From Watersipora subatra (lineage: Eukaryota; Bryozoa; Gymnolaemata; Cheilostomatida; Watersiporidae), in NCBI RefSeq assembly GCF_963576615.1, contig NC_088711.1, forward strand, positions 36,134,121-36,198,120: a stretch of DNA of 64,000 bases, in the 5' to 3' direction. Shown in pieces: positions 1 to 64,000 of this stretch. Made by a program: the position numbers and the translations under genes. The notes beneath the pieces were generated by a model, which saw only the letters and a program-made list of their open reading frames with translations, was not told the DNA's origin and did not search any database. Numbering within the stretch: the first letter of the stretch is position 1; every line of letters starts with the position of its first letter.

Positions 1-479
1 AGTGCTTGCATTACATGCTTACTGTATATGCTTGCATTATAAATCAAGACAAACTGCTTTTTAAATTGGACCATGCACAATTGCTCAACCAGTGTCTCTA
101 CTAACCAACACGCTAAACAATGCAGACAAACAACACAAACAAGGCGCGCACGCACATAATAGTGTTTAGTCGGAATAAATAGAAGGCAATGTACAATGGC
201 ATAAGAAAAGTTAATTTTTGCGTTTCATTTTTACATTAAACTTTTGCATTTGATATCACCTGTAGGTCTGATGTGTAAAGTTATGAACGCCCTGGTCTAT
301 GTGTTTAACCCACGACCTTGTACCCTCATTGTTAAAAAAATTGCATGAAAGTTGCTTGTGGCAACCCAACTATATTTACATATTTGTAATTAGCTATTTT
401 TTGTGGGAACTAGTTGGGCTGAGTTTCAGTACAGAAAAAAATATTTAGTTAGTTCCTATCTGGTACATTCTACAGAAAT

Positions 480-760
480 AAAACCGGCAGGTAGCACCAA
501 AACCGTACTAGAGTTGATGACTTCATTGATGGTGTTTCACGCTGACGGAGGAAACAACTGCTAGAAAAACAAAAACACACTTCACCTGTTGATGCATTGA
601 AAAGTGGGTGGCTGTCGAAAGGAGCAGGCCTATATTCCCTATTTGTAAGTTGGGGTGGCAACTAGTTATGAACACCTGGGGGTTTGGGGGGCGGTGTAAG
701 CCCCCAATGAGGTTTGGGGTAGCGCCCCTAAGCTCTGAACCTTTTAAGCGTCAACAACCC
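480..760. repeat. Dispersed repeat segment shared with the 36.5-37.7 kb transposon
   Basis: The stretch near 628-716 (a GC-rich run around a gggcggtgtaagccccc core, preceded by aactagttatgaacacc) reappears in reverse complement at about 37465-37562, inside the TA-flanked element at 36504-37707. This shows a dispersed repeat family. Element borders cannot be defined here. The rest of 1-920 holds no gene that I can support. Confidence 0.55.
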
Positions 761-920
761 TCAATGTATGCATAAATGCAATTAATTGTAAGCATCAAAA
801 TCTACATGAATATATTGTTTATGGTTAATGGTAGGCAAAACCTTTTTCTTTATTCAACGAACGATATAAAACTCATGACACTACAGATTTCTGTAAGGGA
901 CATTGATAGAACAAAAGCTA

Positions 921-1118
921 TTACTTCTTTATTGCAATAGCTCTAGTTCTGCCAATGTGTCCATGGCATAAATCTTTCACGACGGATTCTGTATCTATTT
1001 CAACATTTTTATATACGTGTAATATTAGAAGATTATTTAGGCCAGCCTGCTCCAAAGTGCTCCTCGTCGATGTTTTGATTCTACGTTGATTAAGTTTTAT
1101 ATGATAAGGAAAATGCAA
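921..1118 (-). pseudogene. Possible C-terminal remnant of a hAT-superfamily transposase
   Basis: The frame ends in a stop at 921 and includes a segment reading RSTLEQAGLNNLLILHVYKN, then an Asp/Glu-containing stretch and a basic tail. A motif of the type 'R-S-T-x-x-Q-x-x-L-N-x-L-x-x-L-x-V-x-K' is familiar from the hAT dimerisation (hATC) tail of plain DNA transposases and ZBED/ZMYM-like relatives. No catalytic core is visible upstream on this strand, so this is at most a broken tail. The similarity is from memory and short, hence low confidence. Confidence 0.35.
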
Positions 1119-1356
1119 GTTTGAGGGTCTTCTTTTATACCCCCACTATGAGCAATAAAGTTCAGTTTCCAAGTCTTAACAAAGTCTCACAAGATCACTT
1201 AGCCGCTGAAAATCCCTAAAAGTTGAGGCAGCTCACCCCACCCAGCCGTCCCAGCGAATATGGGCTTGGGAAGGAATACCGTTGGTCATTGTGTTGAGAG
1301 AATGGTGTATAAGTTATCAGTTGTACATTAGCGTAAAATGCATTTAATCAAAATCG

Positions 1357-2166
1357 ATGACCAGTCCGGCCATATCCACTCAGTGACCAGACCAGCCATA
1401 TCTACTCAGTGATCAGATCAGCCACATCTAGTCAGTCACGAGACCAGCCATATCTACTGAGTGACTAGACTAGCCATATCTACTCAGTGACCAGTCCAGT
1501 CAGTTCTACTCAGTGATCAGACCAGCCATATCTAGTCAGCGACCAGACCAGTCATATCTACCCAGTAACCAGACTAGCCATATCTACTCAGTGACCAGGC
1601 CAGCCATATCTGCCCAGTGACCAGACTAGCCATATTTACTCAGGGACCAGACCAGCCATATCTACCCAGTGACCAGACTAGCCATATCTACTCAGTGACC
1701 AGACCAGCCATATCTACCCAGTGCTCAGACGAGCCATATCTACTCAGTGACCAGTCCAGTCATGTCTACTCAGTGATCAGACCAGCCATATCTACCCAGT
1801 GACCAGACTAGCCATATCTACTCAGTGACCAGACCAGCCATATCTACCCAGTGCTCAGACGAGCCATATCTACTCAGTGACCAGTCCAGTCATGTCTACT
1901 CAGTGATCAGACCAGCCATATCTACCCAGTGATCAGACCAGCCATATCTACCCAGTGATCAGACTAGCCATATCTACTCAGTGACCAGTCCAGTCATGTC
2001 TACTCAGTGATCAGACCAGCCATATCTACCCAGTGATCAGACCAGCCATATCTACTCAGTGACCAGACCAGCCATATCTAACCAGTGCTCAGACGAGCCA
2101 TATCTACTCAGTGCTCAGACTTGTCATACCTACTCAATGACCAGACTTGTCATACCTGCTCAATGA
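1357..2166. repeat. 26-bp minisatellite, about 31 copies
   Basis: The unit is roughly gtgaccagaccagccatatc followed by tactca, with variants (gatcag for gaccag, ctac-cca for ctac-tca, gctcagacgag). Larger blocks of several units recur (for example 1740-1800 versus 1861-1920), so local block duplication has happened. Open frames across it are a product of periodicity, not genes. Confidence 0.95.
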
Positions 2167-3109
2167 GCCAAGTAGCCTAATTGAATCAGAGCTTGCATTG
2201 TGCATTATCATCATCTATACAACAACCACTATATTGGAACACAAAAAAAGTGTGCCATTTGTTTGTAGATTTATTTTTCTACAAAAGAGCTAGCATTTCA
2301 AGGTTTAATCTGACCTCAAATTGTTTTTTTTGTCATGCCTTTCAGCAATGCCTGTGTCATCAGTGAACTGTTAATAAAGAACCAGAGAGTTTCAGTGCCT
2401 AGTAATCTCTTTGCAGCAGTTTTCGCTTCATTTGTAAACTTTAACTGCTTACCATTCTGCCATATATGAAACTCATGGTGGCCAGACACCAGCATGCAAT
2501 GTATCGGTGTAACTGTAGCAAATTCTCTTTAATAGAGGCTCAATGTATTATATAATTTAACATAGAATTAAAATATGTTTGACAATACATTATAGATTTA
2601 ATGAATTGTCAATAAATGAAATGATAATATGTGATAATATGATGATGTAATAATATAATGTGAATATAAAGTGACTCTGGCTGGCTGACCTTGGTGACTT
2701 GACCTTTGGCAAGCTAACCCTAGCGAGTCAAACCTAATTGATTGATTAGGATGTGTGAACTTTGGTGCTCTTGTTTTCGAACGCTCACTCTATTGAACTG
2801 GTACTGATAAGCTGCCATCACTGAGCTGACTTTGGTGAGCCGACTCAAGTCAACTAAAACCATTAAGCAGACATAAATGAGGCAAATGTGCCAAGCTAAA
2901 CTTCTGAGAGGAAAGACTTGCGCGTTCTCGTTAGCTCATTCAAACTCTGGAAAATAACATCTGACAGGTGACACCGAAGAATTTATTTTATTCCGGCGGA
3001 ATCATGCATATCATCACTTTTGGACCTGGCGAGTTCACTCTGTTGCATTAAACCTTGACATAAGTGTTGACTTGCTATTTACATTGGGCCTTCTGTAGCT
3101 TTGGTATGC
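2167..3109. other. Intergenic spacer, nothing recognised
   Basis: AT-rich sequence between two minisatellites. The part 2660-2840 contains loosely repeated ctgacctt/gtgactt words suggesting decayed tandem repeats. No conserved coding signal was seen on either strand. Confidence 0.5.
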
Positions 3110-5150
3110 TTCCTGCTGACTCTGATCCGCTATAGCCACTTCTGTTGGTTCTGACCCACTACAGCCATTTCCTGTTGATTCTGACTCACTATAGCCACTT
3201 CCTGTTGATTCGGACCTACTAAAGCCATTTCTTGTTGATTCAGACCCACTATAGCCACTCCCTGTTGACTCTGACCCACTACAGCCGTTTTCTGTTGACT
3301 CTGACCCACTATAGCCACTTCCAGCTGACTCTGATCCACTATAACCACTTTCTGCTGACTCTGACCCACTATAGCTACTTCTTGCTGTCTCTGACCGACT
3401 ATAGCCACTTCTAGCTGACTCAGATCCCCTATAGCCACTTTATGTTGACTCTGATCCACTATAGCCACTTCTAGCTGACTCAGATCCACTATAGCCACTT
3501 CTTGTTGACTCTGATCCACTATAGCCACTTTATGTTGACTCAGATCCACTATAACCACTTTCTGCTGACTCTGACCCACTATAGCCACTTCTAGCTGACT
3601 CAGATCCCCTATAGCCACTTCTTGTTGACTGACCCAGTATAGCCACTTCTTGTTGACTCTGATCCACTATAGCCATTTCCTCTTGACTTTGACCCACTAT
3701 AGCGACTTAATGTTGACCCTGACTCACTATAGCCACTTCTTGTTGACTCTGATCCACTATAGCCACTTCCAGCTGACTCTGACCCACTATAGTCACTTTA
3801 TGTTGACTCTGATCCATTATAGCCACTTCTTGTTGATTCTGGCTCACTATAGCGACTTCTTGTTCCCCCTGACTCACTATAGCCACTTCCAGCTGACTCT
3901 GACCCACTGTAGCCACTTTATGTTGACCCTGATCCATTATAACCAGTTTCTGTTGACTCTGACCCATTATAGCCACTTCTTGTTGACTCTGACTCACTAT
4001 AGCCACTTCTTGTTGACTCTGATCCATTATAACCACTTCTGGTTGATTCTGAGCCACTATAGCCACTTATTGTTGACTCTGATCCACTATAGCCACTTCT
4101 TGTTGACTCTGATCCACTATAGCCACTTATTGTTGACTCTGATCCACTATAGCCACTTCTTGTTGACTCTGATCCCCTATAGCCACTTTATGTTGACTCT
4201 GATCCATTATAGCGACTTCTTGTTGACTCTGATCCATTATAGCGACTTCTTGTTGACTCTGATCCACTATAGCCACTTTATGTTGACTCTGATCCACTAT
4301 AGCCACTTCTTGTTGACTCTGATCCATTATAGCGACTTCTTGTTGACTCTGATCCACTATAGCCACTTATTGTTGACTCTGATCCACTATAGCCACTTCT
4401 TGTTGACTCTGATCCACTATAGCCACTTCTTGTTGACTCTGATCCACTATAGCCACTTCTTGTTGACTCTGATCCATTATAGCGACTTCTTGTTGACTCT
4501 GATCCACTATAGCCACTTATTGTTGACTCTGATCCATTATAGCGACTTCTTGTTGACTCTGATCCACTATAGCCACTTCTTGTTGACTCTGATCCATTAT
4601 AACCACTTCTTGTTGACTCTGATCCATTATAGCGACTTCTTGTTGACTCTGATCCACTATAGCCACTTATTGTTGACTCTGATCCATTATAGCGACTTCT
4701 TGTTGACTCTGATCCACTATAGCCACTTCTTGTTGACTCTGATCCATTATAACCACTTCTTGTTGATTCCTGTTGATTCTGGCTCACTATAGCCACTTCT
4801 TGTTGACTCTGATCCACTATAGCGACTTCTTGTTGACTCTGATCCATTATAGCGACTTCTTGTTGACTCTGATCCACTATAGCCACTTCTTGTTGACTCT
4901 GATCCATTATAGCGACTTCTTGTTGACTCTGATCCACTATAGCCACTTATTGTTGACTCTGATCCACTATAGCCACTTCTTGTTGATTCTGGCTCACTAT
5001 AGCCACTTCTTGTTGACTCTGATCCACTATAGCCACTTTCTGCTTACTCTGACCCACTATAGCCACTTCTAGCTGACTCAGATCCACTATAGCCACTTTT
5101 TGTTAACTCTGACCCACCATAGCCACTTCCTGTTGACTTTCACCCTCTGT
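3110..5150. repeat. 30-bp minisatellite, about 68 copies, open in several frames
   Basis: The unit is about actctgatccactatagcc followed by acttcttgttg with single-base variants (actatagcc/attatagcg, acttct/acttat). The period of 30 is divisible by three, so units without a stop leave long open frames on both strands: 3650-4792 (+) reads as a decapeptide of the type LLTLIHYSHF repeated about 38 times, and 4278-4946 (-) as VDQSQQEVAI-type and SESTRSGYSG-type repeats. No splice signals, promoter or non-repeat flanking coding sequence supports a gene. Variant units recur in order in the 3' half, suggesting a higher-order period of several units. Confidence 0.95.
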
Positions 5151-6060
5151 AACTGCTTGCAGTTGGCTCTGTCTTATTTTGCTGCTGGTAACTTTTTTGT
5201 AGTTGTTTTTTTGCTGCAGCTGGCTCATTTTGGCTGACTGTCTATAATGGTGTTCCGTATTCTAAAACATTTAACATAGTTATTATATCACTAGATATTA
5301 AAAAATCTTGCTTGACTCGTATACACATAGCATAGTTTGGGTAAGAAAACTACAAAATGGTCTTTACTAGTCTACTTCAGTTAGGCCTTTTCTAGTATCA
5401 AAACTGAAGTTTTGAATCCAAATTATTATTAAACAAAATTGGTATCAAGGTGGACTTTTAATGGAGTCTTTTACGCGGACATGGTTAGCCTCGACAAAGT
5501 TTATTTGAGATTTTAAACAAGCCATAACTAAGCTGTCAACCTAAATTGAAGTTACTTACACCTATACGTATACATACTAGCACCGGTAAGCTAGCCCTAG
5601 CTATTGCATCTATATTGTTACTAAAAAAATCGATAACTGTGTATGGTTCGTGTCTTCTCTATATCCTTCTCAACAAAGATCTATTCGAGGTTAGATGAAG
5701 TCAGTCACCGTGAGAAGTCTACTAATGGAAAAATACATCCATTATTACCAATAATTTTAAACAAAGATTGCACAGAACTTATCTTTTTCTCACCATCTTT
5801 GACGTTCTGACTCACTTTTTATTTCCTGTGCTCTAATGCTTTTTATTTCAGCAATCGAATTCGCTTTTCTTGGCCATTTTCGTTGTTCCGTGTTTTGGAA
5901 ACGAGGCTCCCTACAAGAGTTAAACACAAACCAGGGTCATCAAGGGGCAGCCTGCTTTTGCTATGGACTTATAGCTAGCGAACACACACAGATGAGATAA
6001 ACTGGTCAAGTCAGGCGTTCCAGATAGTCAATAATGGTTAACAGGTGAAGCGACAAACAA
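5151..6060. other. Intergenic spacer, nothing recognised
   Basis: Unique-looking AT-rich sequence with no supported coding region. It lies between the 30-bp array and the 24-bp array. Confidence 0.45.
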
Positions 6061-6065
6061 CACTC

Positions 6066-6262
6066 TAGCAATAAGCAAGTAGCACCAGCTAGCAATCAGC
6101 AATTAGCAGGAACTAGCAATAAGCAATTAGCAGGAACTAGCAATAGGCAATTAGTAGGAACTAGCAATAAGCAATTAACATGAACTAGTAATAAACAATT
6201 AGCAGGAACTAGCAATAAGCAATTAGTAGGAGCTGGCAATCAGCAATTTGCAGGAGCTAGCT
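6066..6262. repeat. 24-bp minisatellite, about 8 copies
   Basis: Tandem copies of a unit close to gcaattagcaggaactagca plus ataa with point variants. It adjoins the exon-like segment at 6284-6392. Confidence 0.9.
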
Positions 6263-6283
6263 AAACATAAATTTAATACATAC

Positions 6284-6392
6284 TGAAGTGACCCTTTGGC
6301 ATTTCGTCTTTTGTAATACAGCAGGGCTCCACTTGCTGCTGCCACTAAGGCAATTCCACCAATAACAGCACATGTAGAAGCTTTCATAGTTC
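6284..6392 (-). CDS. Putative exon encoding a membrane anchor, unrecognised
   Basis: On the minus strand this segment is bounded by a good acceptor (ctttatcacag at 6393 upward) and a donor (gtatgt, at 6283 downward). Starting from an internal ATG at 6385-6387 it would encode 34 codons: a short start MKASTC, a hydrophobic helix rich in Ala, Val and Ile (about residues 6-26), then YYKRRNAKGSL, a positive-inside flank typical of a single-pass anchor or of the first exon of a type III/tail-flipped membrane protein. No partner exons could be recognised towards the left end, so the parent gene and its function are unknown. A chance open stretch remains possible. Confidence 0.35.
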
Positions 6393-6519
6393 CTGTGATA
6401 AAGATAATAACTACAAGTATGTAGTTTTCTAGACTAATACAGATTTTGTACACACACAAGTTTAACTACAACAAAACTATTGCACTTTACTCACCGATAA
6501 TGCTTCGAATATCGCTACT

Positions 6520-6825
6520 GTTTAACTATCTGTACTGTTTGACTATCTGTACTGTTGAACTGTCTGCACTGTTCAACTATCTGTACTGTTTGACTATCTG
6601 TACTGTTGAACTGTCTGCACTGTTCCACTATCTGTACTGTTTGACTATCTGTACTGTTGAACTGTCTGCACTGTTCAACTGACTGTACTGGTCGACTATC
6701 TGCACTGTTCGACTATCTGTATCGTTTGACTGGTTGACTATCTGTACTGCTTGACTATATCGTTTGACTTCGTATCGTTAGACGCTCTGTAAGGTTTGAC
6801 TGCCTGTATTGCTCGACTATCATAC
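6520..6825. repeat. 17-bp minisatellite with 51-bp higher order
   Basis: Units such as ctgtactgtttgactat, ctgtactgttgaactgt and ctgcactgttcaactat alternate, so three 17-bp variants form a 51-bp higher-order unit in the first half. The array decays towards 6825. Confidence 0.85.
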
Positions 6826-7321
6826 GAATGATGGCTTCGTTATACAAATACTTTAAACAATTGAAAGAAAATATTTCATTCGCATTCCACAAATTGCGAG
6901 AAGCCACAATTCCAATAGCTTAAACAAGGCATTTTATGTTTTCCATATATGTCACATATGCTAATAGTGTTTAATGCTCTGACTATGCCGGCATGGCCTT
7001 TAACACGTTTCCATTTTAATGGCTAGTCAATTGCATGCATGCTTACGGGTTAGACCCAAGTTTTCGTAAGACCTTGCATAGGTAGTAAAATGGTGGCTAC
7101 TCACCAACTGGATACACGGGGTAGTTTTATGAAAGCGAGTATATTTCAAGACAACCTTATAAGTGTTGTTTGTCGAGTGAATTAACTTTTTTAGTAATTA
7201 CCTACAATGAAACTAATTTAATTTTCTGGTAATGTACTCCTTGAAGATTCTGGCAGCCAATTTTTTTAGCACACTTTAATGAGTTTGTAATGAACCCAAG
7301 TCAAAAACGTGGAATATACTT

Positions 7322-7705
7322 TGTCTTCCCCTTATGTATTCCATATCTTTTCTCTTTCCCTTATGTATTTCATACCTTCTCTCTTTCCCTAACGTATTCC
7401 ATATCTTCTCTCTTTCCCTTATGTATTCCATATCTTCTCTCTTCCCCTTATGTATTCCATATCTTCTCTCTTTCCCTTACGTATTCCATATCTTCTCTCT
7501 TTCCCTTATGTATTCCATATCTTCTCTCTTCCCCTTATGTATTCCATATCTTCTCTCTTTCCCTTATGTATTTCATACCTTCTCTCTTTCCCTTATGTAT
7601 TCCATATCTTCTCTCTTCCCCTTATGTATTCCATATCTTCTCTCTTTCCCTTATGTATTTCATACCTTCTCTCTTTCCCTTATGTATTTCATACTTTTTC
7701 TCTTT
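7322..7705. repeat. 29-bp pyrimidine-rich minisatellite, about 13 copies
   Basis: The unit is cccttatgtattccatatct followed by tctctcttt. The upper strand is strongly pyrimidine-rich. Because 29 is not a multiple of three and the unit has no stop in any plus frame, all three plus frames are open across the array; these frames have no other coding support. Confidence 0.95.
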
Positions 7706-8444
7706 TTGTTACACATTTTTTCTTAGCTTTTCATACGACCTTTTAATATGACCTCCATCAGATCCTCTGACAGTAAAGGGCTACATAAATATTAGCTGTG
7801 AGCTATTACCTCTCTAGAATACATAAAATCATAGCCGGAATTGCTTTACCCCGCCCTGTAAGACTCTGTGATGCTGTGTCAACCAGACTCAACCTAGCCA
7901 ATTGAGAGTTAACTCCTCTGCCTACCAACTACCATATTCACATCAGTTGAGTCATGTTTTTAACTTTGCTGATACTGTCCTTCTTGTATTTAAGATGCTT
8001 CTCACAGAAAGCACATGTACTCCTGTTAACTAACAGCATTCCCATATTTTGAACCTGTTTACTGCTTTATCTTTTGTGTGTCATATAAATACTAGCCTTA
8101 TGAAATCTGTTAGCAAATGATGTAGACACCTCAAATGTTATTGCTGTACAATGATTACAAAGACTTGAATACTCTGCTATTGCTCAATTAAACTTTGGGC
8201 AGGGGAAACGATGAATTGATATACGCAACAAGATGATATAAGCAGCTCAGCCGTTTCACACTTCCCTCTTCCTTGGTGACACAACAGGCAATTTCCGTTA
8301 TTAATAGTGGCGCCAATAAATATACAAGTAAAATATCGTAAAATCGACAAAGATTTGTTTAAAACCTTGGTTTTAATGCTGTGAGGCTATTTGCTCCTTC
8401 ACACTACGACATTCTTTCTATCTAAAACGGGTTAGTTTGACATA
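7706..8444. other. Intergenic spacer, nothing recognised
   Basis: No conserved coding segment, RNA gene or clear repeat was recognised here. Confidence 0.4.
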
Positions 8445-9081
8445 CAGTTATGTGCAAAAGTATAGTGCCACCTCTACAATATAGCATTTCTAAAAGTAAT
8501 ATAGCCAGTTGTAATTTGCTTTAAAAAAGAACAAGAATACAAAAACTTGGTATCATTTTAATGCTGAGAATTTCCTTTATCTGTTTTTTATTTGCTAGCA
8601 TTTAAATGCAATACTCTGGCTGTTACACCGCTAAGCAGTGCTAAATGTGAATTTTATTATCACTAATTGCTATTTCTAAAAATGAATGCTTAAAATGTCA
8701 AAACTGACTGAACTTACACAGCTAGGGAAATAAAAATGACGAACATTTAAAAAAAATTAAAAGAATTATGCACATTGGCTTGAGAGAAAGAATTAACACC
8801 GATTACCTTTTGTTATTTCAGTAATCCAGAGCAGATATCATTGAGTGAGAGTAATACGTAACTAGCAAGTCTCAACTCGTAAACATAGTAATACGTAACT
8901 AGCAAGTCTCAACTCATAAACAATATACCAACATCACAAAAAGAATACATTTCTAAGATTAAAATAATATATAATTTGATTATATTCACACTGATTATAT
9001 TGCGCTTATTGAGTCCAAAAGTTCAAGTGTATGAAAAATGATGCAAATTATATGACGGCTCCATACATTTGCACATAACTG
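8445..9081. mobile_element. Tc1/mariner-type MITE, 637 bp, TA target site
   Basis: The left end starts CAGTTATGTGCAAAAGTAT after a TA at 8443-8444. The right end is the inverted partner (TTTGCACATAACTG) followed by TA at 9082-9083. The terminal inverted repeats are about 20 bp with mismatches. TA duplication plus termini of this type are what Tc1/mariner elements show. No transposase is encoded, so it is non-autonomous. A 37-bp direct duplication (about 8850-8923) lies inside. Confidence 0.75.
8850..8923. repeat. 37-bp direct tandem duplication
   Basis: Two nearly identical copies of a unit beginning gtaatacgtaactagcaagt lie head to tail inside the Tc1/mariner-type MITE. Confidence 0.85.
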
Positions 9082-9414
9082 TAACATATCCTCACTTTGT
9101 TCTATTTGTGCAGAGCCGAAGGTTAAAAGCCAACACAAAAAAAGTTGTGTAAATTTGTAAGCAAATGACTGATTTGATAGCATGCCAGAGTTGCACCATT
9201 ATTTTCCTTCAAACATGCTTCCCATCTACAGACTTCATAGATTGCTTTGCTGTTTCAATTGATAGATGACGGCTGTGCGTCGCTGATAGATGTTTACTAG
9301 CCCTTATCTGTCATTCAGTGTCATAAAATGTGTGTTGACGTCAACAAGGAATTTCTGATGCTTGACTCGATGCTTGCGTTGATTGGATGAGTATAGATTG
9401 GATCTTTGTATGAG

Positions 9415-9422
9415 TATAAAAA
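9415..9422 (+). promoter_or_regulatory. TATA box of the MS4A-like gene
   Basis: TATAAAAA lies about 70-77 bases upstream of the ATG at 9492. That spacing fits transcription starting near 9445 and a short unspliced 5' leader. Inferred from motif and position only. Confidence 0.55.
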
Positions 9423-9491
9423 CATAGAATGGATAAAACGCTAGCATACTTAGAAGAATAGCCCAACAGAAAGATTAGTAAAAGCATCAAT

Positions 9492-10043
9492 ATGCAGGCG
9501 CAGCAGCAAGTCAATCAGCCTATCAGTACATTATTGGAGCAGCCAACTGGCGATCTTACCAAGTTTCGACCACAAGAAAAACATCGAATGAAGATTGCTT
9601 CCATATTCCAAATTGCACTCGGTGCAGTCTCTATTGTCTTGGGAATTGTCCTTCTACTCATAGACCTCTATGACTTCAGTAGTTTGGTGAGCTGGTCTAT
9701 ACTTGGATACGGCATATGGATTGGCATCTTCTTCATTGTTACTGGAGGGATGGGCTTTGGCGTTTACAGAGAAGCTTGTTCGATCAAGGCTACTATGATT
9801 ATAAACATTATTTCCTCTATAATAGCTTTTGGTTTTTTCTATGTTTCTCTCATGAATATCGTAGTGCCATACCTTGGCTGCTACATCGGTGACAACTGTT
9901 ATTTAAAATACTTCTATTACACATTCAATGGGCTAATGATGACAATAGGCATCGCTGAGATGCTCATAGCATATGTTTGTGCCGCGTTGTGCGCCCGGCA
10001 TACGTGTTCTTGTTGCATGCCAACCAGACAGAACGTTATTTGA
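9492..10043 (+). CDS. MS4A/CD20-like four-transmembrane protein, single exon
   Basis: A 183-residue protein with a polar N-terminus (about residues 1-33, Gln-rich start MQAQQQVNQ) and four hydrophobic segments at about 36-58, 73-97, 104-129 and 147-170. The third and fourth are joined by a loop with paired cysteines (GCYIGDNC). The short C-terminal tail is cysteine-rich (CARHTCSCCMP), a likely palmitoylation or packing site. The topology, size and the LGAVSIVLGI-type first helix match the membrane-spanning 4-domain A (MS4A/CD20) and related tetraspan families, whose members sit in plasma or endosomal membranes and modulate signalling or ion flux. The ATG follows a TATA box and is the first in frame. 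No intron is needed. The exact subfamily is uncertain; a MARVEL-like or other tetraspan assignment is the alternative. Confidence 0.75.
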   Translation: MQAQQQVNQPISTLLEQPTGDLTKFRPQEKHRMKIASIFQIALGAVSIVLGIVLLLIDLYDFSSLVSWSILGYGIWIGIFFIVTGGMGFGVYREACSIKATMIINIISSIIAFGFFYVSLMNIVVPYLGCYIGDNCYLKYFYYTFNGLMMTIGIAEMLIAYVCAALCARHTCSCCMPTRQNVI

Positions 10044-12500
10044 GGCTGCCTGCTATTGTGGGGCGTACCTTTAATCACAAACGCCATACTCAGGGAATTC
10101 CCACCAGCGATTACTGTTTTCTGATAGTATTAGATACCCATTATTTATTATATTTTATTATATGATTAGATTATTTGTTTATACATAAAAAAAGGTTCAA
10201 AATACTAAATGGCTGAACTCCTTCATAAATTACTGATGTTCCAATTTTTAAGTAAACCAACCAGATACCCACAATGTGATGCTTTTATTATTATCTCCAA
10301 TGAAGTAATATATTACTAAGTCCTTACCATAAGATGCACTCAACAATTGTATTACCAATTATTTTTATCTTTTGTCAAAAAAGATAAAATGTATATCTAA
10401 GCCTAATAGCTTCAAGTCCTCCTTGTATCAGTTTTTGTTTTTGTGTTTATGACACCGCATGGAAATAACTTTGTTTATTTTTTGTGGCACCAAATGTAAA
10501 ATATTTTTTCTATAAAAATTATTACGGACTGTCTAATAAAAGTATATATATATGCTCCAATTAGCTCTTCATATATTTCCAAAGACTTTTCAAGCTCGGA
10601 AAAGGTAGAAAATAAATTATATATTTCATTGGATTTTCTCCAAATAATACTGGATATTCTCACTCCTTGTTTGCATGCTTACTGATCACCTACTTAATAA
10701 TTGATGACCTACTTACTAATTGATGACCTACTTACTAATTGATGACCTACTTACTAATTGATGACCTATTTACTGATACTTGTAAGCTAATACATCACTG
10801 AACAAACATGCCTTCTAATTATTTCTTATTTTGGATAAATAAAATTCTCTGGAATGAGAATAAACAAGTAATTCTAGCTATTGCGGATGAGTATGTCTAA
10901 GTGCACAATTTTGAGCTAACATTTATATGTTATTTATATACAAGACTAGATTAATGCCTAAAATAGAAAATCATTTACTTTTAACCCACATATACAACAT
11001 TTACCATTCTAATGTAAATGAAGGTGTTTGTTTATTTCTGTGTAGTGTGTTTATTTATGTATAAGTCATGCTGTACCAGCTGCAGTAGCTACTACTGTAA
11101 CTGCTCTATATTGACTGCAAGTCTTGCTGGTTGTGCGAGTTTAAGCAGTTGTCTTCTCGTATGGACCCATATTTTTTGGCTTGGTTTCATACATAATGCT
11201 AGCTGAAGCGTTAAGCGTGAAAAATTGGCAAGTGTAATAAGTATGTGTACATTTTATTCCCTAGTATGGCCAATTGGACGGCGTATTATTTGGATAAATG
11301 CCTGTCTGCAGAAATGAAGGTTCCGGAGTGTTTTATATAAACTATTATTATTATAAATTACTTTGTTGGCAATAATTTCATTACAAACAAAAATATTTTC
11401 TAGATCATAATACAAAAAAGGCAAGTTCGGTACTAAAATCAAACATATGGTTTGGCGTATTTGACATTACTCCATACCAGCATTAACCAACTAACACAGT
11501 TCATAGAAGATGCTGTCTACAAATTGCCTGGCAACAAGTAACCTTAATTACAGTTAAACCTTTATTCCCGATACTGTGGATGTTGAACTAAACTACCCTC
11601 TAAATCTGTACTTCCCTATTCGCTTTTGCCGTTGAAACCCCTACGACTGACGAGGGCAATCTCTCACCTCTTGTTGTGATTAGAACAAAAACGCTCAACA
11701 ATTAATGGATAATGCGTATTGGGAATATGAAAACAAGGTTATTGGAAGGTCATTCTAAGAAGGGTCTACTTTTCACACATCAGCAACTTCAAAAAACAAC
11801 TCACTTTATGACCTTTGACTTTATGACATCTGACTTTATGACCTTCAACTTTTTTCCTGTCTCTCCTCTGCTCTTATTCAATAAAATCCTGTATTTGCTT
11901 GAGGAAAAGCGCAACGCTTGCAATGCGTAGACAATTTTCAGTATAGATGACGCTATATTTATTTTGGATATATACATGTAAAAGAGATGGAAATCTGAAT
12001 TCACATAGGTGAGTTGTTGCGATGACAAATAGACTTTCTTCGTCTTCACGAATAGATTCGTGCACCCCACGAACAACAGCTTGCACCCCTTAGAGGTGGG
12101 AGCACACCAAATGGAAAGTCTTGCTCTAAATCACGTGTGCAACTTCTGTCCTGCAGTTGCACATGTAAATAGTTAACACACATGCGCTACACACACACAC
12201 ACGCACACAGATGAATGGATGCACATTCACTCCTCGAATCAATACATCTATACAGTACAACAGTTTTATTCTAATACTTGAGATATCACTGCACTAATCT
12301 GAAGCCATAGCTGATCTGAAAGTCTACAAAGCATTTGGTGTGTGTAATAGTAATTATTAAGCATTTATAACGGGTGAGTTACACCAGAGCCACATTTGCT
12401 TTTGACTGATATAAGCTCAAAACCATCCTACAATTTTCAATGTGCAAGTAAACTCATGTGAGCAGGTAAATTCATGTAGGCAGGTAAATTCATGTATGCA
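10044..12500. other. Intergenic region without a supported gene
   Basis: AT-rich sequence between the MS4A-like gene and a foldback element. It contains a small 19-bp array (10690-10775), an 18-bp triplet of tttatgacctttgac-type units (about 11802-11852) and a CA-rich microsatellite (about 12189-12212). Short open frames here show no conserved features. Confidence 0.5.
10690..10775. repeat. 19-bp tandem repeat, 4-5 copies
   Basis: The unit ttgatgacctacttactaa is repeated with almost no divergence. Confidence 0.9.
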
Positions 12501-12504
12501 TTAA

Positions 12505-13293
12505 ACCATAACTGTCACGAGCAACTTTTATCGTGTTTACTAGGTAAATCAGACACGCTGATTCCGATTTTGTATTCAAAATAAAGATTAGTCCACTAAC
12601 CTTCAAAGTCATTTAAGCTTTTTTAAAGCGTTTCAATATCCGTTTCGAAAACAACACAATCGGCATTACAAGCTCCACCCATAAATATGTGACAAAACCT
12701 AGCTTTTTCAGAAACAGAAGTTAGGCATGTTTAGTCCGATTTAGAATAATAGAGATGGGTGTCTTAAAACCCATTATTATCTAAATCCAGCCTGTAAAAT
12801 AATTTCAGTTTTTTATGAAAGGGATATTAATTATTTAAAATTGCTTGCAGCTTGTTACATGACGTTTAAATGGGCTGGACGTCGAGAAAAATGAGCTCAA
12901 AAAGCGCGGTTTTATCACGAGCCAGCGTTGTTATCGCACTTTTTAAATATGCAATGCTAAATAGCTTATCTACCTTTCAGAAAAGACTGATATTATTTTT
13001 AAGGCTGAATTTAGATATTAATGGATTTTAAAACACCCATCTCTATTATTCTAAATCGGTCTAAACATCCCTACGTAACTTCTGTTCATAAAAAGCTAGG
13101 TTACGTCACGTATTTATGGGCGGAGCTTGTTATGCCGATCGTGTTGTTTTCGAGACCGATATTAAAACGCTATAAAAAGTCCTTCATTACTCTGAAAGTT
13201 ATTGGCCTAATCTTTATTTTGATTACAGAATCGGAATCAGCGTGTCTGATTTACCTAGTAAATACGATAAAAGTTGTTCGTGGCAGTTATGGT
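12505..13293. mobile_element. TTAA-flanked foldback MITE, 789 bp
   Basis: The left arm (about 12505-12800) is the imperfect reverse complement of the right arm (about 13005-13293), leaving a roughly 200-bp centre. The termini are ACCATAACTG and CAGTTATGGT. Each end abuts TTAA (12501-12504 and 13294-13297), which reads as a target-site duplication of the piggyBac type. An open frame at 13021-13302 lies within the right arm and is not a gene. The arms have diverged by many substitutions and small indels, so the insertion is not recent. Confidence 0.8.
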
Positions 13294-13467
13294 TTAAGCT
13301 AGAAAAGCAGAGACCAAAAGCATTACAATATATAACGACATATATTTAGTTTTATGGCGGTGACCAGGCAACGCTATAAAAAATAATTCAAGCTTGTCTA
13401 GTAGCTACAAAACTAGGCAGACTCAAAACATTATATTCTCAATAAACTTTATATCCATAGCTACATA

Positions 13468-13473
13468 TTTATT
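13468..13473 (-). terminator. Candidate poly(A) signal for RMND1
   Basis: AATAAA on the minus strand lies about 225 bases past the RMND1 stop codon, giving a plausible short 3' UTR. Motif and position are the only evidence. Confidence 0.4.
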
Positions 13474-13695
13474 AAAAAATGCTAATGACTTTAGCCCAAG
13501 AACAAAGTCATTCAAATGAGGGCGAGTACAATCTTAGCTAAACCACTGAGGTTGCTCAGAGCTAATCAAACTATAGCGATAGCACATAATTAATTGAGCT
13601 GGTGGGGCAGTCCACAAACATGTCCATATAAAAGGTTGGTACGACCCATCAAAGCTTCAACAAATAGACTAGTTAGGGTAAATAAAACATTTAGG

Positions 13696-16600
13696 CTAAG
13701 TTCCATCATTCTGTGAGAGATCAGGTACTTGGCCCATCTTCCTCTCCACAACATGAGCTATCTCAAATATAACCTACAGATAAAGAAACTATTGTTAAGT
13801 TTTTTTTAATAAAAAATATATACATACAACAAGTAACATATTGACATGAGAAATTCTCATGTGTTGTTCCCATAACTGCTTTGTTTTATTCAATCAATGA
13901 AAATGTCTGCTGACAATAGAACTCTCTGATGGAATCAACACCCAACATCCAATAATGAGTAACTTTCATAGTTGTATAGTCTATGCAAAAACAAGTACAA
14001 ATATACTAGACGCTCCAAAAAATGTAAATAATTCATTGTTCCAAGAATACTTAAATTATAAGGATTTTACGTTATATAAACAGTAAAACGTTTAAAGATT
14101 ACTACTACTACGAGTACTCATGTTTTATGTCCATCACATAAAAAATTCCGTATAATGTAAAGTGTCAAGTAGGGGCAACTTCTCAAATTCGATTTGAATA
14201 GTGACATATCTCGCCAAACTTGTGAAACCAAACGAAGTATGTACAGCGTTATCTCTATTACATATACAAGTTCCATGACATTCTTGTTTGCGGTGAGAGA
14301 TCATCAGACGGGTCAACAAACAGAGAGAATAAGTAGCTGCGCAATCGTTCACAAATACTTGAAGGTGATCGATTGGTGCAGATGTTACAGCATCGGTCTA
14401 CCAATCTGAATGTCACGAGTTGGAGTATCGCCGAAAGTTATATTTTATCCCAACATTGACTCCTATATACAAACAGATGACGAACAGGTAGATACATATA
14501 TTTTTATAATAAAAACATCTTTTTGATTGCTTTATTGTAGACGTCCAAAATATGTGTTATTAGTTTTACTTTGCAGAATAGACTTTGCTGTCTAGAAAAA
14601 TACACAAATCATTGTAAATGTGAATACACTAGTAGTCATATAAAGGGTGCATATAAAGGATGCATATAAAGGGGGCATATAAACCTACCCTAGAAAATCA
14701 GGTAATATATAAAAACTCACATATAAATCGTAACATGCCGTATGTATCTATAGAAGCAACAGGTTGCGGAAAATGGAGCAGCTTCTGCGAGCTTAGTACA
14801 AATTGTTTCTGATTGGTGAGCAGTTGTATTAATGACTCAATTAGTATATCTTGTCTCCGCTTAATAGAAAGGGAACAATTGCGTTGAGCCAATGGGCCGA
14901 TGATGATTTATTGGGCAATAACAGCAGTGACAGTGGCTATTCTGCAAGACATTTGTTTCCTTGTTATGGCAACAGATAATGTACAATTTTATGCTAACTA
15001 ATTTGGTCGAATGTTATGACAACTTAAATGTGCCAATGTCAAACATTTGGTTAATCCAATATTTGTCTCTATAAAAATTTATTTGGTAGCGAAAGAGTTA
15101 ATTATAATAGGAAATATTATTGTTATGTTTTACTTTTATTAATAAAACTCAGTTAATAAAGGTTTGAGTCGTAGTTGTTAAAATTAAGTTGGTATAGTGT
15201 CACTTCGTTCGCTTTCAATCAAAGGTACGTGCGTATAAGCCAGACTCCAAGTGTTGTAAAAAACTGTCGCGTTCTAGAATTGGCTTATATGCTGGGATAC
15301 GTATACTCAACATATATGTTCAACTATAGCAGAAATTAGATAAATATCAAAAATGATCATATTATCGCTCAACTATAGGATAAAATAGACATTAGTTCTG
15401 CCTAAAATGCATCGACCATCAGATCGTATATATGTACATGAAGCAAGGAATATCTCAGGCTAACCTCTATAAGAATGAGAGCTATAATCATCCATTCGAG
15501 CCGCACTTCATGCTGAGTATTAAGATGATCTCTGAGCAAGTCTACAAGGTCCATGCAATGACTCAGTTTGTTGTTCATCACCTGAAGCACGCGAATTAAA
15601 TTGAGTCTACCAGAACATGATAGTGCTATTTACCAATTAAAATACTACTGATTACAACTATAATACACATCTATTGAAGACATCTACTGAATACATCTAT
15701 TTATTACATCTATTGAATAGATCTATTGAGTACATCTATTGAATACAAATATTAAATACATTTATTGAATACATCTATTAAGTACATATATTGAATACAT
15801 TTATTGAGCATATCTAGTGAACACATTCAGTAAATACATCTACTGATTTAGCTACCGAATACAGCTAGTGAATGCATTTAATGAATAGATCTAGTGAATA
15901 CATCTAGTAAATACATCTATTGAATACATCTACTGAATACATCTATTGATCCATTTAATAGCGGTAACTGTAACATCCCTACTAACAATTATTTCATACT
16001 TTTTTACTATCATCCTCCATAAAACAAATCAGAGACATCGGCTGTATAATTGTCACTACTAACCTTGGTTCTACTGGGAATGCTGAAGTAAACACGTGAC
16101 TGTCGGTACAACCTCTCCAACTCCTGCCTGTCCCAGTAGAAATCAGGCGTATCAAGCAGATCTGAAGTCAGGTTTATTAGATGGCTCAGATTAAATAATT
16201 CTCCAGTCTTACGCAAGACTTCCTTTCTTGAGAGCTGTAATCGGCCTCCTTCCCGAAGATTCTGCAATCAGAGAAGCAACTCAATGGTGATTTCCTGCAT
16301 GTCGTAGTTCGAGTCAAAGAGTCAATTTAACAATTCACTGATGCTGACTAGGGTTGGTCCATGACAACTTATTTGCCGATAATACATTGACAAGCTAGAA
16401 CAAATTCTGTTTAGAATGTGTGGACTTCAGTGAATTTTGCCTTACCTCAGTTACAACTTCTATCGTTTCAATATAGTCGGCAAGACAAGCCTCCCAGACA
16501 GCGAGTTGCACTGCAACATCATTCACATAAGCGAGTCACTCAATTGGGGATGTGCTGTCAAATCTACTCGCTGCCGGCTGCAAAAGACTAACAACTCTTC

Positions 16601-19600
16601 ACAGCCCTTGGTGATAATAAATAGCTACCCTGAGAGTTGATTAAACACACTGCCATGTTTGCACGCGGTACACAAGCTTTAGTTGGTTACTAACAAACAC
16701 TTGCTGGTGTTTTAGGTCATAAACTAGTGACTCACCCATCGTATATCAATTATAGCGAGTCTACACCAAGTCTACACCAAGTCTAAAAGTGGATATGTAA
16801 AAGAATACATTAGAAATTCTTGGAATTTTGTAAACACAAGTTGATAAAAATATAATGATGACCAAGCTGCAGCAAGTTTCTTGTAACAAAAACTCTTAAC
16901 ATACAAAACTGTTGCTCAAGACACACTAACAAGCCAACATCTGTTTGGCCGTACTCAAATCATGGAAACTAAGCTACAAAATGTTCTTTTTGTCACGGAT
17001 TATAGGGCTACATGAGATTATTAGTGATACGAAACAGTGTGGTGAGTTTTTTTGGCCAAAATAAAATGTCTTTTGAAAAATAAACTCACTTGCTATTTCG
17101 CCATAACCTACTGCTTCTCGTGATAAAAATAGCAAAATAGTTTGTACTTTTAAAGTTATAATTTCAGACTTCCTAGGTAGCCTTCTGACTTTTGCGAGCT
17201 GTTATATTTGACTAGTAACCCGGCAGTCTCAAGCGTCTTGAGAGATCATTAGGAGCCCCCAACAAATCACAGAGATTATGTGTATGAATAATTCCTATAA
17301 ACTAGAAGGTGAATGATTGGTAGTTGTTAAAGGGATATGAACTAATAACTAACTAATAACTTATAACTTTTCATGCTGAAAGTTATAAGTTTAAATCCCC
17401 TTGAATGCAATCTTTTTTCTAACCAGCAACCATGGCTCTTACTATAATAAAGACTGGCATAGAATTTTTTCCAGCCACTTTTCCTGTTGAGTTAGTAAAA
17501 ACAGGGAAAGAAACTAGAAGCCTCAGGAAGTAGGAGTAGCAGAAAACCCTGTAAAAGTGAACCGTATCTGATTCTAACTGAGAGTCGGCCCAAAACGTCC
17601 AATCATAGTTCAGTAAGTAAAATGGTGGTACCTGATTGCATCAGCCCATCAGAAAGGACATATCTATCGAGTGTCGACTCTCCCGATGGAGAGAGAATTA
17701 TTTCATCGTGCTTGATCCTTGTCTTGCCCGAAGTGTCTTCTTTGCTGTAATAGAATATCAATGCTAAGGAAAGTGATAACATCCATATCAAAGTGATATC
17801 AATAAATAAAGAGCCAAGCATACGCACCAACCTGGCATATGTGTAGTTGAGCGTTTCAGACTCTCGCCTCACCACCTTCCTATCATATGGCTCCAGCTCA
17901 AATGGCCTCAGTGACTTTTTGAAATTCAACTGCTCTTCCTCTGGAAGGTTCCAGAATACTACTGTTCCTCGTCTGCGATATACTGTACATTATTATAGAA
18001 TATCACAAACTTCTATTGAGCATTGTGAGTCAAGTGGTTGACATAATAATATCTCAGCCAACCATTGAGAGCTGGTCTATGGCAATAGCCAAGAATCATT
18101 GGTATTTCTAGCAATACAGACAGTGGTGTGTATGTGGCCAATATGTGAGATGTGTAAAATGTGTGAGATGACTCAGTTAGTGATGTGAGATGACTCAGTT
18201 AGTGGTGTGAGATGACTCAGTTAGTGATGTGAGATGACTCAGTTAGTGGTGAGAGATGACTCTGTTAGTGGTGTGAGATGAATCAGTTAGTGGTGTGAGA
18301 TGACTCTGTTAGTGGTATGAGATGACTCAGTTAGTGGTGTGAGATGACTCTGTTAGTGGTGTGAAATGACTCAGTTAGTGGTGTGAGATGAATCAGTTAA
18401 TGGTGTGAGATGAATCAGTTAGTGGTGTGAGATGACTTAGAGGTGTGAGATGACTCTGTTAGTGGTGTGAAATGACTCAGTAAGTGGTGTGAGATGACTC
18501 AGTTAGTGGTGTGAGATGACTCAGAGGTGTGAGATGACTCTGTTAGTGGTGTGAAATGACTCAGTTAGTGGTGTGAGATGACTCTGTTAGTGGTGTGAAA
18601 TGACTCAGTTAGTGGAGTGAGATGACTGAGTGGTGTGAGATGACTCAGCTAGTGATGTGAGATGACTCACAGTTAGTGGTATGAGATGACCCTGTTAGTG
18701 GTATGAGATGACTCTGTTAGTGGTGTGAGATGACTCAAGGGTGTGAGATGAGTCACATCAATATACTTTGTCTTTTTGTTTACCACATAAATGGCAGTAT
18801 ATGACTTACCTACCTGAATATTACAATATTTCTTGGCTCTCTATCGATTACGTACTTGGCAGTTAAAAACATTGCATCTTCTAAATCTGGAAGAGAAAGG
18901 AGGGTTTATTCTTAGCATGATGACGTTAAACATGATCACTATTCGTTGAGAATGAGTACCAGAGCTTGACTCTTTCACCAACATCAAGAATGAATAACGA
19001 CTGAAAGCATTTAGGCCCTAATCAATCAAACTAGCACATGTATACTACTACCCTGGCAGTCTTGTGTGCTGTGAGAGATCATCAGGTGTAATAAGTATAC
19101 ATACAATTATTTTTCAATTAGGCACGGTAGTTGAGTGGCGCAGTTGGTAGCATGCCGGGCTGCTAAATGGAATATCCGAGTTGGATTACCGACTTTTCAC
19201 CGTGTGATGTCATCTTTTTTTCTAACGTTCTTAGCGTCGCTTTGGACACACGGATGGACAGACGGACACAGCTCTTATTATAGTAAAGATTTGTATGAAA
19301 AATCTATCTAATTGGTGTGAAACATGAGACCGCCAGTGTCAGCACGAGTTTGATTGCTTATAGCTAGGCATGGTGACATAACACTTGCAAGAATAAATAA
19401 AACGATGTAGAACCTAGTGAGAATAATGCTTGTTGAAATTAAGTTCGACTGTCAGGATACCACCGACGAGCAGCTATAAAATAGAAGTCAATGTTGTCTG
19501 TAAATGCCAGCAATGCGTTATGTTAAAACAACTTAAAAGCTTCAAATATAGATCCATTTGATCAATCCAAAGCATTTTGATTTTTGCTTGAAATTAACCT

Positions 19601-20808
19601 ACATTTAGTGAAAGCATTCAGAGAGATTTTTTATACACGAGTGGACACCCCAGAGTGACAATGTCCTGCATGTTAAGTCATTGTTGGTAATGATAGTAAC
19701 CGTAGCTTGCGCTACTTCTATTATATGTCTATATTGGAGTTTTAAGAATTTAGTTTCTAGATCTATTTTTAATAGTTGCAGGCTCTTCAAAGTTTCCACA
19801 GTGATAGATGAGATCAGCCCTATAACCCATCTCACAGTTGATTCGCCGAGTTAATCAAGCATTTCCATGTAAATCAATAATAAATAATTCGGGCAAGTAA
19901 GAGTAGGCAATAACAGTAGGTGATTCTTCAATGTCAATAATCCATTCGGAAAACATTAACATTATAGGGATTATACGTTATACGAACAATAAGATACTCA
20001 AGAATCGTCTAATCTCTAATTGTTCTAAGATTGTTCTAAACTCACTCTTTTGGCCTTTCCAATAAGAAAAACTAAACTTAACTTATTAAATTTAATGACT
20101 ATACAGTAAAGTTCTGTGGTATTCTTTTTCTTATCACTTTCACTTGGTTTAGTGCCCATGAGTACGATAATTTTACGCTAAGGGGAGTGCACACCTTTAA
20201 TATTTATTTAAATCAATTTTTTCCTTTTTTCTAGACAGCAAGGTCTATGTTGCAAAGTAAAAATAATAAAAAATATTGTACGTGTCTTTAAATAAGTAAA
20301 ACAAAAACATAGCTTTCCTATAATAAGAGCGGTGTTTGTCTGTCCGTCTGTTCATTGCCCAGGATAAGAGGATAGGATAAAAGATGGTTTTCAACGAGAT
20401 GCCCAACAGTGAAATTCAGCTTGGTCGACCGACACTCTAACACCAGCACCAATCGACTGCCTTCAAGTATTCCGGAATAATTGTGCAGCTACTTATTCTC
20501 TGTGCTTTATCGGCACATTTGACAATATTTCACGGCATGCTAGACTACCAGGGTACTAGGTACTAATAATAAGCGAAAGCCATAAAAACAGGTACAACTT
20601 CATATGCCAACCATAGGAAGACTAGGAAAAGGTAGATATTTGAAAATAAAGCTCAAATATAATTAGTGTGACTAAATGACAACTAGAGTTAGGTACCTGA
20701 GGGCAAAGTTTGACTCTCATATAACCCCTCCTCCTCAATATGCTTTCTAAGAAGTCCCCATCTATATTCGCTAGCAGTTGCATAGGCTGTCACCTTGAGA
20801 TCTCCCGG
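13696..20808 (-). CDS. RMND1: RMND1 homologue (DUF155), mitochondrial translation factor; eight exons
   Basis: Minus-strand exons with good splice sites and continuous phase: 20697-20808, 18814-18886, 17832-17972, 17632-17744, 16446-16510, 16064-16261, 15465-15581, 13696-13773 (stop at 13696-13698). They give 298 residues of the DUF155 domain. Signature segments include [83 protein letters not shown] and [17 protein letters not shown], which align in order with human RMND1. In other animals RMND1 is a mitochondrial inner-membrane protein needed for mitochondrial translation; the hydrophobic [12 protein letters not shown] near the C-terminus is the membrane segment. The intron at 17973-18813 carries a 22-bp minisatellite, and SINE copies sit in the introns at 16511-17631 and 18887-20696. 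The first listed exon starts in phase 0 without a Met, so a 5' exon is missing; see 22241-22459. Confidence 0.93.
14265..14600 (+). mobile_element. tRNA-derived SINE copy
   Basis: The segment from gtgagagatcatcag (about 14295) through gaataagtagctgcgcaatc (about 14326) and attttatccc to ctttgctgtctagaaaa (about 14598) is repeated in reverse complement at about 20228-20566, in the same internal order. The middle resembles an internal Pol III promoter (gattggtgcagatgttacag as box A region). It lies in the last intron of RMND1. Borders are approximate. Confidence 0.55.
14637..14683. repeat. 13-14-bp tandem repeat, 4 copies
   Basis: Repeated catataaagg-g-tg units within the last RMND1 intron. 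Confidence 0.7.
15665..15955. repeat. 13-14-bp minisatellite (tgaatacatctat), about 20 copies
   Basis: A degenerate array of tgaatacatctat-like units lies in the RMND1 intron between the exons at 15465-15581 and 16064-16261. Confidence 0.85.
17214..17455 (+). mobile_element. SINE copy in an RMND1 intron
   Basis: It starts with cccggcagtctcaag and a gagagatcat block. The 3' part (caatcttttttctaaccagc then ctcttactataataaag) matches the tail of the SINE copies at 19050 and 34392. Borders are approximate. Confidence 0.5.
18121..18760. repeat. 22-bp minisatellite, about 29 copies, intronic
   Basis: The unit is gtggtgtgagatgactcagt plus ta, with tctgtta variants and some shortened units. It occupies most of the RMND1 intron 17973-18813 and ends about 50 bases before the next exon. 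Confidence 0.95.
19050..19294 (+). mobile_element. tRNA-derived SINE copy with visible box A
   Basis: The head ccctggcagtcttgtg and gtgagagatcatcaggtgt is followed by ttgagtggcgcagttggtag (box A region) and gagttggattacc (box B region). The tail ends ctcttattatagtaaagat, shared with other copies. It lies in an RMND1 intron and would be transcribed from the opposite strand to the gene. Confidence 0.65.
20228..20566 (-). mobile_element. tRNA-derived SINE copy, minus strand
   Basis: Reverse complement carries ccctggtagtctagcatg, gaataagtagctgcac, a cgattggtgctggtgttaga box A region, and a tail with gctcttattatag. It matches the copy at 14265-14600. It lies in the RMND1 intron just below the exon at 20697. 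Confidence 0.55.
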
Positions 20809-21479
20809 CTGAAATGAATAAAGATTATAACAATGTGAAGGTGTAAAGGAAAACATGTAGCAACTAATAGATCTCCCTTTCAGATAATATTATCTATATA
20901 ACCTGCTAACTACAATTATTGCTATGTACATTCTCTCCATCTGTTACAATCTGTGTACAATGTACTTTCATACAAGGGGCTCTCTTAGCCTACCTAGCAA
21001 ACAGCTAATAGCACTGGATACTCAGCGCAAAGGACGAGAAATGTTAGGATACTTGAGTGCTAGCTAGTAGAGTACGATGTCGGGAGAGGCTATTATTATT
21101 ACTTATTATTATGCCGTGAAAAATTATTGTTGCTATTATACTCTGCTATAATCTTTACATAATTTGTTTTCATTTGTCTGTTTGTGTGTCCTCTATACAT
21201 TCTGAAACCAGTGAACAAACTTGGTTTAAACTTCTATGGGTCCAGAGATAGTATTAGGCTATACAGTTTTAGGGAGCTGGAGCTAGAGGCCTCCTAGAAG
21301 CCAAAAACAGAATCATTACAGCATGTCTTTTACTGTTACCACTTTGACATAAACTATATAAACCACACACAAACTTCATTTCATAGAAGTGACTCAAACT
21401 CATGGTTTATACAGACAATTTAATTGTTTCGGAGTCTTTTGCATAAAAATCAATTCAGCAAGTTAATAATAATGAATGC

Positions 21480-21975
21480 GTGGCAAAGAACGCCATGGCG
21501 CTCTTTGCTTCAACCCTTCCCCTATAGCGGCGGTCAAATGGAGGTGGCGTTCAGACAGAGGCTGGCGTTGTATTTTTCAAATAGCTCACCAAATTTTTGG
21601 GAAACTAAATTTAACCCTTTTACAGGCGAAGAGAATGGCACCTATATTTTGCACTCTTTCGGGCAATGCGACATTAATTAATCCTTTTGCATGCAACAAA
21701 TCAACTAATTTACCTTGAATTTGTCAAAAATCTCAATAAATATGCATTGGGAAGCTGAGAAACATCTCAACCAGTTGATATCTATTGCTTTCAATTAACC
21801 TGCGATGATAATATAGCCCGTGCCCCGTTTTGTAATATGTTGGAGCTTTAATTTTTATGTTTCATTCCAAATTTGAAAAACTTCATTTAATAATGTTGCA
21901 TAAAAGCTTATTGCACTCATTGATATGCTTGTTACAGTTTGAAGTAAATAAAGGTGGCGTTCAATTAGAGGCTTT
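21480..21975. repeat. Possible decayed mobile element with ggcgttcaaatagagg-type words
   Basis: Related words gcggtcaaatggaggtggcg, ggcgttcagacagaggc and ggcgttcaattagaggc recur near 21525-21570 and 21955-21975. The spacing suggests the two sides of a small repeat element in RMND1 intron 1, but no clean inverted termini or target duplication were found. Confidence 0.3.
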
Positions 21976-22240
21976 ATGGTATACTGTAAATATTGCTAAA
22001 CATAAGGTAGTAATATCTTTAATAGACAGATCATATGAGAACAGTAAAAGATTAAGAACTCTCAGTTCCAAGGATTCCAAGAGAATTTAGCCCAAAACAC
22101 CAATATCAACACGATTATCTAATTAACATCTTATTATAGACAAACATTGCGAGCATTCACAGTATTAAATCTGCCAATATTTTGTTTCAATAAAACAAAG
22201 ATAATAAACTCTAGTGATAATGTTGATAGAATAGACCAAC

Positions 22241-22459
22241 CAACTGTGTAAAATCCGTGGTTCCCTGTCTCAAAAACCTTCGATGAATTTTTGAGGACAT
22301 CTCCCATCGCCAAGTAGCAAATGCATTGTATTTTGTCCTGAAGGGTTCATTAGTTTGTCTGTCTGCAATTCTAAGACTTCTCCAAAATGAGCGTTGAGAG
22401 CCTAGCCAAAGATTACACCTTTTGCAGAGGGTAAAACTGAAATTCTGTAAAACCGACAT
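22241..22459 (-). CDS. RMND1: Candidate first coding exon of RMND1 (mitochondrial presequence)
   Basis: A minus-strand frame opens with ATG at 22457-22459, directly after a cag that could be a 3' splice site, and encodes 73 codons up to an in-phase GT (ttg|gttggt). The N-terminal 36 residues (MSVLQNFSFTLCKRCNLWLG and onward) are rich in Arg, Ser and aromatic residues with only one acidic residue, as in a mitochondrial targeting peptide. Phase 0 at the donor fits the phase-0 start of the exon at 20697-20808, giving a 371-residue protein; human RMND1 is longer (about 449), and this N-terminal region is poorly conserved in the family. The donor is not a strong one, so this is inference from phase, position and composition. 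Confidence 0.4.
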
Positions 22460-22630
22460 CTGGTGAGTGTCTACCTATACCTAAAAACAATAAACTCAAT
22501 AACGAATACTGACTAGATCAATTAGTGGCTTTGGAAGGCAATGTCACAAGCTCCTTTCTAACCTTGAACTAAGCAATATGTCAAGATTAAGGACACCACC
22601 TACAGATCATCTCTTTTTGAAACGTTTTCA

Positions 22631-22938
22631 AGCCCGGTTCCCATATACGGCGCAACTACTGGTGGTAGGTTCACAGGGCTATCAGCGGTGAAATGGGAAC
22701 CTACATGCCGAGTACCGTCAGCAACTACGCAAGAGTTCAGCGCCGTTCAACTTTTGCAAAGAGCTGCAGGTAAAACTTTCCCGAAATGCACTGCACATGC
22801 ACAGGTCAGCACTTTCGGAAATGCATGGCAAGCAACGATTTTTATGTGATCATTATCAACGCAGCTTTATGTGAACATAAGCCACCGAGCCTAGCAAGAT
22901 TCCCGCCGAGATCTCGCAGGCAATATGGAAACCACACT
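22631..22938. mobile_element. TTAA-type MITE, second family (T2), 308 bp
   Basis: It is bounded by AGCCCGGTTCCCATAT and the inverted, mutated ATATGGAAACCACACT. Internally it matches the better preserved copy at 50350-50689 over blocks such as gaaatgggaaccta, aaatgcactg and ataagccacc. The flanks (ttca and ttag) are degenerate forms of TTAA. Confidence 0.7.
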
Positions 22939-23504
22939 TTAGCTTCTAACTAAATCTCAATGCTGCCAACAAACAAAAAACCTTTTCGATCACTGAATTT
23001 TACAATAGCGTCAAGCTTTAAAATTCTTATGTTGTATACTTATTGCATTTAGATCAGACTTCTAAAAATACTGCTAGAGTTATCATATTCAGTTTGCATT
23101 AGAGTAAAATGCAGTGCTGAAATCATAAGTGCTAAAAAAAGTGTAATATCAAAATTTTGTACAGCATACCTGCAGTAGGTTGACATTTAAAGAGAACAAT
23201 ACAAATGTGTAATTTTTTGTTTAATCCAACTTACATTAACCAAAGTTAAACATGATGTATTATGTTTAACTAACTTAACTGGTTAAGTAACTTACATTCA
23301 AGTTTGTGTTGAAGCCATTGAACAAAGAAAGACACAGAATAAAAAGGTACACCAAAGTATCAGCAGTTGCCAGTGTTACAAAATTTTATAGGTCAATTGT
23401 GAATCTGTAATATCGTGAAATCTCAAATGTGGATAAATTTTCAGAAAAGAATAGTCAGACAACTAGTGTGATGTTACAAAAAAGTGTTTGCATAGAATAA
23501 ATTC

Positions 23505-24260
23505 AGACACTAGTGAAAGTGCTAAGCTATAACTAATACCAATATTTACCAGCAAAGTTACTTGTTTATTTCTATAAGTCGACAACCTTTAATATATATA
23601 CGAAAAAAATTCTAAAGTGATAAAAATGCTAAGAACAAAGGCTAAAAAAATTAGGCAAACAGCTGCCCGCGCTCTCTCGCTTGTTTTTAGCAAATCTGCC
23701 AGCGTCAGATGCTTGAAAAAGGAAAAGTAGATGAAAACTGTTGTCTTTCATAGTAGTTTCTGTTAGCTTGAGAGGCGTTTGCATGTTCAGGTTATTGTAT
23801 TTAGATTATAGACAAGTGGCTGCTCAGTGAACATCGACTCAAATAAGTCAGGAAGCTGAGCATAGACCAAGTGAAAAGAAGATGTTGCTCTTGCGAAATT
23901 GATCCATTGGTAAACAGGCAGATGGTGAGACATGTCCCGAGTGGCACACAAATTGATGAAGAGAGACTATGTCTTGTTGTTCAACTACATTTGACCTAGA
24001 TTGGCACTGATGAGCTCCAATTGGCTTGGTAGCATGCTGTAACCCTTTGATAATGGATCTTTCTTGACAGTATTTTTACATGCTGCCTTAATTTTCGTGA
24101 TGTTCTGAAAACGAGCAATTAATGGCTCCCACAATTTAAACTCTCTTGTTTTTTGGTATTGGCTGATGATGATATTGGCATAGAAGACGACTTGTTTCGA
24201 ATTTCATACAAAAGCCATGAAACAACTAGAGTGTAGGCATATTTAACTCATCAACAAGAT
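23505..24260 (-). mobile_element. Possible fossil LTR-type remnant
   Basis: The block at 23505-23650 is similar in order and orientation to 26815-26950. It may be an old, broken LTR end of the same type as the one at 26815. No family can be named and no coding part is recognisable. Confidence 0.2.
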
Positions 24261-24289
24261 GGTTATAAGCATCTTGCAAATTAAAAATT

Positions 24290-25880
24290 CCTTAAGCTCG
24301 TAGCTTTTATCTCTACTCACTGCTCAACCCTAGTCACACTATATCCACACCGAAAGCTAAAGCTGATTCTTTCAATACTTTTTTTGAATCAGTTTTTACA
24401 GTTGATGATGGAACCCAATGTCATAGCTTCAATATTGAAAAGATCTCTGATAAAACATTAATTGACATTGATAGCTTAGGAGTCCTACAGTTGCTCAATA
24501 ACTTGGACACCACCAAGTCCTGTGGACCTGACAATGTGACAGGCATCATGCTAAAAACATTTGCTTCGGTGGTGTATAATAGCCTTTCTTCAATCTTTGC
24601 ATACTCTCTGGCAATAGCAAAACTACCTTTGATTTGGAAACTTGGTAGAGTCCAACCTATACACAAGAAGGGAAACAAACAAATACCAAACAATTATAGA
24701 CCTATTTCCCTCACTAGCATAGTGGGCAAGCTTTTAGAACACATAGTTTCCTCATATTTGCATAAGATTTTTAAGGAGGGTAACATTTTTGTAGACAGTC
24801 AACATGGTTTTCGACCTCATAGGTCTTGCGAGACTCAATTAGCTCATACTGTTGGACACCTTTCACACCTATATGATCAAAAACAAACAAATGATGTTAT
24901 AATATTAGACTTTTCTAAAGCATTTGACACCGTTAATCATCGAAAACTGATCTTTAAACTATCACATATTGGTATTAACAATGTCTTGCTTTCTTGGATA
25001 TCTGACTTTCTTAGCAATCGACATCAATTTGTTGAAATCGAGGGTCAGAGGTCTAACACAAAACTAGTCAGTTCAGGTGTGCCACAGGACTCAGTTTTGG
25101 GCCCTTTGCTTTTTCTGATATATATCAATGATTTACCATCTTGTCTTCAATCACAGTGTCGTCTTTTTGCCGATGATGCAATACTGTATAACACGAGTGA
25201 CAAATTAACGCTTTTAAAACAAGACCTTTCTGCATTAGAGGCTTGGGCTTCTAAGTGGCAAATGAAATTTAATGTTGACAAGTGCACATTCTTACAAATT
25301 GGTAAAAACATTAATAGCCACCCTGGATATACTTTCTGTGGACAAAATCTAAATAAAGTGTCTTCTTTTCCTTATCTCGGATTACAACTACAAGCAGATC
25401 TAAAATGGAATGAACACATAGACAAAATAACAACTAAGTCTACACAGAAGTTGGCAATGATCAGAAGGGTGCTAAAATCTGCAGATACCCCTACAAAAAA
25501 AGAATGCCTATTTTTCTTTAGTAAGGCCAACACTAGAATATGCCTCACAAATCTGGGATCCCTATCAAAATAAACATGTCAAACAGCTTAAAAAGTTGCA
25601 AAATAAAGCACTACGATTTATTTTTAACGTTAAGGGCCAGATAAGTTTTACAAAATTACGAGAAGATACAAGTGTTGAGTCCTTACAGGAGAGAAGAAGA
25701 GAGGGTAGGCATAAACTGTTTGTAAGATGTGCTGCCGAGGGCATAGAACCACCATTCAAATGCGAAAACATAGGATATAATACCCGCCAAAAATCAAACA
25801 CCTATACTCCATATATAAGAACTAATGTATTCTATCAGTCCTTTTGGCCCCGTACACTAGTTAAGAGTTAAGTTAAGGAG
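24290..25880 (+). pseudogene. Broken LINE (jockey/CR1-type) reverse transcriptase fragment
   Basis: The frame is open from about 24299 to 25573 and reads as the reverse transcriptase of a non-LTR retrotransposon: DSFNTFFESVFT, KSCGPDNVTG, VQPIHKKGNK, NYRPISLTSIVGKLLE, QHGFRPHRSCETQLA, LDFSKAFDTVNHRKL, GVPQDSVLGPLLFLIYINDL and the catalytic FADDA at about 25168-25182. The usual palm motif is GVPQGS; here Gly is replaced by Asp. A frameshift near 25525 moves the reading to another plus frame, which carries the rest (LEYASQIWDPYQN then a Lys/Arg-rich C-terminus ending about 25871). The endonuclease half is absent, so the copy is 5'-truncated as LINEs often are. An A/T-rich tail follows at 25930-25975. 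Confidence 0.9.
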
Positions 25881-26814
25881 AGTTAAGATCCTGATAAAAT
25901 GAATCCTTAGGGCAGAATTTTCTTTGTTTTATGTAAAAATATATATATGTATATATAAATAAATAAATAGAAAAACACAATATAATTAAAAAAAAAAATC
26001 TTACTTTGAAACCACTTATTAGTGTAAACACACCGTGTTCCCACGCTCCTTACGCACCTGCTGTGCGGTCTAAGTAGGAAAATATAATAATAATAAACCC
26101 AATTTGTGGACACAATAGTCCAACTTCATGCAAATCAAACTAGTTTGTATGGGGTTTGTATAAGCTTATAAATATTCAAATCATACTCTCATGTATCTGA
26201 GACTACGCAAAAAAGTCTGTTTATACAGTAAAATTAAGTTCTGAATAAAAATAGTGAACGCAGATTAACAAAAAAGTTTTCTTGGCTTTTTGTGCCACTA
26301 TAATAAACCTTTCTCTCTCAGCCTAGCTAAAAGCGTTTGAAACTACAATTTCACAAGATATTAAAAACGACAACAAAAAAAACTATGTACGCTAAATGTT
26401 TATTGTCTGTTTCAAAGAGACGTTTAGGCAAATTTTGAATCGATATACTGCCTTCAACTATACATAAAACCTATTGCTTTACCGTCTAACACTCACCCTA
26501 CGAGATCAATTACAAGTCGGAAAACACGCCTACAATGATGACATTAGCTTGACCTCAGCGGATTAACAAGGTGTGCTAGAATAATAAATGGAACAACAGT
26601 TCTTTTTCATGAGTAATAACATGCAATACAACACCGTGTTATGGGTGGATGCGGAAAAATTATGTTATGCATAATTAATCCGAATTCACACACAACATCA
26701 TTGTTGAAATTGCTTTGTCATTTTATTCTATTTTTACTACCTATGTGTAGTTTGTGAACTTTTGCTTAGCTTGTGGGAACTAATTTGATTATTACTAGTT
26801 CAGGTACAAGTGAA
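25881..26814. other. Intergenic spacer
   Basis: AT-rich sequence after the LINE, with a short (atat)n/(aaat)n stretch at 25937-25965. No gene was seen. Confidence 0.4.
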
Positions 26815-28080
26815 GGTGTTAAGCTGTTGTAAGCAATACTGATATTTATCAGTAAAATGTACTTCTTTATTCTATAAGTCAAACAATGTAATACACAACT
26901 AACAAAATTCTAAAACAATAATATTAATGACAAAAACTAGAATAGCTAATGAAAGTTACATGTACATCCTTACTCGAACGGTCGTCCATGTTTGTTTGCT
27001 CAGTCTCGTACGGCTGTGAGTCTCGACAGTCAACCGAGAGTCGTGACAGCTCATAGGTAGAGATTTTTGGCAGTTGAGATAGTAGTATAGAAGAGGCTCA
27101 GCTGGTGAAGAAGGACGAGGCTCATCAGGCAAGGGAGAAAGGTTCCTTGGAAGGCAGAGAGGAGAGTGTCTAAGGAGGTCCTTGGGAAGAGAGAGGTAGT
27201 GATGCTGAGTCATTGGAGCTGTTCTCTTTTATAGATGTCTGGCATGCGGAATGGCTAGCCCGTAGAAGTAGGTTGAGTGTTAAGGTTTAGTGCTTTATGT
27301 CAGACGTGTGAAGATATCTTTTTTGCGTAAGTCTTCAGCTGGTGCACATGATGCCGGCATGTAGGGTGAAGCTCGTGACTTACTCCTAGTAGCTATGTCA
27401 TGTTTGACAGTAGTGGCAGGTCTGTATATGACTCATTTGATTCGTCTCTAATGTTTCTCTGGTGGTTTCTTGGGGATGGTGGTTTGTAGGTTTAATTGCT
27501 CCGACTTTCTTTTAGCATGTTCTCCATCTGGTGTTGACGCATTCTCTATGATTGATTCCTCTAATTTGGAAGTTTCTAATTTTCTTTTGACTCTTTTCGA
27601 TTATTGGATCTTTTGATGTCTATTGGCTTCTTGCTGCTTGTACGTATTATATGCTTATCCTGTGGTTTGGCTGCATTCCCTATTGGTATGTTGTTTTTGC
27701 AGTATTTCCATACACAACCATACACCAAACTTACAAAACTTCAATCCAAAAAACTGATTTGTTATATTATCATTTTTAAAGTGTTGTAAAAGGTTAGTCA
27801 GTTTGCATAAAATGTAGGTCACTGACTAAATCGGATGCTGAACTACATTGTAACTTTTTGTACAGCTTTCTCTCTTCTTTTCTAATGTTGTTGTTGACAT
27901 GGTCTGGTATGACTTCTAAATGTCGATTAATTGACAGTACGGTTTGCTCAAAAACCTGGAGATTGTTGTGCCACACCGCCAGAAGCAAACTGGACACTAA
28001 CAGTACATTCGCTAGATGTAGCCCATCGAACAACGAATTTCGCGAGCGTCTGTCCATAAAGCCCACAAGAAAGGCTTATT
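26815..28080 (-). mobile_element. Fossil 3' part of an LTR retrotransposon, minus strand
   Basis: Read on the minus strand, the part near 26815-27400 has the layout of an LTR: a tataaaag promoter box (near 27225-27233) and, further on, an aataaa signal (about 26867-26872) close to the element's far edge. Short coding-like remnants lie beside it up to about 28080. It is clearly broken and old; its family (Ty3-like is only a guess) and second end were not identified. Confidence 0.3.
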
Positions 28081-28645
28081 AAGAGCCGTTAAAACGGTTA
28101 TTTAATTGTATTGATAACTTAATGATCTGGGTGTTTTTCTAGCTGTATGTTTAGAACATTAATATCTTGCATAAATAAAAGATTTTAAATACTATTAGAA
28201 ATTTCAAAGCTAGCTCTAAACTAATATGAAGACATTTAAGCTCCCAAAGTGATCAGCTATTTACGGTAAGATACACTAAATGGTATTCCTGAAGTTTTGG
28301 AATGAAAACTCGATATCTTTATTTTCATTTTTTGTCTTTATTTTACGTTCGATACCATTCCATATTCTGAAACCAGTTTAGTCCTATATCATTCTTCATT
28401 ATATTAAGCAAACTTGTGATTGAAGCATATCGTTAGGTCTAGATGGAAATTAGTAAATTCTAAAGCTTAGGTTTTGTTCGTATTTGAATATCAAGATTAC
28501 CATTATTCTTACCTTGGTTGCAGTTTCTCATATCAAAAGCAAATTTCCTTTCCTTGTTTTTTCTATGGTCATAATTTTATGGGTGATTAGTTTTTGAAAT
28601 GTTCACTTGTCAAACGAATCTGCAATAGCTTAAAAGTTTGCTTAA

Positions 28646-29545
28646 AGGTTGACTTGCAACAAAATTCACATTACAGGTATTTTGTATCAAAAAGGTTCAC
28701 CATGTCTTACTCTGTGGTGGTGTTGTAGGTGCAAAATTTGTGAAAATCTGATTACTAGCTCCTAAAAGCTCATAAACAAACAGTTAATTGCAGCCATCAC
28801 AAAAACGCCGTAGTTTGGAATTTCTTTATTTGGCTGATGTACTCCAACAGTTTGGAGTTCATGTTATCACGTGAAATTAAAGGCCAATAAAAAGCTCGAT
28901 ATAAAACGTCTCGTAGCACTAGTTTATGACAAATACTTCGGGTTCTATCGGAATGCCCGTATCAAATATAAATGCTCGCTACATTACAGTGTCGTTTCAG
29001 CCCGGTCTAATCATCTAGTCGTAATCTGATCATGTGAGCCATGCTTTCTGCCAAATCGCGCAAACAGTTTCTGCAGCATTTTTCGACTATCGCAGGTGAC
29101 CAACAGGCTCCTCATGTTCATCAAAGGATGATATGCACTTCTTCGAGCTAAGGTTAAAAAATTAAATGAATTTTTATGCTAGGTTTGGAGATATCAGTGC
29201 TCAAATGATAGCTTTACAATTATGATGAAATAGACACATAAGGACAATAGACATGGTTTTATTGAATGCGTAAAGTATATTTGTGCAAGTATTTCGACGA
29301 ATAAGGTTGCGTGAAAGTGTAAACAGAAGCCATCTTGTTCAACTACGTCCCATTTGAGCCGTTTTGGAAATGGACTCCAATCTGCAGCGTTTCCGTAATG
29401 GCTACGATCAACTGTTCGTTTTTGAGCTTTTAAGAGCTTGTAATCACATTTCCACATATTTTGCTCCTACATCACAGCAGAGTACGACATGGTGAATCTT
29501 TTGATATCAAAAACCTGTAATGTGAATTTTGTTGCAAGTCAACCT
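28646..29545 (+). mobile_element. TTAA foldback MITE, family T1, copy 1 (900 bp)
   Basis: It starts AGGTTGACTTGCAACAAAAT and ends with the inverted partner, flanked on both sides by TTAA (28642-28645 and 29546-29549). The terminal inverted repeats run about 185 bp with mismatches. The centre (gtagcactagtttatgacaa, aatctgatcatgtga) is shared with the three other copies at 42547, 50694 and 55630. No transposase is encoded. TTAA target duplication is the hallmark of piggyBac-mobilised elements, though the termini differ from classic piggyBac ends. Confidence 0.88.
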
Positions 29546-29549
29546 TTAA

Positions 29550-31186
29550 GGAATGGCATCCAAAAGCTGAAAAATGTTCTGATCAAAAGTATCACATGTT
29601 TTTTAATTAAAGAATGAACTGGTTTTCTCACATCGCTAGCTGTCAAAAAAATTTATGCTGTCAAACAAAACGTAACCAAGTAGATTCATCAAAGTTCTCT
29701 ATAACAGCTAATACAAGTCGTATTATTGAATCTATTTAAGAACATTTACAGCACTCGAAACAACAGAAGAACTTACTTCGTATCTTTCACTAAACTAAGT
29801 TGAGGCTCAGTTTATTATGTTGGTATAAGAGTGCTGCACCACCTACGAAACTATGAAAAAATTACAGGCTTCTGAATGAATGTCAAGTATTCTGTGCAAC
29901 CTGTAACTGTAAATGAATCTAAAAAGTGGGAAACAAACCAAAAAGTACCAAAGAAACTATCAAAAAATATTGGTAAATGAATTTCAAAAGAATGTCATAA
30001 CGAAGCAATTTTTGTTGCTGCCAGCCTGCGCAGGGTCCTCAATTTTAACATTTAAGAAGGAATGTGTGAAGTGGTGTTTGCTATTGGAACACCACAGAGA
30101 ATCATGGAGAACTGTGAAGACATGTACTCATAAGTCTCATTTACAAAACTGAAAGTGTTTCGAGAACTTCAGACGTTGTATGTTAGGAATTACTTCAGGT
30201 GTTAGGTCTAATATTTGCTCAAATTTCACACTGTATGTCGCAAAGTTTATGCTAAAATGATCATAGGTGAAGGTTTAACTAACTGTATAAAGTAAATGTT
30301 ACATTGGAGCAATTATCATTTTGTGTACACTGAGGCTTTAGATGTCAGATTTTGTTCGCGCAGAATATTTCTATCAACCCCTCTGTTTTAAATACTCAAA
30401 AAGCGAACCATTTTTGCTATCCTTCAAATTGTAAAAATCCACACTAGAAAATGAAAAGTAATATTCTTATGTCATGTTGTAGAAGTCTCATGTCTCTATC
30501 TTGTAGGAAATTTTTTCATAAGTTGATTAAATGGCGTTAGGTTGTATTCATATGTATAGTTGTCTTATTCTTCGTACAATTGAACCACAAATATTTCCTT
30601 TAAATCTTCAAAAGTCGGCTTTGTCGTAGTTTACGCTTATTGCCTATGTCAATTCAATAAAGTTCAGCCTAGCCAGAAAGGCGGTGAAGGATCCTATATC
30701 ACAATTAATATTCATTTCTGTAGATGCATTGTAATTAGGGCTGGTGTAAAAAAAGAATCATATAGCAAAAATATTAGTCACTAATAAGTTAGGCATTCAG
30801 AAGACTGTTAGCTTGCTTGAGTTTTTGGAAAATTTACTAAACCCATCAGAGAATATAATAAGTTAGATTAAATAACTATAAAAAAATAACAACTAAGATA
30901 GATCATAAATATAAAAAATAAACATTCTCGCTAAATGTTTAGACTACTTTCCCTCTTTTATCTTATCTTGTTATATACCTGTATGTCATGGGCTTCAATA
31001 CATGTAGGTTGGTGAGATTTCACTTTTGTAAAAAATGTGTCGAACTTACTGATTAGAGCAATAGCACAACTTGAAAAGTCTCTCAAATGTTGTTAGTAAT
31101 TGTCTTAGCTTTTTGCTTTTTGACTTTATAGTATTAATTTATTTAATAAAATTCTCTGTTATTCTCATATTTTAGATTAAGGTAAG
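29550..31186. other. Intergenic region upstream of COMMD9
   Basis: No supported gene. The stretch just before the COMMD9 ATG (ctcatattttag at about 31164-31175) looks like a splice acceptor, so COMMD9 may have an upstream non-coding exon somewhere in this region. Confidence 0.4.
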
Positions 31187-34100
31187 ATGACTACTGCACA
31201 TCCGCCTAAAGCTAAAACTGTATGGCAACATTTGTTGAAGGTAAGTTCACTCTATGACTAACTTGTTGGTTAGTTCACTCTATGACTAACATGTCGGTTA
31301 GTTCACTCTATGGCTAACATGTTGGTTAGTTCACTCTATGACTAATATGTTGATTAGTTCACTCTATGGCTAATATGTTGGTTAGTTCACTCTATGACTA
31401 ATATGTTGGTTAGTTCACTCTATGACTAATATGTTGGTTAGTTCACTCTATGGCTAATATGTTGGTTAGTTCACTCTATGGCTAATATGTTGGTTAGTTC
31501 ACTCTATGACTAATATGTTGGTTAGTTCACTCTATGACTAATATGTTGGTTATTTCATTCCATGACTAGCACGTTTCAGGATATTTCTGCTGTTATCAAT
31601 TTCGTTTTGTGTCACCCCATACGCTACAGTTGAATGACTATGCAGGTGCCTAGTAAGGAGGTGATGGTAAGGCTATGCGATCAGGCAATTCTATACAAAG
31701 GACTCGCATCACATAATCTTCCTGATTCAATTGTGGCCAACTGGAGCTCTACTCTGTCTGTCACCAAGGGAGAGACACGACAGGCAGGTTTATTTGCTAG
31801 CATTCTGTCAACCTTCCATACAATATATATCTTTGTTGCTTCGCTGACAACGAATCTGAAAGAAATGTTAATGACTGCAGTTCAGCAGAGTCTGCTATTG
31901 ATTGATACATTTTTTATATTTTTTCTAAAACATATTCTATTTACTCTTGTCATGCTAACAGATGGTAGAGCGGTGGGGCCAGCACTTTCTACAGCTTGTA
32001 CGCATGTGGCATCCAAATATAGCACAGAGAAAGCAGCTTATTGTGCCATATCCTTCCACTGAGATAGCGGCTCTCTGTAGAACCCATAAAAGTACCCTCG
32101 AAACAGTAGAAGTATTTTTGAAACCATATAAGTACCCTTGTATAAGTACATGTGCACTCTTATCATTTCTTACTTATTCAGTTGTAAAAGTTGACCTTCT
32201 GGTAGAGTGGGTCAGGATATCTATTTAATAGTTACCAAATATTGTTTATTTTATTATCCTCAGTGCTTCTAAAAAAATATACTTTAATTAGTTCTGTAAA
32301 ATAAATATTTTTTTTACTACAAAGTCCTTACAGTGAAGCAATTTTGCTATTAAACAGATGTGACCCTATAGTCTATAACTAGCCATAGTGGAATGGCATT
32401 TATAGACACCAAACAGACTCGGCAGCTAAGATTGCTCCTAAACATACAAGTATGTTGTCTTTTTGAGAATTTGGTTTTAATTGCTTGCTTTTGTCCAAAA
32501 GCATACCGGTTATAAGTCCTACCCTTTTTTCACTTACATGTACATGTAGTCAACAGTTTGGCAATGCTGAATATTTCATAAGAATCGCTGCCTGCTGTGC
32601 CTCGACTGTTCACTCGCAGTAATGGATACCTTTCAAATAATCTCCTCAGTTTGAAATTATCTCTCCTGCTTGTATAATATGTTCATCAATCATCTCTTTG
32701 TCTTTCGCTAAAGTCATGTGAAGCAAATATATAAGCTAAGCCTCCTACCTGTTCCCCTTCACGACCTCATCTACGGTATGTTCTTAAAGAAAACAAATTT
32801 TGTCGAAAGTTTTTCTGCATTGTAAGGTTATTCTTTTTGTAATTCTATTTTGTCAATACGGTGACTGCGTAGCGTAACAAACCAGCTTTTACAAATGAGA
32901 AACTCTTTGTCCATGGTTTTGTTTGCAGGTCATAACGAGTCTCTCTTCTCTTCTCCAACGAGGAGTCTTTTTGTTCTCAGCCAACCCCTCTGCAGTTTCT
33001 AATGCATTTCCAGGTAATTTCATGTTAATAAATATGCAGTCTGGTTGGTTCTTAAAAAATCCTAAAAAAGTAAAACTTTTTTTAAGATTTATTATTATTT
33101 TCACTTTTTTATGTGTTAATTCTTTATCAATATAAGTAAAGAATTAGTAAAATATCTTTAGCTGTGCCATATCATTCACTAGTTTATGAAAATCACCCTG
33201 AAGATAAGACGTAATGACCTCGTGATTACCTCTAGCCACCCTCAAACTTTATTAAAGTCCTGAGTCTTGCACGGCTATGTCAGTGCTGCTCCTGTATTTT
33301 ACTTTTATCAATTTACACATAAATTCTTATAATTTCACTTTGTAATCTTCTATTTAATATACAATGTTTTGAAGTTTTATGTAGGAAAATAAAGAAATCA
33401 CATACGGTAGCTTTAGTAAAAGAGACATGACGAGGCATAGACAGCAGTTACACATGCATTCTGTCTCTGGATTTGTGTTGTCTGTTTTTGTTTTCTGCTT
33501 CCTCCTACATTGTCGAGATGAAAGCGGTCAAAGGCTATTAAATACTATTAAATATAAAATCACAGAATATTATCCAGTAATATTAATTTGAAGTTCATGT
33601 AGTTTTTGTTACACTAGTGTCATATCTCTATCATTACCTCTATGTACTGTTTGTCTTTGGGTTATCAAGGCTACTTTTCAGGTCACCTGACTTTAATGCA
33701 AGGCATTGCGGCCTGTGGCAACAGTGGCATTGTGGCAACAGGCATAAATACCTGTTTTTATTATCATTGTATTTATTTGGTTTGTTACTCTTACCGGTAA
33801 TTTTGTTTTGTATATATATAGCATTTTACATAGTTTTATATAATATCACTCTCAATGTTTGTCTGTCATTCGTTTGTTGGGCGTCTGTCCAGTTATAGCG
33901 ATAAAGTGTCGTTACCAAAAATTCACTTCGCATAGGATTTGAACTTGTAACCTTCAGGTCTGCAGACACGCAAGCCAACCCATCACACTGCGCACACTGA
34001 TTCATAGCAGTGTACATATTCATTACATCGGTTAAAACATAGTCTCCGTATAGCGACTTGTTTGCTCAGTAATTTCATTGTTTTTCTTATTGTATGTTGG

Positions 34101-37100
34101 CAGATGATTTTCACGCAGACCTTAGAGAGCTATTGTCTTCCATAATAGCTAAAAGGTTTTCAGAATGGAAAGTAACGCTTGCAGACTCTAACAGTAAGTG
34201 ATCTTGTTAAATGGGTTTATCTCTATACACATCATGTTCGTTATGGCACTGCTTTCTTGTCTACCTCTATCTCCCAGTTTCGTTCCCTATTATCTTTTCC
34301 ACTTTACTGGGTCTTAATTCCCTTCTACTAATAATCCTTTGTAGCTTTCAGTTTTTCTTATTCAGCCTCTCAATTTTCAGCAACATTAGTACTTAGGCAG
34401 TCGGGTCAGCCGTGAGATTCCAAAATGTGGCAAAGTGGTTGAGTGACTCGGATGGTATCGAGCCTGACTGCTATGCTGCATGTGTGAGTTCGATTCCTGT
34501 GCCATACAATCTTTTTCCTAACCTTCAAGCATGGCGACGGACGCCACTCTCATTATAGTAAAGATGCTTTTCTCTTCTCACTTTCAAATCTCTGTTAAAC
34601 CCTTCATTTTTCCTTCCTCGTCTCCTACCAAAAACTGTTTTACCGTCTCAATCAACTCTGATACCTTTTACTATCTCGCTATAATTTCTTTTTCTCTCTA
34701 GTTTCTATTATTCTAATCGTATTGCACTTTTGAGTGTTTGCTTCTCTGTATCCTGCTCCTCTTTTTTCTCTTAAACCTCTCTTTCTACTTTAAGACTAAC
34801 ACTATTGTGTGAACTGTGTCTGAACTAGCAGTCTGTTGGCCTGTTATCCAGGGATTACGTGTTTGTCACAATTTCCATTTCCATAATTCATTTCCATATT
34901 ATTTCCATTTCCATAATTCATTTCCATAACATTTCCATAATTCATTTCCATATTATTTCCATAACATTTCCATAATTTATTTCCATATTATTTCCATTTC
35001 CATAATTCATTTCCATAGTTTTTTCCATTTCCATAACATTTCCATAATTTATTTCCATATTATTTCCGTTTCCATAACATTTCCATAATTTATTTCCATT
35101 TCCATAATATTTCCATAATTCATTTCCATATTATTTCCATTTCCATTTCCATATTTTTTCCATTTCCATAACATTTCCATAATTCATTTCCATAATTAAT
35201 TCCATATTATTTCCATTTCCATATTTCTAAAATAAAATTTCCATATCCATTTCCATAAAATTATGGAAATATTTATGTTTATGGAAATGGATATGGAAAA
35301 GTAAACATTTCCATAATATGTTTAGCGATCCCTGGTGTGTACGCATGTGTGCGCGCTTGCGTGTCAAATGAGCGTGTGTGTGCAATCGTCAACTCTTCCC
35401 GAACATGTGATTAATTTATACATAATATGAATATGATACTTGCTTGCTAATATACTTTATTCAGGGTCCAGGCAACATCAAAGCTGTATGCTACCATTGC
35501 CTATAACTAAGCCAGAGACGATTTGAGATAGTTTCTTTCAGACTCCCTTAATAGTTTCTGTAATACCACGGATGTTAGCTGGGTTTGTGTATTACCATTG
35601 TCTATACATGTAGCCGAGCAAGAAACAATTTGAGTTAGTTTCTTCCAGACCCCTTTAATAGTTTCTGTAATACCACTAATGTTAGCTGTTTGTGTATTAC
35701 CATTGTCTATTCATGTAGCCTAGTCTATACAATATAACTCCCCTCTGTTTACATCTTGGATTACGTGTATGTTACAATTTCCATAATTCATTTCTATATT
35801 ATTTCCATTTCCATAAAATTTCCATAATTCATTTCTATAATTTCCATATTATTTCCATTTCCATACCCTTTCCATAATTTATTTCCATTTCCATAATATG
35901 TCCATAATTTATTTCCATTTCCATAACATTTCCATAATTCATTTCTATAGTTTTTTCCATTTCCATAACGTTTCCATAATTTATTTTCATATTATTTCCA
36001 TTTCCATAATATTTCCATAATTCATTTCCATATTATTTCCATAATTCATTTCCATATTTTTTCCATTTCCATAACATTTCCATAATTCATTTCCATATTA
36101 TTTCCATTTCCATAACATTTCCATATTTCTAAAATAAAATTTCCATATCCATTTCCATAAAATTATGGAAATATTTATGTTTATGGAAATGGAAAAGTAA
36201 ACATTTCCATAATATGTTTAGCGATCCCTGCTGTTATCTTACCATCAGTTCAACGGTTGTAGGAACCCTTCCAATGCTGATCGATGTTCAGTGCAAGGTG
36301 AACAGCACTTCAGACAGCGCTACACTCGATGCTTTGCTACCCACTAAGGCTAGCTGTGTTCTGCAGTTAAAGGTATACTATACAAAATGTAATTGTCATA
36401 TTAGTGCATATACTATCAATACGGCAGATCGTTGCAAGTGGTGCAGGTGCTCTAACATTGTTAGTGGGTGATGTTCTATTTACTGCGTTAAAGAATGTTA
36501 TTACCCTAGGACACTTATATTTCGCTAGTACATGTATTTAGTTTCGTGAGTAGCATACAGAGTAAAACTTCGCAGCAACTTAATTTCGCAGCTCTGATGA
36601 GTGCGAAAATATAGTGATGTGAAAATAAATGCAGTGGAACAAACATAATTAGATTCCTCAGGTTCAGTTCACCGATAAAAAAAATTCAATTTGCGACTAG
36701 TTTGTAATTGTGAACCGCAGGTAGAATGGTGTGGCCTAGGTCGATAATGCAATTTGATCGCTTGCTGCCATTTGTTTTTTGGACTATCAACCGGCCCGTA
36801 TTCCCTGGGGCGGCTGGCCGGCTGACTTTTTGGGAATTTTTCACGGCTAAGTACAGTCAAACTCGGATAACTCGTCCTCGGATAAAATGTAACATTTCAT
36901 CTCAAACAAAAGGTTAACTCGAACGGATTTGTTTGGTCAGTTCCAATGCAATGATAAATTGCTTCAGATAACTCGACCTCAAAATCATTTATTCGAAAAG
37001 TTATTTGCCCAACGGCCATGGACACGGTTTTTATCGCTGTAGAATATCACTTCATTCCAAGCCATAGAGACAAACATCAACTTATAGTAGTTCTTAGGCG

Positions 37101-38426
37101 TCATTATTATCATCATCAGCGGCAAAATATTCTTGTTAACGACTTTTATAAAGGTTTACAAAAGATCAAGTTTTACCAAACACCCGCTTGGCCATGTCCC
37201 ATCAAAAGCGTAAAACCTCCGAATGAACTTGAAATAAAATCCGCAAAATTGATCTTGGTTAAAACGTTCAAAAGAAAAAGATGTCTTTTTTCTGAGTGTT
37301 TTAACTGCGGTCAAATTTTGCCTATTTTAATTTAAAAACGTCTAGTCATTCACATCACCTAAAACAAAACAAATCTCAAAAAATAGAAAAATGTTGATAC
37401 TTTCCGATAAAATTTTTTAAAACTTCACAGGAGAGGCCCGGCTGAGGCCCTACATGAGATAAACTTGTTGGGGGCTTACACCGCCCCCCTCCACACCCTA
37501 GGTGTTCATAACTAGTCGCCTAACATTAGCCACCCCAACTTGCAACCAGTGAATACAGGCCTGAGTCTATCAATGAACAAAGCTATTTAATTTTGCGTTT
37601 TCGCTCGTTCGTTATGATAGTTTAGTTTCGCACATGAAATTTTCACGAAAGGATGACTCCGCGAAAATGCGAAAGTTAGATGAGGCGAATACATAAGTGT
37701 CCTAGGGTATGCTAGTGCAGTCCAACCTCAGTTTTAGCTGCATTCCATGCTAGAATCATGTGAATTCTGTAACAAATTTTTCCATTAACATTATCTATAG
37801 CATAAGTAATTTTAATCATTTCAAAATTAAAAATAACTTTTCTAATCGTGTTTGTATTATTTTACACCATAAAATGTATATATGAGAGCTGCTAAAACTT
37901 CACAGAGAAGGGTAAACCATGAAAGCATTGTCGTAGCAGCTTGCATTCCAGCCTTGTTTTTTTATTGGTAAATTTAGTGAAGAAAAGCTTCTGTTCTATG
38001 CTAACAGCAGATAAAAACAAAATAATGCACTAGTATACCATGCCACACACAATATACAGTCAGTATTTTGTGAACCGAAATAGTTGAACACTAAAGATAA
38101 CCAGAGAGGTAAAAAGAGGATCAATGGGGGGGACATTGTGCTCTGCTTATCTTGATCTCAAAGTCCAGTGTTGGACTGCTGCAAGATGTTGAGCTCTCAC
38201 TTCTCTGATTGCAGCTAGTTTGTTGTATCAAGTTGAGTGCAAATTGACATGGATATTTCAACCGTTGCTTTGAATGCTAATCCTTTTTGTATGGCAGATC
38301 GAGGGTGTTGGTAATACCGACAAAACGGAACTCATCGATGTGGAGTTGAGCCGAGAGAAGGTGGATACTATGCTAGATGGATTGAGTAAAATCAGAGATC
38401 AATTGACTTCAGCTATGCAACGATAG
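31187..38426 (+). CDS. COMMD9: COMMD9, COMM domain protein of the Commander/CCC complex; six exons, complete
   Basis: Exons 31187-31240, 31646-31783, 32929-33013, 34104-34193, 36263-36372 and 38298-38426 (stop TAG) join in phase to 201 residues; human COMMD9 has 198. The N-terminal helical half reads MTTAHPPKAK...WQHLLK, PSKEVMVRLCDQ, LSVTKGETRQVITSLSSLLQ, NAFPDDFHADLRELLSSIIA. The COMM domain follows: LPMLIDVQCKVN, SCVLQLKIEG, VELSREKVDTMLDGLSKIRD. These match human COMMD9 block for block, including FPENFHQNL and ELSKETLDTMLDGLGRIRDQL. COMMD proteins form a ring within the Commander/CCC complex that controls endosomal recycling of membrane cargo. Intron 2 appears to use a GC donor (CAG|gcaggt). 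Intron 1 holds a 28-bp minisatellite; intron 4 holds a composite hAT-type insertion ending 24 bases before its target-site copy and exon 5; intron 5 holds a TA-flanked element. The 3' half is duplicated at 42.5-48 kb. Confidence 0.95.
31245..31560. repeat. 28-bp minisatellite, about 11 copies, in COMMD9 intron 1
   Basis: The unit is ggttagttcactctatgact plus aatatgtt, with gactaa/ggctaa variants. It begins immediately after the 5' splice site of intron 1. Confidence 0.95.
31784..31789 (+). promoter_or_regulatory. COMMD9: Non-canonical GC 5' splice site of COMMD9 intron 2
   Basis: Exon 2 must end in phase 0 at CAG (31781-31783) to join GTC ATA ACG of exon 3. The intron then starts gcaggt. The nearest GT (31787) gives the wrong phase. 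With the GC site, the joined protein aligns without gaps to human COMMD9 over this junction (36 residues each between the SVT and the Phe after FP-D/E). Confidence 0.75.
33895..34025 (-). mobile_element. Minus-strand tRNA-like SINE remnant in COMMD9 intron 3
   Basis: The reverse complement has a gtgatgggttggcttgcgtg box A-like part and ggttacaagttcaaatcc as box B. A diverged duplicate lies at about 44150-44305 as part of the segmental duplication. Confidence 0.5.
34392..34564 (+). mobile_element. tRNA-derived SINE in COMMD9 intron 4
   Basis: It has gtggcaaagtggttgagtga (box A region), gtgtgagttcgattcctg (box B with GTTCGATTCC) and the tail ctctcattatagtaaagatg. It is duplicated at 45191-45363, so it predates the segmental duplication. 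Confidence 0.75.
34866..35335. repeat. Degenerate (t)ttccataa array, unit A of the hAT composite
   Basis: It consists of tandem mixtures of atttccataattca, tatttccattatt and cataacatttcc words. The 3' end turns into an inverted repeat in which ttccataaaattatggaaat forms the hinge, followed by gtaaacatttccataatatg. Confidence 0.9.
35486..35730. repeat. About 105-bp tandem duplication inside the hAT composite spacer
   Basis: Two and a partial third copy of a unit containing accattgcctata / accattgtctata, atttgagatagtttcttt and tagtttctgtaataccac. Confidence 0.8.
35768..36220. repeat. Degenerate (t)ttccataa array, unit B of the hAT composite
   Basis: It has the same vocabulary and the same closing palindromic block as unit A. 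Its last base lies about 32 bases upstream of COMMD9 exon 5. Confidence 0.9.
36504..37707. mobile_element. TA-flanked Tc1/mariner-type non-autonomous element, 1204 bp
   Basis: Terminal inverted repeats CCCTAGGACACTTAT are flanked by TA (36502-36503 and 37708-37709). The duplicated locus at about 45904-45925 is empty and has a single TA in the matching place. Subterminal ttcgc-rich words recur in inverted form at both ends. The interior contains repeated ggataactcg words (36860-36985), a 105-codon open frame (37018-37335) with no recognised domain, and the GC-rich segment shared with 628-716. It sits in COMMD9 intron 5. Confidence 0.8.
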
Positions 38427-39860
38427 AGCTATGCAACGATAGACTTGTTGCGCTGCCTTCAGAGTGGCACTATGCAATAGTGAACTATTGACAAAGGTCA
38501 GCTCACAATTTGTTTACATCAACACACAAAGCCGGTGAAGTGGCTTCATTTGCTACAAAGAAATCGAAGTGGCAGCAATCACAGCAAGTTCATCTATAAA
38601 ATTTTCCTGATTCGCAGTACGAGCATTACTACTCACATACCTCTTGCTCAACTTTCATGGTATTGAATTATAGCAATTTCTGCCCATCAATACTTGATTT
38701 GGACAGCATGTGAAGCCAACTCCAGTCTACACCCATGAAATCTTGAGGTGACTTGCTTATATGTAACATTTCCATAAAGTGATTGCAAAGCCTGCCAATG
38801 GTACTTACATACCTGCTGCGGGTCATATTTGGAATGTTTTATTTATTAGATATGAATTCGGAATATATTCTCTCAAATATATTGTAAATTACAAAAATAT
38901 TGCTAATGTAGAAGTCCTTGTGCAATCACTGGAGCTTTTAGCGATGATGTGCTGTGGGTAGAGTACAATTTGCCAAAGTAATATGATACTGGACTCGCTA
39001 AAACTTGTGTAAAATACCCGAGCACATGTTTGGGTGAATTTGTGACATCGTTATGAATCAAGGCAACTAGTGAAATACATTCTACTAGAAATGACTTAAA
39101 TTAACCGAATGCTGGCACCGGTGAGAATAGCCCTTGATAGCATTTTCATAGGGCGTGACCAGGTATTTATAATGATCTGCCAAGTATATAAGTGAGGTCA
39201 CGGGTTCACTTTTGAAATGTTTAAAAATAATATAAAAACATAAATATATAAACTACTGACTGCTCATTGCCTAGAAGTTAAACAATGACCATAACAATCG
39301 ATACTTTCCGTACAGTCATCGCTCCTAACCACACTTCTATGAATAATCGATGTCTCCAATCAAGCTTTGTCTGGGATAATCGCCAACTGGTGCAGACGTT
39401 CTACATTTTTATCACCAGCCTTCCAACTACATGTGCTGTTTTTATCGAAAGCAAGAAGAACGCATCGTTTACCTGTTTAAAACATATCAGCTAGTAGAAT
39501 GAGTTTTTGTAATGTATTCAATCGGTTGATAGATATGGGCAGAAGTTCAATAATATACAACAACACTGATATACGCTAACAAGATGTATTGTAATATCAG
39601 CTTTTTCGCTACTACGCTGACACACTGCGACATGTGTTCCATTTGTTATTATAGTAAATTTGTTTTGTTGGATAAACGCATATGCTTGATACTTCTGAAC
39701 TAAAAATCTCCCAGCTGTAAGTCTCACTCGAATATAAGCTTCAATTACACAAGTTATCAGCATTGTATACTCAATAAAAAACACTATAGTATCAGCCACA
39801 CTCACTTCTCATGCAAAAGCTCTTATGCTCTCCAAATATTTCTCTTCATCTAGTGATCAC
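38427..39860. other. COMMD9 3' flank, part of the duplicated block
   Basis: It is closely matched at 46626-48060. No additional gene was recognised. Confidence 0.5.
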
Positions 39861-39864
39861 CTTC

Positions 39865-40143
39865 TTAGGGAATCAAAGTAGCAAGTTGGATCTCCTTCGT
39901 CTGCACATTTGCTGCCTCTTTGATCACAATCTGGGCAACAAAATATGACAATTTGTTAAGGCAGTCATCATTATCACTCGAGCCCAGATTAGAAATCTGA
40001 TGAACATCAAACTGTTTTCTAGATCTCTCATAAACAATAAACTTGGTAGCATTATTATCAGCTAATATTTTAAGCTGCTCTACACCAACACAGATAATTG
40101 ATTGCCAAAACAGTTTTAACCTTAAGTTCTTAATTAACTTCAT
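39865..40143 (-). CDS. Possible small gene, unrecognised
   Basis: A 92-codon ATG-started frame on the minus strand with balanced composition (segments IICVGVEQLKILADNN, FIVYERSRKQFDVH, YFVAQIVIKEAANVQ) in otherwise AT-rich DNA. No family was recognised and no splice partner found. The codon mix looks more protein-like than neighbouring chance frames, but AT-rich DNA produces frames of this size by chance. It lies in the unique DNA between the two duplicated blocks. Confidence 0.25.
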   Translation of the reverse strand: MKLIKNLRLKLFWQSIICVGVEQLKILADNNATKFIVYERSRKQFDVHQISNLGSSDNDDCLNKLSYFVAQIVIKEAANVQTKEIQLATLIP

Positions 40144-40534
40144 AGCATTTTAGCAAGCGGCAATCTCAATCATTAAATTGTTCATAAATTAACACTGTTA
40201 CCTGCGATATGCTGTCTAGACAAAATGCAGTATTTTTCACCTTTAAATAGGGTGTTTTAGCAAAGCTCACTTCAGGTTTTTATTACCTCACTCGTGTTTG
40301 TAACTATGCACAACATATTTTGTATTTGTTTCTGCTATGACTGCGTTCTACCTGCTGCTGTTCACTTACTTTTTTATTAGTGTGTAAAATAGCTTTCATC
40401 GTGACTTATGATTGTTATAGCCACTGTTATTATGTATTTTATAGTTTTTTATAATATTTTCAAAACCCTTTTTGAAAAGCGTTACACTAGGGGTTTTTAG
40501 GCAATTTGTCCACCTCTAGCATTGTACTAGTGCA

Positions 40535-40925
40535 GGATTTTCAATTTTCTATTTTAGCAATGAACTTTGCTTGTGGCACTCTTGAGAAATATCCCTTACT
40601 AAGATCAGCCTTGGCCATCAATTCTTTGTTCAAGGCTGAATTTCTTAATCTTTGATCCCTTGACATCCATTGTGTTTGTTGCAAACTGATACAGGACTTA
40701 TCTACCTCTCCAAAATCAGCACTTGGGCTGAGTGGCTCGGCTTTGGCCAAATAGTCCATGTTCATTTCCTTCCTTGCATGTTGCTTCTCTAAAAGTTTGA
40801 AAATATCATCAAACCCTCTCTGCCCTATAGCTTTTAGAAGAGTGTATTTTCACTCTCGAAGGAAGTCGTCCTTTGAGCTGAAGCTCCTGTATTTCTGCAG
40901 CAATTGTCAATTAAGGGGAGAACCT
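40535..40925 (-). pseudogene. Coding remnant of an unidentified gene
   Basis: The minus-strand frame ending near 40541 reads, upstream of its first ATG, through AIGQRGFDDIFKLLEKQHAR, then MNMDYLAKAEPLSPSADFGE, SLQQTQWMSRDQRLRNSALN and KADLSKGYFSRVPQAKFIAK. Further upstream the same frame has YRSFSSKDDFLRE followed by a stop. The charged, helix-like composition is protein-like, and the internal stop suggests a decayed exon, retrocopy or transposon gene. No family is recognised. Confidence 0.35.
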
Positions 40926-40929
40926 GTTC

Positions 40930-42490
40930 CATCTCTTACTATGAGGCATATCTTCACCATTGCACAGTTTAGGAGAATTTCCAAATGCGAAGCACTTAAG
41001 TTTATATCGAGGTCATCTTGAGGTCAAATAGTTAGCAAGTTGCTGCTGATAGTGGTACTCCAACACTTTCACTCTTTACTTCAACAGAAATATGCAAGGA
41101 AAGTGCTTGTTCTTTTATTTCTACACTCAATCTTCATATTCCACCAACCACGGGTTGCTTCTCTAATTGTTCACTCAGTATTGATATCAATACTGTGTAA
41201 TGTCTTCAGCATAGGTAAGTTCAGGATGGCTCAGATCTCTTACCTTATCAGTTCGATTGGCAAGTGAAAGCTATCAGACCATCATTGTTCAGAAATCATG
41301 TGATTCAACCAAACCATGCTGCAGTCAGATTTATCTCAACATGGGTAGATAACTCCAGTTCTTACAACTTGTTTTTTATTGTTCTGTGTGATGCTAGTAT
41401 ATCCACAGTTGTCCATGTCCATAATGCTCCACAGTTAGACTAGAGTGTGCTGATAATTTTATGCGGTGGATTTTGCATGTGCCCTCTTTATGTTATATGA
41501 ATGGCAGAGCAAAGAGTGAGAAGGAGAAAGGGAGATTCATTTTACCTTACATAATTGTCTATCCTATCGAGTTCATTAATATTTTGTCTGGTATATTTTT
41601 ATTAACATGGCTAGTAAGCATCTGTGCATTTAGTATAGCTTTCATATGACCAATGTTGGAATTAGATTCGTTTGAAATAATGTATGCATGCATATCTGTA
41701 AGGTACACAGATGATGAATTGGGCTCAGAAGTGTGTTACATTCTTTATTGTAATTATTACAATCTTGTTACACAGGTTCCTTATCTACATCTTTGGGTGT
41801 CTTTATATCCTAACATTTTTATCATTGGCTGACAATCTATGCGGTTAAGTCTAGTCGAGTCATTTGTTTTTGTCTATTTAAGCTGTACCTGTTTTTAAAA
41901 TGGACTGCTGTAGATGTTCTTGTCTGAATGTGAAGTTCAGCCTATTACACACTTGATAAGAATAAGGAATTACATGTAAGTAGGCAGATACCTTGTGCAC
42001 ACTAACAGACTCTCCTGTTAGCGCACAGCATGGTTGCATGACCTTCATACATGTACACCACCAGAATATGTCACATAAAATTGATCAGGCCCGCAGCAAC
42101 GATGCATGTTTCCTGTTTTTTTGGTCGCTACATAAAAGGCTCTGCTGGTTGAACAGGCAGCGGGGTTAGCTGTTTTTTATACAGTGTGAATTCACTGTAC
42201 TGCATCGCTTCCCAACACCAAGTTAGATTTGTTGCTTGCTCACTATCTGTTGGATTTGTGTTGATAAGCAAGAGTTGCCTAGTCTTGCAGTTGGTTCATT
42301 GTTAGCACCCAAATTTCAGCATCCAGAGTCCAAATTTATAAAAAAAAAATTTTTTACCAATCCTTAAAACCTCCAAAGTCATCTAGTAGTTATAGCTAGA
42401 AAGAAATGACAGATGATGTAATGAAAAACAGCTTGAAATAAGTGCAAGTGAAGAGGCTGACCGTAAATAATAGAATAATGGAAGCTAAAA
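40930..42490. other. Unique spacer between the duplicated blocks
   Basis: No supported gene or RNA. A short agagtgagaaggagaaaggg purine-rich stretch is near 41511. Confidence 0.4.
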
Positions 42491-42546
42491 TTTAACAACT
42501 ATTAAATATAAAAACCAAAAATATCATTAAGTAATGTTAATTTTAA

Positions 42547-43422
42547 GGTTGACTTGCAACAAAATTCACATTACAGTTATTTGGTATCAAAAGATTCACC
42601 ATGTCTTACTCTATTGTGTTGTAGGTGCCAAATGTGTGGAAAAGTGATTACAAGCTCTTAAAAGCTCAAAAACGAAAAGCCGCCGTAGATTGGAATCTCT
42701 TTATTTCTCTGACGTAGTCATGAAATTTATTTATTGTCTTGTCACGGATGTTCTCACATGAATTGAAAGGCCAATACAAAGTTCAATATAAAACTTATCG
42801 TAGCACTAGTTTATGACAAACACTTCGAGTTTTACCGTAGACCCCCATATCAAATATAAATGCTCGCTACTTTAAAGTTTTGTTTCGACTTGGTCTAATC
42901 GTCAAGTCGTAATCTGATCATGTGACTCAATACTTCGCAAATCATTTTTGCAGCACTTTTCGATTATCACAAGTGACCAACAGGATTGTCATGATTATCA
43001 GACAATGATATGTACTCCTTCGAGGTAAGGCTAAAAAATTAAATGATCTTTTACGGTAAGTTATAAGATATCACTGCTAAAAGTGACAGCATTACAATGA
43101 CGATAAAACAGACGCGTAAGAACAATAGACATAGTTTTGTTGAATGCGTGAAGTATATTTGTGAAAATATTTCGACGAATAAGGTTACACGAAAGTGTAA
43201 ACAGAAACCATCTCTCACAACTACGTCACATTTGAGCCGTTTTGGAAAGAGAATCCAAACTACGGCGGTCTCGTGTGGCTGCGATTAACTGTTCGTTTTT
43301 GAGCTTTAAAGAGTTTGTAATCTCATTTCCACATATTTGGCACTTACCACACAACAGAGTAAGACATGGTGAATCTTTTGATACCAAATAACTGTAATGT
43401 GAATTTTGTTGCAAGTCAACCT
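42547..43422 (+). mobile_element. TTAA foldback MITE, family T1, copy 2 (876 bp)
   Basis: It starts GGTTGACTTGCAACAAAATT after TTAA (42543-42546) and ends AAGTCAACCT before TTAA (43423-43426). The interior matches copies 1 and 4 in the same orientation. The corresponding position in duplication copy 1 (about 33585-33592) has no insertion, so this copy arrived after the duplication. Confidence 0.88.
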
Positions 43423-43439
43423 TTAATGTTCATGTAGTT

Positions 43440-43577
43440 CATGTTACACTGCTGTCATATCTCTATCATTACCTCTATGTACTGTCTGTCTCTCGAGTCA
43501 CCAAGGCTACATATGTTACACTGCTGTCATATCTCTATCATTACCTCTATGTACTGTCTGTCTCTCGGGTCACCAAG
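43440..43577. repeat. 69-bp tandem duplication private to copy 2
   Basis: The unit starting atgttacactgctgtcatat and ending caccaaggctac occurs twice, whereas copy 1 (33605-33680) has it once. Confidence 0.9.
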
Positions 43578-43701
43578 GCTACTTTTCAGTTCACCGACTT
43601 TAATGTGAGGCATTGTGGCGATAAATACCTGTTTTAGTATCACTGTATTTGGTTTATTACTTTTAATTTAGTTTTGTATATATAGCATTTTAAATAGTTT
43701 T

Positions 43702-44103
43702 ATCTCTATATATTTCTCAGAGTTGGTGTGTTCGTATGTGTGTCTCTCTGGCTATAGCTATTAAAATCTTGGAATAAAGAATCCTTACCAAAGAAGGTTT
43801 GATCGCAGACCCTCCCATTCGCCAGTCCAACGCCGTACCAATAAGGCCACAGAGATTTATTTGTTCGCTAGCCGATATAATGTATGTCGCTATATGAGAG
43901 CATATACCCAACGGCTTTGCGTATTATGCAGGGTGATTGCATAACGTCATGGAGGCGAATAGCTCTCATTAGTAAAGTTCCTCAAATTTTCCATTGGCAA
44001 TGTGCCAGGCTAATAGTAAGTGGCAAGCAACTTTCATTACTTCTCATTGTTTATAAGCTGATTTTTAATACCCGGGCAATGTCGGAAAGCACAGCTAGTA
44101 TAA
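43702..44103. mobile_element. SINE-like insertion private to copy 2
   Basis: The reverse complement of 43800-43860 shows a tRNA-like head (gtggccttattggtacggcg and a ggtctgcgatcaaacc box B). The far end carries cccgggcaatgtcggaaagc and acagctagtata, a SINE-tail style. Copy 1 joins the flanking sequences directly at about 33845. Confidence 0.6.
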
Positions 44104-44902
44104 TATAAATCTCAGTGTTTGTCTGTCATTTGTCTGTCCAGTTACAGCTACAATTAAAGTTTTCAAGTACAAAAAATCTGCTTTGCATAGGATTTGAACA
44201 TGTAACCTGCAGGTCTGCAGACAGGCAAGCCAACCCATCACACTATGGGTCCAACTGCCCATAGTGATTAATAATAGTGCACATATTCATTACATCGGTT
44301 AAAATACTCGTGCTTGAAGCGCTTGAGAAAATACGATTGGTTATTAACTAGCACACTTGATCATTATGTGTAACGCAACGGTTTTTTAGCTGGCTTCTAT
44401 CACAGCTTTTACTACAGTAAAGGTTTAGACTAGCTTAAGTTACTAGCTTACCAGTTAAGTTGCTCAAATTCATTAAGTAATTATTTTATTGCTCATGCAC
44501 CACTAGGCATTCACTGGTAGTTTGATATAATGCGTTCGTATTAATGCTGAATGTTGAATATTCAATTTTTATCATTTGTGTATTAAATGAAGCACAATGT
44601 ATTTTCATTAGAGTATTTAGTCCATCATATGATAATTTTGGCATCTGATTCAAACCTTGGAACAGATTAGCTTGGTAGGTCAGTCTGGCTGTATAGTTGA
44701 ATGTTTTAGATTTAGGACTTATCATCTCTTGTTTATTCTCAACTCGTATAAGGGAGACCTTCTAAAAATTCTAATTTTTTTCAAGTTCCAGTTTTTTACC
44801 AGTTGCATGTCACGTATGCTGTTTTTACTATTAGTAATATTCTTCTTATAGTGGCCTGTTTGCTCAATAATTTCAAAGTTTTTTTATATCGTATGTTGGC
44901 AG

Positions 44903-46625
44903 ATGATTTTCACGCAGACCTTAAAGAGCTATTGTCTTCCATAATAGCTAAAAGGTTTTCAGATTGGAAAGTAACGCTTGCAAACTCTAACAGTAAGTGA
45001 TTCTGTCGAATGGGTTTATCTCTATACACATCCTGTTCGTTATGGCACTGCTTTCTTGTCTACCTCTATCTCCCAGTTTCGTTCCCGATTACCTTTTCCA
45101 CTTTACTGGGTCTTAATTCCCTTCTACTAATAATCCTTCGTAACTTTCAGTTTTTCTTATTCAGCCTCTCAATTTTCAGCAACATTAGTACTTAGGCAGC
45201 CTGGTCCGCCTTGAGATTCCAAAATGTGGCAGAGTGGTTGAGTGACTTGGATGGTATCGAGACAGACTGCTATGCTGCATGTGTGAGTTTGATTCCTGTG
45301 CCATACAATCTTTTTCCTAACCTTCAAGCATGGCGACGGACGTCACTCTTATTATAGTAAAGATGCTTTTCTCTTCTCACTTTCAAATCTCTGTTAAACC
45401 CTTCATTTTTCCTTCCTTGTCTCCTACCAAAAACTGTTTTACCGTCTCAATTAACTCTCATACCTTTTTCTATCTCGCTATAATTTCTTTTTCTCTCTAG
45501 TTTCTATTATTCTAATCGTATTGCACTTTTGAACATTTGCTTTTCTGTATCCTGATCCTCTTTTCTCTCTTAAACCTCTCTTTCTACTTGGAGAGTAACA
45601 CTATTGTGTGAACTATGTCTGAACTAGCCGTCTGCTGGCCTGTTATCTTACCATCAGTTCAACGGTTGTAGGAACCCTTCCAATGCTGATCGATGTTCAG
45701 TGCAAGGTGAACAGCACTTCAGACAGCGCTACACTCGATGCTTTACTACCCAATAAGCCTAGCTGCGTTCTGCAGTTAAAGGTATGTTATACAAAATGTA
45801 ATAATTGTCATATTAGTGCATATACTATCAATACGGCAGATCGTTGCAAGTGGTGCAGGTGCTCTAACATTGTTAGTGGGTGATGTACTATTTACTGTTT
45901 TAAACAATGTTAATATGCTAGTGCAGTCCAACCTCAGTTTTTAGCAACATTCTATGCTAGAATCATGTGAATTCTGTAACAAATTTTTCCATTAACATTA
46001 TCTATAGCATAAGTAATTTTATCTGTTTCAAGATTACAAAACAACTTTTGTAAGCGTGTTTGTATTATTTCACACCATATAATGTATATACGAGAGCTTG
46101 TAAAACTTAACATAGAAGGGTAAACTGTGAAAGTATTGTCGTAGCAGCTTGCATCCCAACCTTGTTTTTTTATTAGTAAATTTAGTGAAGAAAAGCTTCC
46201 GTTGTATGCTAACAGCAAATAAAAACAAAATAATGCACTAGTATACCATGCCACACACCATATACAGTCAGTATTTTGTGAACCAAAATGGTTGAACGCT
46301 AAAGATAACCAGAGAGGTAGAAAGAGGATCAGTAGCGGAGACATTGTGCTCTGCTTATCTTGATCTCAAAGTCTAGGGTTGGACTGTAACTGCAAGATGT
46401 TGAGCTCGCACTTCTCTTATTGCAGCTAGTTTGTTGTATCGAGTTGAGTGTGAATAGACATGGATATTTGAATGCTAAATCTTTCTTGTATGGCAGATCG
46501 AGGGTGTCGGTAATACCAACAAAACGGAACTCGTCGACGTGGAGTTGAGCCGAGAGAAGGTGGATACTATGCTAGATGGATTGAGTAAAATCAGAGATCA
46601 ATTGACTTCAGCTATGCAACGATAG
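44903..46625 (+). pseudogene. Partial COMMD9 duplicate: exons 4, 5 and 6 only
   Basis: Exon equivalents 44903-44992, 45672-45781 and 46497-46625 keep the same lengths (90, 110, 129), phases, splice sites and stop codon as COMMD9. By eye there are 11 base differences in 329 bases. Seven change the amino acid (R to K, E to D and D to N in exon 4; T to N and A to P in exon 5; D to N and I to V in exon 6) and four are silent. Exons 1-3 are absent, so no complete COMMD9 can be made from this copy alone. The reading frames are intact, so it is a young partial duplicate, a possible source of a chimeric transcript, or a second haplotype misplaced in the assembly. Confidence 0.88.
45191..45363 (+). 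mobile_element. SINE, duplicate of the copy at 34392-34564
   Basis: The same box A, box B (gattcctg after gagttt) and attatagtaaagatg tail, with a few substitutions. In this copy box B has gtttgattcc in place of gttcgattcc. Confidence 0.75.
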
Positions 46626-46795
46626 AGCTATGGTGCTGCCTTCAGAGTGGCACTATGCAATATTCAACTATAATTAACCAAGGTCAGCTCACAATTTTTT
46701 TACATCAACACACAAAGCTGGTGAAGTAGCTTCCTTTGCTACAAAGAAACTTAAAGCAGCACAACCTACGAAGATGCTGTGGTTGAACAAACCTA

Positions 46796-46843
46796 CATGC
46801 TGCGGTTGCTGCCGTAGCAGCCTACGGCAGCAACCGCAGCATG
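46796..46843. repeat. Perfect palindrome, 22-bp arms with 4-base loop
   Basis: The left arm catgctgcggttgctgccgtag (46796-46817 in part) is exactly mirrored at 46822-46843 around cagc. The GC-rich hairpin stands out from AT-rich surroundings. Copy 1 has only a single imperfect relative of the right arm (about 38562-38580), so the palindrome arose after duplication. Confidence 0.92.
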
Positions 46844-48060
46844 CTCATCTATAAAATTTACCTGATTCGCAATACGAGCATCACTACTTACATACCTCTT
46901 GCTCAACTTTCATGGTATTGAATTATAGCAATTTCTGCCCATCAATACTTGATTTGGACAGCATGTGAAGCCAACTCCAGTCTACACCCATGAAATCTTG
47001 AGGTGACTTGCTTATATATAACATTTCCATAAAGTGATTGCAAAGCCTGCCAATGGTACTTACGTATCTGCTGCGGGTCATATTTGGAATGTTTTATTTA
47101 TTAGATATGAATTCGGAATATATTCTCTCAAATATATTGTTAATTACAAAAATATTGCTAAAGTAGAACTCCTTGTACAATCACTGGAGCTTGTAGCAAT
47201 GATTTGCTGTGGGTAGAGTACAACTTGCCAAAGTAATATGATATTGGACTCACTAAAACTTGTGTAAAATACCCGAGCATCTGTTTGGGTGAATTTGTGA
47301 CATCGTTATGAATCAAGGCAACTAGTGAAATACATTTCACTAGAAATGACTACAATTAACCGTATTCGAATACAGTTAATTGCTAAATTCTACAATAGAG
47401 AATACCGGTGAGAATAGCCCTTGATAGCATGTTCATAGGGTGTGACCAGGTATTTATAATGATCTGCCAAGTATATAAGTGAGGTCACGGGTTCACTTTT
47501 GAAATGTTTAAAAATAATATAAAAACATAAATATACAAACTACTGACTGTTGCCTAGAAGTTAAACAATGACCATAACAATCGATCCTTTCAGTACAGTC
47601 ATCGCTCCTCACCACACTTCTATGAATAATCGATGTCTCCAATCAAGCTGTGTCTTGGATAATCGCCAACTGGTGCAGACGTTCTACATTTCTATCACCA
47701 GCTTTCCAACGACTTTTCTTGACGAAATCAAACCGAACGCTTCGTTTACCTGTTCAAAACATATTAGTTAGTAGAATAAGTTATTCTGATGTATTCAATT
47801 GATTGATAGATATGGGCAGAAGTTCAATAATATACAACAACACTGATATACGCTAAAATATGTATTAGTACTATCAGCTTTCTCACTACCACCCTGACAC
47901 TGTGACATGTTGTGCATCAGTGTTTCATTTGTATTATAGTCAATTTGTTTTGTTGAATCAACGCATATGCCTGTTACTTCTGAGCTGAGAATCTCCCAGC
48001 TGCAAGTTTCACTCAAATATAAACTTAAATTATACAAGTTATCAACATTTCATACTGTTA

Positions 48061-50349
48061 ACTGGAAATACAAAACGAGGTTCATCAACGATATGACAAA
48101 GATGAAGGGGTAAGTTTTGAGAGAAGCTAAAGAAACTGCTATACCATCTCCAGCAATACACTGAAGTCGTTACTCTAATAATGAATAGCAGACAGAGATG
48201 TATAAAAATCAGTGGTAATTTTGATACTTCAGGGTACTCAAAGATTTGAAGCGCGTCTCCTTCACAGTGATTTGGGCTAATTTGTATTTCACATGGCTTA
48301 AAAAAGTAGGGATTATTTAAATTTAATTTGGAAAACAAATAGAATTATTAACATGTAAGTTTTACATTATTAAGTGACTTGTTCACATGTAATAAATGAA
48401 TACAATTTGGGAAAAAAATAGAATTATTTGCATGTAGGTTTTATATTATTAAGTCATTCAAGTGGCGTGTTCTCATATTTGTGGTAATGGATAATTTATC
48501 AGTTATATACCGAAAGTAAATGTTAGACCAGCTGTTTGGCCTTATTATGGTTCAGCGGCATATTGAATACCATGCTCTGTCAATCGTATCCTCAGATAGT
48601 AGATGAGGAAATTCAATTACAAACTCAACAATGCTAGGGAGACTAAGACAATGTTGTCACAAAGTTTCACTAATACTGCCATTTTTATATGATGGGAGTT
48701 TTTGTTATTTATAGCTACACTAGAAATTTCACTGTCATACAGCCCACGACCAAAGAGATATTGGAAAAAAAAAGGGTACTGACGATTGAGAAATGCAATA
48801 TTAGCAGTCAAATGGCACTGCAGTGCAATAGGATAACTGCAATGATAGCTGTAATGTACTGGGTGTGGGTGTTATTATATACAACAAATAGCAATAATGA
48901 AAGGAAAAGATTATATGTTTATATCTCTCCCCCTACAATAGGAGAAATGCAATACTGGCCAATATTAGAAGTAAAATGCACTGATATTATTAGAAAAACC
49001 AATATTATTAATATAGTAATAATATAAAACCAATACACAATTTTGTTTACATTTAAAAACGTCATAGTTTTTATAATCTCATAAGTATAATCTCATAATC
49101 TTAAAATCTCATAAGAATCGTTAGAAAAAAATATCATTGCCATTTCCTTTACTTACACTGCGTTGTACATCAGTTAGAATGCCGAAGTACTCAAGAGTCT
49201 AAAATGTCAGGTACTTTGAAATCGGCAAAAATAAAACGATTTCAGTACTCTTACGTTAATTACAGAAACCTTCGACAATGCTATAGACTGGTGAAATATG
49301 CACGTTATTTTTTCGTGAAATGCGCACGACTTTATCGTTCTATTCTCTGTCGCTCGGCGTTTCAATTTCCAGTCTTAACTTTTATTAAACCAAGCTTTTC
49401 AAGCGTTTTGTGGCGATTTTCGTCCAAATTAATCTGTCTATTTGTGTATATTCCGATCAGATGGGTTAGTTTTAGGAATTTGCGGTAACCTTTCAAAGGC
49501 TTGGTAACATATTTAAATAGGTTTATATGCGTTTTGTATCATTTTTATACTTAAACGACTTTACTGAAAAATACTTAAATTTGTTGATAGAATTTCGTTG
49601 CAAGGGTTTGGTGACGTCCGTTAACGGATAATTTTTCGGGAGTTGTGTGCACATGTGCATTTATCATAAATCTCCCAATCAATCGCTTCGCTCTTGTTTG
49701 GTCGTGGGATAATTTAATAATAATAGTTGAAATCGTCTTTAAAATATACATGTAGCTTCATCTTGTAAAATAGCCCACGAATTATTGTAACACCATTTTA
49801 CAATTGATTAATGAAGAGGAAACTGGTGTTGACCTAACTTATATTGTTGAACATCTGTTTCACTTTCATAGATGTTCTTGTAAACAATTTCTCTAATATT
49901 TCTAAATTATTAATTGGGATCTTAATAGTGATCTAATTATCTTAAGCTAAAACCTAAAACTTATTTTGCTATTTCTCCTTTCATTAACTCTCCCTTCACT
50001 TTCATTAAATCTCCCTACTCTTTGATTAAACACCACTCCACTGTCATTTCCCTCCCTTTTATTCACATTTTAAGCCTACTGAGTTAGTTTGTGTGAGCAT
50101 TACCCTTGTCAAGGCTAATTTCAATAACTCAATGAGCAATGTGGAATTTTTCTTGCCTTTAGAAGCTGCTATATAGACCATTTGTTTGTGAAGGACATGA
50201 CTGAAATCCGCGAAGGAACATGATCACACATGTGTAAAAAACATGTAAAAAAAATGAAGGCATGTTATTTTTAAATCTTATAACTAGAGCCATCAGCTCA
50301 AAAATGAGCTCGTATTGTGTATACAAGCCCTAGACGTGGCGGCTCTTAA
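48061..50349. other. Intergenic region without a supported gene
   Basis: AT-rich DNA after the duplicated block. Short frames at 48689-49027 and 49204-49488 have no recognisable domains. 49960-50065 is a pyrimidine-rich stretch. Confidence 0.4.
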
Positions 50350-50689
50350 AGCCTGGTTCCCATATACATGTACGTCGCAAAGCACCGGCGACAGCACAGC
50401 AGGCTATTAGCGTTGAAATGGGAACCTACGCACCGGGTATCGCCGGTAGTTGCCAGCCTCGACAGAAGAGTTTAGTGCTGTTCAAATTTTGCGGAGAGCC
50501 GCAGGCAAAACCTTCTCGAAATGCACTGTGCAGGTGAAAGTCAGCATTATCGAAACAGCGTGGCGAGCAAACATTTTTATGCCATTATTAGCGATGAAGC
50601 TTCATGTGAAGATAAGCCACCTAGCGTCGCAAGCGTTTTGCTGCACAATATTACCGCCTAAGTCTCGCAATCGATATGGGAACCAGGCT
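50350..50689. mobile_element. TTAA-type MITE, family T2, 340 bp, better preserved copy
   Basis: It starts AGCCTGGTTCCCATAT after TTAA (50346-50349) and ends ATATGGGAACCAGGCT before TTAG (50690-50693), a one-base variant of TTAA. The terminal inverted repeats are 16 bp and perfect. The interior matches the older copy at 22631-22938. It is immediately followed by T1 copy 3. Confidence 0.85.
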
Positions 50690-50693
50690 TTAG

Positions 50694-51601
50694 AGGTTGA
50701 TTGCAACAAAATTCCCATTACAGTTATTTCGTATCAAAAGGTTTGAACACCATGTTTTAATCTGCTGTGTTGTAGGTGCAAAATATGTGGAAGTGTGATT
50801 ACAAGCTCTTAAAAGCTCAAAAACGAACAGTTAATCACGAAAACGCCGTAGGTTGGAATCCCACTCCAAAACCGCTCAAATGGGACGCAGTTGAAAACGA
50901 TGTGCTTCTGTTTTTTTTCATGCAACCTCAATCGTTGAAATATTTTCACAAATAGGCTATACTTTACGCATTCAATAAAACCATGTCTATTGTAATTACG
51001 CGTTTATTTCATCATCATTGTACTGCTATCACTTTGAGCACTGATATCTCAAAACCTAGCCTATAAATTAGTTAATTTTTTAACCTTAGCTCGAAGGAGT
51101 GCATATAATCCTCTGATAAACTTGAGGAGTCTGTTGGTCACCTGTGATAGTCGGAAAATGCTGCAGAAATTGTTCACGCCATTTGGCAGGAAGTATGGGT
51201 TACATGATCGGATTACGACTAGATGATTAGACCAAGCCGAAACAAAACTGTAAAGTAGTGAGCATCTATATTTGATAGGGACTTTCCGGTAGAACCCAAA
51301 GTGTTTGTCATAAACTAGTGTTTCGAGACGTTTTATATTGAGCCTTTGATTGGCCTTTCGATTCACGTGACAACATCACGTGTCAAAATAATAATCCCGT
51401 CGAGTTGAGTACGTCATCAAAATGGAGGGATTCCAACCTTCAGCGTTTTCGTGATGACTGTGATTAACTGTTAGTTTTTGAGCTTCTAAGAGCTTGTAAT
51501 CACATTTCCACATATATTGCACCTACAACACAGCAAAGTAAGACATGGTGAATCTTTTGATACCAAATAACTGTAATGTGAATTTTGTTGCAAGTTAACC
51601 T
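50694..51601 (-). mobile_element. TTAA foldback MITE, family T1, copy 3 (908 bp), next to the QORL2 stop
   Basis: Inner sequence is inverted relative to copies 1, 2 and 4. It begins AGGTTGATTGCAACAAAATT directly after the tetranucleotide that ends the T2 element and finishes 24 bases from the QORL2-like stop codon (51626-51628). It therefore forms most of that gene's downstream flank. It is more diverged than copies 2 and 4. Confidence 0.85.
51003..51008 (-). terminator. Candidate poly(A) signal for the QORL2-like gene, inside a MITE
   Basis: AATAAA on the minus strand about 620 bases past the stop codon lies within T1 copy 3. Position and motif are the only support. Confidence 0.25.
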
Positions 51602-51625
51602 TTGAATTTTGAAAGCTCCGTTCGC

Positions 51626-54600
51626 TTAAACTGCATCCCATTCTAGCACTATCATTGGTTTACAGTAGAAAACACTAGACAATGTCCGCCTGACCTTTTC
51701 AAGAGGAAATGACTGTTGAATATAGGGGTTAATCTTGCCATCCAAATACATCTTAGTCACCGTTTCCACTGACTCTCTGAAGGCATCGGGCACTGTCTGC
51801 ATGGTATTGCCCCACCAAAGACCAACAGCACTGGCTGATTTCAGAAGAAGAATATTAGCTGGAATTTTTGGGATTCCAGCCGTGTAGCCAATAGTAATAA
51901 ATCTTCCCTCAATTGCTAGACTACAACAATGTAAAGCAGTGAGAAGTTTATTGTATGGTGACATTCATTCGCAGCTTCTAGTACTGATACTTGTGTACTG
52001 TATATGATGACTGAACACCCTTACTCAAAAGGTAGTCAAAGATAACCAAATACTCCTACTTATGGGTAGTCAAAGATAACTAAATACTCCTTTTTAAAGC
52101 TAGTCAAAGATAACCAAATACTCCTACTTATGGGTAGTCAAAGATAACCAAATACTCCTACTAAGGCTAGTCAAAGATAACCAAATACTCTTACTTAAGG
52201 GTAGTCAAAGATAACCAAATACTCTTACTTAAGGGTAGTCAAAGATAACCAAATACTCCTACTTATGGGTAGTCAAAGATAACTAAATACTCCTTTTTAA
52301 AGGTAGTCAAAGATAACCAAATACCTTCTGAAGGTCAGTCAGAGACAAGTAATTACCTTCACACAGCAGGAAATACTGTATTATATCATCTTACTTAAAC
52401 AACCACAGTGAGTAGCGGTTAAAAACTTGCTGAGGGAACTTTGTAAAAAATTTATAATTGGGACGTTGACCAATCATCATCTCTGTGTGTGAGAGCCACG
52501 AATCACTTAGGAATGTACTTAGGATGACTTACTACCTTTAATCTATAAGCAACTACCAACTTTAAGAACTGGCATTGTTGTGGACTGGGCAAAAAATTGG
52601 AAAATAAAAACCAACTACAAGAAGTAAAAAGACCTCAGCTCATTGTCTGTCCTTGAACTTACATCCTTGTAGCTAAAAGCAGCGCACTCAACTGCCAACA
52701 CAACAGTTCAACAAATAGTCTTCAACAGATTTGCAGTCTGTCCCTATTGTTAAGGCTTCCCATTGTATCATTGGTTAAGGACATAGACCAACCTTTTGAC
52801 AAGGTCTACAGCACCGTCTCCACCAACGGCATCAAAGACTATATTGACACCAGAGGGAGCCAACTCTTTTAATTCCTTTCGAATATTCTGTCTGGTGTAG
52901 TCTATGGTATTATGAGCACCATACTGCTTGACCATCTTAGACTTTTCATCTCTGCATACTGCTATCACCTGACCAATTGGAATAGCGAGCAATGATAGAT
53001 TATATTGATGAATAATGGTGTTTACTGAGGGACCACAACTAAGAAATATCGATGTTACAGACGCCTTAAGTCAGTCATCTTATCAATTTCAACTCAAGAC
53101 ATTTCTGTGTTAATTCACTTAAAATTAAGCAAATTAACTTTTAATCTTAAATATACAAAAAACCTGAGCATCAAAGCCTTACCCTTAAACCTAAAGCTTC
53201 AACTTTACCAGGTTGAAGCCTTAGAGATGCCAAATCTCGAGTCAATCAAGTCAGATGTCAATCTCAAGCCTTAGGTGCAAGTCTCAAAGTACTTCACTAA
53301 ACTTAACTCTAACCAAAACTATGGCCATAGAGGTAATCCCATTGAAAGTGTGTATAACTTCTGAATGTGTTTTGAAGGAGAAACTCTCATGATGGAGTAA
53401 AATAAAAGAAGCCTAAAATGTATTATTATATCATTTGCTGTCTTCACAAACCCTACTTCATTATTCATTACTCATGTATTATATGGTCACATTTGAAAAA
53501 AGCTCAAGATCCTAAAAGACAATATGGTAAACTCTCGCTACTTCGTGGTTCAGCTGTCGTGTCTCCACACTTCGCGAGTAACAATTATTCCTTAATACAT
53601 TAAAAATTTAAGAAAATTAAAAAATACTCTGGCCCAGTAAGATCTCTCCGCGAGCGTCATTGCATCATCGTGATAGGAGTAGTTGCAGTTTGCTATTTTT
53701 CTATCAAGTTTTGCGAAGTGTAAAAATGCAAAGTGCTGACACCCTTCATTATGCCTCTTGAATGCGCTCGACCCTCAAAATTGTAACAAGAATACAAAAA
53801 AAAAAGAAAATCCCTAAAATACAATAAAAATGACTTAATTAGATACGAGTTTTTATTTCGTGGACTTTGATTTTTCACTTTGACGCTAGTATTAACCGCG
53901 CACAGTGAGGGATTGCTGCAGTTTACACTTACATTTACACTTATAGACTTACATATTTTATAATAGTAATATTTAGACTGCCAACTACATCATTTTGTTG
54001 TAATTTTGTGTAGTGATTACAAGAATTAATGTTACAAATAACTTGCCATTACAGAAAATTGGATCAAAAATGCACAATTTAAAACAAGAGGTCTTCTAAA
54101 ATGATCTATTGAACAATATTTTTCAGATCTTTAAAATTAGCCTTGAATTCAGGGTCATGAATTAGTCAATTATAGACTGAGAGCAAAATAGTAAGGTGAT
54201 GACGTGACGTAAAAAATTGTACTTGAAAAAGACTTTAAGAGATGGTAAAACAGCAACGATGTATGAAACGATGTGGAACAGCTTCAGTCATAATCAGTTT
54301 AGAGACATACAGCATAAGCTCATTTTGATTGGACAACTTATTATTAGCGACTCTAATATTCACTTTATTTCTTTACACTAAGTTAATTCAATTTTGACTC
54401 TGCAAATAACAGGAGTTAGCTAGAACCACAGCTACTTCCATAGTTATGCTTTTACAAATTTCAGCTGCTCCCATTGAGCTATGTGCGCTTGGGAGAATTA
54501 GGTTTGAATGACATGTGGCCACCCTTAACCAGGTCTCTGATTGGATGACCCTAAAAGACATCCCAAGCGCAACTTTTCTCTGTAACCTATGAAGACCGAT

Positions 54601-57600
54601 GACTATTTCAGTTCATAATTAGTGAAATCAAAATTGAAGGCAGACGTACAAAAATTCAAGGATTAGCTTTACAATGTACACTTGGTAATATTCTAGCAGC
54701 AAAATAGGCAGCCTTCTGACATACCTGACAGTTGAATATCCTGGCTGCTAACTCGACTGCAGCTAAACCGACTCCTCCTGACGCGCCAGTTACAAGGACC
54801 GTCTCTCTGAGCACAGTAACAAGTCATAGAAACAATCAGACGGCAATAAACCACTACGAGCAGATTAAACTATGATCTAAAATAAAGAGGTTTCTAGAAG
54901 AAGAGACTTGAAGCAAAATGGCCGCCATCGTCTTTGATTGAACAAACAAAACATATATTCTGGGTGTGAACAAGATGACCGAAGTGTCAAATTTCTTTAT
55001 CACAACGTCTCACATTGGTTAGCATATAACATACACATGGCTATGGTTACTGCAGCTTGTAAGCATTCAGATGTAATCCTCCAAATTAGACTTTAACAAA
55101 ATTTAAAAGCTTTCTAAGCCAAAATTAATATGATGGTTTAAGTAATTGTGCCAATTTCAGCTCATGAAGAATGCATGAGTAATTGGGCCAGCAGGCTGTC
55201 TAGCAACATCAAAAAAAGACCCGAGTCTTTACATAAACGAAACCAAAATAGTATCTTACAGTGTGTGGAAGTAAATTAGAATGGACAAAACTGCTTAGGT
55301 TAAATATTACGAGTTACCATTAGCAACCGATGCTGTTACTGTTACCATTATCAAAAATGCTGTTGATTAGCAACCGATCAACACACTTTTGATTGTAAGA
55401 AAATCCTCTAGTTAGGCTCGGCTAATCTGTTAAAACTATAACTGTTATAGATATGTTGCAAAAACATGTAGATTCTGACAATAAAATCATTAATGGGCAA
55501 GACAGTACAACCACCGGAACTGAGCTCTCAATCTTCAGAATGTTCCGCCATATCGCCATGGAAATGACATATATGTACTTGAGAAAAATCACAGAAAAAT
55601 TCTTCAAGCGACTGCCCTTACTTGCTTAAAGGTTGACTTGCAACAAAATTCACATTACAGTTATTTGGTATCAAAAGATTCACCATGTCTTACTCTTTCG
55701 TATTGTAGGTGCCAAATATGTGGAAAAGTGATTACAAGCTCTTAAAAGCTAAAAAACGAAAAGCTGCCATAGATTGGAATCTCTTTATATCTCTGACGTA
55801 TTCATTACAGTTTGGTTATCGTCTTGTCACGTGATGTTCTCACGTGAATTGAAAAGCCAGTAAAAAGCTCAATATGAAACGTTTCGTAGCACTAGTTTAT
55901 GACAAACACTTCAGGTTTTACCGAAGACCCCGTATCAAATATAGATGCTCGCTACTTTACAGTTTTGTTTCGGTTTGGTCTAATCATCAAGTCGTAATCT
56001 GATAATGTGACCCAATACTTCGAAAATAATTTTTGCAGCACTTTTCGATTATCACAGGTGACCAACAGGCTCGTCATGATTATCAGACAATGATATGTAC
56101 TCTTTCAAGCTAAGGTTAAAAAGTTAAACGATTTTTTAGGGTAAGTTATAAGATATCAGTGCTAAAAGTTACAGCATTACGGTGACGATAAAACAGACTT
56201 GTAAGAACAATAGACATGGTTTTATTGAATGTGTGAAGTATATTTGTGAAAATATTTCGACGAATGAGGTTGCATGAAAGTGTAAACAGAAACCATCCTG
56301 TAACAACTACGTCCCATTTGAGCCGTTTTGGAAAGCGAATCCAAACTACAGCGGTCTCGTGTGGCTGCGTTTAAATGTTCGTTTTTTTGCTTTTAAGAGC
56401 TTGTAATCACATTCCCATATATTTTGCACCTACAACACAACAGAGTAAGACATGGTGAATCTTTTAATACCAAATAACTGTAATGTGAATTTTGTTGCAA
56501 GTCAACTTTTAAGTAAAGAAGGCAACTCCACATAACCAAATGTTGTTTAACGGAACAAGATTATATTAGTGTCTTTCCAGAAGCAATCTTGTCTGTAAAC
56601 CAAGTCCTGCACACATCAATGTAAAAACAGATTCAAGAGTTCAGATGCAATACTTGCCATAAATGTACAAAACAATAATGGACAAAACATTAAAGTTTAA
56701 AAAGTTGATGTTAATCTCATGACATTTTATGCTACTATAAATGTATTAGGAAGCAACAGATGCTGTCTGTTATGTAACTCTGTCACTTATACTCTATACA
56801 GAGGTATCAGCTACAGTTAAATTACAGTATCATTGAAAGTTGTTAGCTACAACCAATGACCCAGAGAAGAGCAAAAAAGCGGTAAAAAATGACTCACCCT
56901 TCCTTTATTAATCCTTTTCTTGTTAAAGCCATCCAAGCTGTGCCATAATTGACAATCAAACTGGCCAACTTACAATAATCTACGTCACGCTTGGCCTTCA
57001 ACTCTACCTTGGTTAATGCTCCCTAAAATCATAGCTTTCCTTTAGAGTAAATGTCATCTGTTATGTGTACTTCATAAAGAGAGTATGTTTCCATCTATAA
57101 TCACTCACTATGTCTAACATGAAGCCAGGCACCGTTACTACCTCCTGCAAACCTCCCGTCTCCAATAGACCAATCACTACATCGCCTGGAGAGAGACTTG
57201 CTACGTCCTTTCCTACCTCCAGCACTTCACCTGCTACCTCAGTACCTACACATGTGTAAAACTTCACAAATGTTGATTATCAAATTATTTGATATTTAAA
57301 AAGTGATAGCAGTACATGTCTAAACATTATCTTTGAGAATAATGTGCGTGAAGCCATCTTCTGTGAGGGCGCCACAAGTGAAGACATCATGTGGGTAAAC
57401 ATCAAGTGTGAGGACACCATGTGTAAGGACAGTATGTAAGAAAAAAGCATGTTTAAGGACATCATATGTGAGAACACCATGTGAGTGGACATCACACTGA
57501 GGACATCATGTGGGTGAATATCACATGTGAGGAAACCATGGATCAGGACAGTATGTAAGATGACAGCATGTATGAAGACACCATGCGAGTGGACATCACA

Positions 57601-59692
57601 CTGAGAACACCATGTGGGTGAATATCACATGTGAATACACCATGGGTGAGGACAGCATGTAAGAGGACATCAAGTGTGAAGACACTATGGATAAGGCTAT
57701 CGGTGTTATATTTTGAACCTTTTCAGTCAAGTTGCCAATATTCCAGGAAAAAGCTATAATTTTTCATGAAACATAACTTATTTTTTATAAAACATAAAAA
57801 ATCCTTTGAATTAAACTCGTCATATTTTTAAAAACTTTCCATTATTAGGGTGAAGCTAGATGCTTTAGAAGACTGCCTATGAGTACCTGGAACAAATGGA
57901 GGCTCGAGTTTAACCTGATACTCTCCTCTAGTAGTAAGATAAGTAGCAAAATTGAGACCACATGCCCTGTTCCTGATCCGTACCTTAACAGAAATGTAAT
58001 ACATAACAATGTTAAGATCAAACAACATATAATAAGAATAGCAACAGTTAAACGCTGTTTCCTGTGTGAATGAATGGGCTTGGTAGTCGCTATCCAGACT
58101 GACTTTACCTGAGGCTTTGAACATCTAAATCTAGGCATAAAAGATTACTTTAAATCAACTCGTGCCCAAGTCGTGTTCCGACAAGAACAGTAGGTTATAT
58201 TTGATCATAAAAACAAAGTAAAAGTGTAAACAAACAACTTAATTATTTAGAGCAAATACAATCAGAATGAAAATTTCAAGCACATCTACATGAGTAGACC
58301 TAACAGACACCTGTTGAGGACTGTCAGCTACTAGTAGATTTAACAGGAGTTTGTTGAGGACTGTAAACTTGTAAACCTGACAGGTACCTATTTATGACTG
58401 TCAGCAACTAGTGGATCTAACAGGTGCCTGTTAAGGACTGTCTGCAACTATCAGATCTAACAAGTACCTGTTGAGGAATGTTGGCAAAGATATTCTATGG
58501 ATGACGAGCGTAACAAACTCATGATAGTGTTGAGGGTATAAAGAAAACTCATGTCAAAATCATAATGCTGAGACTATGAACAGAATTTTGCTGTTGTGAT
58601 TCATTCGTATAATAAAAGATAATCGTCAAAAACGCCATTATTGACAATTTTGGAAAATCAATAAAGGGTTAGAAATTAGAGGTTGGAATAGAAATAACAT
58701 GGTATCAAATATGAAGAGTAGAGGTAACTTAAAAATGCATACAAAATTTGTTATTTCTCTGAAACCATATTAGACAAAGTCGAGCTGTATAAAATTGCAG
58801 TTTTTTTACATTTTCTCAGCACTCTAAGAGAAAAATTAAAACAAGCATCTGGCCTGTTTTATACTTTAGTTTTTTATCAGAATGTATACAGCAAAGTTTG
58901 CTAAAGTGAAGGTAACGCTTCTTCACCGCAAACTTCACAATTCGAAAAAAAGTTTGAATTCAGGCAAGTAACAGGTAAAAAATAACTTCTTTAATATAAG
59001 TGTTTTAAACCACTTGTGAACTTACCTGTAATACAAATGACCTGATCTATGATATATAATTGTTGTCTTTACATACCATACAATATAGTTATTGAAAAAG
59101 CAAATGCACCTAAATCCATATCAAAACTAATCAAAAGTAGCAATAATATTACAAAGAAACAGACAGATGTAATTTTATTTTGAATGCATACATAATACTA
59201 CACACATTAAAACAAATTTTATGCAATACAATACTGGTTGCACAGTATACCTCATGATCTTCAAGTGGTCTGGACGTTTTGCTAAGCAGCACTAAGGGCT
59301 GTTTCAACTGCTGACACTCTGCTGCCTTGTAGGCAGACACACCTTTACTTGCAGAACAAAAATGTTTCCTGCAAAAATTGAAAATGCTCAAGCATTACTT
59401 CGTAATTTTTATTACTATTGCAATCACTAGTCAACTCAATTTTAACACAATATAGAAAAAACGACGAATGAATGATGAATTTTACACGCAAAGTACAGTC
59501 TGCGTCGGGGTAAGGCTTATATTGGAGCATCGCAAATATTTCTCCTATTTCAATCATAGATTAGCAAACAAAGGAAAATGTGTATTGATACTAAAATATC
59601 ACTCTCTGCAAACCATTACATAGTTAAAATTGATCTGACCAGTTCATCAGAGACGTTTACCTCAACACGCCTAATCTAGCGTTGCAAGCCAT
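51626..59692 (-). CDS. Quinone oxidoreductase-like protein 2 (QORL2-type MDR enzyme); eight exons, complete
   Basis: Exons 59661-59692 (ATG), 59251-59368, 57887-57983, 57109-57245, 56898-57022, 54725-54806, 52793-52968 and 51626-51920 (stop) join in phase to 353 residues, the family's usual size. The start MACNARLGVLRKHFCS is basic and may be a mitochondrial presequence. A GroES-like fold covers about residues 40-130 (RACGLNFATYLTTRGEY, GTEVAGEVLEVGKDV, GDVVIGLLETGGLQE). The Rossmann fold has the cofactor glycine motif GASGGVG at 177-183, then VIAVCRDEKSKMVKQYGAHN, NIVFDAVGGDGAVDLVKSLA, GRFITIGYTAG and NILLLKSASAVGLWWG. This is a zinc-independent medium-chain dehydrogenase/reductase; NADPH-dependent quinone reduction is inferred from the family. 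Introns carry a 34-bp minisatellite, two other arrays and T1 copy 4. Confidence 0.94.
52025..52340. repeat. 34-bp minisatellite, about 9 copies, in the last QORL2 intron
   Basis: The unit is gtagtcaaagataaccaaat plus actcctacttatgg, with aagg and ttttaaa variants. Confidence 0.93.
52980..54724. other. Large QORL2 intron
   Basis: The 1.76 kb intron between the exons at 54725 and 52793 shows no second gene. It includes local caagtctcaa/ctcaagcctta word repetition at 53210-53300. Confidence 0.5.
55630..56508 (+). mobile_element. TTAA foldback MITE, family T1, copy 4 (879 bp), in a QORL2 intron
   Basis: It starts AGGTTGACTTGCAACAAAAT after TTAA (55626-55629) and ends AAGTCAACTT before TTAA (56509-56512). 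It is very similar to copy 2 throughout, for example agattggaatctctttat and gtcgtaatctgat, so these two are probably the youngest pair. Confidence 0.88.
57340..57690. repeat. Degenerate about 20-bp repeat (gaggacatcatgtgtg), intronic
   Basis: Loosely repeated words gaggacaccatgtg, gacatcatgtgggtgaatat and cacatgtgagg fill the QORL2 intron between the exons at 57109-57245 and 57887-57983. Confidence 0.75.
58285..58480. repeat. About 40-bp tandem repeat, 4-5 copies, intronic
   Basis: The unit contains ttgaggactgtcagcaacta and gtagatctaacaggtacctg, with considerable divergence between copies. Confidence 0.8.
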
Positions 59693-60730
59693 TTTGCCAA
59701 GCGAATGCAGCTTGATCCTCCTCTAATTCAGAGAAAGGCTACAGCTTCAATCGCTAAAAAGAATTGTTCCTTGACATCAGCCGCAATTTCAACTCGTACA
59801 GACTTAATGTAACGTGATTTTATTATACCACCCCCTCTCTGTATTCTTTCGATCAATTCTACGCACAGTACAGTTTAAACCTGAGTGGAAGAGTGGAAGT
59901 GGATGCATCGGTCGACTTCCATTATAGGTCCATTATACCATTATTATGGGTAGCCAATACGGGGCCAATACGAATTGTTGTAATTTTGGCCTCTGAAATA
60001 TCAAACTCCTTAGAAGCAAATGCTCTAACAGATGTAACCAACGAAAAGCCTAGAATGTGCCCTATTCAGTCATATACCTTTCCCTAGAAAATTACTCACC
60101 AGAATGTATACATGAGTGCACAATTCCCCTCATATTATGTTATACAATAAACAGGTTACAAGGTATAATGTACATGGTACATGATACCATTTTATCATGT
60201 ATGCAACTAATGTGTTATTGTATATGTAAATATGTACATAAAAAAAAGTTCTTTATTCCAAATGTGTAGCCAGAAGGGATCTCAAAATAACAAACCTGCA
60301 TGTATAGTAGTAAATGGAAGTTTAATCAAATAACATAATATATTTTGTGATTGACTAGAAGTAGAATACTTTTTTGATGATTATTAAATATAATTGCAGT
60401 CAGAGATAAGATTGCAAAATATAATTGATTTCATAGGCTATCTCTCTGTAACATTTAGTATTAATGTTCAACTAAAGTCGCTATAACAAGTTTAGCATTT
60501 AGAAATTTTATATAAACCTTCAAGCAGAAAAGTATTGATTAAATGCAATATGAAAGAATTATGAATATTTAGAGAAAAGAGTTAAAAGTAAAACATAAAC
60601 TTAAAACGTACATGTAATATAAACACCTGAAAACCAAATGAATGTCGTGCAGATATTTTTCAATTTGAATATTGCTTATATAATTAATTTTATTGTGACA
60701 TTTTATAGAACACTAGTGCAACAAATAAAC

Positions 60731-60918
60731 CTAGTATGTACATGCGTGTAAACTACATAAATACACATTTTGGATCACCGCTGTTTCAATTAATTTATAG
60801 TCTTTTGATGACATCTCGCATGGCCATTGAGCTCCTCTGCTTTGGTAAATTGGTGATAGTGATAGGTTACTATTACTACTTCTATTTGAGCAACCTGGAG
60901 CAGAGGAGCTACTAGGCA
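60731..60918 (-). CDS. Possible serine-rich terminal exon, unrecognised
   Basis: The minus-strand frame follows an acceptor-like aatattgcag and runs 62 codons to a stop: VPSSSSAPGCSNRSSNSNLS, SPIYQSRGAQWPCEMSSKDY and a short tail. It is serine-rich and more GC-rich than the surrounding DNA. No upstream exon was identified and no family recognised; it may be chance. Confidence 0.25.
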
Positions 60919-60974
60919 CTGCAATATTAGACATAAAATAACCAACAATACTGTGACAGCATTTCATTTACCAA

Positions 60975-61560
60975 TCAATATGATTTATAAAGTTATATCA
61001 AATAATTAAATTATCAATATTGATACCAGTAGTATTTCAATTAGAAATTTTAAAATTAATATTTTGCATGTTGCATACTTTTATAAACTATAAAGATGTA
61101 TTATTTTTATATGATTTATTGTTATTATAAAATATTTAATTTTAATATCATAGTCTTACATATACTTAAGTTTAATATTTATTAATTTAATAATATAATA
61201 CACATTTTACAATAAAATATAGTTTAATATAAATATAGTAAATCAAAATGTAATTAAATAAATAATTATAACTATTACACTGTGACTAACGCTAACTAAT
61301 AAAATAAGACATGATAAAATATTATAATAGTTATATATTTATCACTCATGTATTGTATGTAGTTCGCAGTAGTATAATTGTTAATTGTATCTAATATTAT
61401 ATAAAAATATAGATCAACTATGATAACGGTATAAAATTATGTGTAATTTAAAATTGGTCATAAATCAATAAATATATTTATAGTATATAATTATATAATA
61501 CATAAATTTATATAAATAATGTTTATATTTATTTTATAATATTATTTTTAATATACATCG
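60975..61560. other. Extremely AT-rich block
   Basis: Almost only A and T for about 580 bases (ttaatataatata-type words) with no G/C-containing coding signal. This may be a transcriptionally inert spacer or a scaffold/matrix-attachment-like region; no function can be shown. Confidence 0.7.
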
Positions 61561-61799
61561 CCTGATACTCACTCAGTCATTAGTAACTGTTCCTCTATCT
61601 ATTGAACTACATTGAACTATTACTATTAAACTATTGTACGTTTGGAGTTTCAATTAAGGTATTAAGCATAAGATTTACTTGCTATATTGACTATTGTTAT
61701 GGCAATAGAATCCACATGTATTGAATTTTTGCCTCAATGTACCTCAAATTATGACTAGCCTGTGAGTAGCATAGTGAAGAAAACTCCCAAGAGTGGGGT

Positions 61800-62010
61800 G
61801 GGGACAACCCCTACCTCTAGTCAATGCGCTGTAACCCAACAGGAGAGAGATGAAACCAACTCATTTATGCTCTGCTGACCCCAACAGAATGCGCTGAACC
61901 CAACACTGTTGACAGTACAACCTGCTGAAACCAACAGGCGGTAGCAGAACCCGACTCACTTATGCTCTGCTGAAACCAACGCTACAACCTGCTGAACCTA
62001 ACAGGAAAGA
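61800..62010. repeat. Imperfect repeats of gctgaacccaaca words
   Basis: Variants of ctgctgaaaccaacagg and aactcatttatgctctgctg recur about six times at irregular spacing. Confidence 0.6.
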
Positions 62011-62384
62011 ACACAACTCTTGTAAGAACAATAACTTTTTAGTCATCCTTTTATTTGTAGTAATTTTGTTTGAGCTGTTAGTCGGTTAGTGACGATTATA
62101 AATGATATTTCTACAACAATAACGATTTTATTATAGTAATATTAATCATGCTCGATTTCAAAAGCCAAATACAAGCTGAACTGCCAAAAATTGTATGGCA
62201 GTATTTATATTACATAAGCAGTTGGCCTAGAGATTGACGGTTATCGTTCAAACCGACCAATCATATCGTCTTGTTGACTGCCGACTTTCTAAGAATTTTC
62301 GCATTCGGAACAATAAAAAATTGTTGCTAGACAATGAGCCATTGCGGTGTAACAATCTAAACACAAACAAAAAGACCATAAAAT

Positions 62385-62625
62385 GCTACATATACTGACC
62401 CAGAAGTCCCTTCTCTATATATATCAGCTAAGTCACCTTTTCCTTCAATCAGTCTATTATGCTTTTCTGCATCGAGTGTCCGAAGCACCTCGATGAGCCT
62501 GACATTCTTGGGACTGATAGCATCTAAATAGGGCAATCCTTTGGAATTACTCCTCTCACGGTCTTTTTACGGCCACCACTCTTTTCATAGAGTTTGCTCT
62601 TTAGAATATTTCACTTGATCTCTAA
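62385..62625 (-). pseudogene. Frameshifted coding remnant, unrecognised
   Basis: On the minus strand one frame reads KSKLYEKSGGRKKTVRGVIP, then the sequence continues in another frame as LPYLDAISPKNVRLIEVLRT, LDAEKHNRLIEGKGDLADIY, REGTSG. The two parts join within one or two codons around 62525, which suggests a single-base frameshift. The alternative is an exon 62400-62523 with acceptor cctatttag and donor gtcagt. The charged, conserved-looking composition indicates real coding descent; I do not recognise the family. Confidence 0.4.
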
Positions 62626-62941
62626 GTTTACTACAATAGTGTATTGAAAGAAAACAATTTCAGTGCCATGGTGAACTCAATAAAATACGCCGTTTTTTGC
62701 CACCATTGCTAGGAGCTCAATGCAAATAGCCTTGCACCAAGTTGCATCCACTCTCACTCTTCCACTCAGGTCTAAACTAATCAACTTGTTGCTAGACGAC
62801 TCTTTCATCTCGGTCAACTCAACCCAGCTCGTCGAGAAAACTCAATTCAAAAGCGTGAAAGGAAGAGAAGACAACTATCTCAAAGTTGAAACACTAAATG
62901 TGCATAATAACATTATTTTTAGCTAAAGCATACAAAGAGTA

Positions 62942-64000
62942 GGGGAAGGTGGGGTAAGTAGTGCTAATTTTTGGATTTTTCTAGACTGAGCTCACAATAT
63001 TATCTTTTTTCTATTGAGTTTTTTTTAGAAGGTTAAGAATGTTGCTTTCTTCTTTATAGCTACCTATGCCTTCTTGCTTTGACCAGCAAATCCTTATTTT
63101 GTAAGACCTGTTTACCTGTTTACCCCCGTGGCCGCGGTAAGTAGTGCCTTGGCTGATTTGGGGTAAGTAGTGCCAGCAGATTTTTTTAATAGAAAACAAA
63201 GTTCTATGTTACAAGTTGATTTAATTCAATAGACAATGAAATAAAATATGCAACAAGCTTTTTACAGTGTAAAATTTTACACTTTACTATAATAATATGT
63301 GACAATAAAATGTAATGCCTATTTGATTACTATATTAACACAATAGAGAAGTTCTCCAAATCTACACTAAAAATAGCTTTACTGGCTACTTGTTTAGTTC
63401 CTGACACTGCTATAGCATTACGAAGCAGCAGAACAACATCGGCAAATGTACCAACATCCATGTCATCCTTCTCAGGAAATATAAACGACGCTGTCGATCC
63501 TTTAACTTTTCGCAGGAACTTGACCTCAAAACTCTCTTTCATGAGCGCTGATACTGGACCAGCATACAATTTTGTTGAGTCTTTTTTGGTGACGTACTTA
63601 ATCTGAACATAAGATACAACTTTCATTTGTTGGGATTCTTCTAACGTCTCTGGTTCAAAAAGCACTTCATCAGCACTTTCTGAGTCCGACTCCAAGACTG
63701 CCACACATATATCTTCATCAGATGATAATTCTGGAATAGAAGCTTTTTTAGGCTTGCGTGCTTTTTTCCCCATTGGTGTCTTGTCTTTCTTCTTAGTCAT
63801 TCTTTCTGCTTGTTCATTTTCTAAGCGTAACTTTTCAGGAGTGTCTGTGAGAAATGCTGACTTTATTTTGCGTCTATTTGATCTTGGCTTTTGAGTGGCT
63901 TTAGGCAGAGGCTGGGCTGACTTCTGTGGTTGGTAGGGACAAACTAGAATTTGGAGATGACAACTGGCTTGACACTAGTTGTTGATGATTGATTTCTGCA
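62942..64000 (-). mobile_element. Right-truncated (by the window) pogo/Tigger-type DNA transposon
   Basis: The element edge GGGGAAGGTGGGGTAAGTAG follows a TA (62940-62941), the target dinucleotide of Tc1/mariner and pogo elements. The word ggtaagtagtgc recurs at about 62953, 63136 and 63163 as subterminal repeats. The transposase 3' part lies at 63330-63923. The other end is beyond 64000. Confidence 0.6.
63330..63923 (-). CDS. C-terminal part of a pogo/Tigger-like transposase
   Basis: An open minus-strand stretch from about 63923 to the stop at 63330 gives PLPKATQKPRSNRRKIKSAF, LTDTPEKLRLENEQ, a Lys/Arg-rich nuclear-signal stretch MTKKKDKTPMGKKARKPKK, an acidic serine patch (ELSSDEDICVAVLESDSES) and a conserved terminal fold (VQIKYVTKKDSTKLYAG, SFEVKFLRKVKGS, FIFPEKDDMDV). 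'PLPKA...R...LTDTPEK' followed by KKK and an acidic patch is the usual tail after the DDE domain in pogo/Tigger (CENP-B-like) transposases, often with this VKY...VKFLRK...F-P domain. The ATG at 63798-63800 is internal, so the true start is upstream; ccaaccacag before 63923 could be an acceptor. The catalytic domain lies beyond the window if present. Confidence 0.6.
   Translation of the reverse strand, partial: KSAQPLPKATQKPRSNRRKIKSAFLTDTPEKLRLENEQAERMTKKKDKTPMGKKARKPKKASIPELSSDEDICVAVLESDSESADEVLFEPETLEESQQMKVVSYVQIKYVTKKDSTKLYAGPVSALMKESFEVKFLRKVKGSTASFIFPEKDDMDVGTFADVVLLLRNAIAVSGTKQVASKAIFSVDLENFSIVLI

Follow-up and report, generated by a model that had tools for sequence, protein, structure and literature searches.

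Two direct copies of the terminal exons of COMMD9 in the bryozoan Watersipora subatra: a probable partial local duplication whose nearer copy may have drifted

The COMMD9 locus and its surroundings

The window considered here is the whole stretch of 64,000 nucleotides of Watersipora subatra DNA at C4:36134121-36198120, which lies on a 67-Mb contig of a 784-Mb assembly of 239 contigs. It carries a COMMD9 gene on the + strand, the exons 4–6 of which are present twice, in direct order, behind one set of upstream exons. Exons 2–6 could be assigned, exon 1 was not located, and the coding features are as follows:

31646..31783, + strand: exon 2 (5′ limit approximate), from its frame and a match to Pfam COMMD9_HN; once in the genome
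32929..33013, + strand: exon 3, from its frame and Pfam match; once in the genome
34104..34193, + strand: exon 4, copy 1, 90 bases
36263..36372, + strand: exon 5, copy 1, 110 bases
38298..38426, + strand: exon 6 with the stop codon, copy 1, 129 bases
44903..44992, + strand: exon 4, copy 2, 90 bases
45672..45781, + strand: exon 5, copy 2, 110 bases
46497..46625, + strand: exon 6 with the stop codon, copy 2, 129 bases

Exons 4–6 thus total 90 + 110 + 129 = 329 bases in each copy. Spliced with copy 1, exons 2–6 encode 183 residues, which match the COMMD9_HN helical N-terminal domain (PF20923) at 59.1 bits against a cut-off of 27 and the COMMD9 chain of a solved structure (PDB 8esd_N) at E 1.8e-22, with the alignment extending over 180 residues. 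Exons 4–6 alone, as equal 109-residue proteins, score above the COMM domain cut-off of 22.4 bits in both copies (24.0 for copy 1 and 31.9 for copy 2); in the longer proteins the copy 1 version reaches 22.2 bits, slightly below that cut-off, and the copy 2 chimera 30.0. The exon 2 donor reads CAG/GCAGGT (slash at the exon border), and a GC-AG intron is therefore predicted at this position. Both terminal cassettes retain GT-AG sites, with acceptors, donors, frame and stop codon intact, and their splice phase is identical. An AATAAA lies at 39773 in copy 1, and the first one 3′ of copy 2 is at 48391.

When the assembly was queried with the 183-residue protein (E up to 1, 11 of 11 candidates scored), eight matches were returned, namely exons 2 and 3 once each and exons 4, 5 and 6 twice each, with no match outside this locus. 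The 3′ flank at 38571-39771 occurs in two genomic places, both at the COMMD9 locus (2 of 2 candidates scored), and the upstream stretch 31569-33620 is single in the genome apart from one 84-base match elsewhere. Exons 2–3 have no significant tblastn match within 38427-48500. In the assembly, part of the source gene is accordingly present twice, in direct order, as in partial gene duplicates. Across 164 kb around the copies, we found 13 pairs of low-copy repeats measuring 200 bases or more; the five with more than 80% identity all stem from the duplication, and the remaining eight show 67–76% identity, with two of these also coming from the duplicated block. A search for the COMM-domain family found three other places and missed the COMMD9 locus itself; as it overlooks this split gene, its result has no bearing on copy number.

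Three other arrangements were considered and rejected: a duplication that includes exons 2–3, by the DNA search and tblastn; a dispersed family, by the presence of the 3′ flank in just two genomic places; and a retrocopy, by the retention of introns 4 and 5 in both copies.

Two exons of a DUF155 (RMND1-like) gene lie at 16061-17974 on the − strand; the two matches of this gene in the assembly are two different exons, and the gene is therefore single. A 193-residue frame at 9462-10043 has a weak CD20-like match (26.1 bits, barely below the cut-off of 27.9), and a frame at 51626-51964 (− strand), the downstream neighbor of copy 2, has a weak match to a zinc-binding dehydrogenase (24.9 bits, cut-off 27). 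A long frame at 24296-25573 resembles a LINE-type reverse transcriptase by eye; it shifts near 25.5 kb and is continued there by an overlapping frame. The end of the window, 62940-64000, is repeated at 82–85% in at least five other places in the genome and holds a 214-residue frame (63330-63974, − strand) for which a Pfam search gave no match and which may belong to a mobile element. Minisatellites are dense at 1358-2146, 3109-5138, 7324-7705 and 18161-18755; in one of them, with 67 copies of a 30-base unit, both strands retain long open frames.

Limits of the duplicated block

Aligning the two copies yields seven collinear blocks with E-values from 5e-24 to 0, which, along with the inserted and flanking sequences, delimit the duplication:

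33538..39771, + strand: duplicated block, copy 1, spanning part of intron 3, exons 4–6 and the 3′ flank
42492..48056, + strand: duplicated block, copy 2, including an inserted element
33587-33674 / 43422-43510: collinear block
33607-33905 / 43514-43764: collinear block
33839-34037 / 44099-44304: collinear block
34039-34848 / 44837-45647: collinear block
36231-36509 / 45640-45921: collinear block
37708-38563 / 45914-46749: collinear block
38571-39771 / 46826-48056: collinear block
39776..40633, + strand: 3′ flank of copy 1, also duplicated, with its partner outside the window
40634..42491, no strand: spacer between the copy 1 flank and copy 2
42542..43426, no strand: 885-base element with terminal inverted repeats and a TTAA at each end, inserted in intron 3 of copy 2
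34841..36238, no strand: insertion in intron 4 of copy 1 (with flanking repeats), an ATTTCC-type repeat of about 1.4 kb
36504..37707, no strand: insertion in intron 5 of copy 1, a 1.2-kb high-copy element

The sequence-only reading had proposed that 33590-39800 and 43427-48060 are collinear, with COMMD9 exons 4–6 intact in both. The block alignment, frames and splice sites bear out the collinearity and the intact exons, and the duplication itself is present in the assembly, but its limits have to be redrawn. The 50 bases to the left of the TTAA element (42492-42541) match 33538-33587 at 80% (E 2e-6), and the match to the right of the element begins in copy 1 at 33587, precisely where the left match ends. 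Since the two matches meet at this point, the element was inserted in copy 2, and 33538/42492 is where the shared block begins. The position 33590/43427 is thus rejected as an edge of the duplication and marks the border of the inserted element. On the right, the block ends at 39771/48056 and not at 39800/48060.

Beyond this end, the flank of copy 1 at 39776-40633 has its own partner at C4:36209075-36209973 (window coordinates 74955-75853), with 81% identity counting gaps. The partner sits 26.9 kb beyond the end of copy 2, whereas in copy 1 the two blocks are only 4 bases apart. Dispersed repeats make up parts of 48057-50345 and 58500-64000.

Insertions after the copies parted

The 885-base TTAA element of copy 2 is absent from copy 1 at about 33587, where the site reads TTGAA, one base from TTAA, a mismatch that we count against our preferred explanation. 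Its family is high-copy in the genome (as judged from the best 40 of 8349 first-look candidates), and TTAA stands at both ends in six of the ten local copies examined, the one at 42542-43426 among them. Four copies of this inverted-repeat element are clustered in 28 kb (28642-29549, 42542-43426, 50690-51603 and 55626-56512), with a mutual identity of 79–91%.

In copy 1, the insertion in intron 4 has CAGGGAT...ATCCCTG ends and is flanked by an 8-base duplication, CTGTTATC, the empty site of which is found in copy 2 at 45640-45647. Within this insertion, two ATTTCC-type stretches (34852-35338 and 35758-36234) are 86% alike and enclose a 107-base unit in two copies. The element in intron 5 has inverted ends, CCCTAGGACACTTAT, with TA at both sides, and again copy 2 retains the empty site. 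Copy 2 has extra sequence of its own at about 43765-44098 and 44305-44836. Hence, at least three elements have been inserted since the copies parted, two in copy 1 and one in copy 2.

Divergence and constraint

The exons of the two copies differ at 11 of 329 bases, with seven replacement and four silent changes and no indels; alignment and translation show that these counts, earlier made by eye, were exact. The seven replacements (copy 1/copy 2) are R/K, E/D, D/N, T/N, A/P, D/N and I/V. The aligned noncoding DNA of the four main blocks shows 189 substitutions in 2770 bases (6.8%) and 21 indels, a count that omits the two left blocks (10/50 and 9/81), the flank block 39776-40633 (76/826) and the poorly alignable 33607-34037. 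Substitutions are fewer in the exons than in this noncoding DNA (Fisher P 0.012), and the absence of exon indels has a P of 0.08 if both copies were free, which is a weak signal. The copies had been called young; with 6.8% noncoding divergence and the insertions described above, this holds only in a relative sense.

By the NG86 method, dN is 0.028 and dS 0.057, for a dN/dS of about 0.5. At a rate of 0.0718, computed from the substitution counts, the seven replacements compare with 1.8 expected at an omega of 0.1 (P = 0.003) and with 18 expected with both copies free (P = 0.002). They are thus an excess for two well-constrained copies and a shortfall for two free ones, and an omega near 0.5 fits; in this small test, such a value fits one free and one constrained copy. 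The synonymous changes agree with the noncoding rate (four against 5.2 expected), and within the exons alone an omega of 1 is not rejected (7/254 versus 4/73, Fisher P 0.27). The suggestion that constraint was relaxed on one copy is therefore supported in degree by the values of dN and dS and by a replacement count lying between both expectations.

True duplication versus assembly artefact

The sequence-only reading had left a choice between a tandem partial gene duplication and two divergent haplotypes placed side by side by the assembler. Direct order behind a single upstream exon set can arise from haplotype overlap, and false duplications, as described in the excerpted text of PMC9516828, are adjacent and may span single genes or a few exons; the adjacent direct copies of a gene part within one assembly are in this respect alike. 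The same text names gaps between the copies as a main mark of false duplications, mostly but not always present. A simple haplotype overlap accordingly predicts a spacer that matches one flank, the usual gap between the copies and modest divergence. Against this, no assembly gap lies between the copies, with not a single N in the surrounding 164000 bases, and the spacer 40634-42491 shows no counterpart at either flank and only short weak matches elsewhere in our searches. Further, exon 3 is missing to the left of copy 2, the upstream 2 kb and the neighboring DUF155 gene are single, and alleles would need 6.8% divergence and at least five one-copy stretches of at least 0.3 kb, plus a 27-kb one. 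The absent gap, unmatched spacer and copy-specific insertions set COMMD9 apart from the false heterotype duplications of PMC9516828. From the N-free 164 kb and a layout unfit for simple haplotype overlap, we infer that the assembly is correct here and favor a true duplication; the artefact is quite unlikely, and the partial tandem duplication is the better supported side of the earlier alternative. Were it an artefact after all, it would be a warning that this chromosome-scale assembly hides haplotype duplications.

Which copy may have drifted

With a duplication, the natural guess would be that copy 2, orphaned from its upstream exons, is decaying. This is not supported: copy 2 matches the solved COMMD9 at all three comparable sites and has the higher COMM score. 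Placing single copy 2 residues into copy 1 changes its COMM score from 24.0 to 25.6 bits for T to N, 28.5 for A to P, 24.1 for D to N and 25.0 for I to V, and the proline thus accounts for most of the gain of copy 2. Against PDB COMMD9 8esd, exons 2–3 joined to copy 2 score 86.7 bits and joined to copy 1 83.2. At the three of the seven replaced sites that can be compared, 8esd has K, P and V like copy 2 and not the R, A and I of copy 1; the other four sites are uninformative against this distant protein. On the opposite side, K/R and I/V are easy exchanges, and the proline column is placed differently in the phmmer alignment of copy 1, such that the P match depends on the profile and on the alignment made with copy 2. 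The helical domain scores 59.1 bits with copy 1 and 58.8 with copy 2, and copy 2 residues are here neutral to slightly worse. Taken together, the evidence leans modestly toward the near cassette (copy 1, beside exons 1–3) having drifted and the far cassette having been conserved.

The exon 5 donors also differ, being AAG/GTATAC in copy 1 and GTATGT in copy 2. The usual donor base at +5 is G, and by general donor rules that of copy 1 is the weaker one. Conservation of the far cassette would make sense if it is perhaps still spliced. However, a near cassette is usually spliced first, and this, along with the canonical AATAAA at 39773 in copy 1, counts against the use of copy 2.

These points equally bear on a reading in which the duplication is real, copy 2 is a dead fragment lacking a promoter, and COMMD9 is made from copy 1 alone. 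Exons 2–3 are located only upstream of copy 1, with no significant tblastn match within 38427-48500; the near cassette is complete and followed by its AATAAA; and a dN/dS of 0.5 is the value for one free and one constrained copy. Yet copy 2 still has its acceptors and donors, its frame and its stop codon, and lies nearer than copy 1 to both the COMM profile and the solved COMMD9. We regard the dead fragment as possible, although it would not be our first choice.

Our preferred reading, which we hold to be slightly more likely than not, is a real local duplication with copy 1 relaxed and copy 2 probably still read by skipping copy 1. A local duplication at the DNA level would have copied the 3′ end of COMMD9, comprising part of intron 3, exons 4–6 and the 3′ flank, after which the copies would have accumulated about 7% noncoding divergence and separate transposon insertions. 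With one upstream exon set and two complete terminal cassettes of the same splice phase, splicing to either would be possible. One cassette appears to be under relaxed constraint, and the few sites that can be polarized point to the near one. Copy 2 would then probably be read, and copy 1 skipped, in at least part of the transcripts. A bolder version, which we consider doubtful, is that COMMD9 gives rise to two proteins that share the helical domain but carry different COMM domains from alternative terminal cassettes, the far one ancestral and the near one drifting or remodeled.

Origin of the two copies

The simplest order of events would be a tandem duplication followed by the loss of 27 kb from copy 1. 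Alternatively, copy 1 might be a mosaic formed by template switching, in which a single event copied the COMMD9 end and a segment from 27 kb downstream into intron 3, with copy 2 being the original gene end. The 4-base spacing in copy 1 of two blocks (38571-39771 and 39776-40633) with partners 26.9 kb apart is in line with this, as are the derived residues of copy 1. In a sample of the 26.9 kb, 52400-55600, only a short repeat recurs among the best 40 of 196 candidates, the 39 other matches all falling in one stretch of about 350 bases. This argues against a later insertion of the 27 kb into copy 2 as a duplicate, and we read this DNA as probably native and missing from copy 1 instead. However, an identical layout would result if about 33 kb had been duplicated in tandem and a deletion had followed, and the divergence of the flank block from its partner (76/826 substitutions and 22 indels) exceeds what a single event predicts: compared with the main blocks (189/2770 and 21), it is more diverged in both substitutions (P 0.027) and indels (P 6e-5). 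The excess of indels could reflect an older event or gene conversion in the main block. Overall, we hold template switching to be an improbable but serious candidate. It is compatible with either the use or the death of copy 2; the likelihoods we attach to these two readings and to the artefact compete with each other, whereas that of template switching concerns the origin and overlaps the others.

Comparison with known systems

The partial local duplication of a conserved gene is a known and frequent kind of event according to the available text of PMC3449122. COMMD9 resembles the partial gene duplicates described there in having an incomplete copy of one gene beside its source; it differs in that source and copy have common upstream exons and the duplicated part is a terminal cassette. 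It is thus chiefly an ordinary example of a conserved gene gaining a second terminal cassette. In the titles and abstract openings of ten of the twelve papers that mention both COMMD9 and duplication, no duplication of COMMD9 is described; expanded retriever systems in parabasalids are the topic of PMC11267458. A literature search on the combination of alternative last exons and tandem duplication gave no match.

Two described systems also have repeated exons. In Drosophila pip, as summarized in PMC9013439, eight repeated terminal exon clusters follow common upstream exons and are mutually exclusive. COMMD9 is alike in its repeated terminal clusters behind common upstream exons, but has two clusters of three exons each instead of eight, which are candidates for alternative use. 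In the oyster, per the abstracted account of PMC5589949, alternative splicing of a duplicated exon lets a single alternative oxidase gene yield two mRNAs; in that case the splicing has been observed, whereas the COMMD9 cassettes are read from the genome.

Finally, COMMD9 of the Commander complex (PDB 8esd and 8f2r; PMC10187114 in its excerpted text) has the helical N-terminal and COMM domains that are also present here, while differing from the gene of Watersipora subatra in that the latter has two candidate C-terminal halves. If both cassettes are spliced, a single gene would supply alternative COMM domains in one Commander subunit, and the locus would illustrate how the duplicate of a 3′ gene end can take the place of the original.
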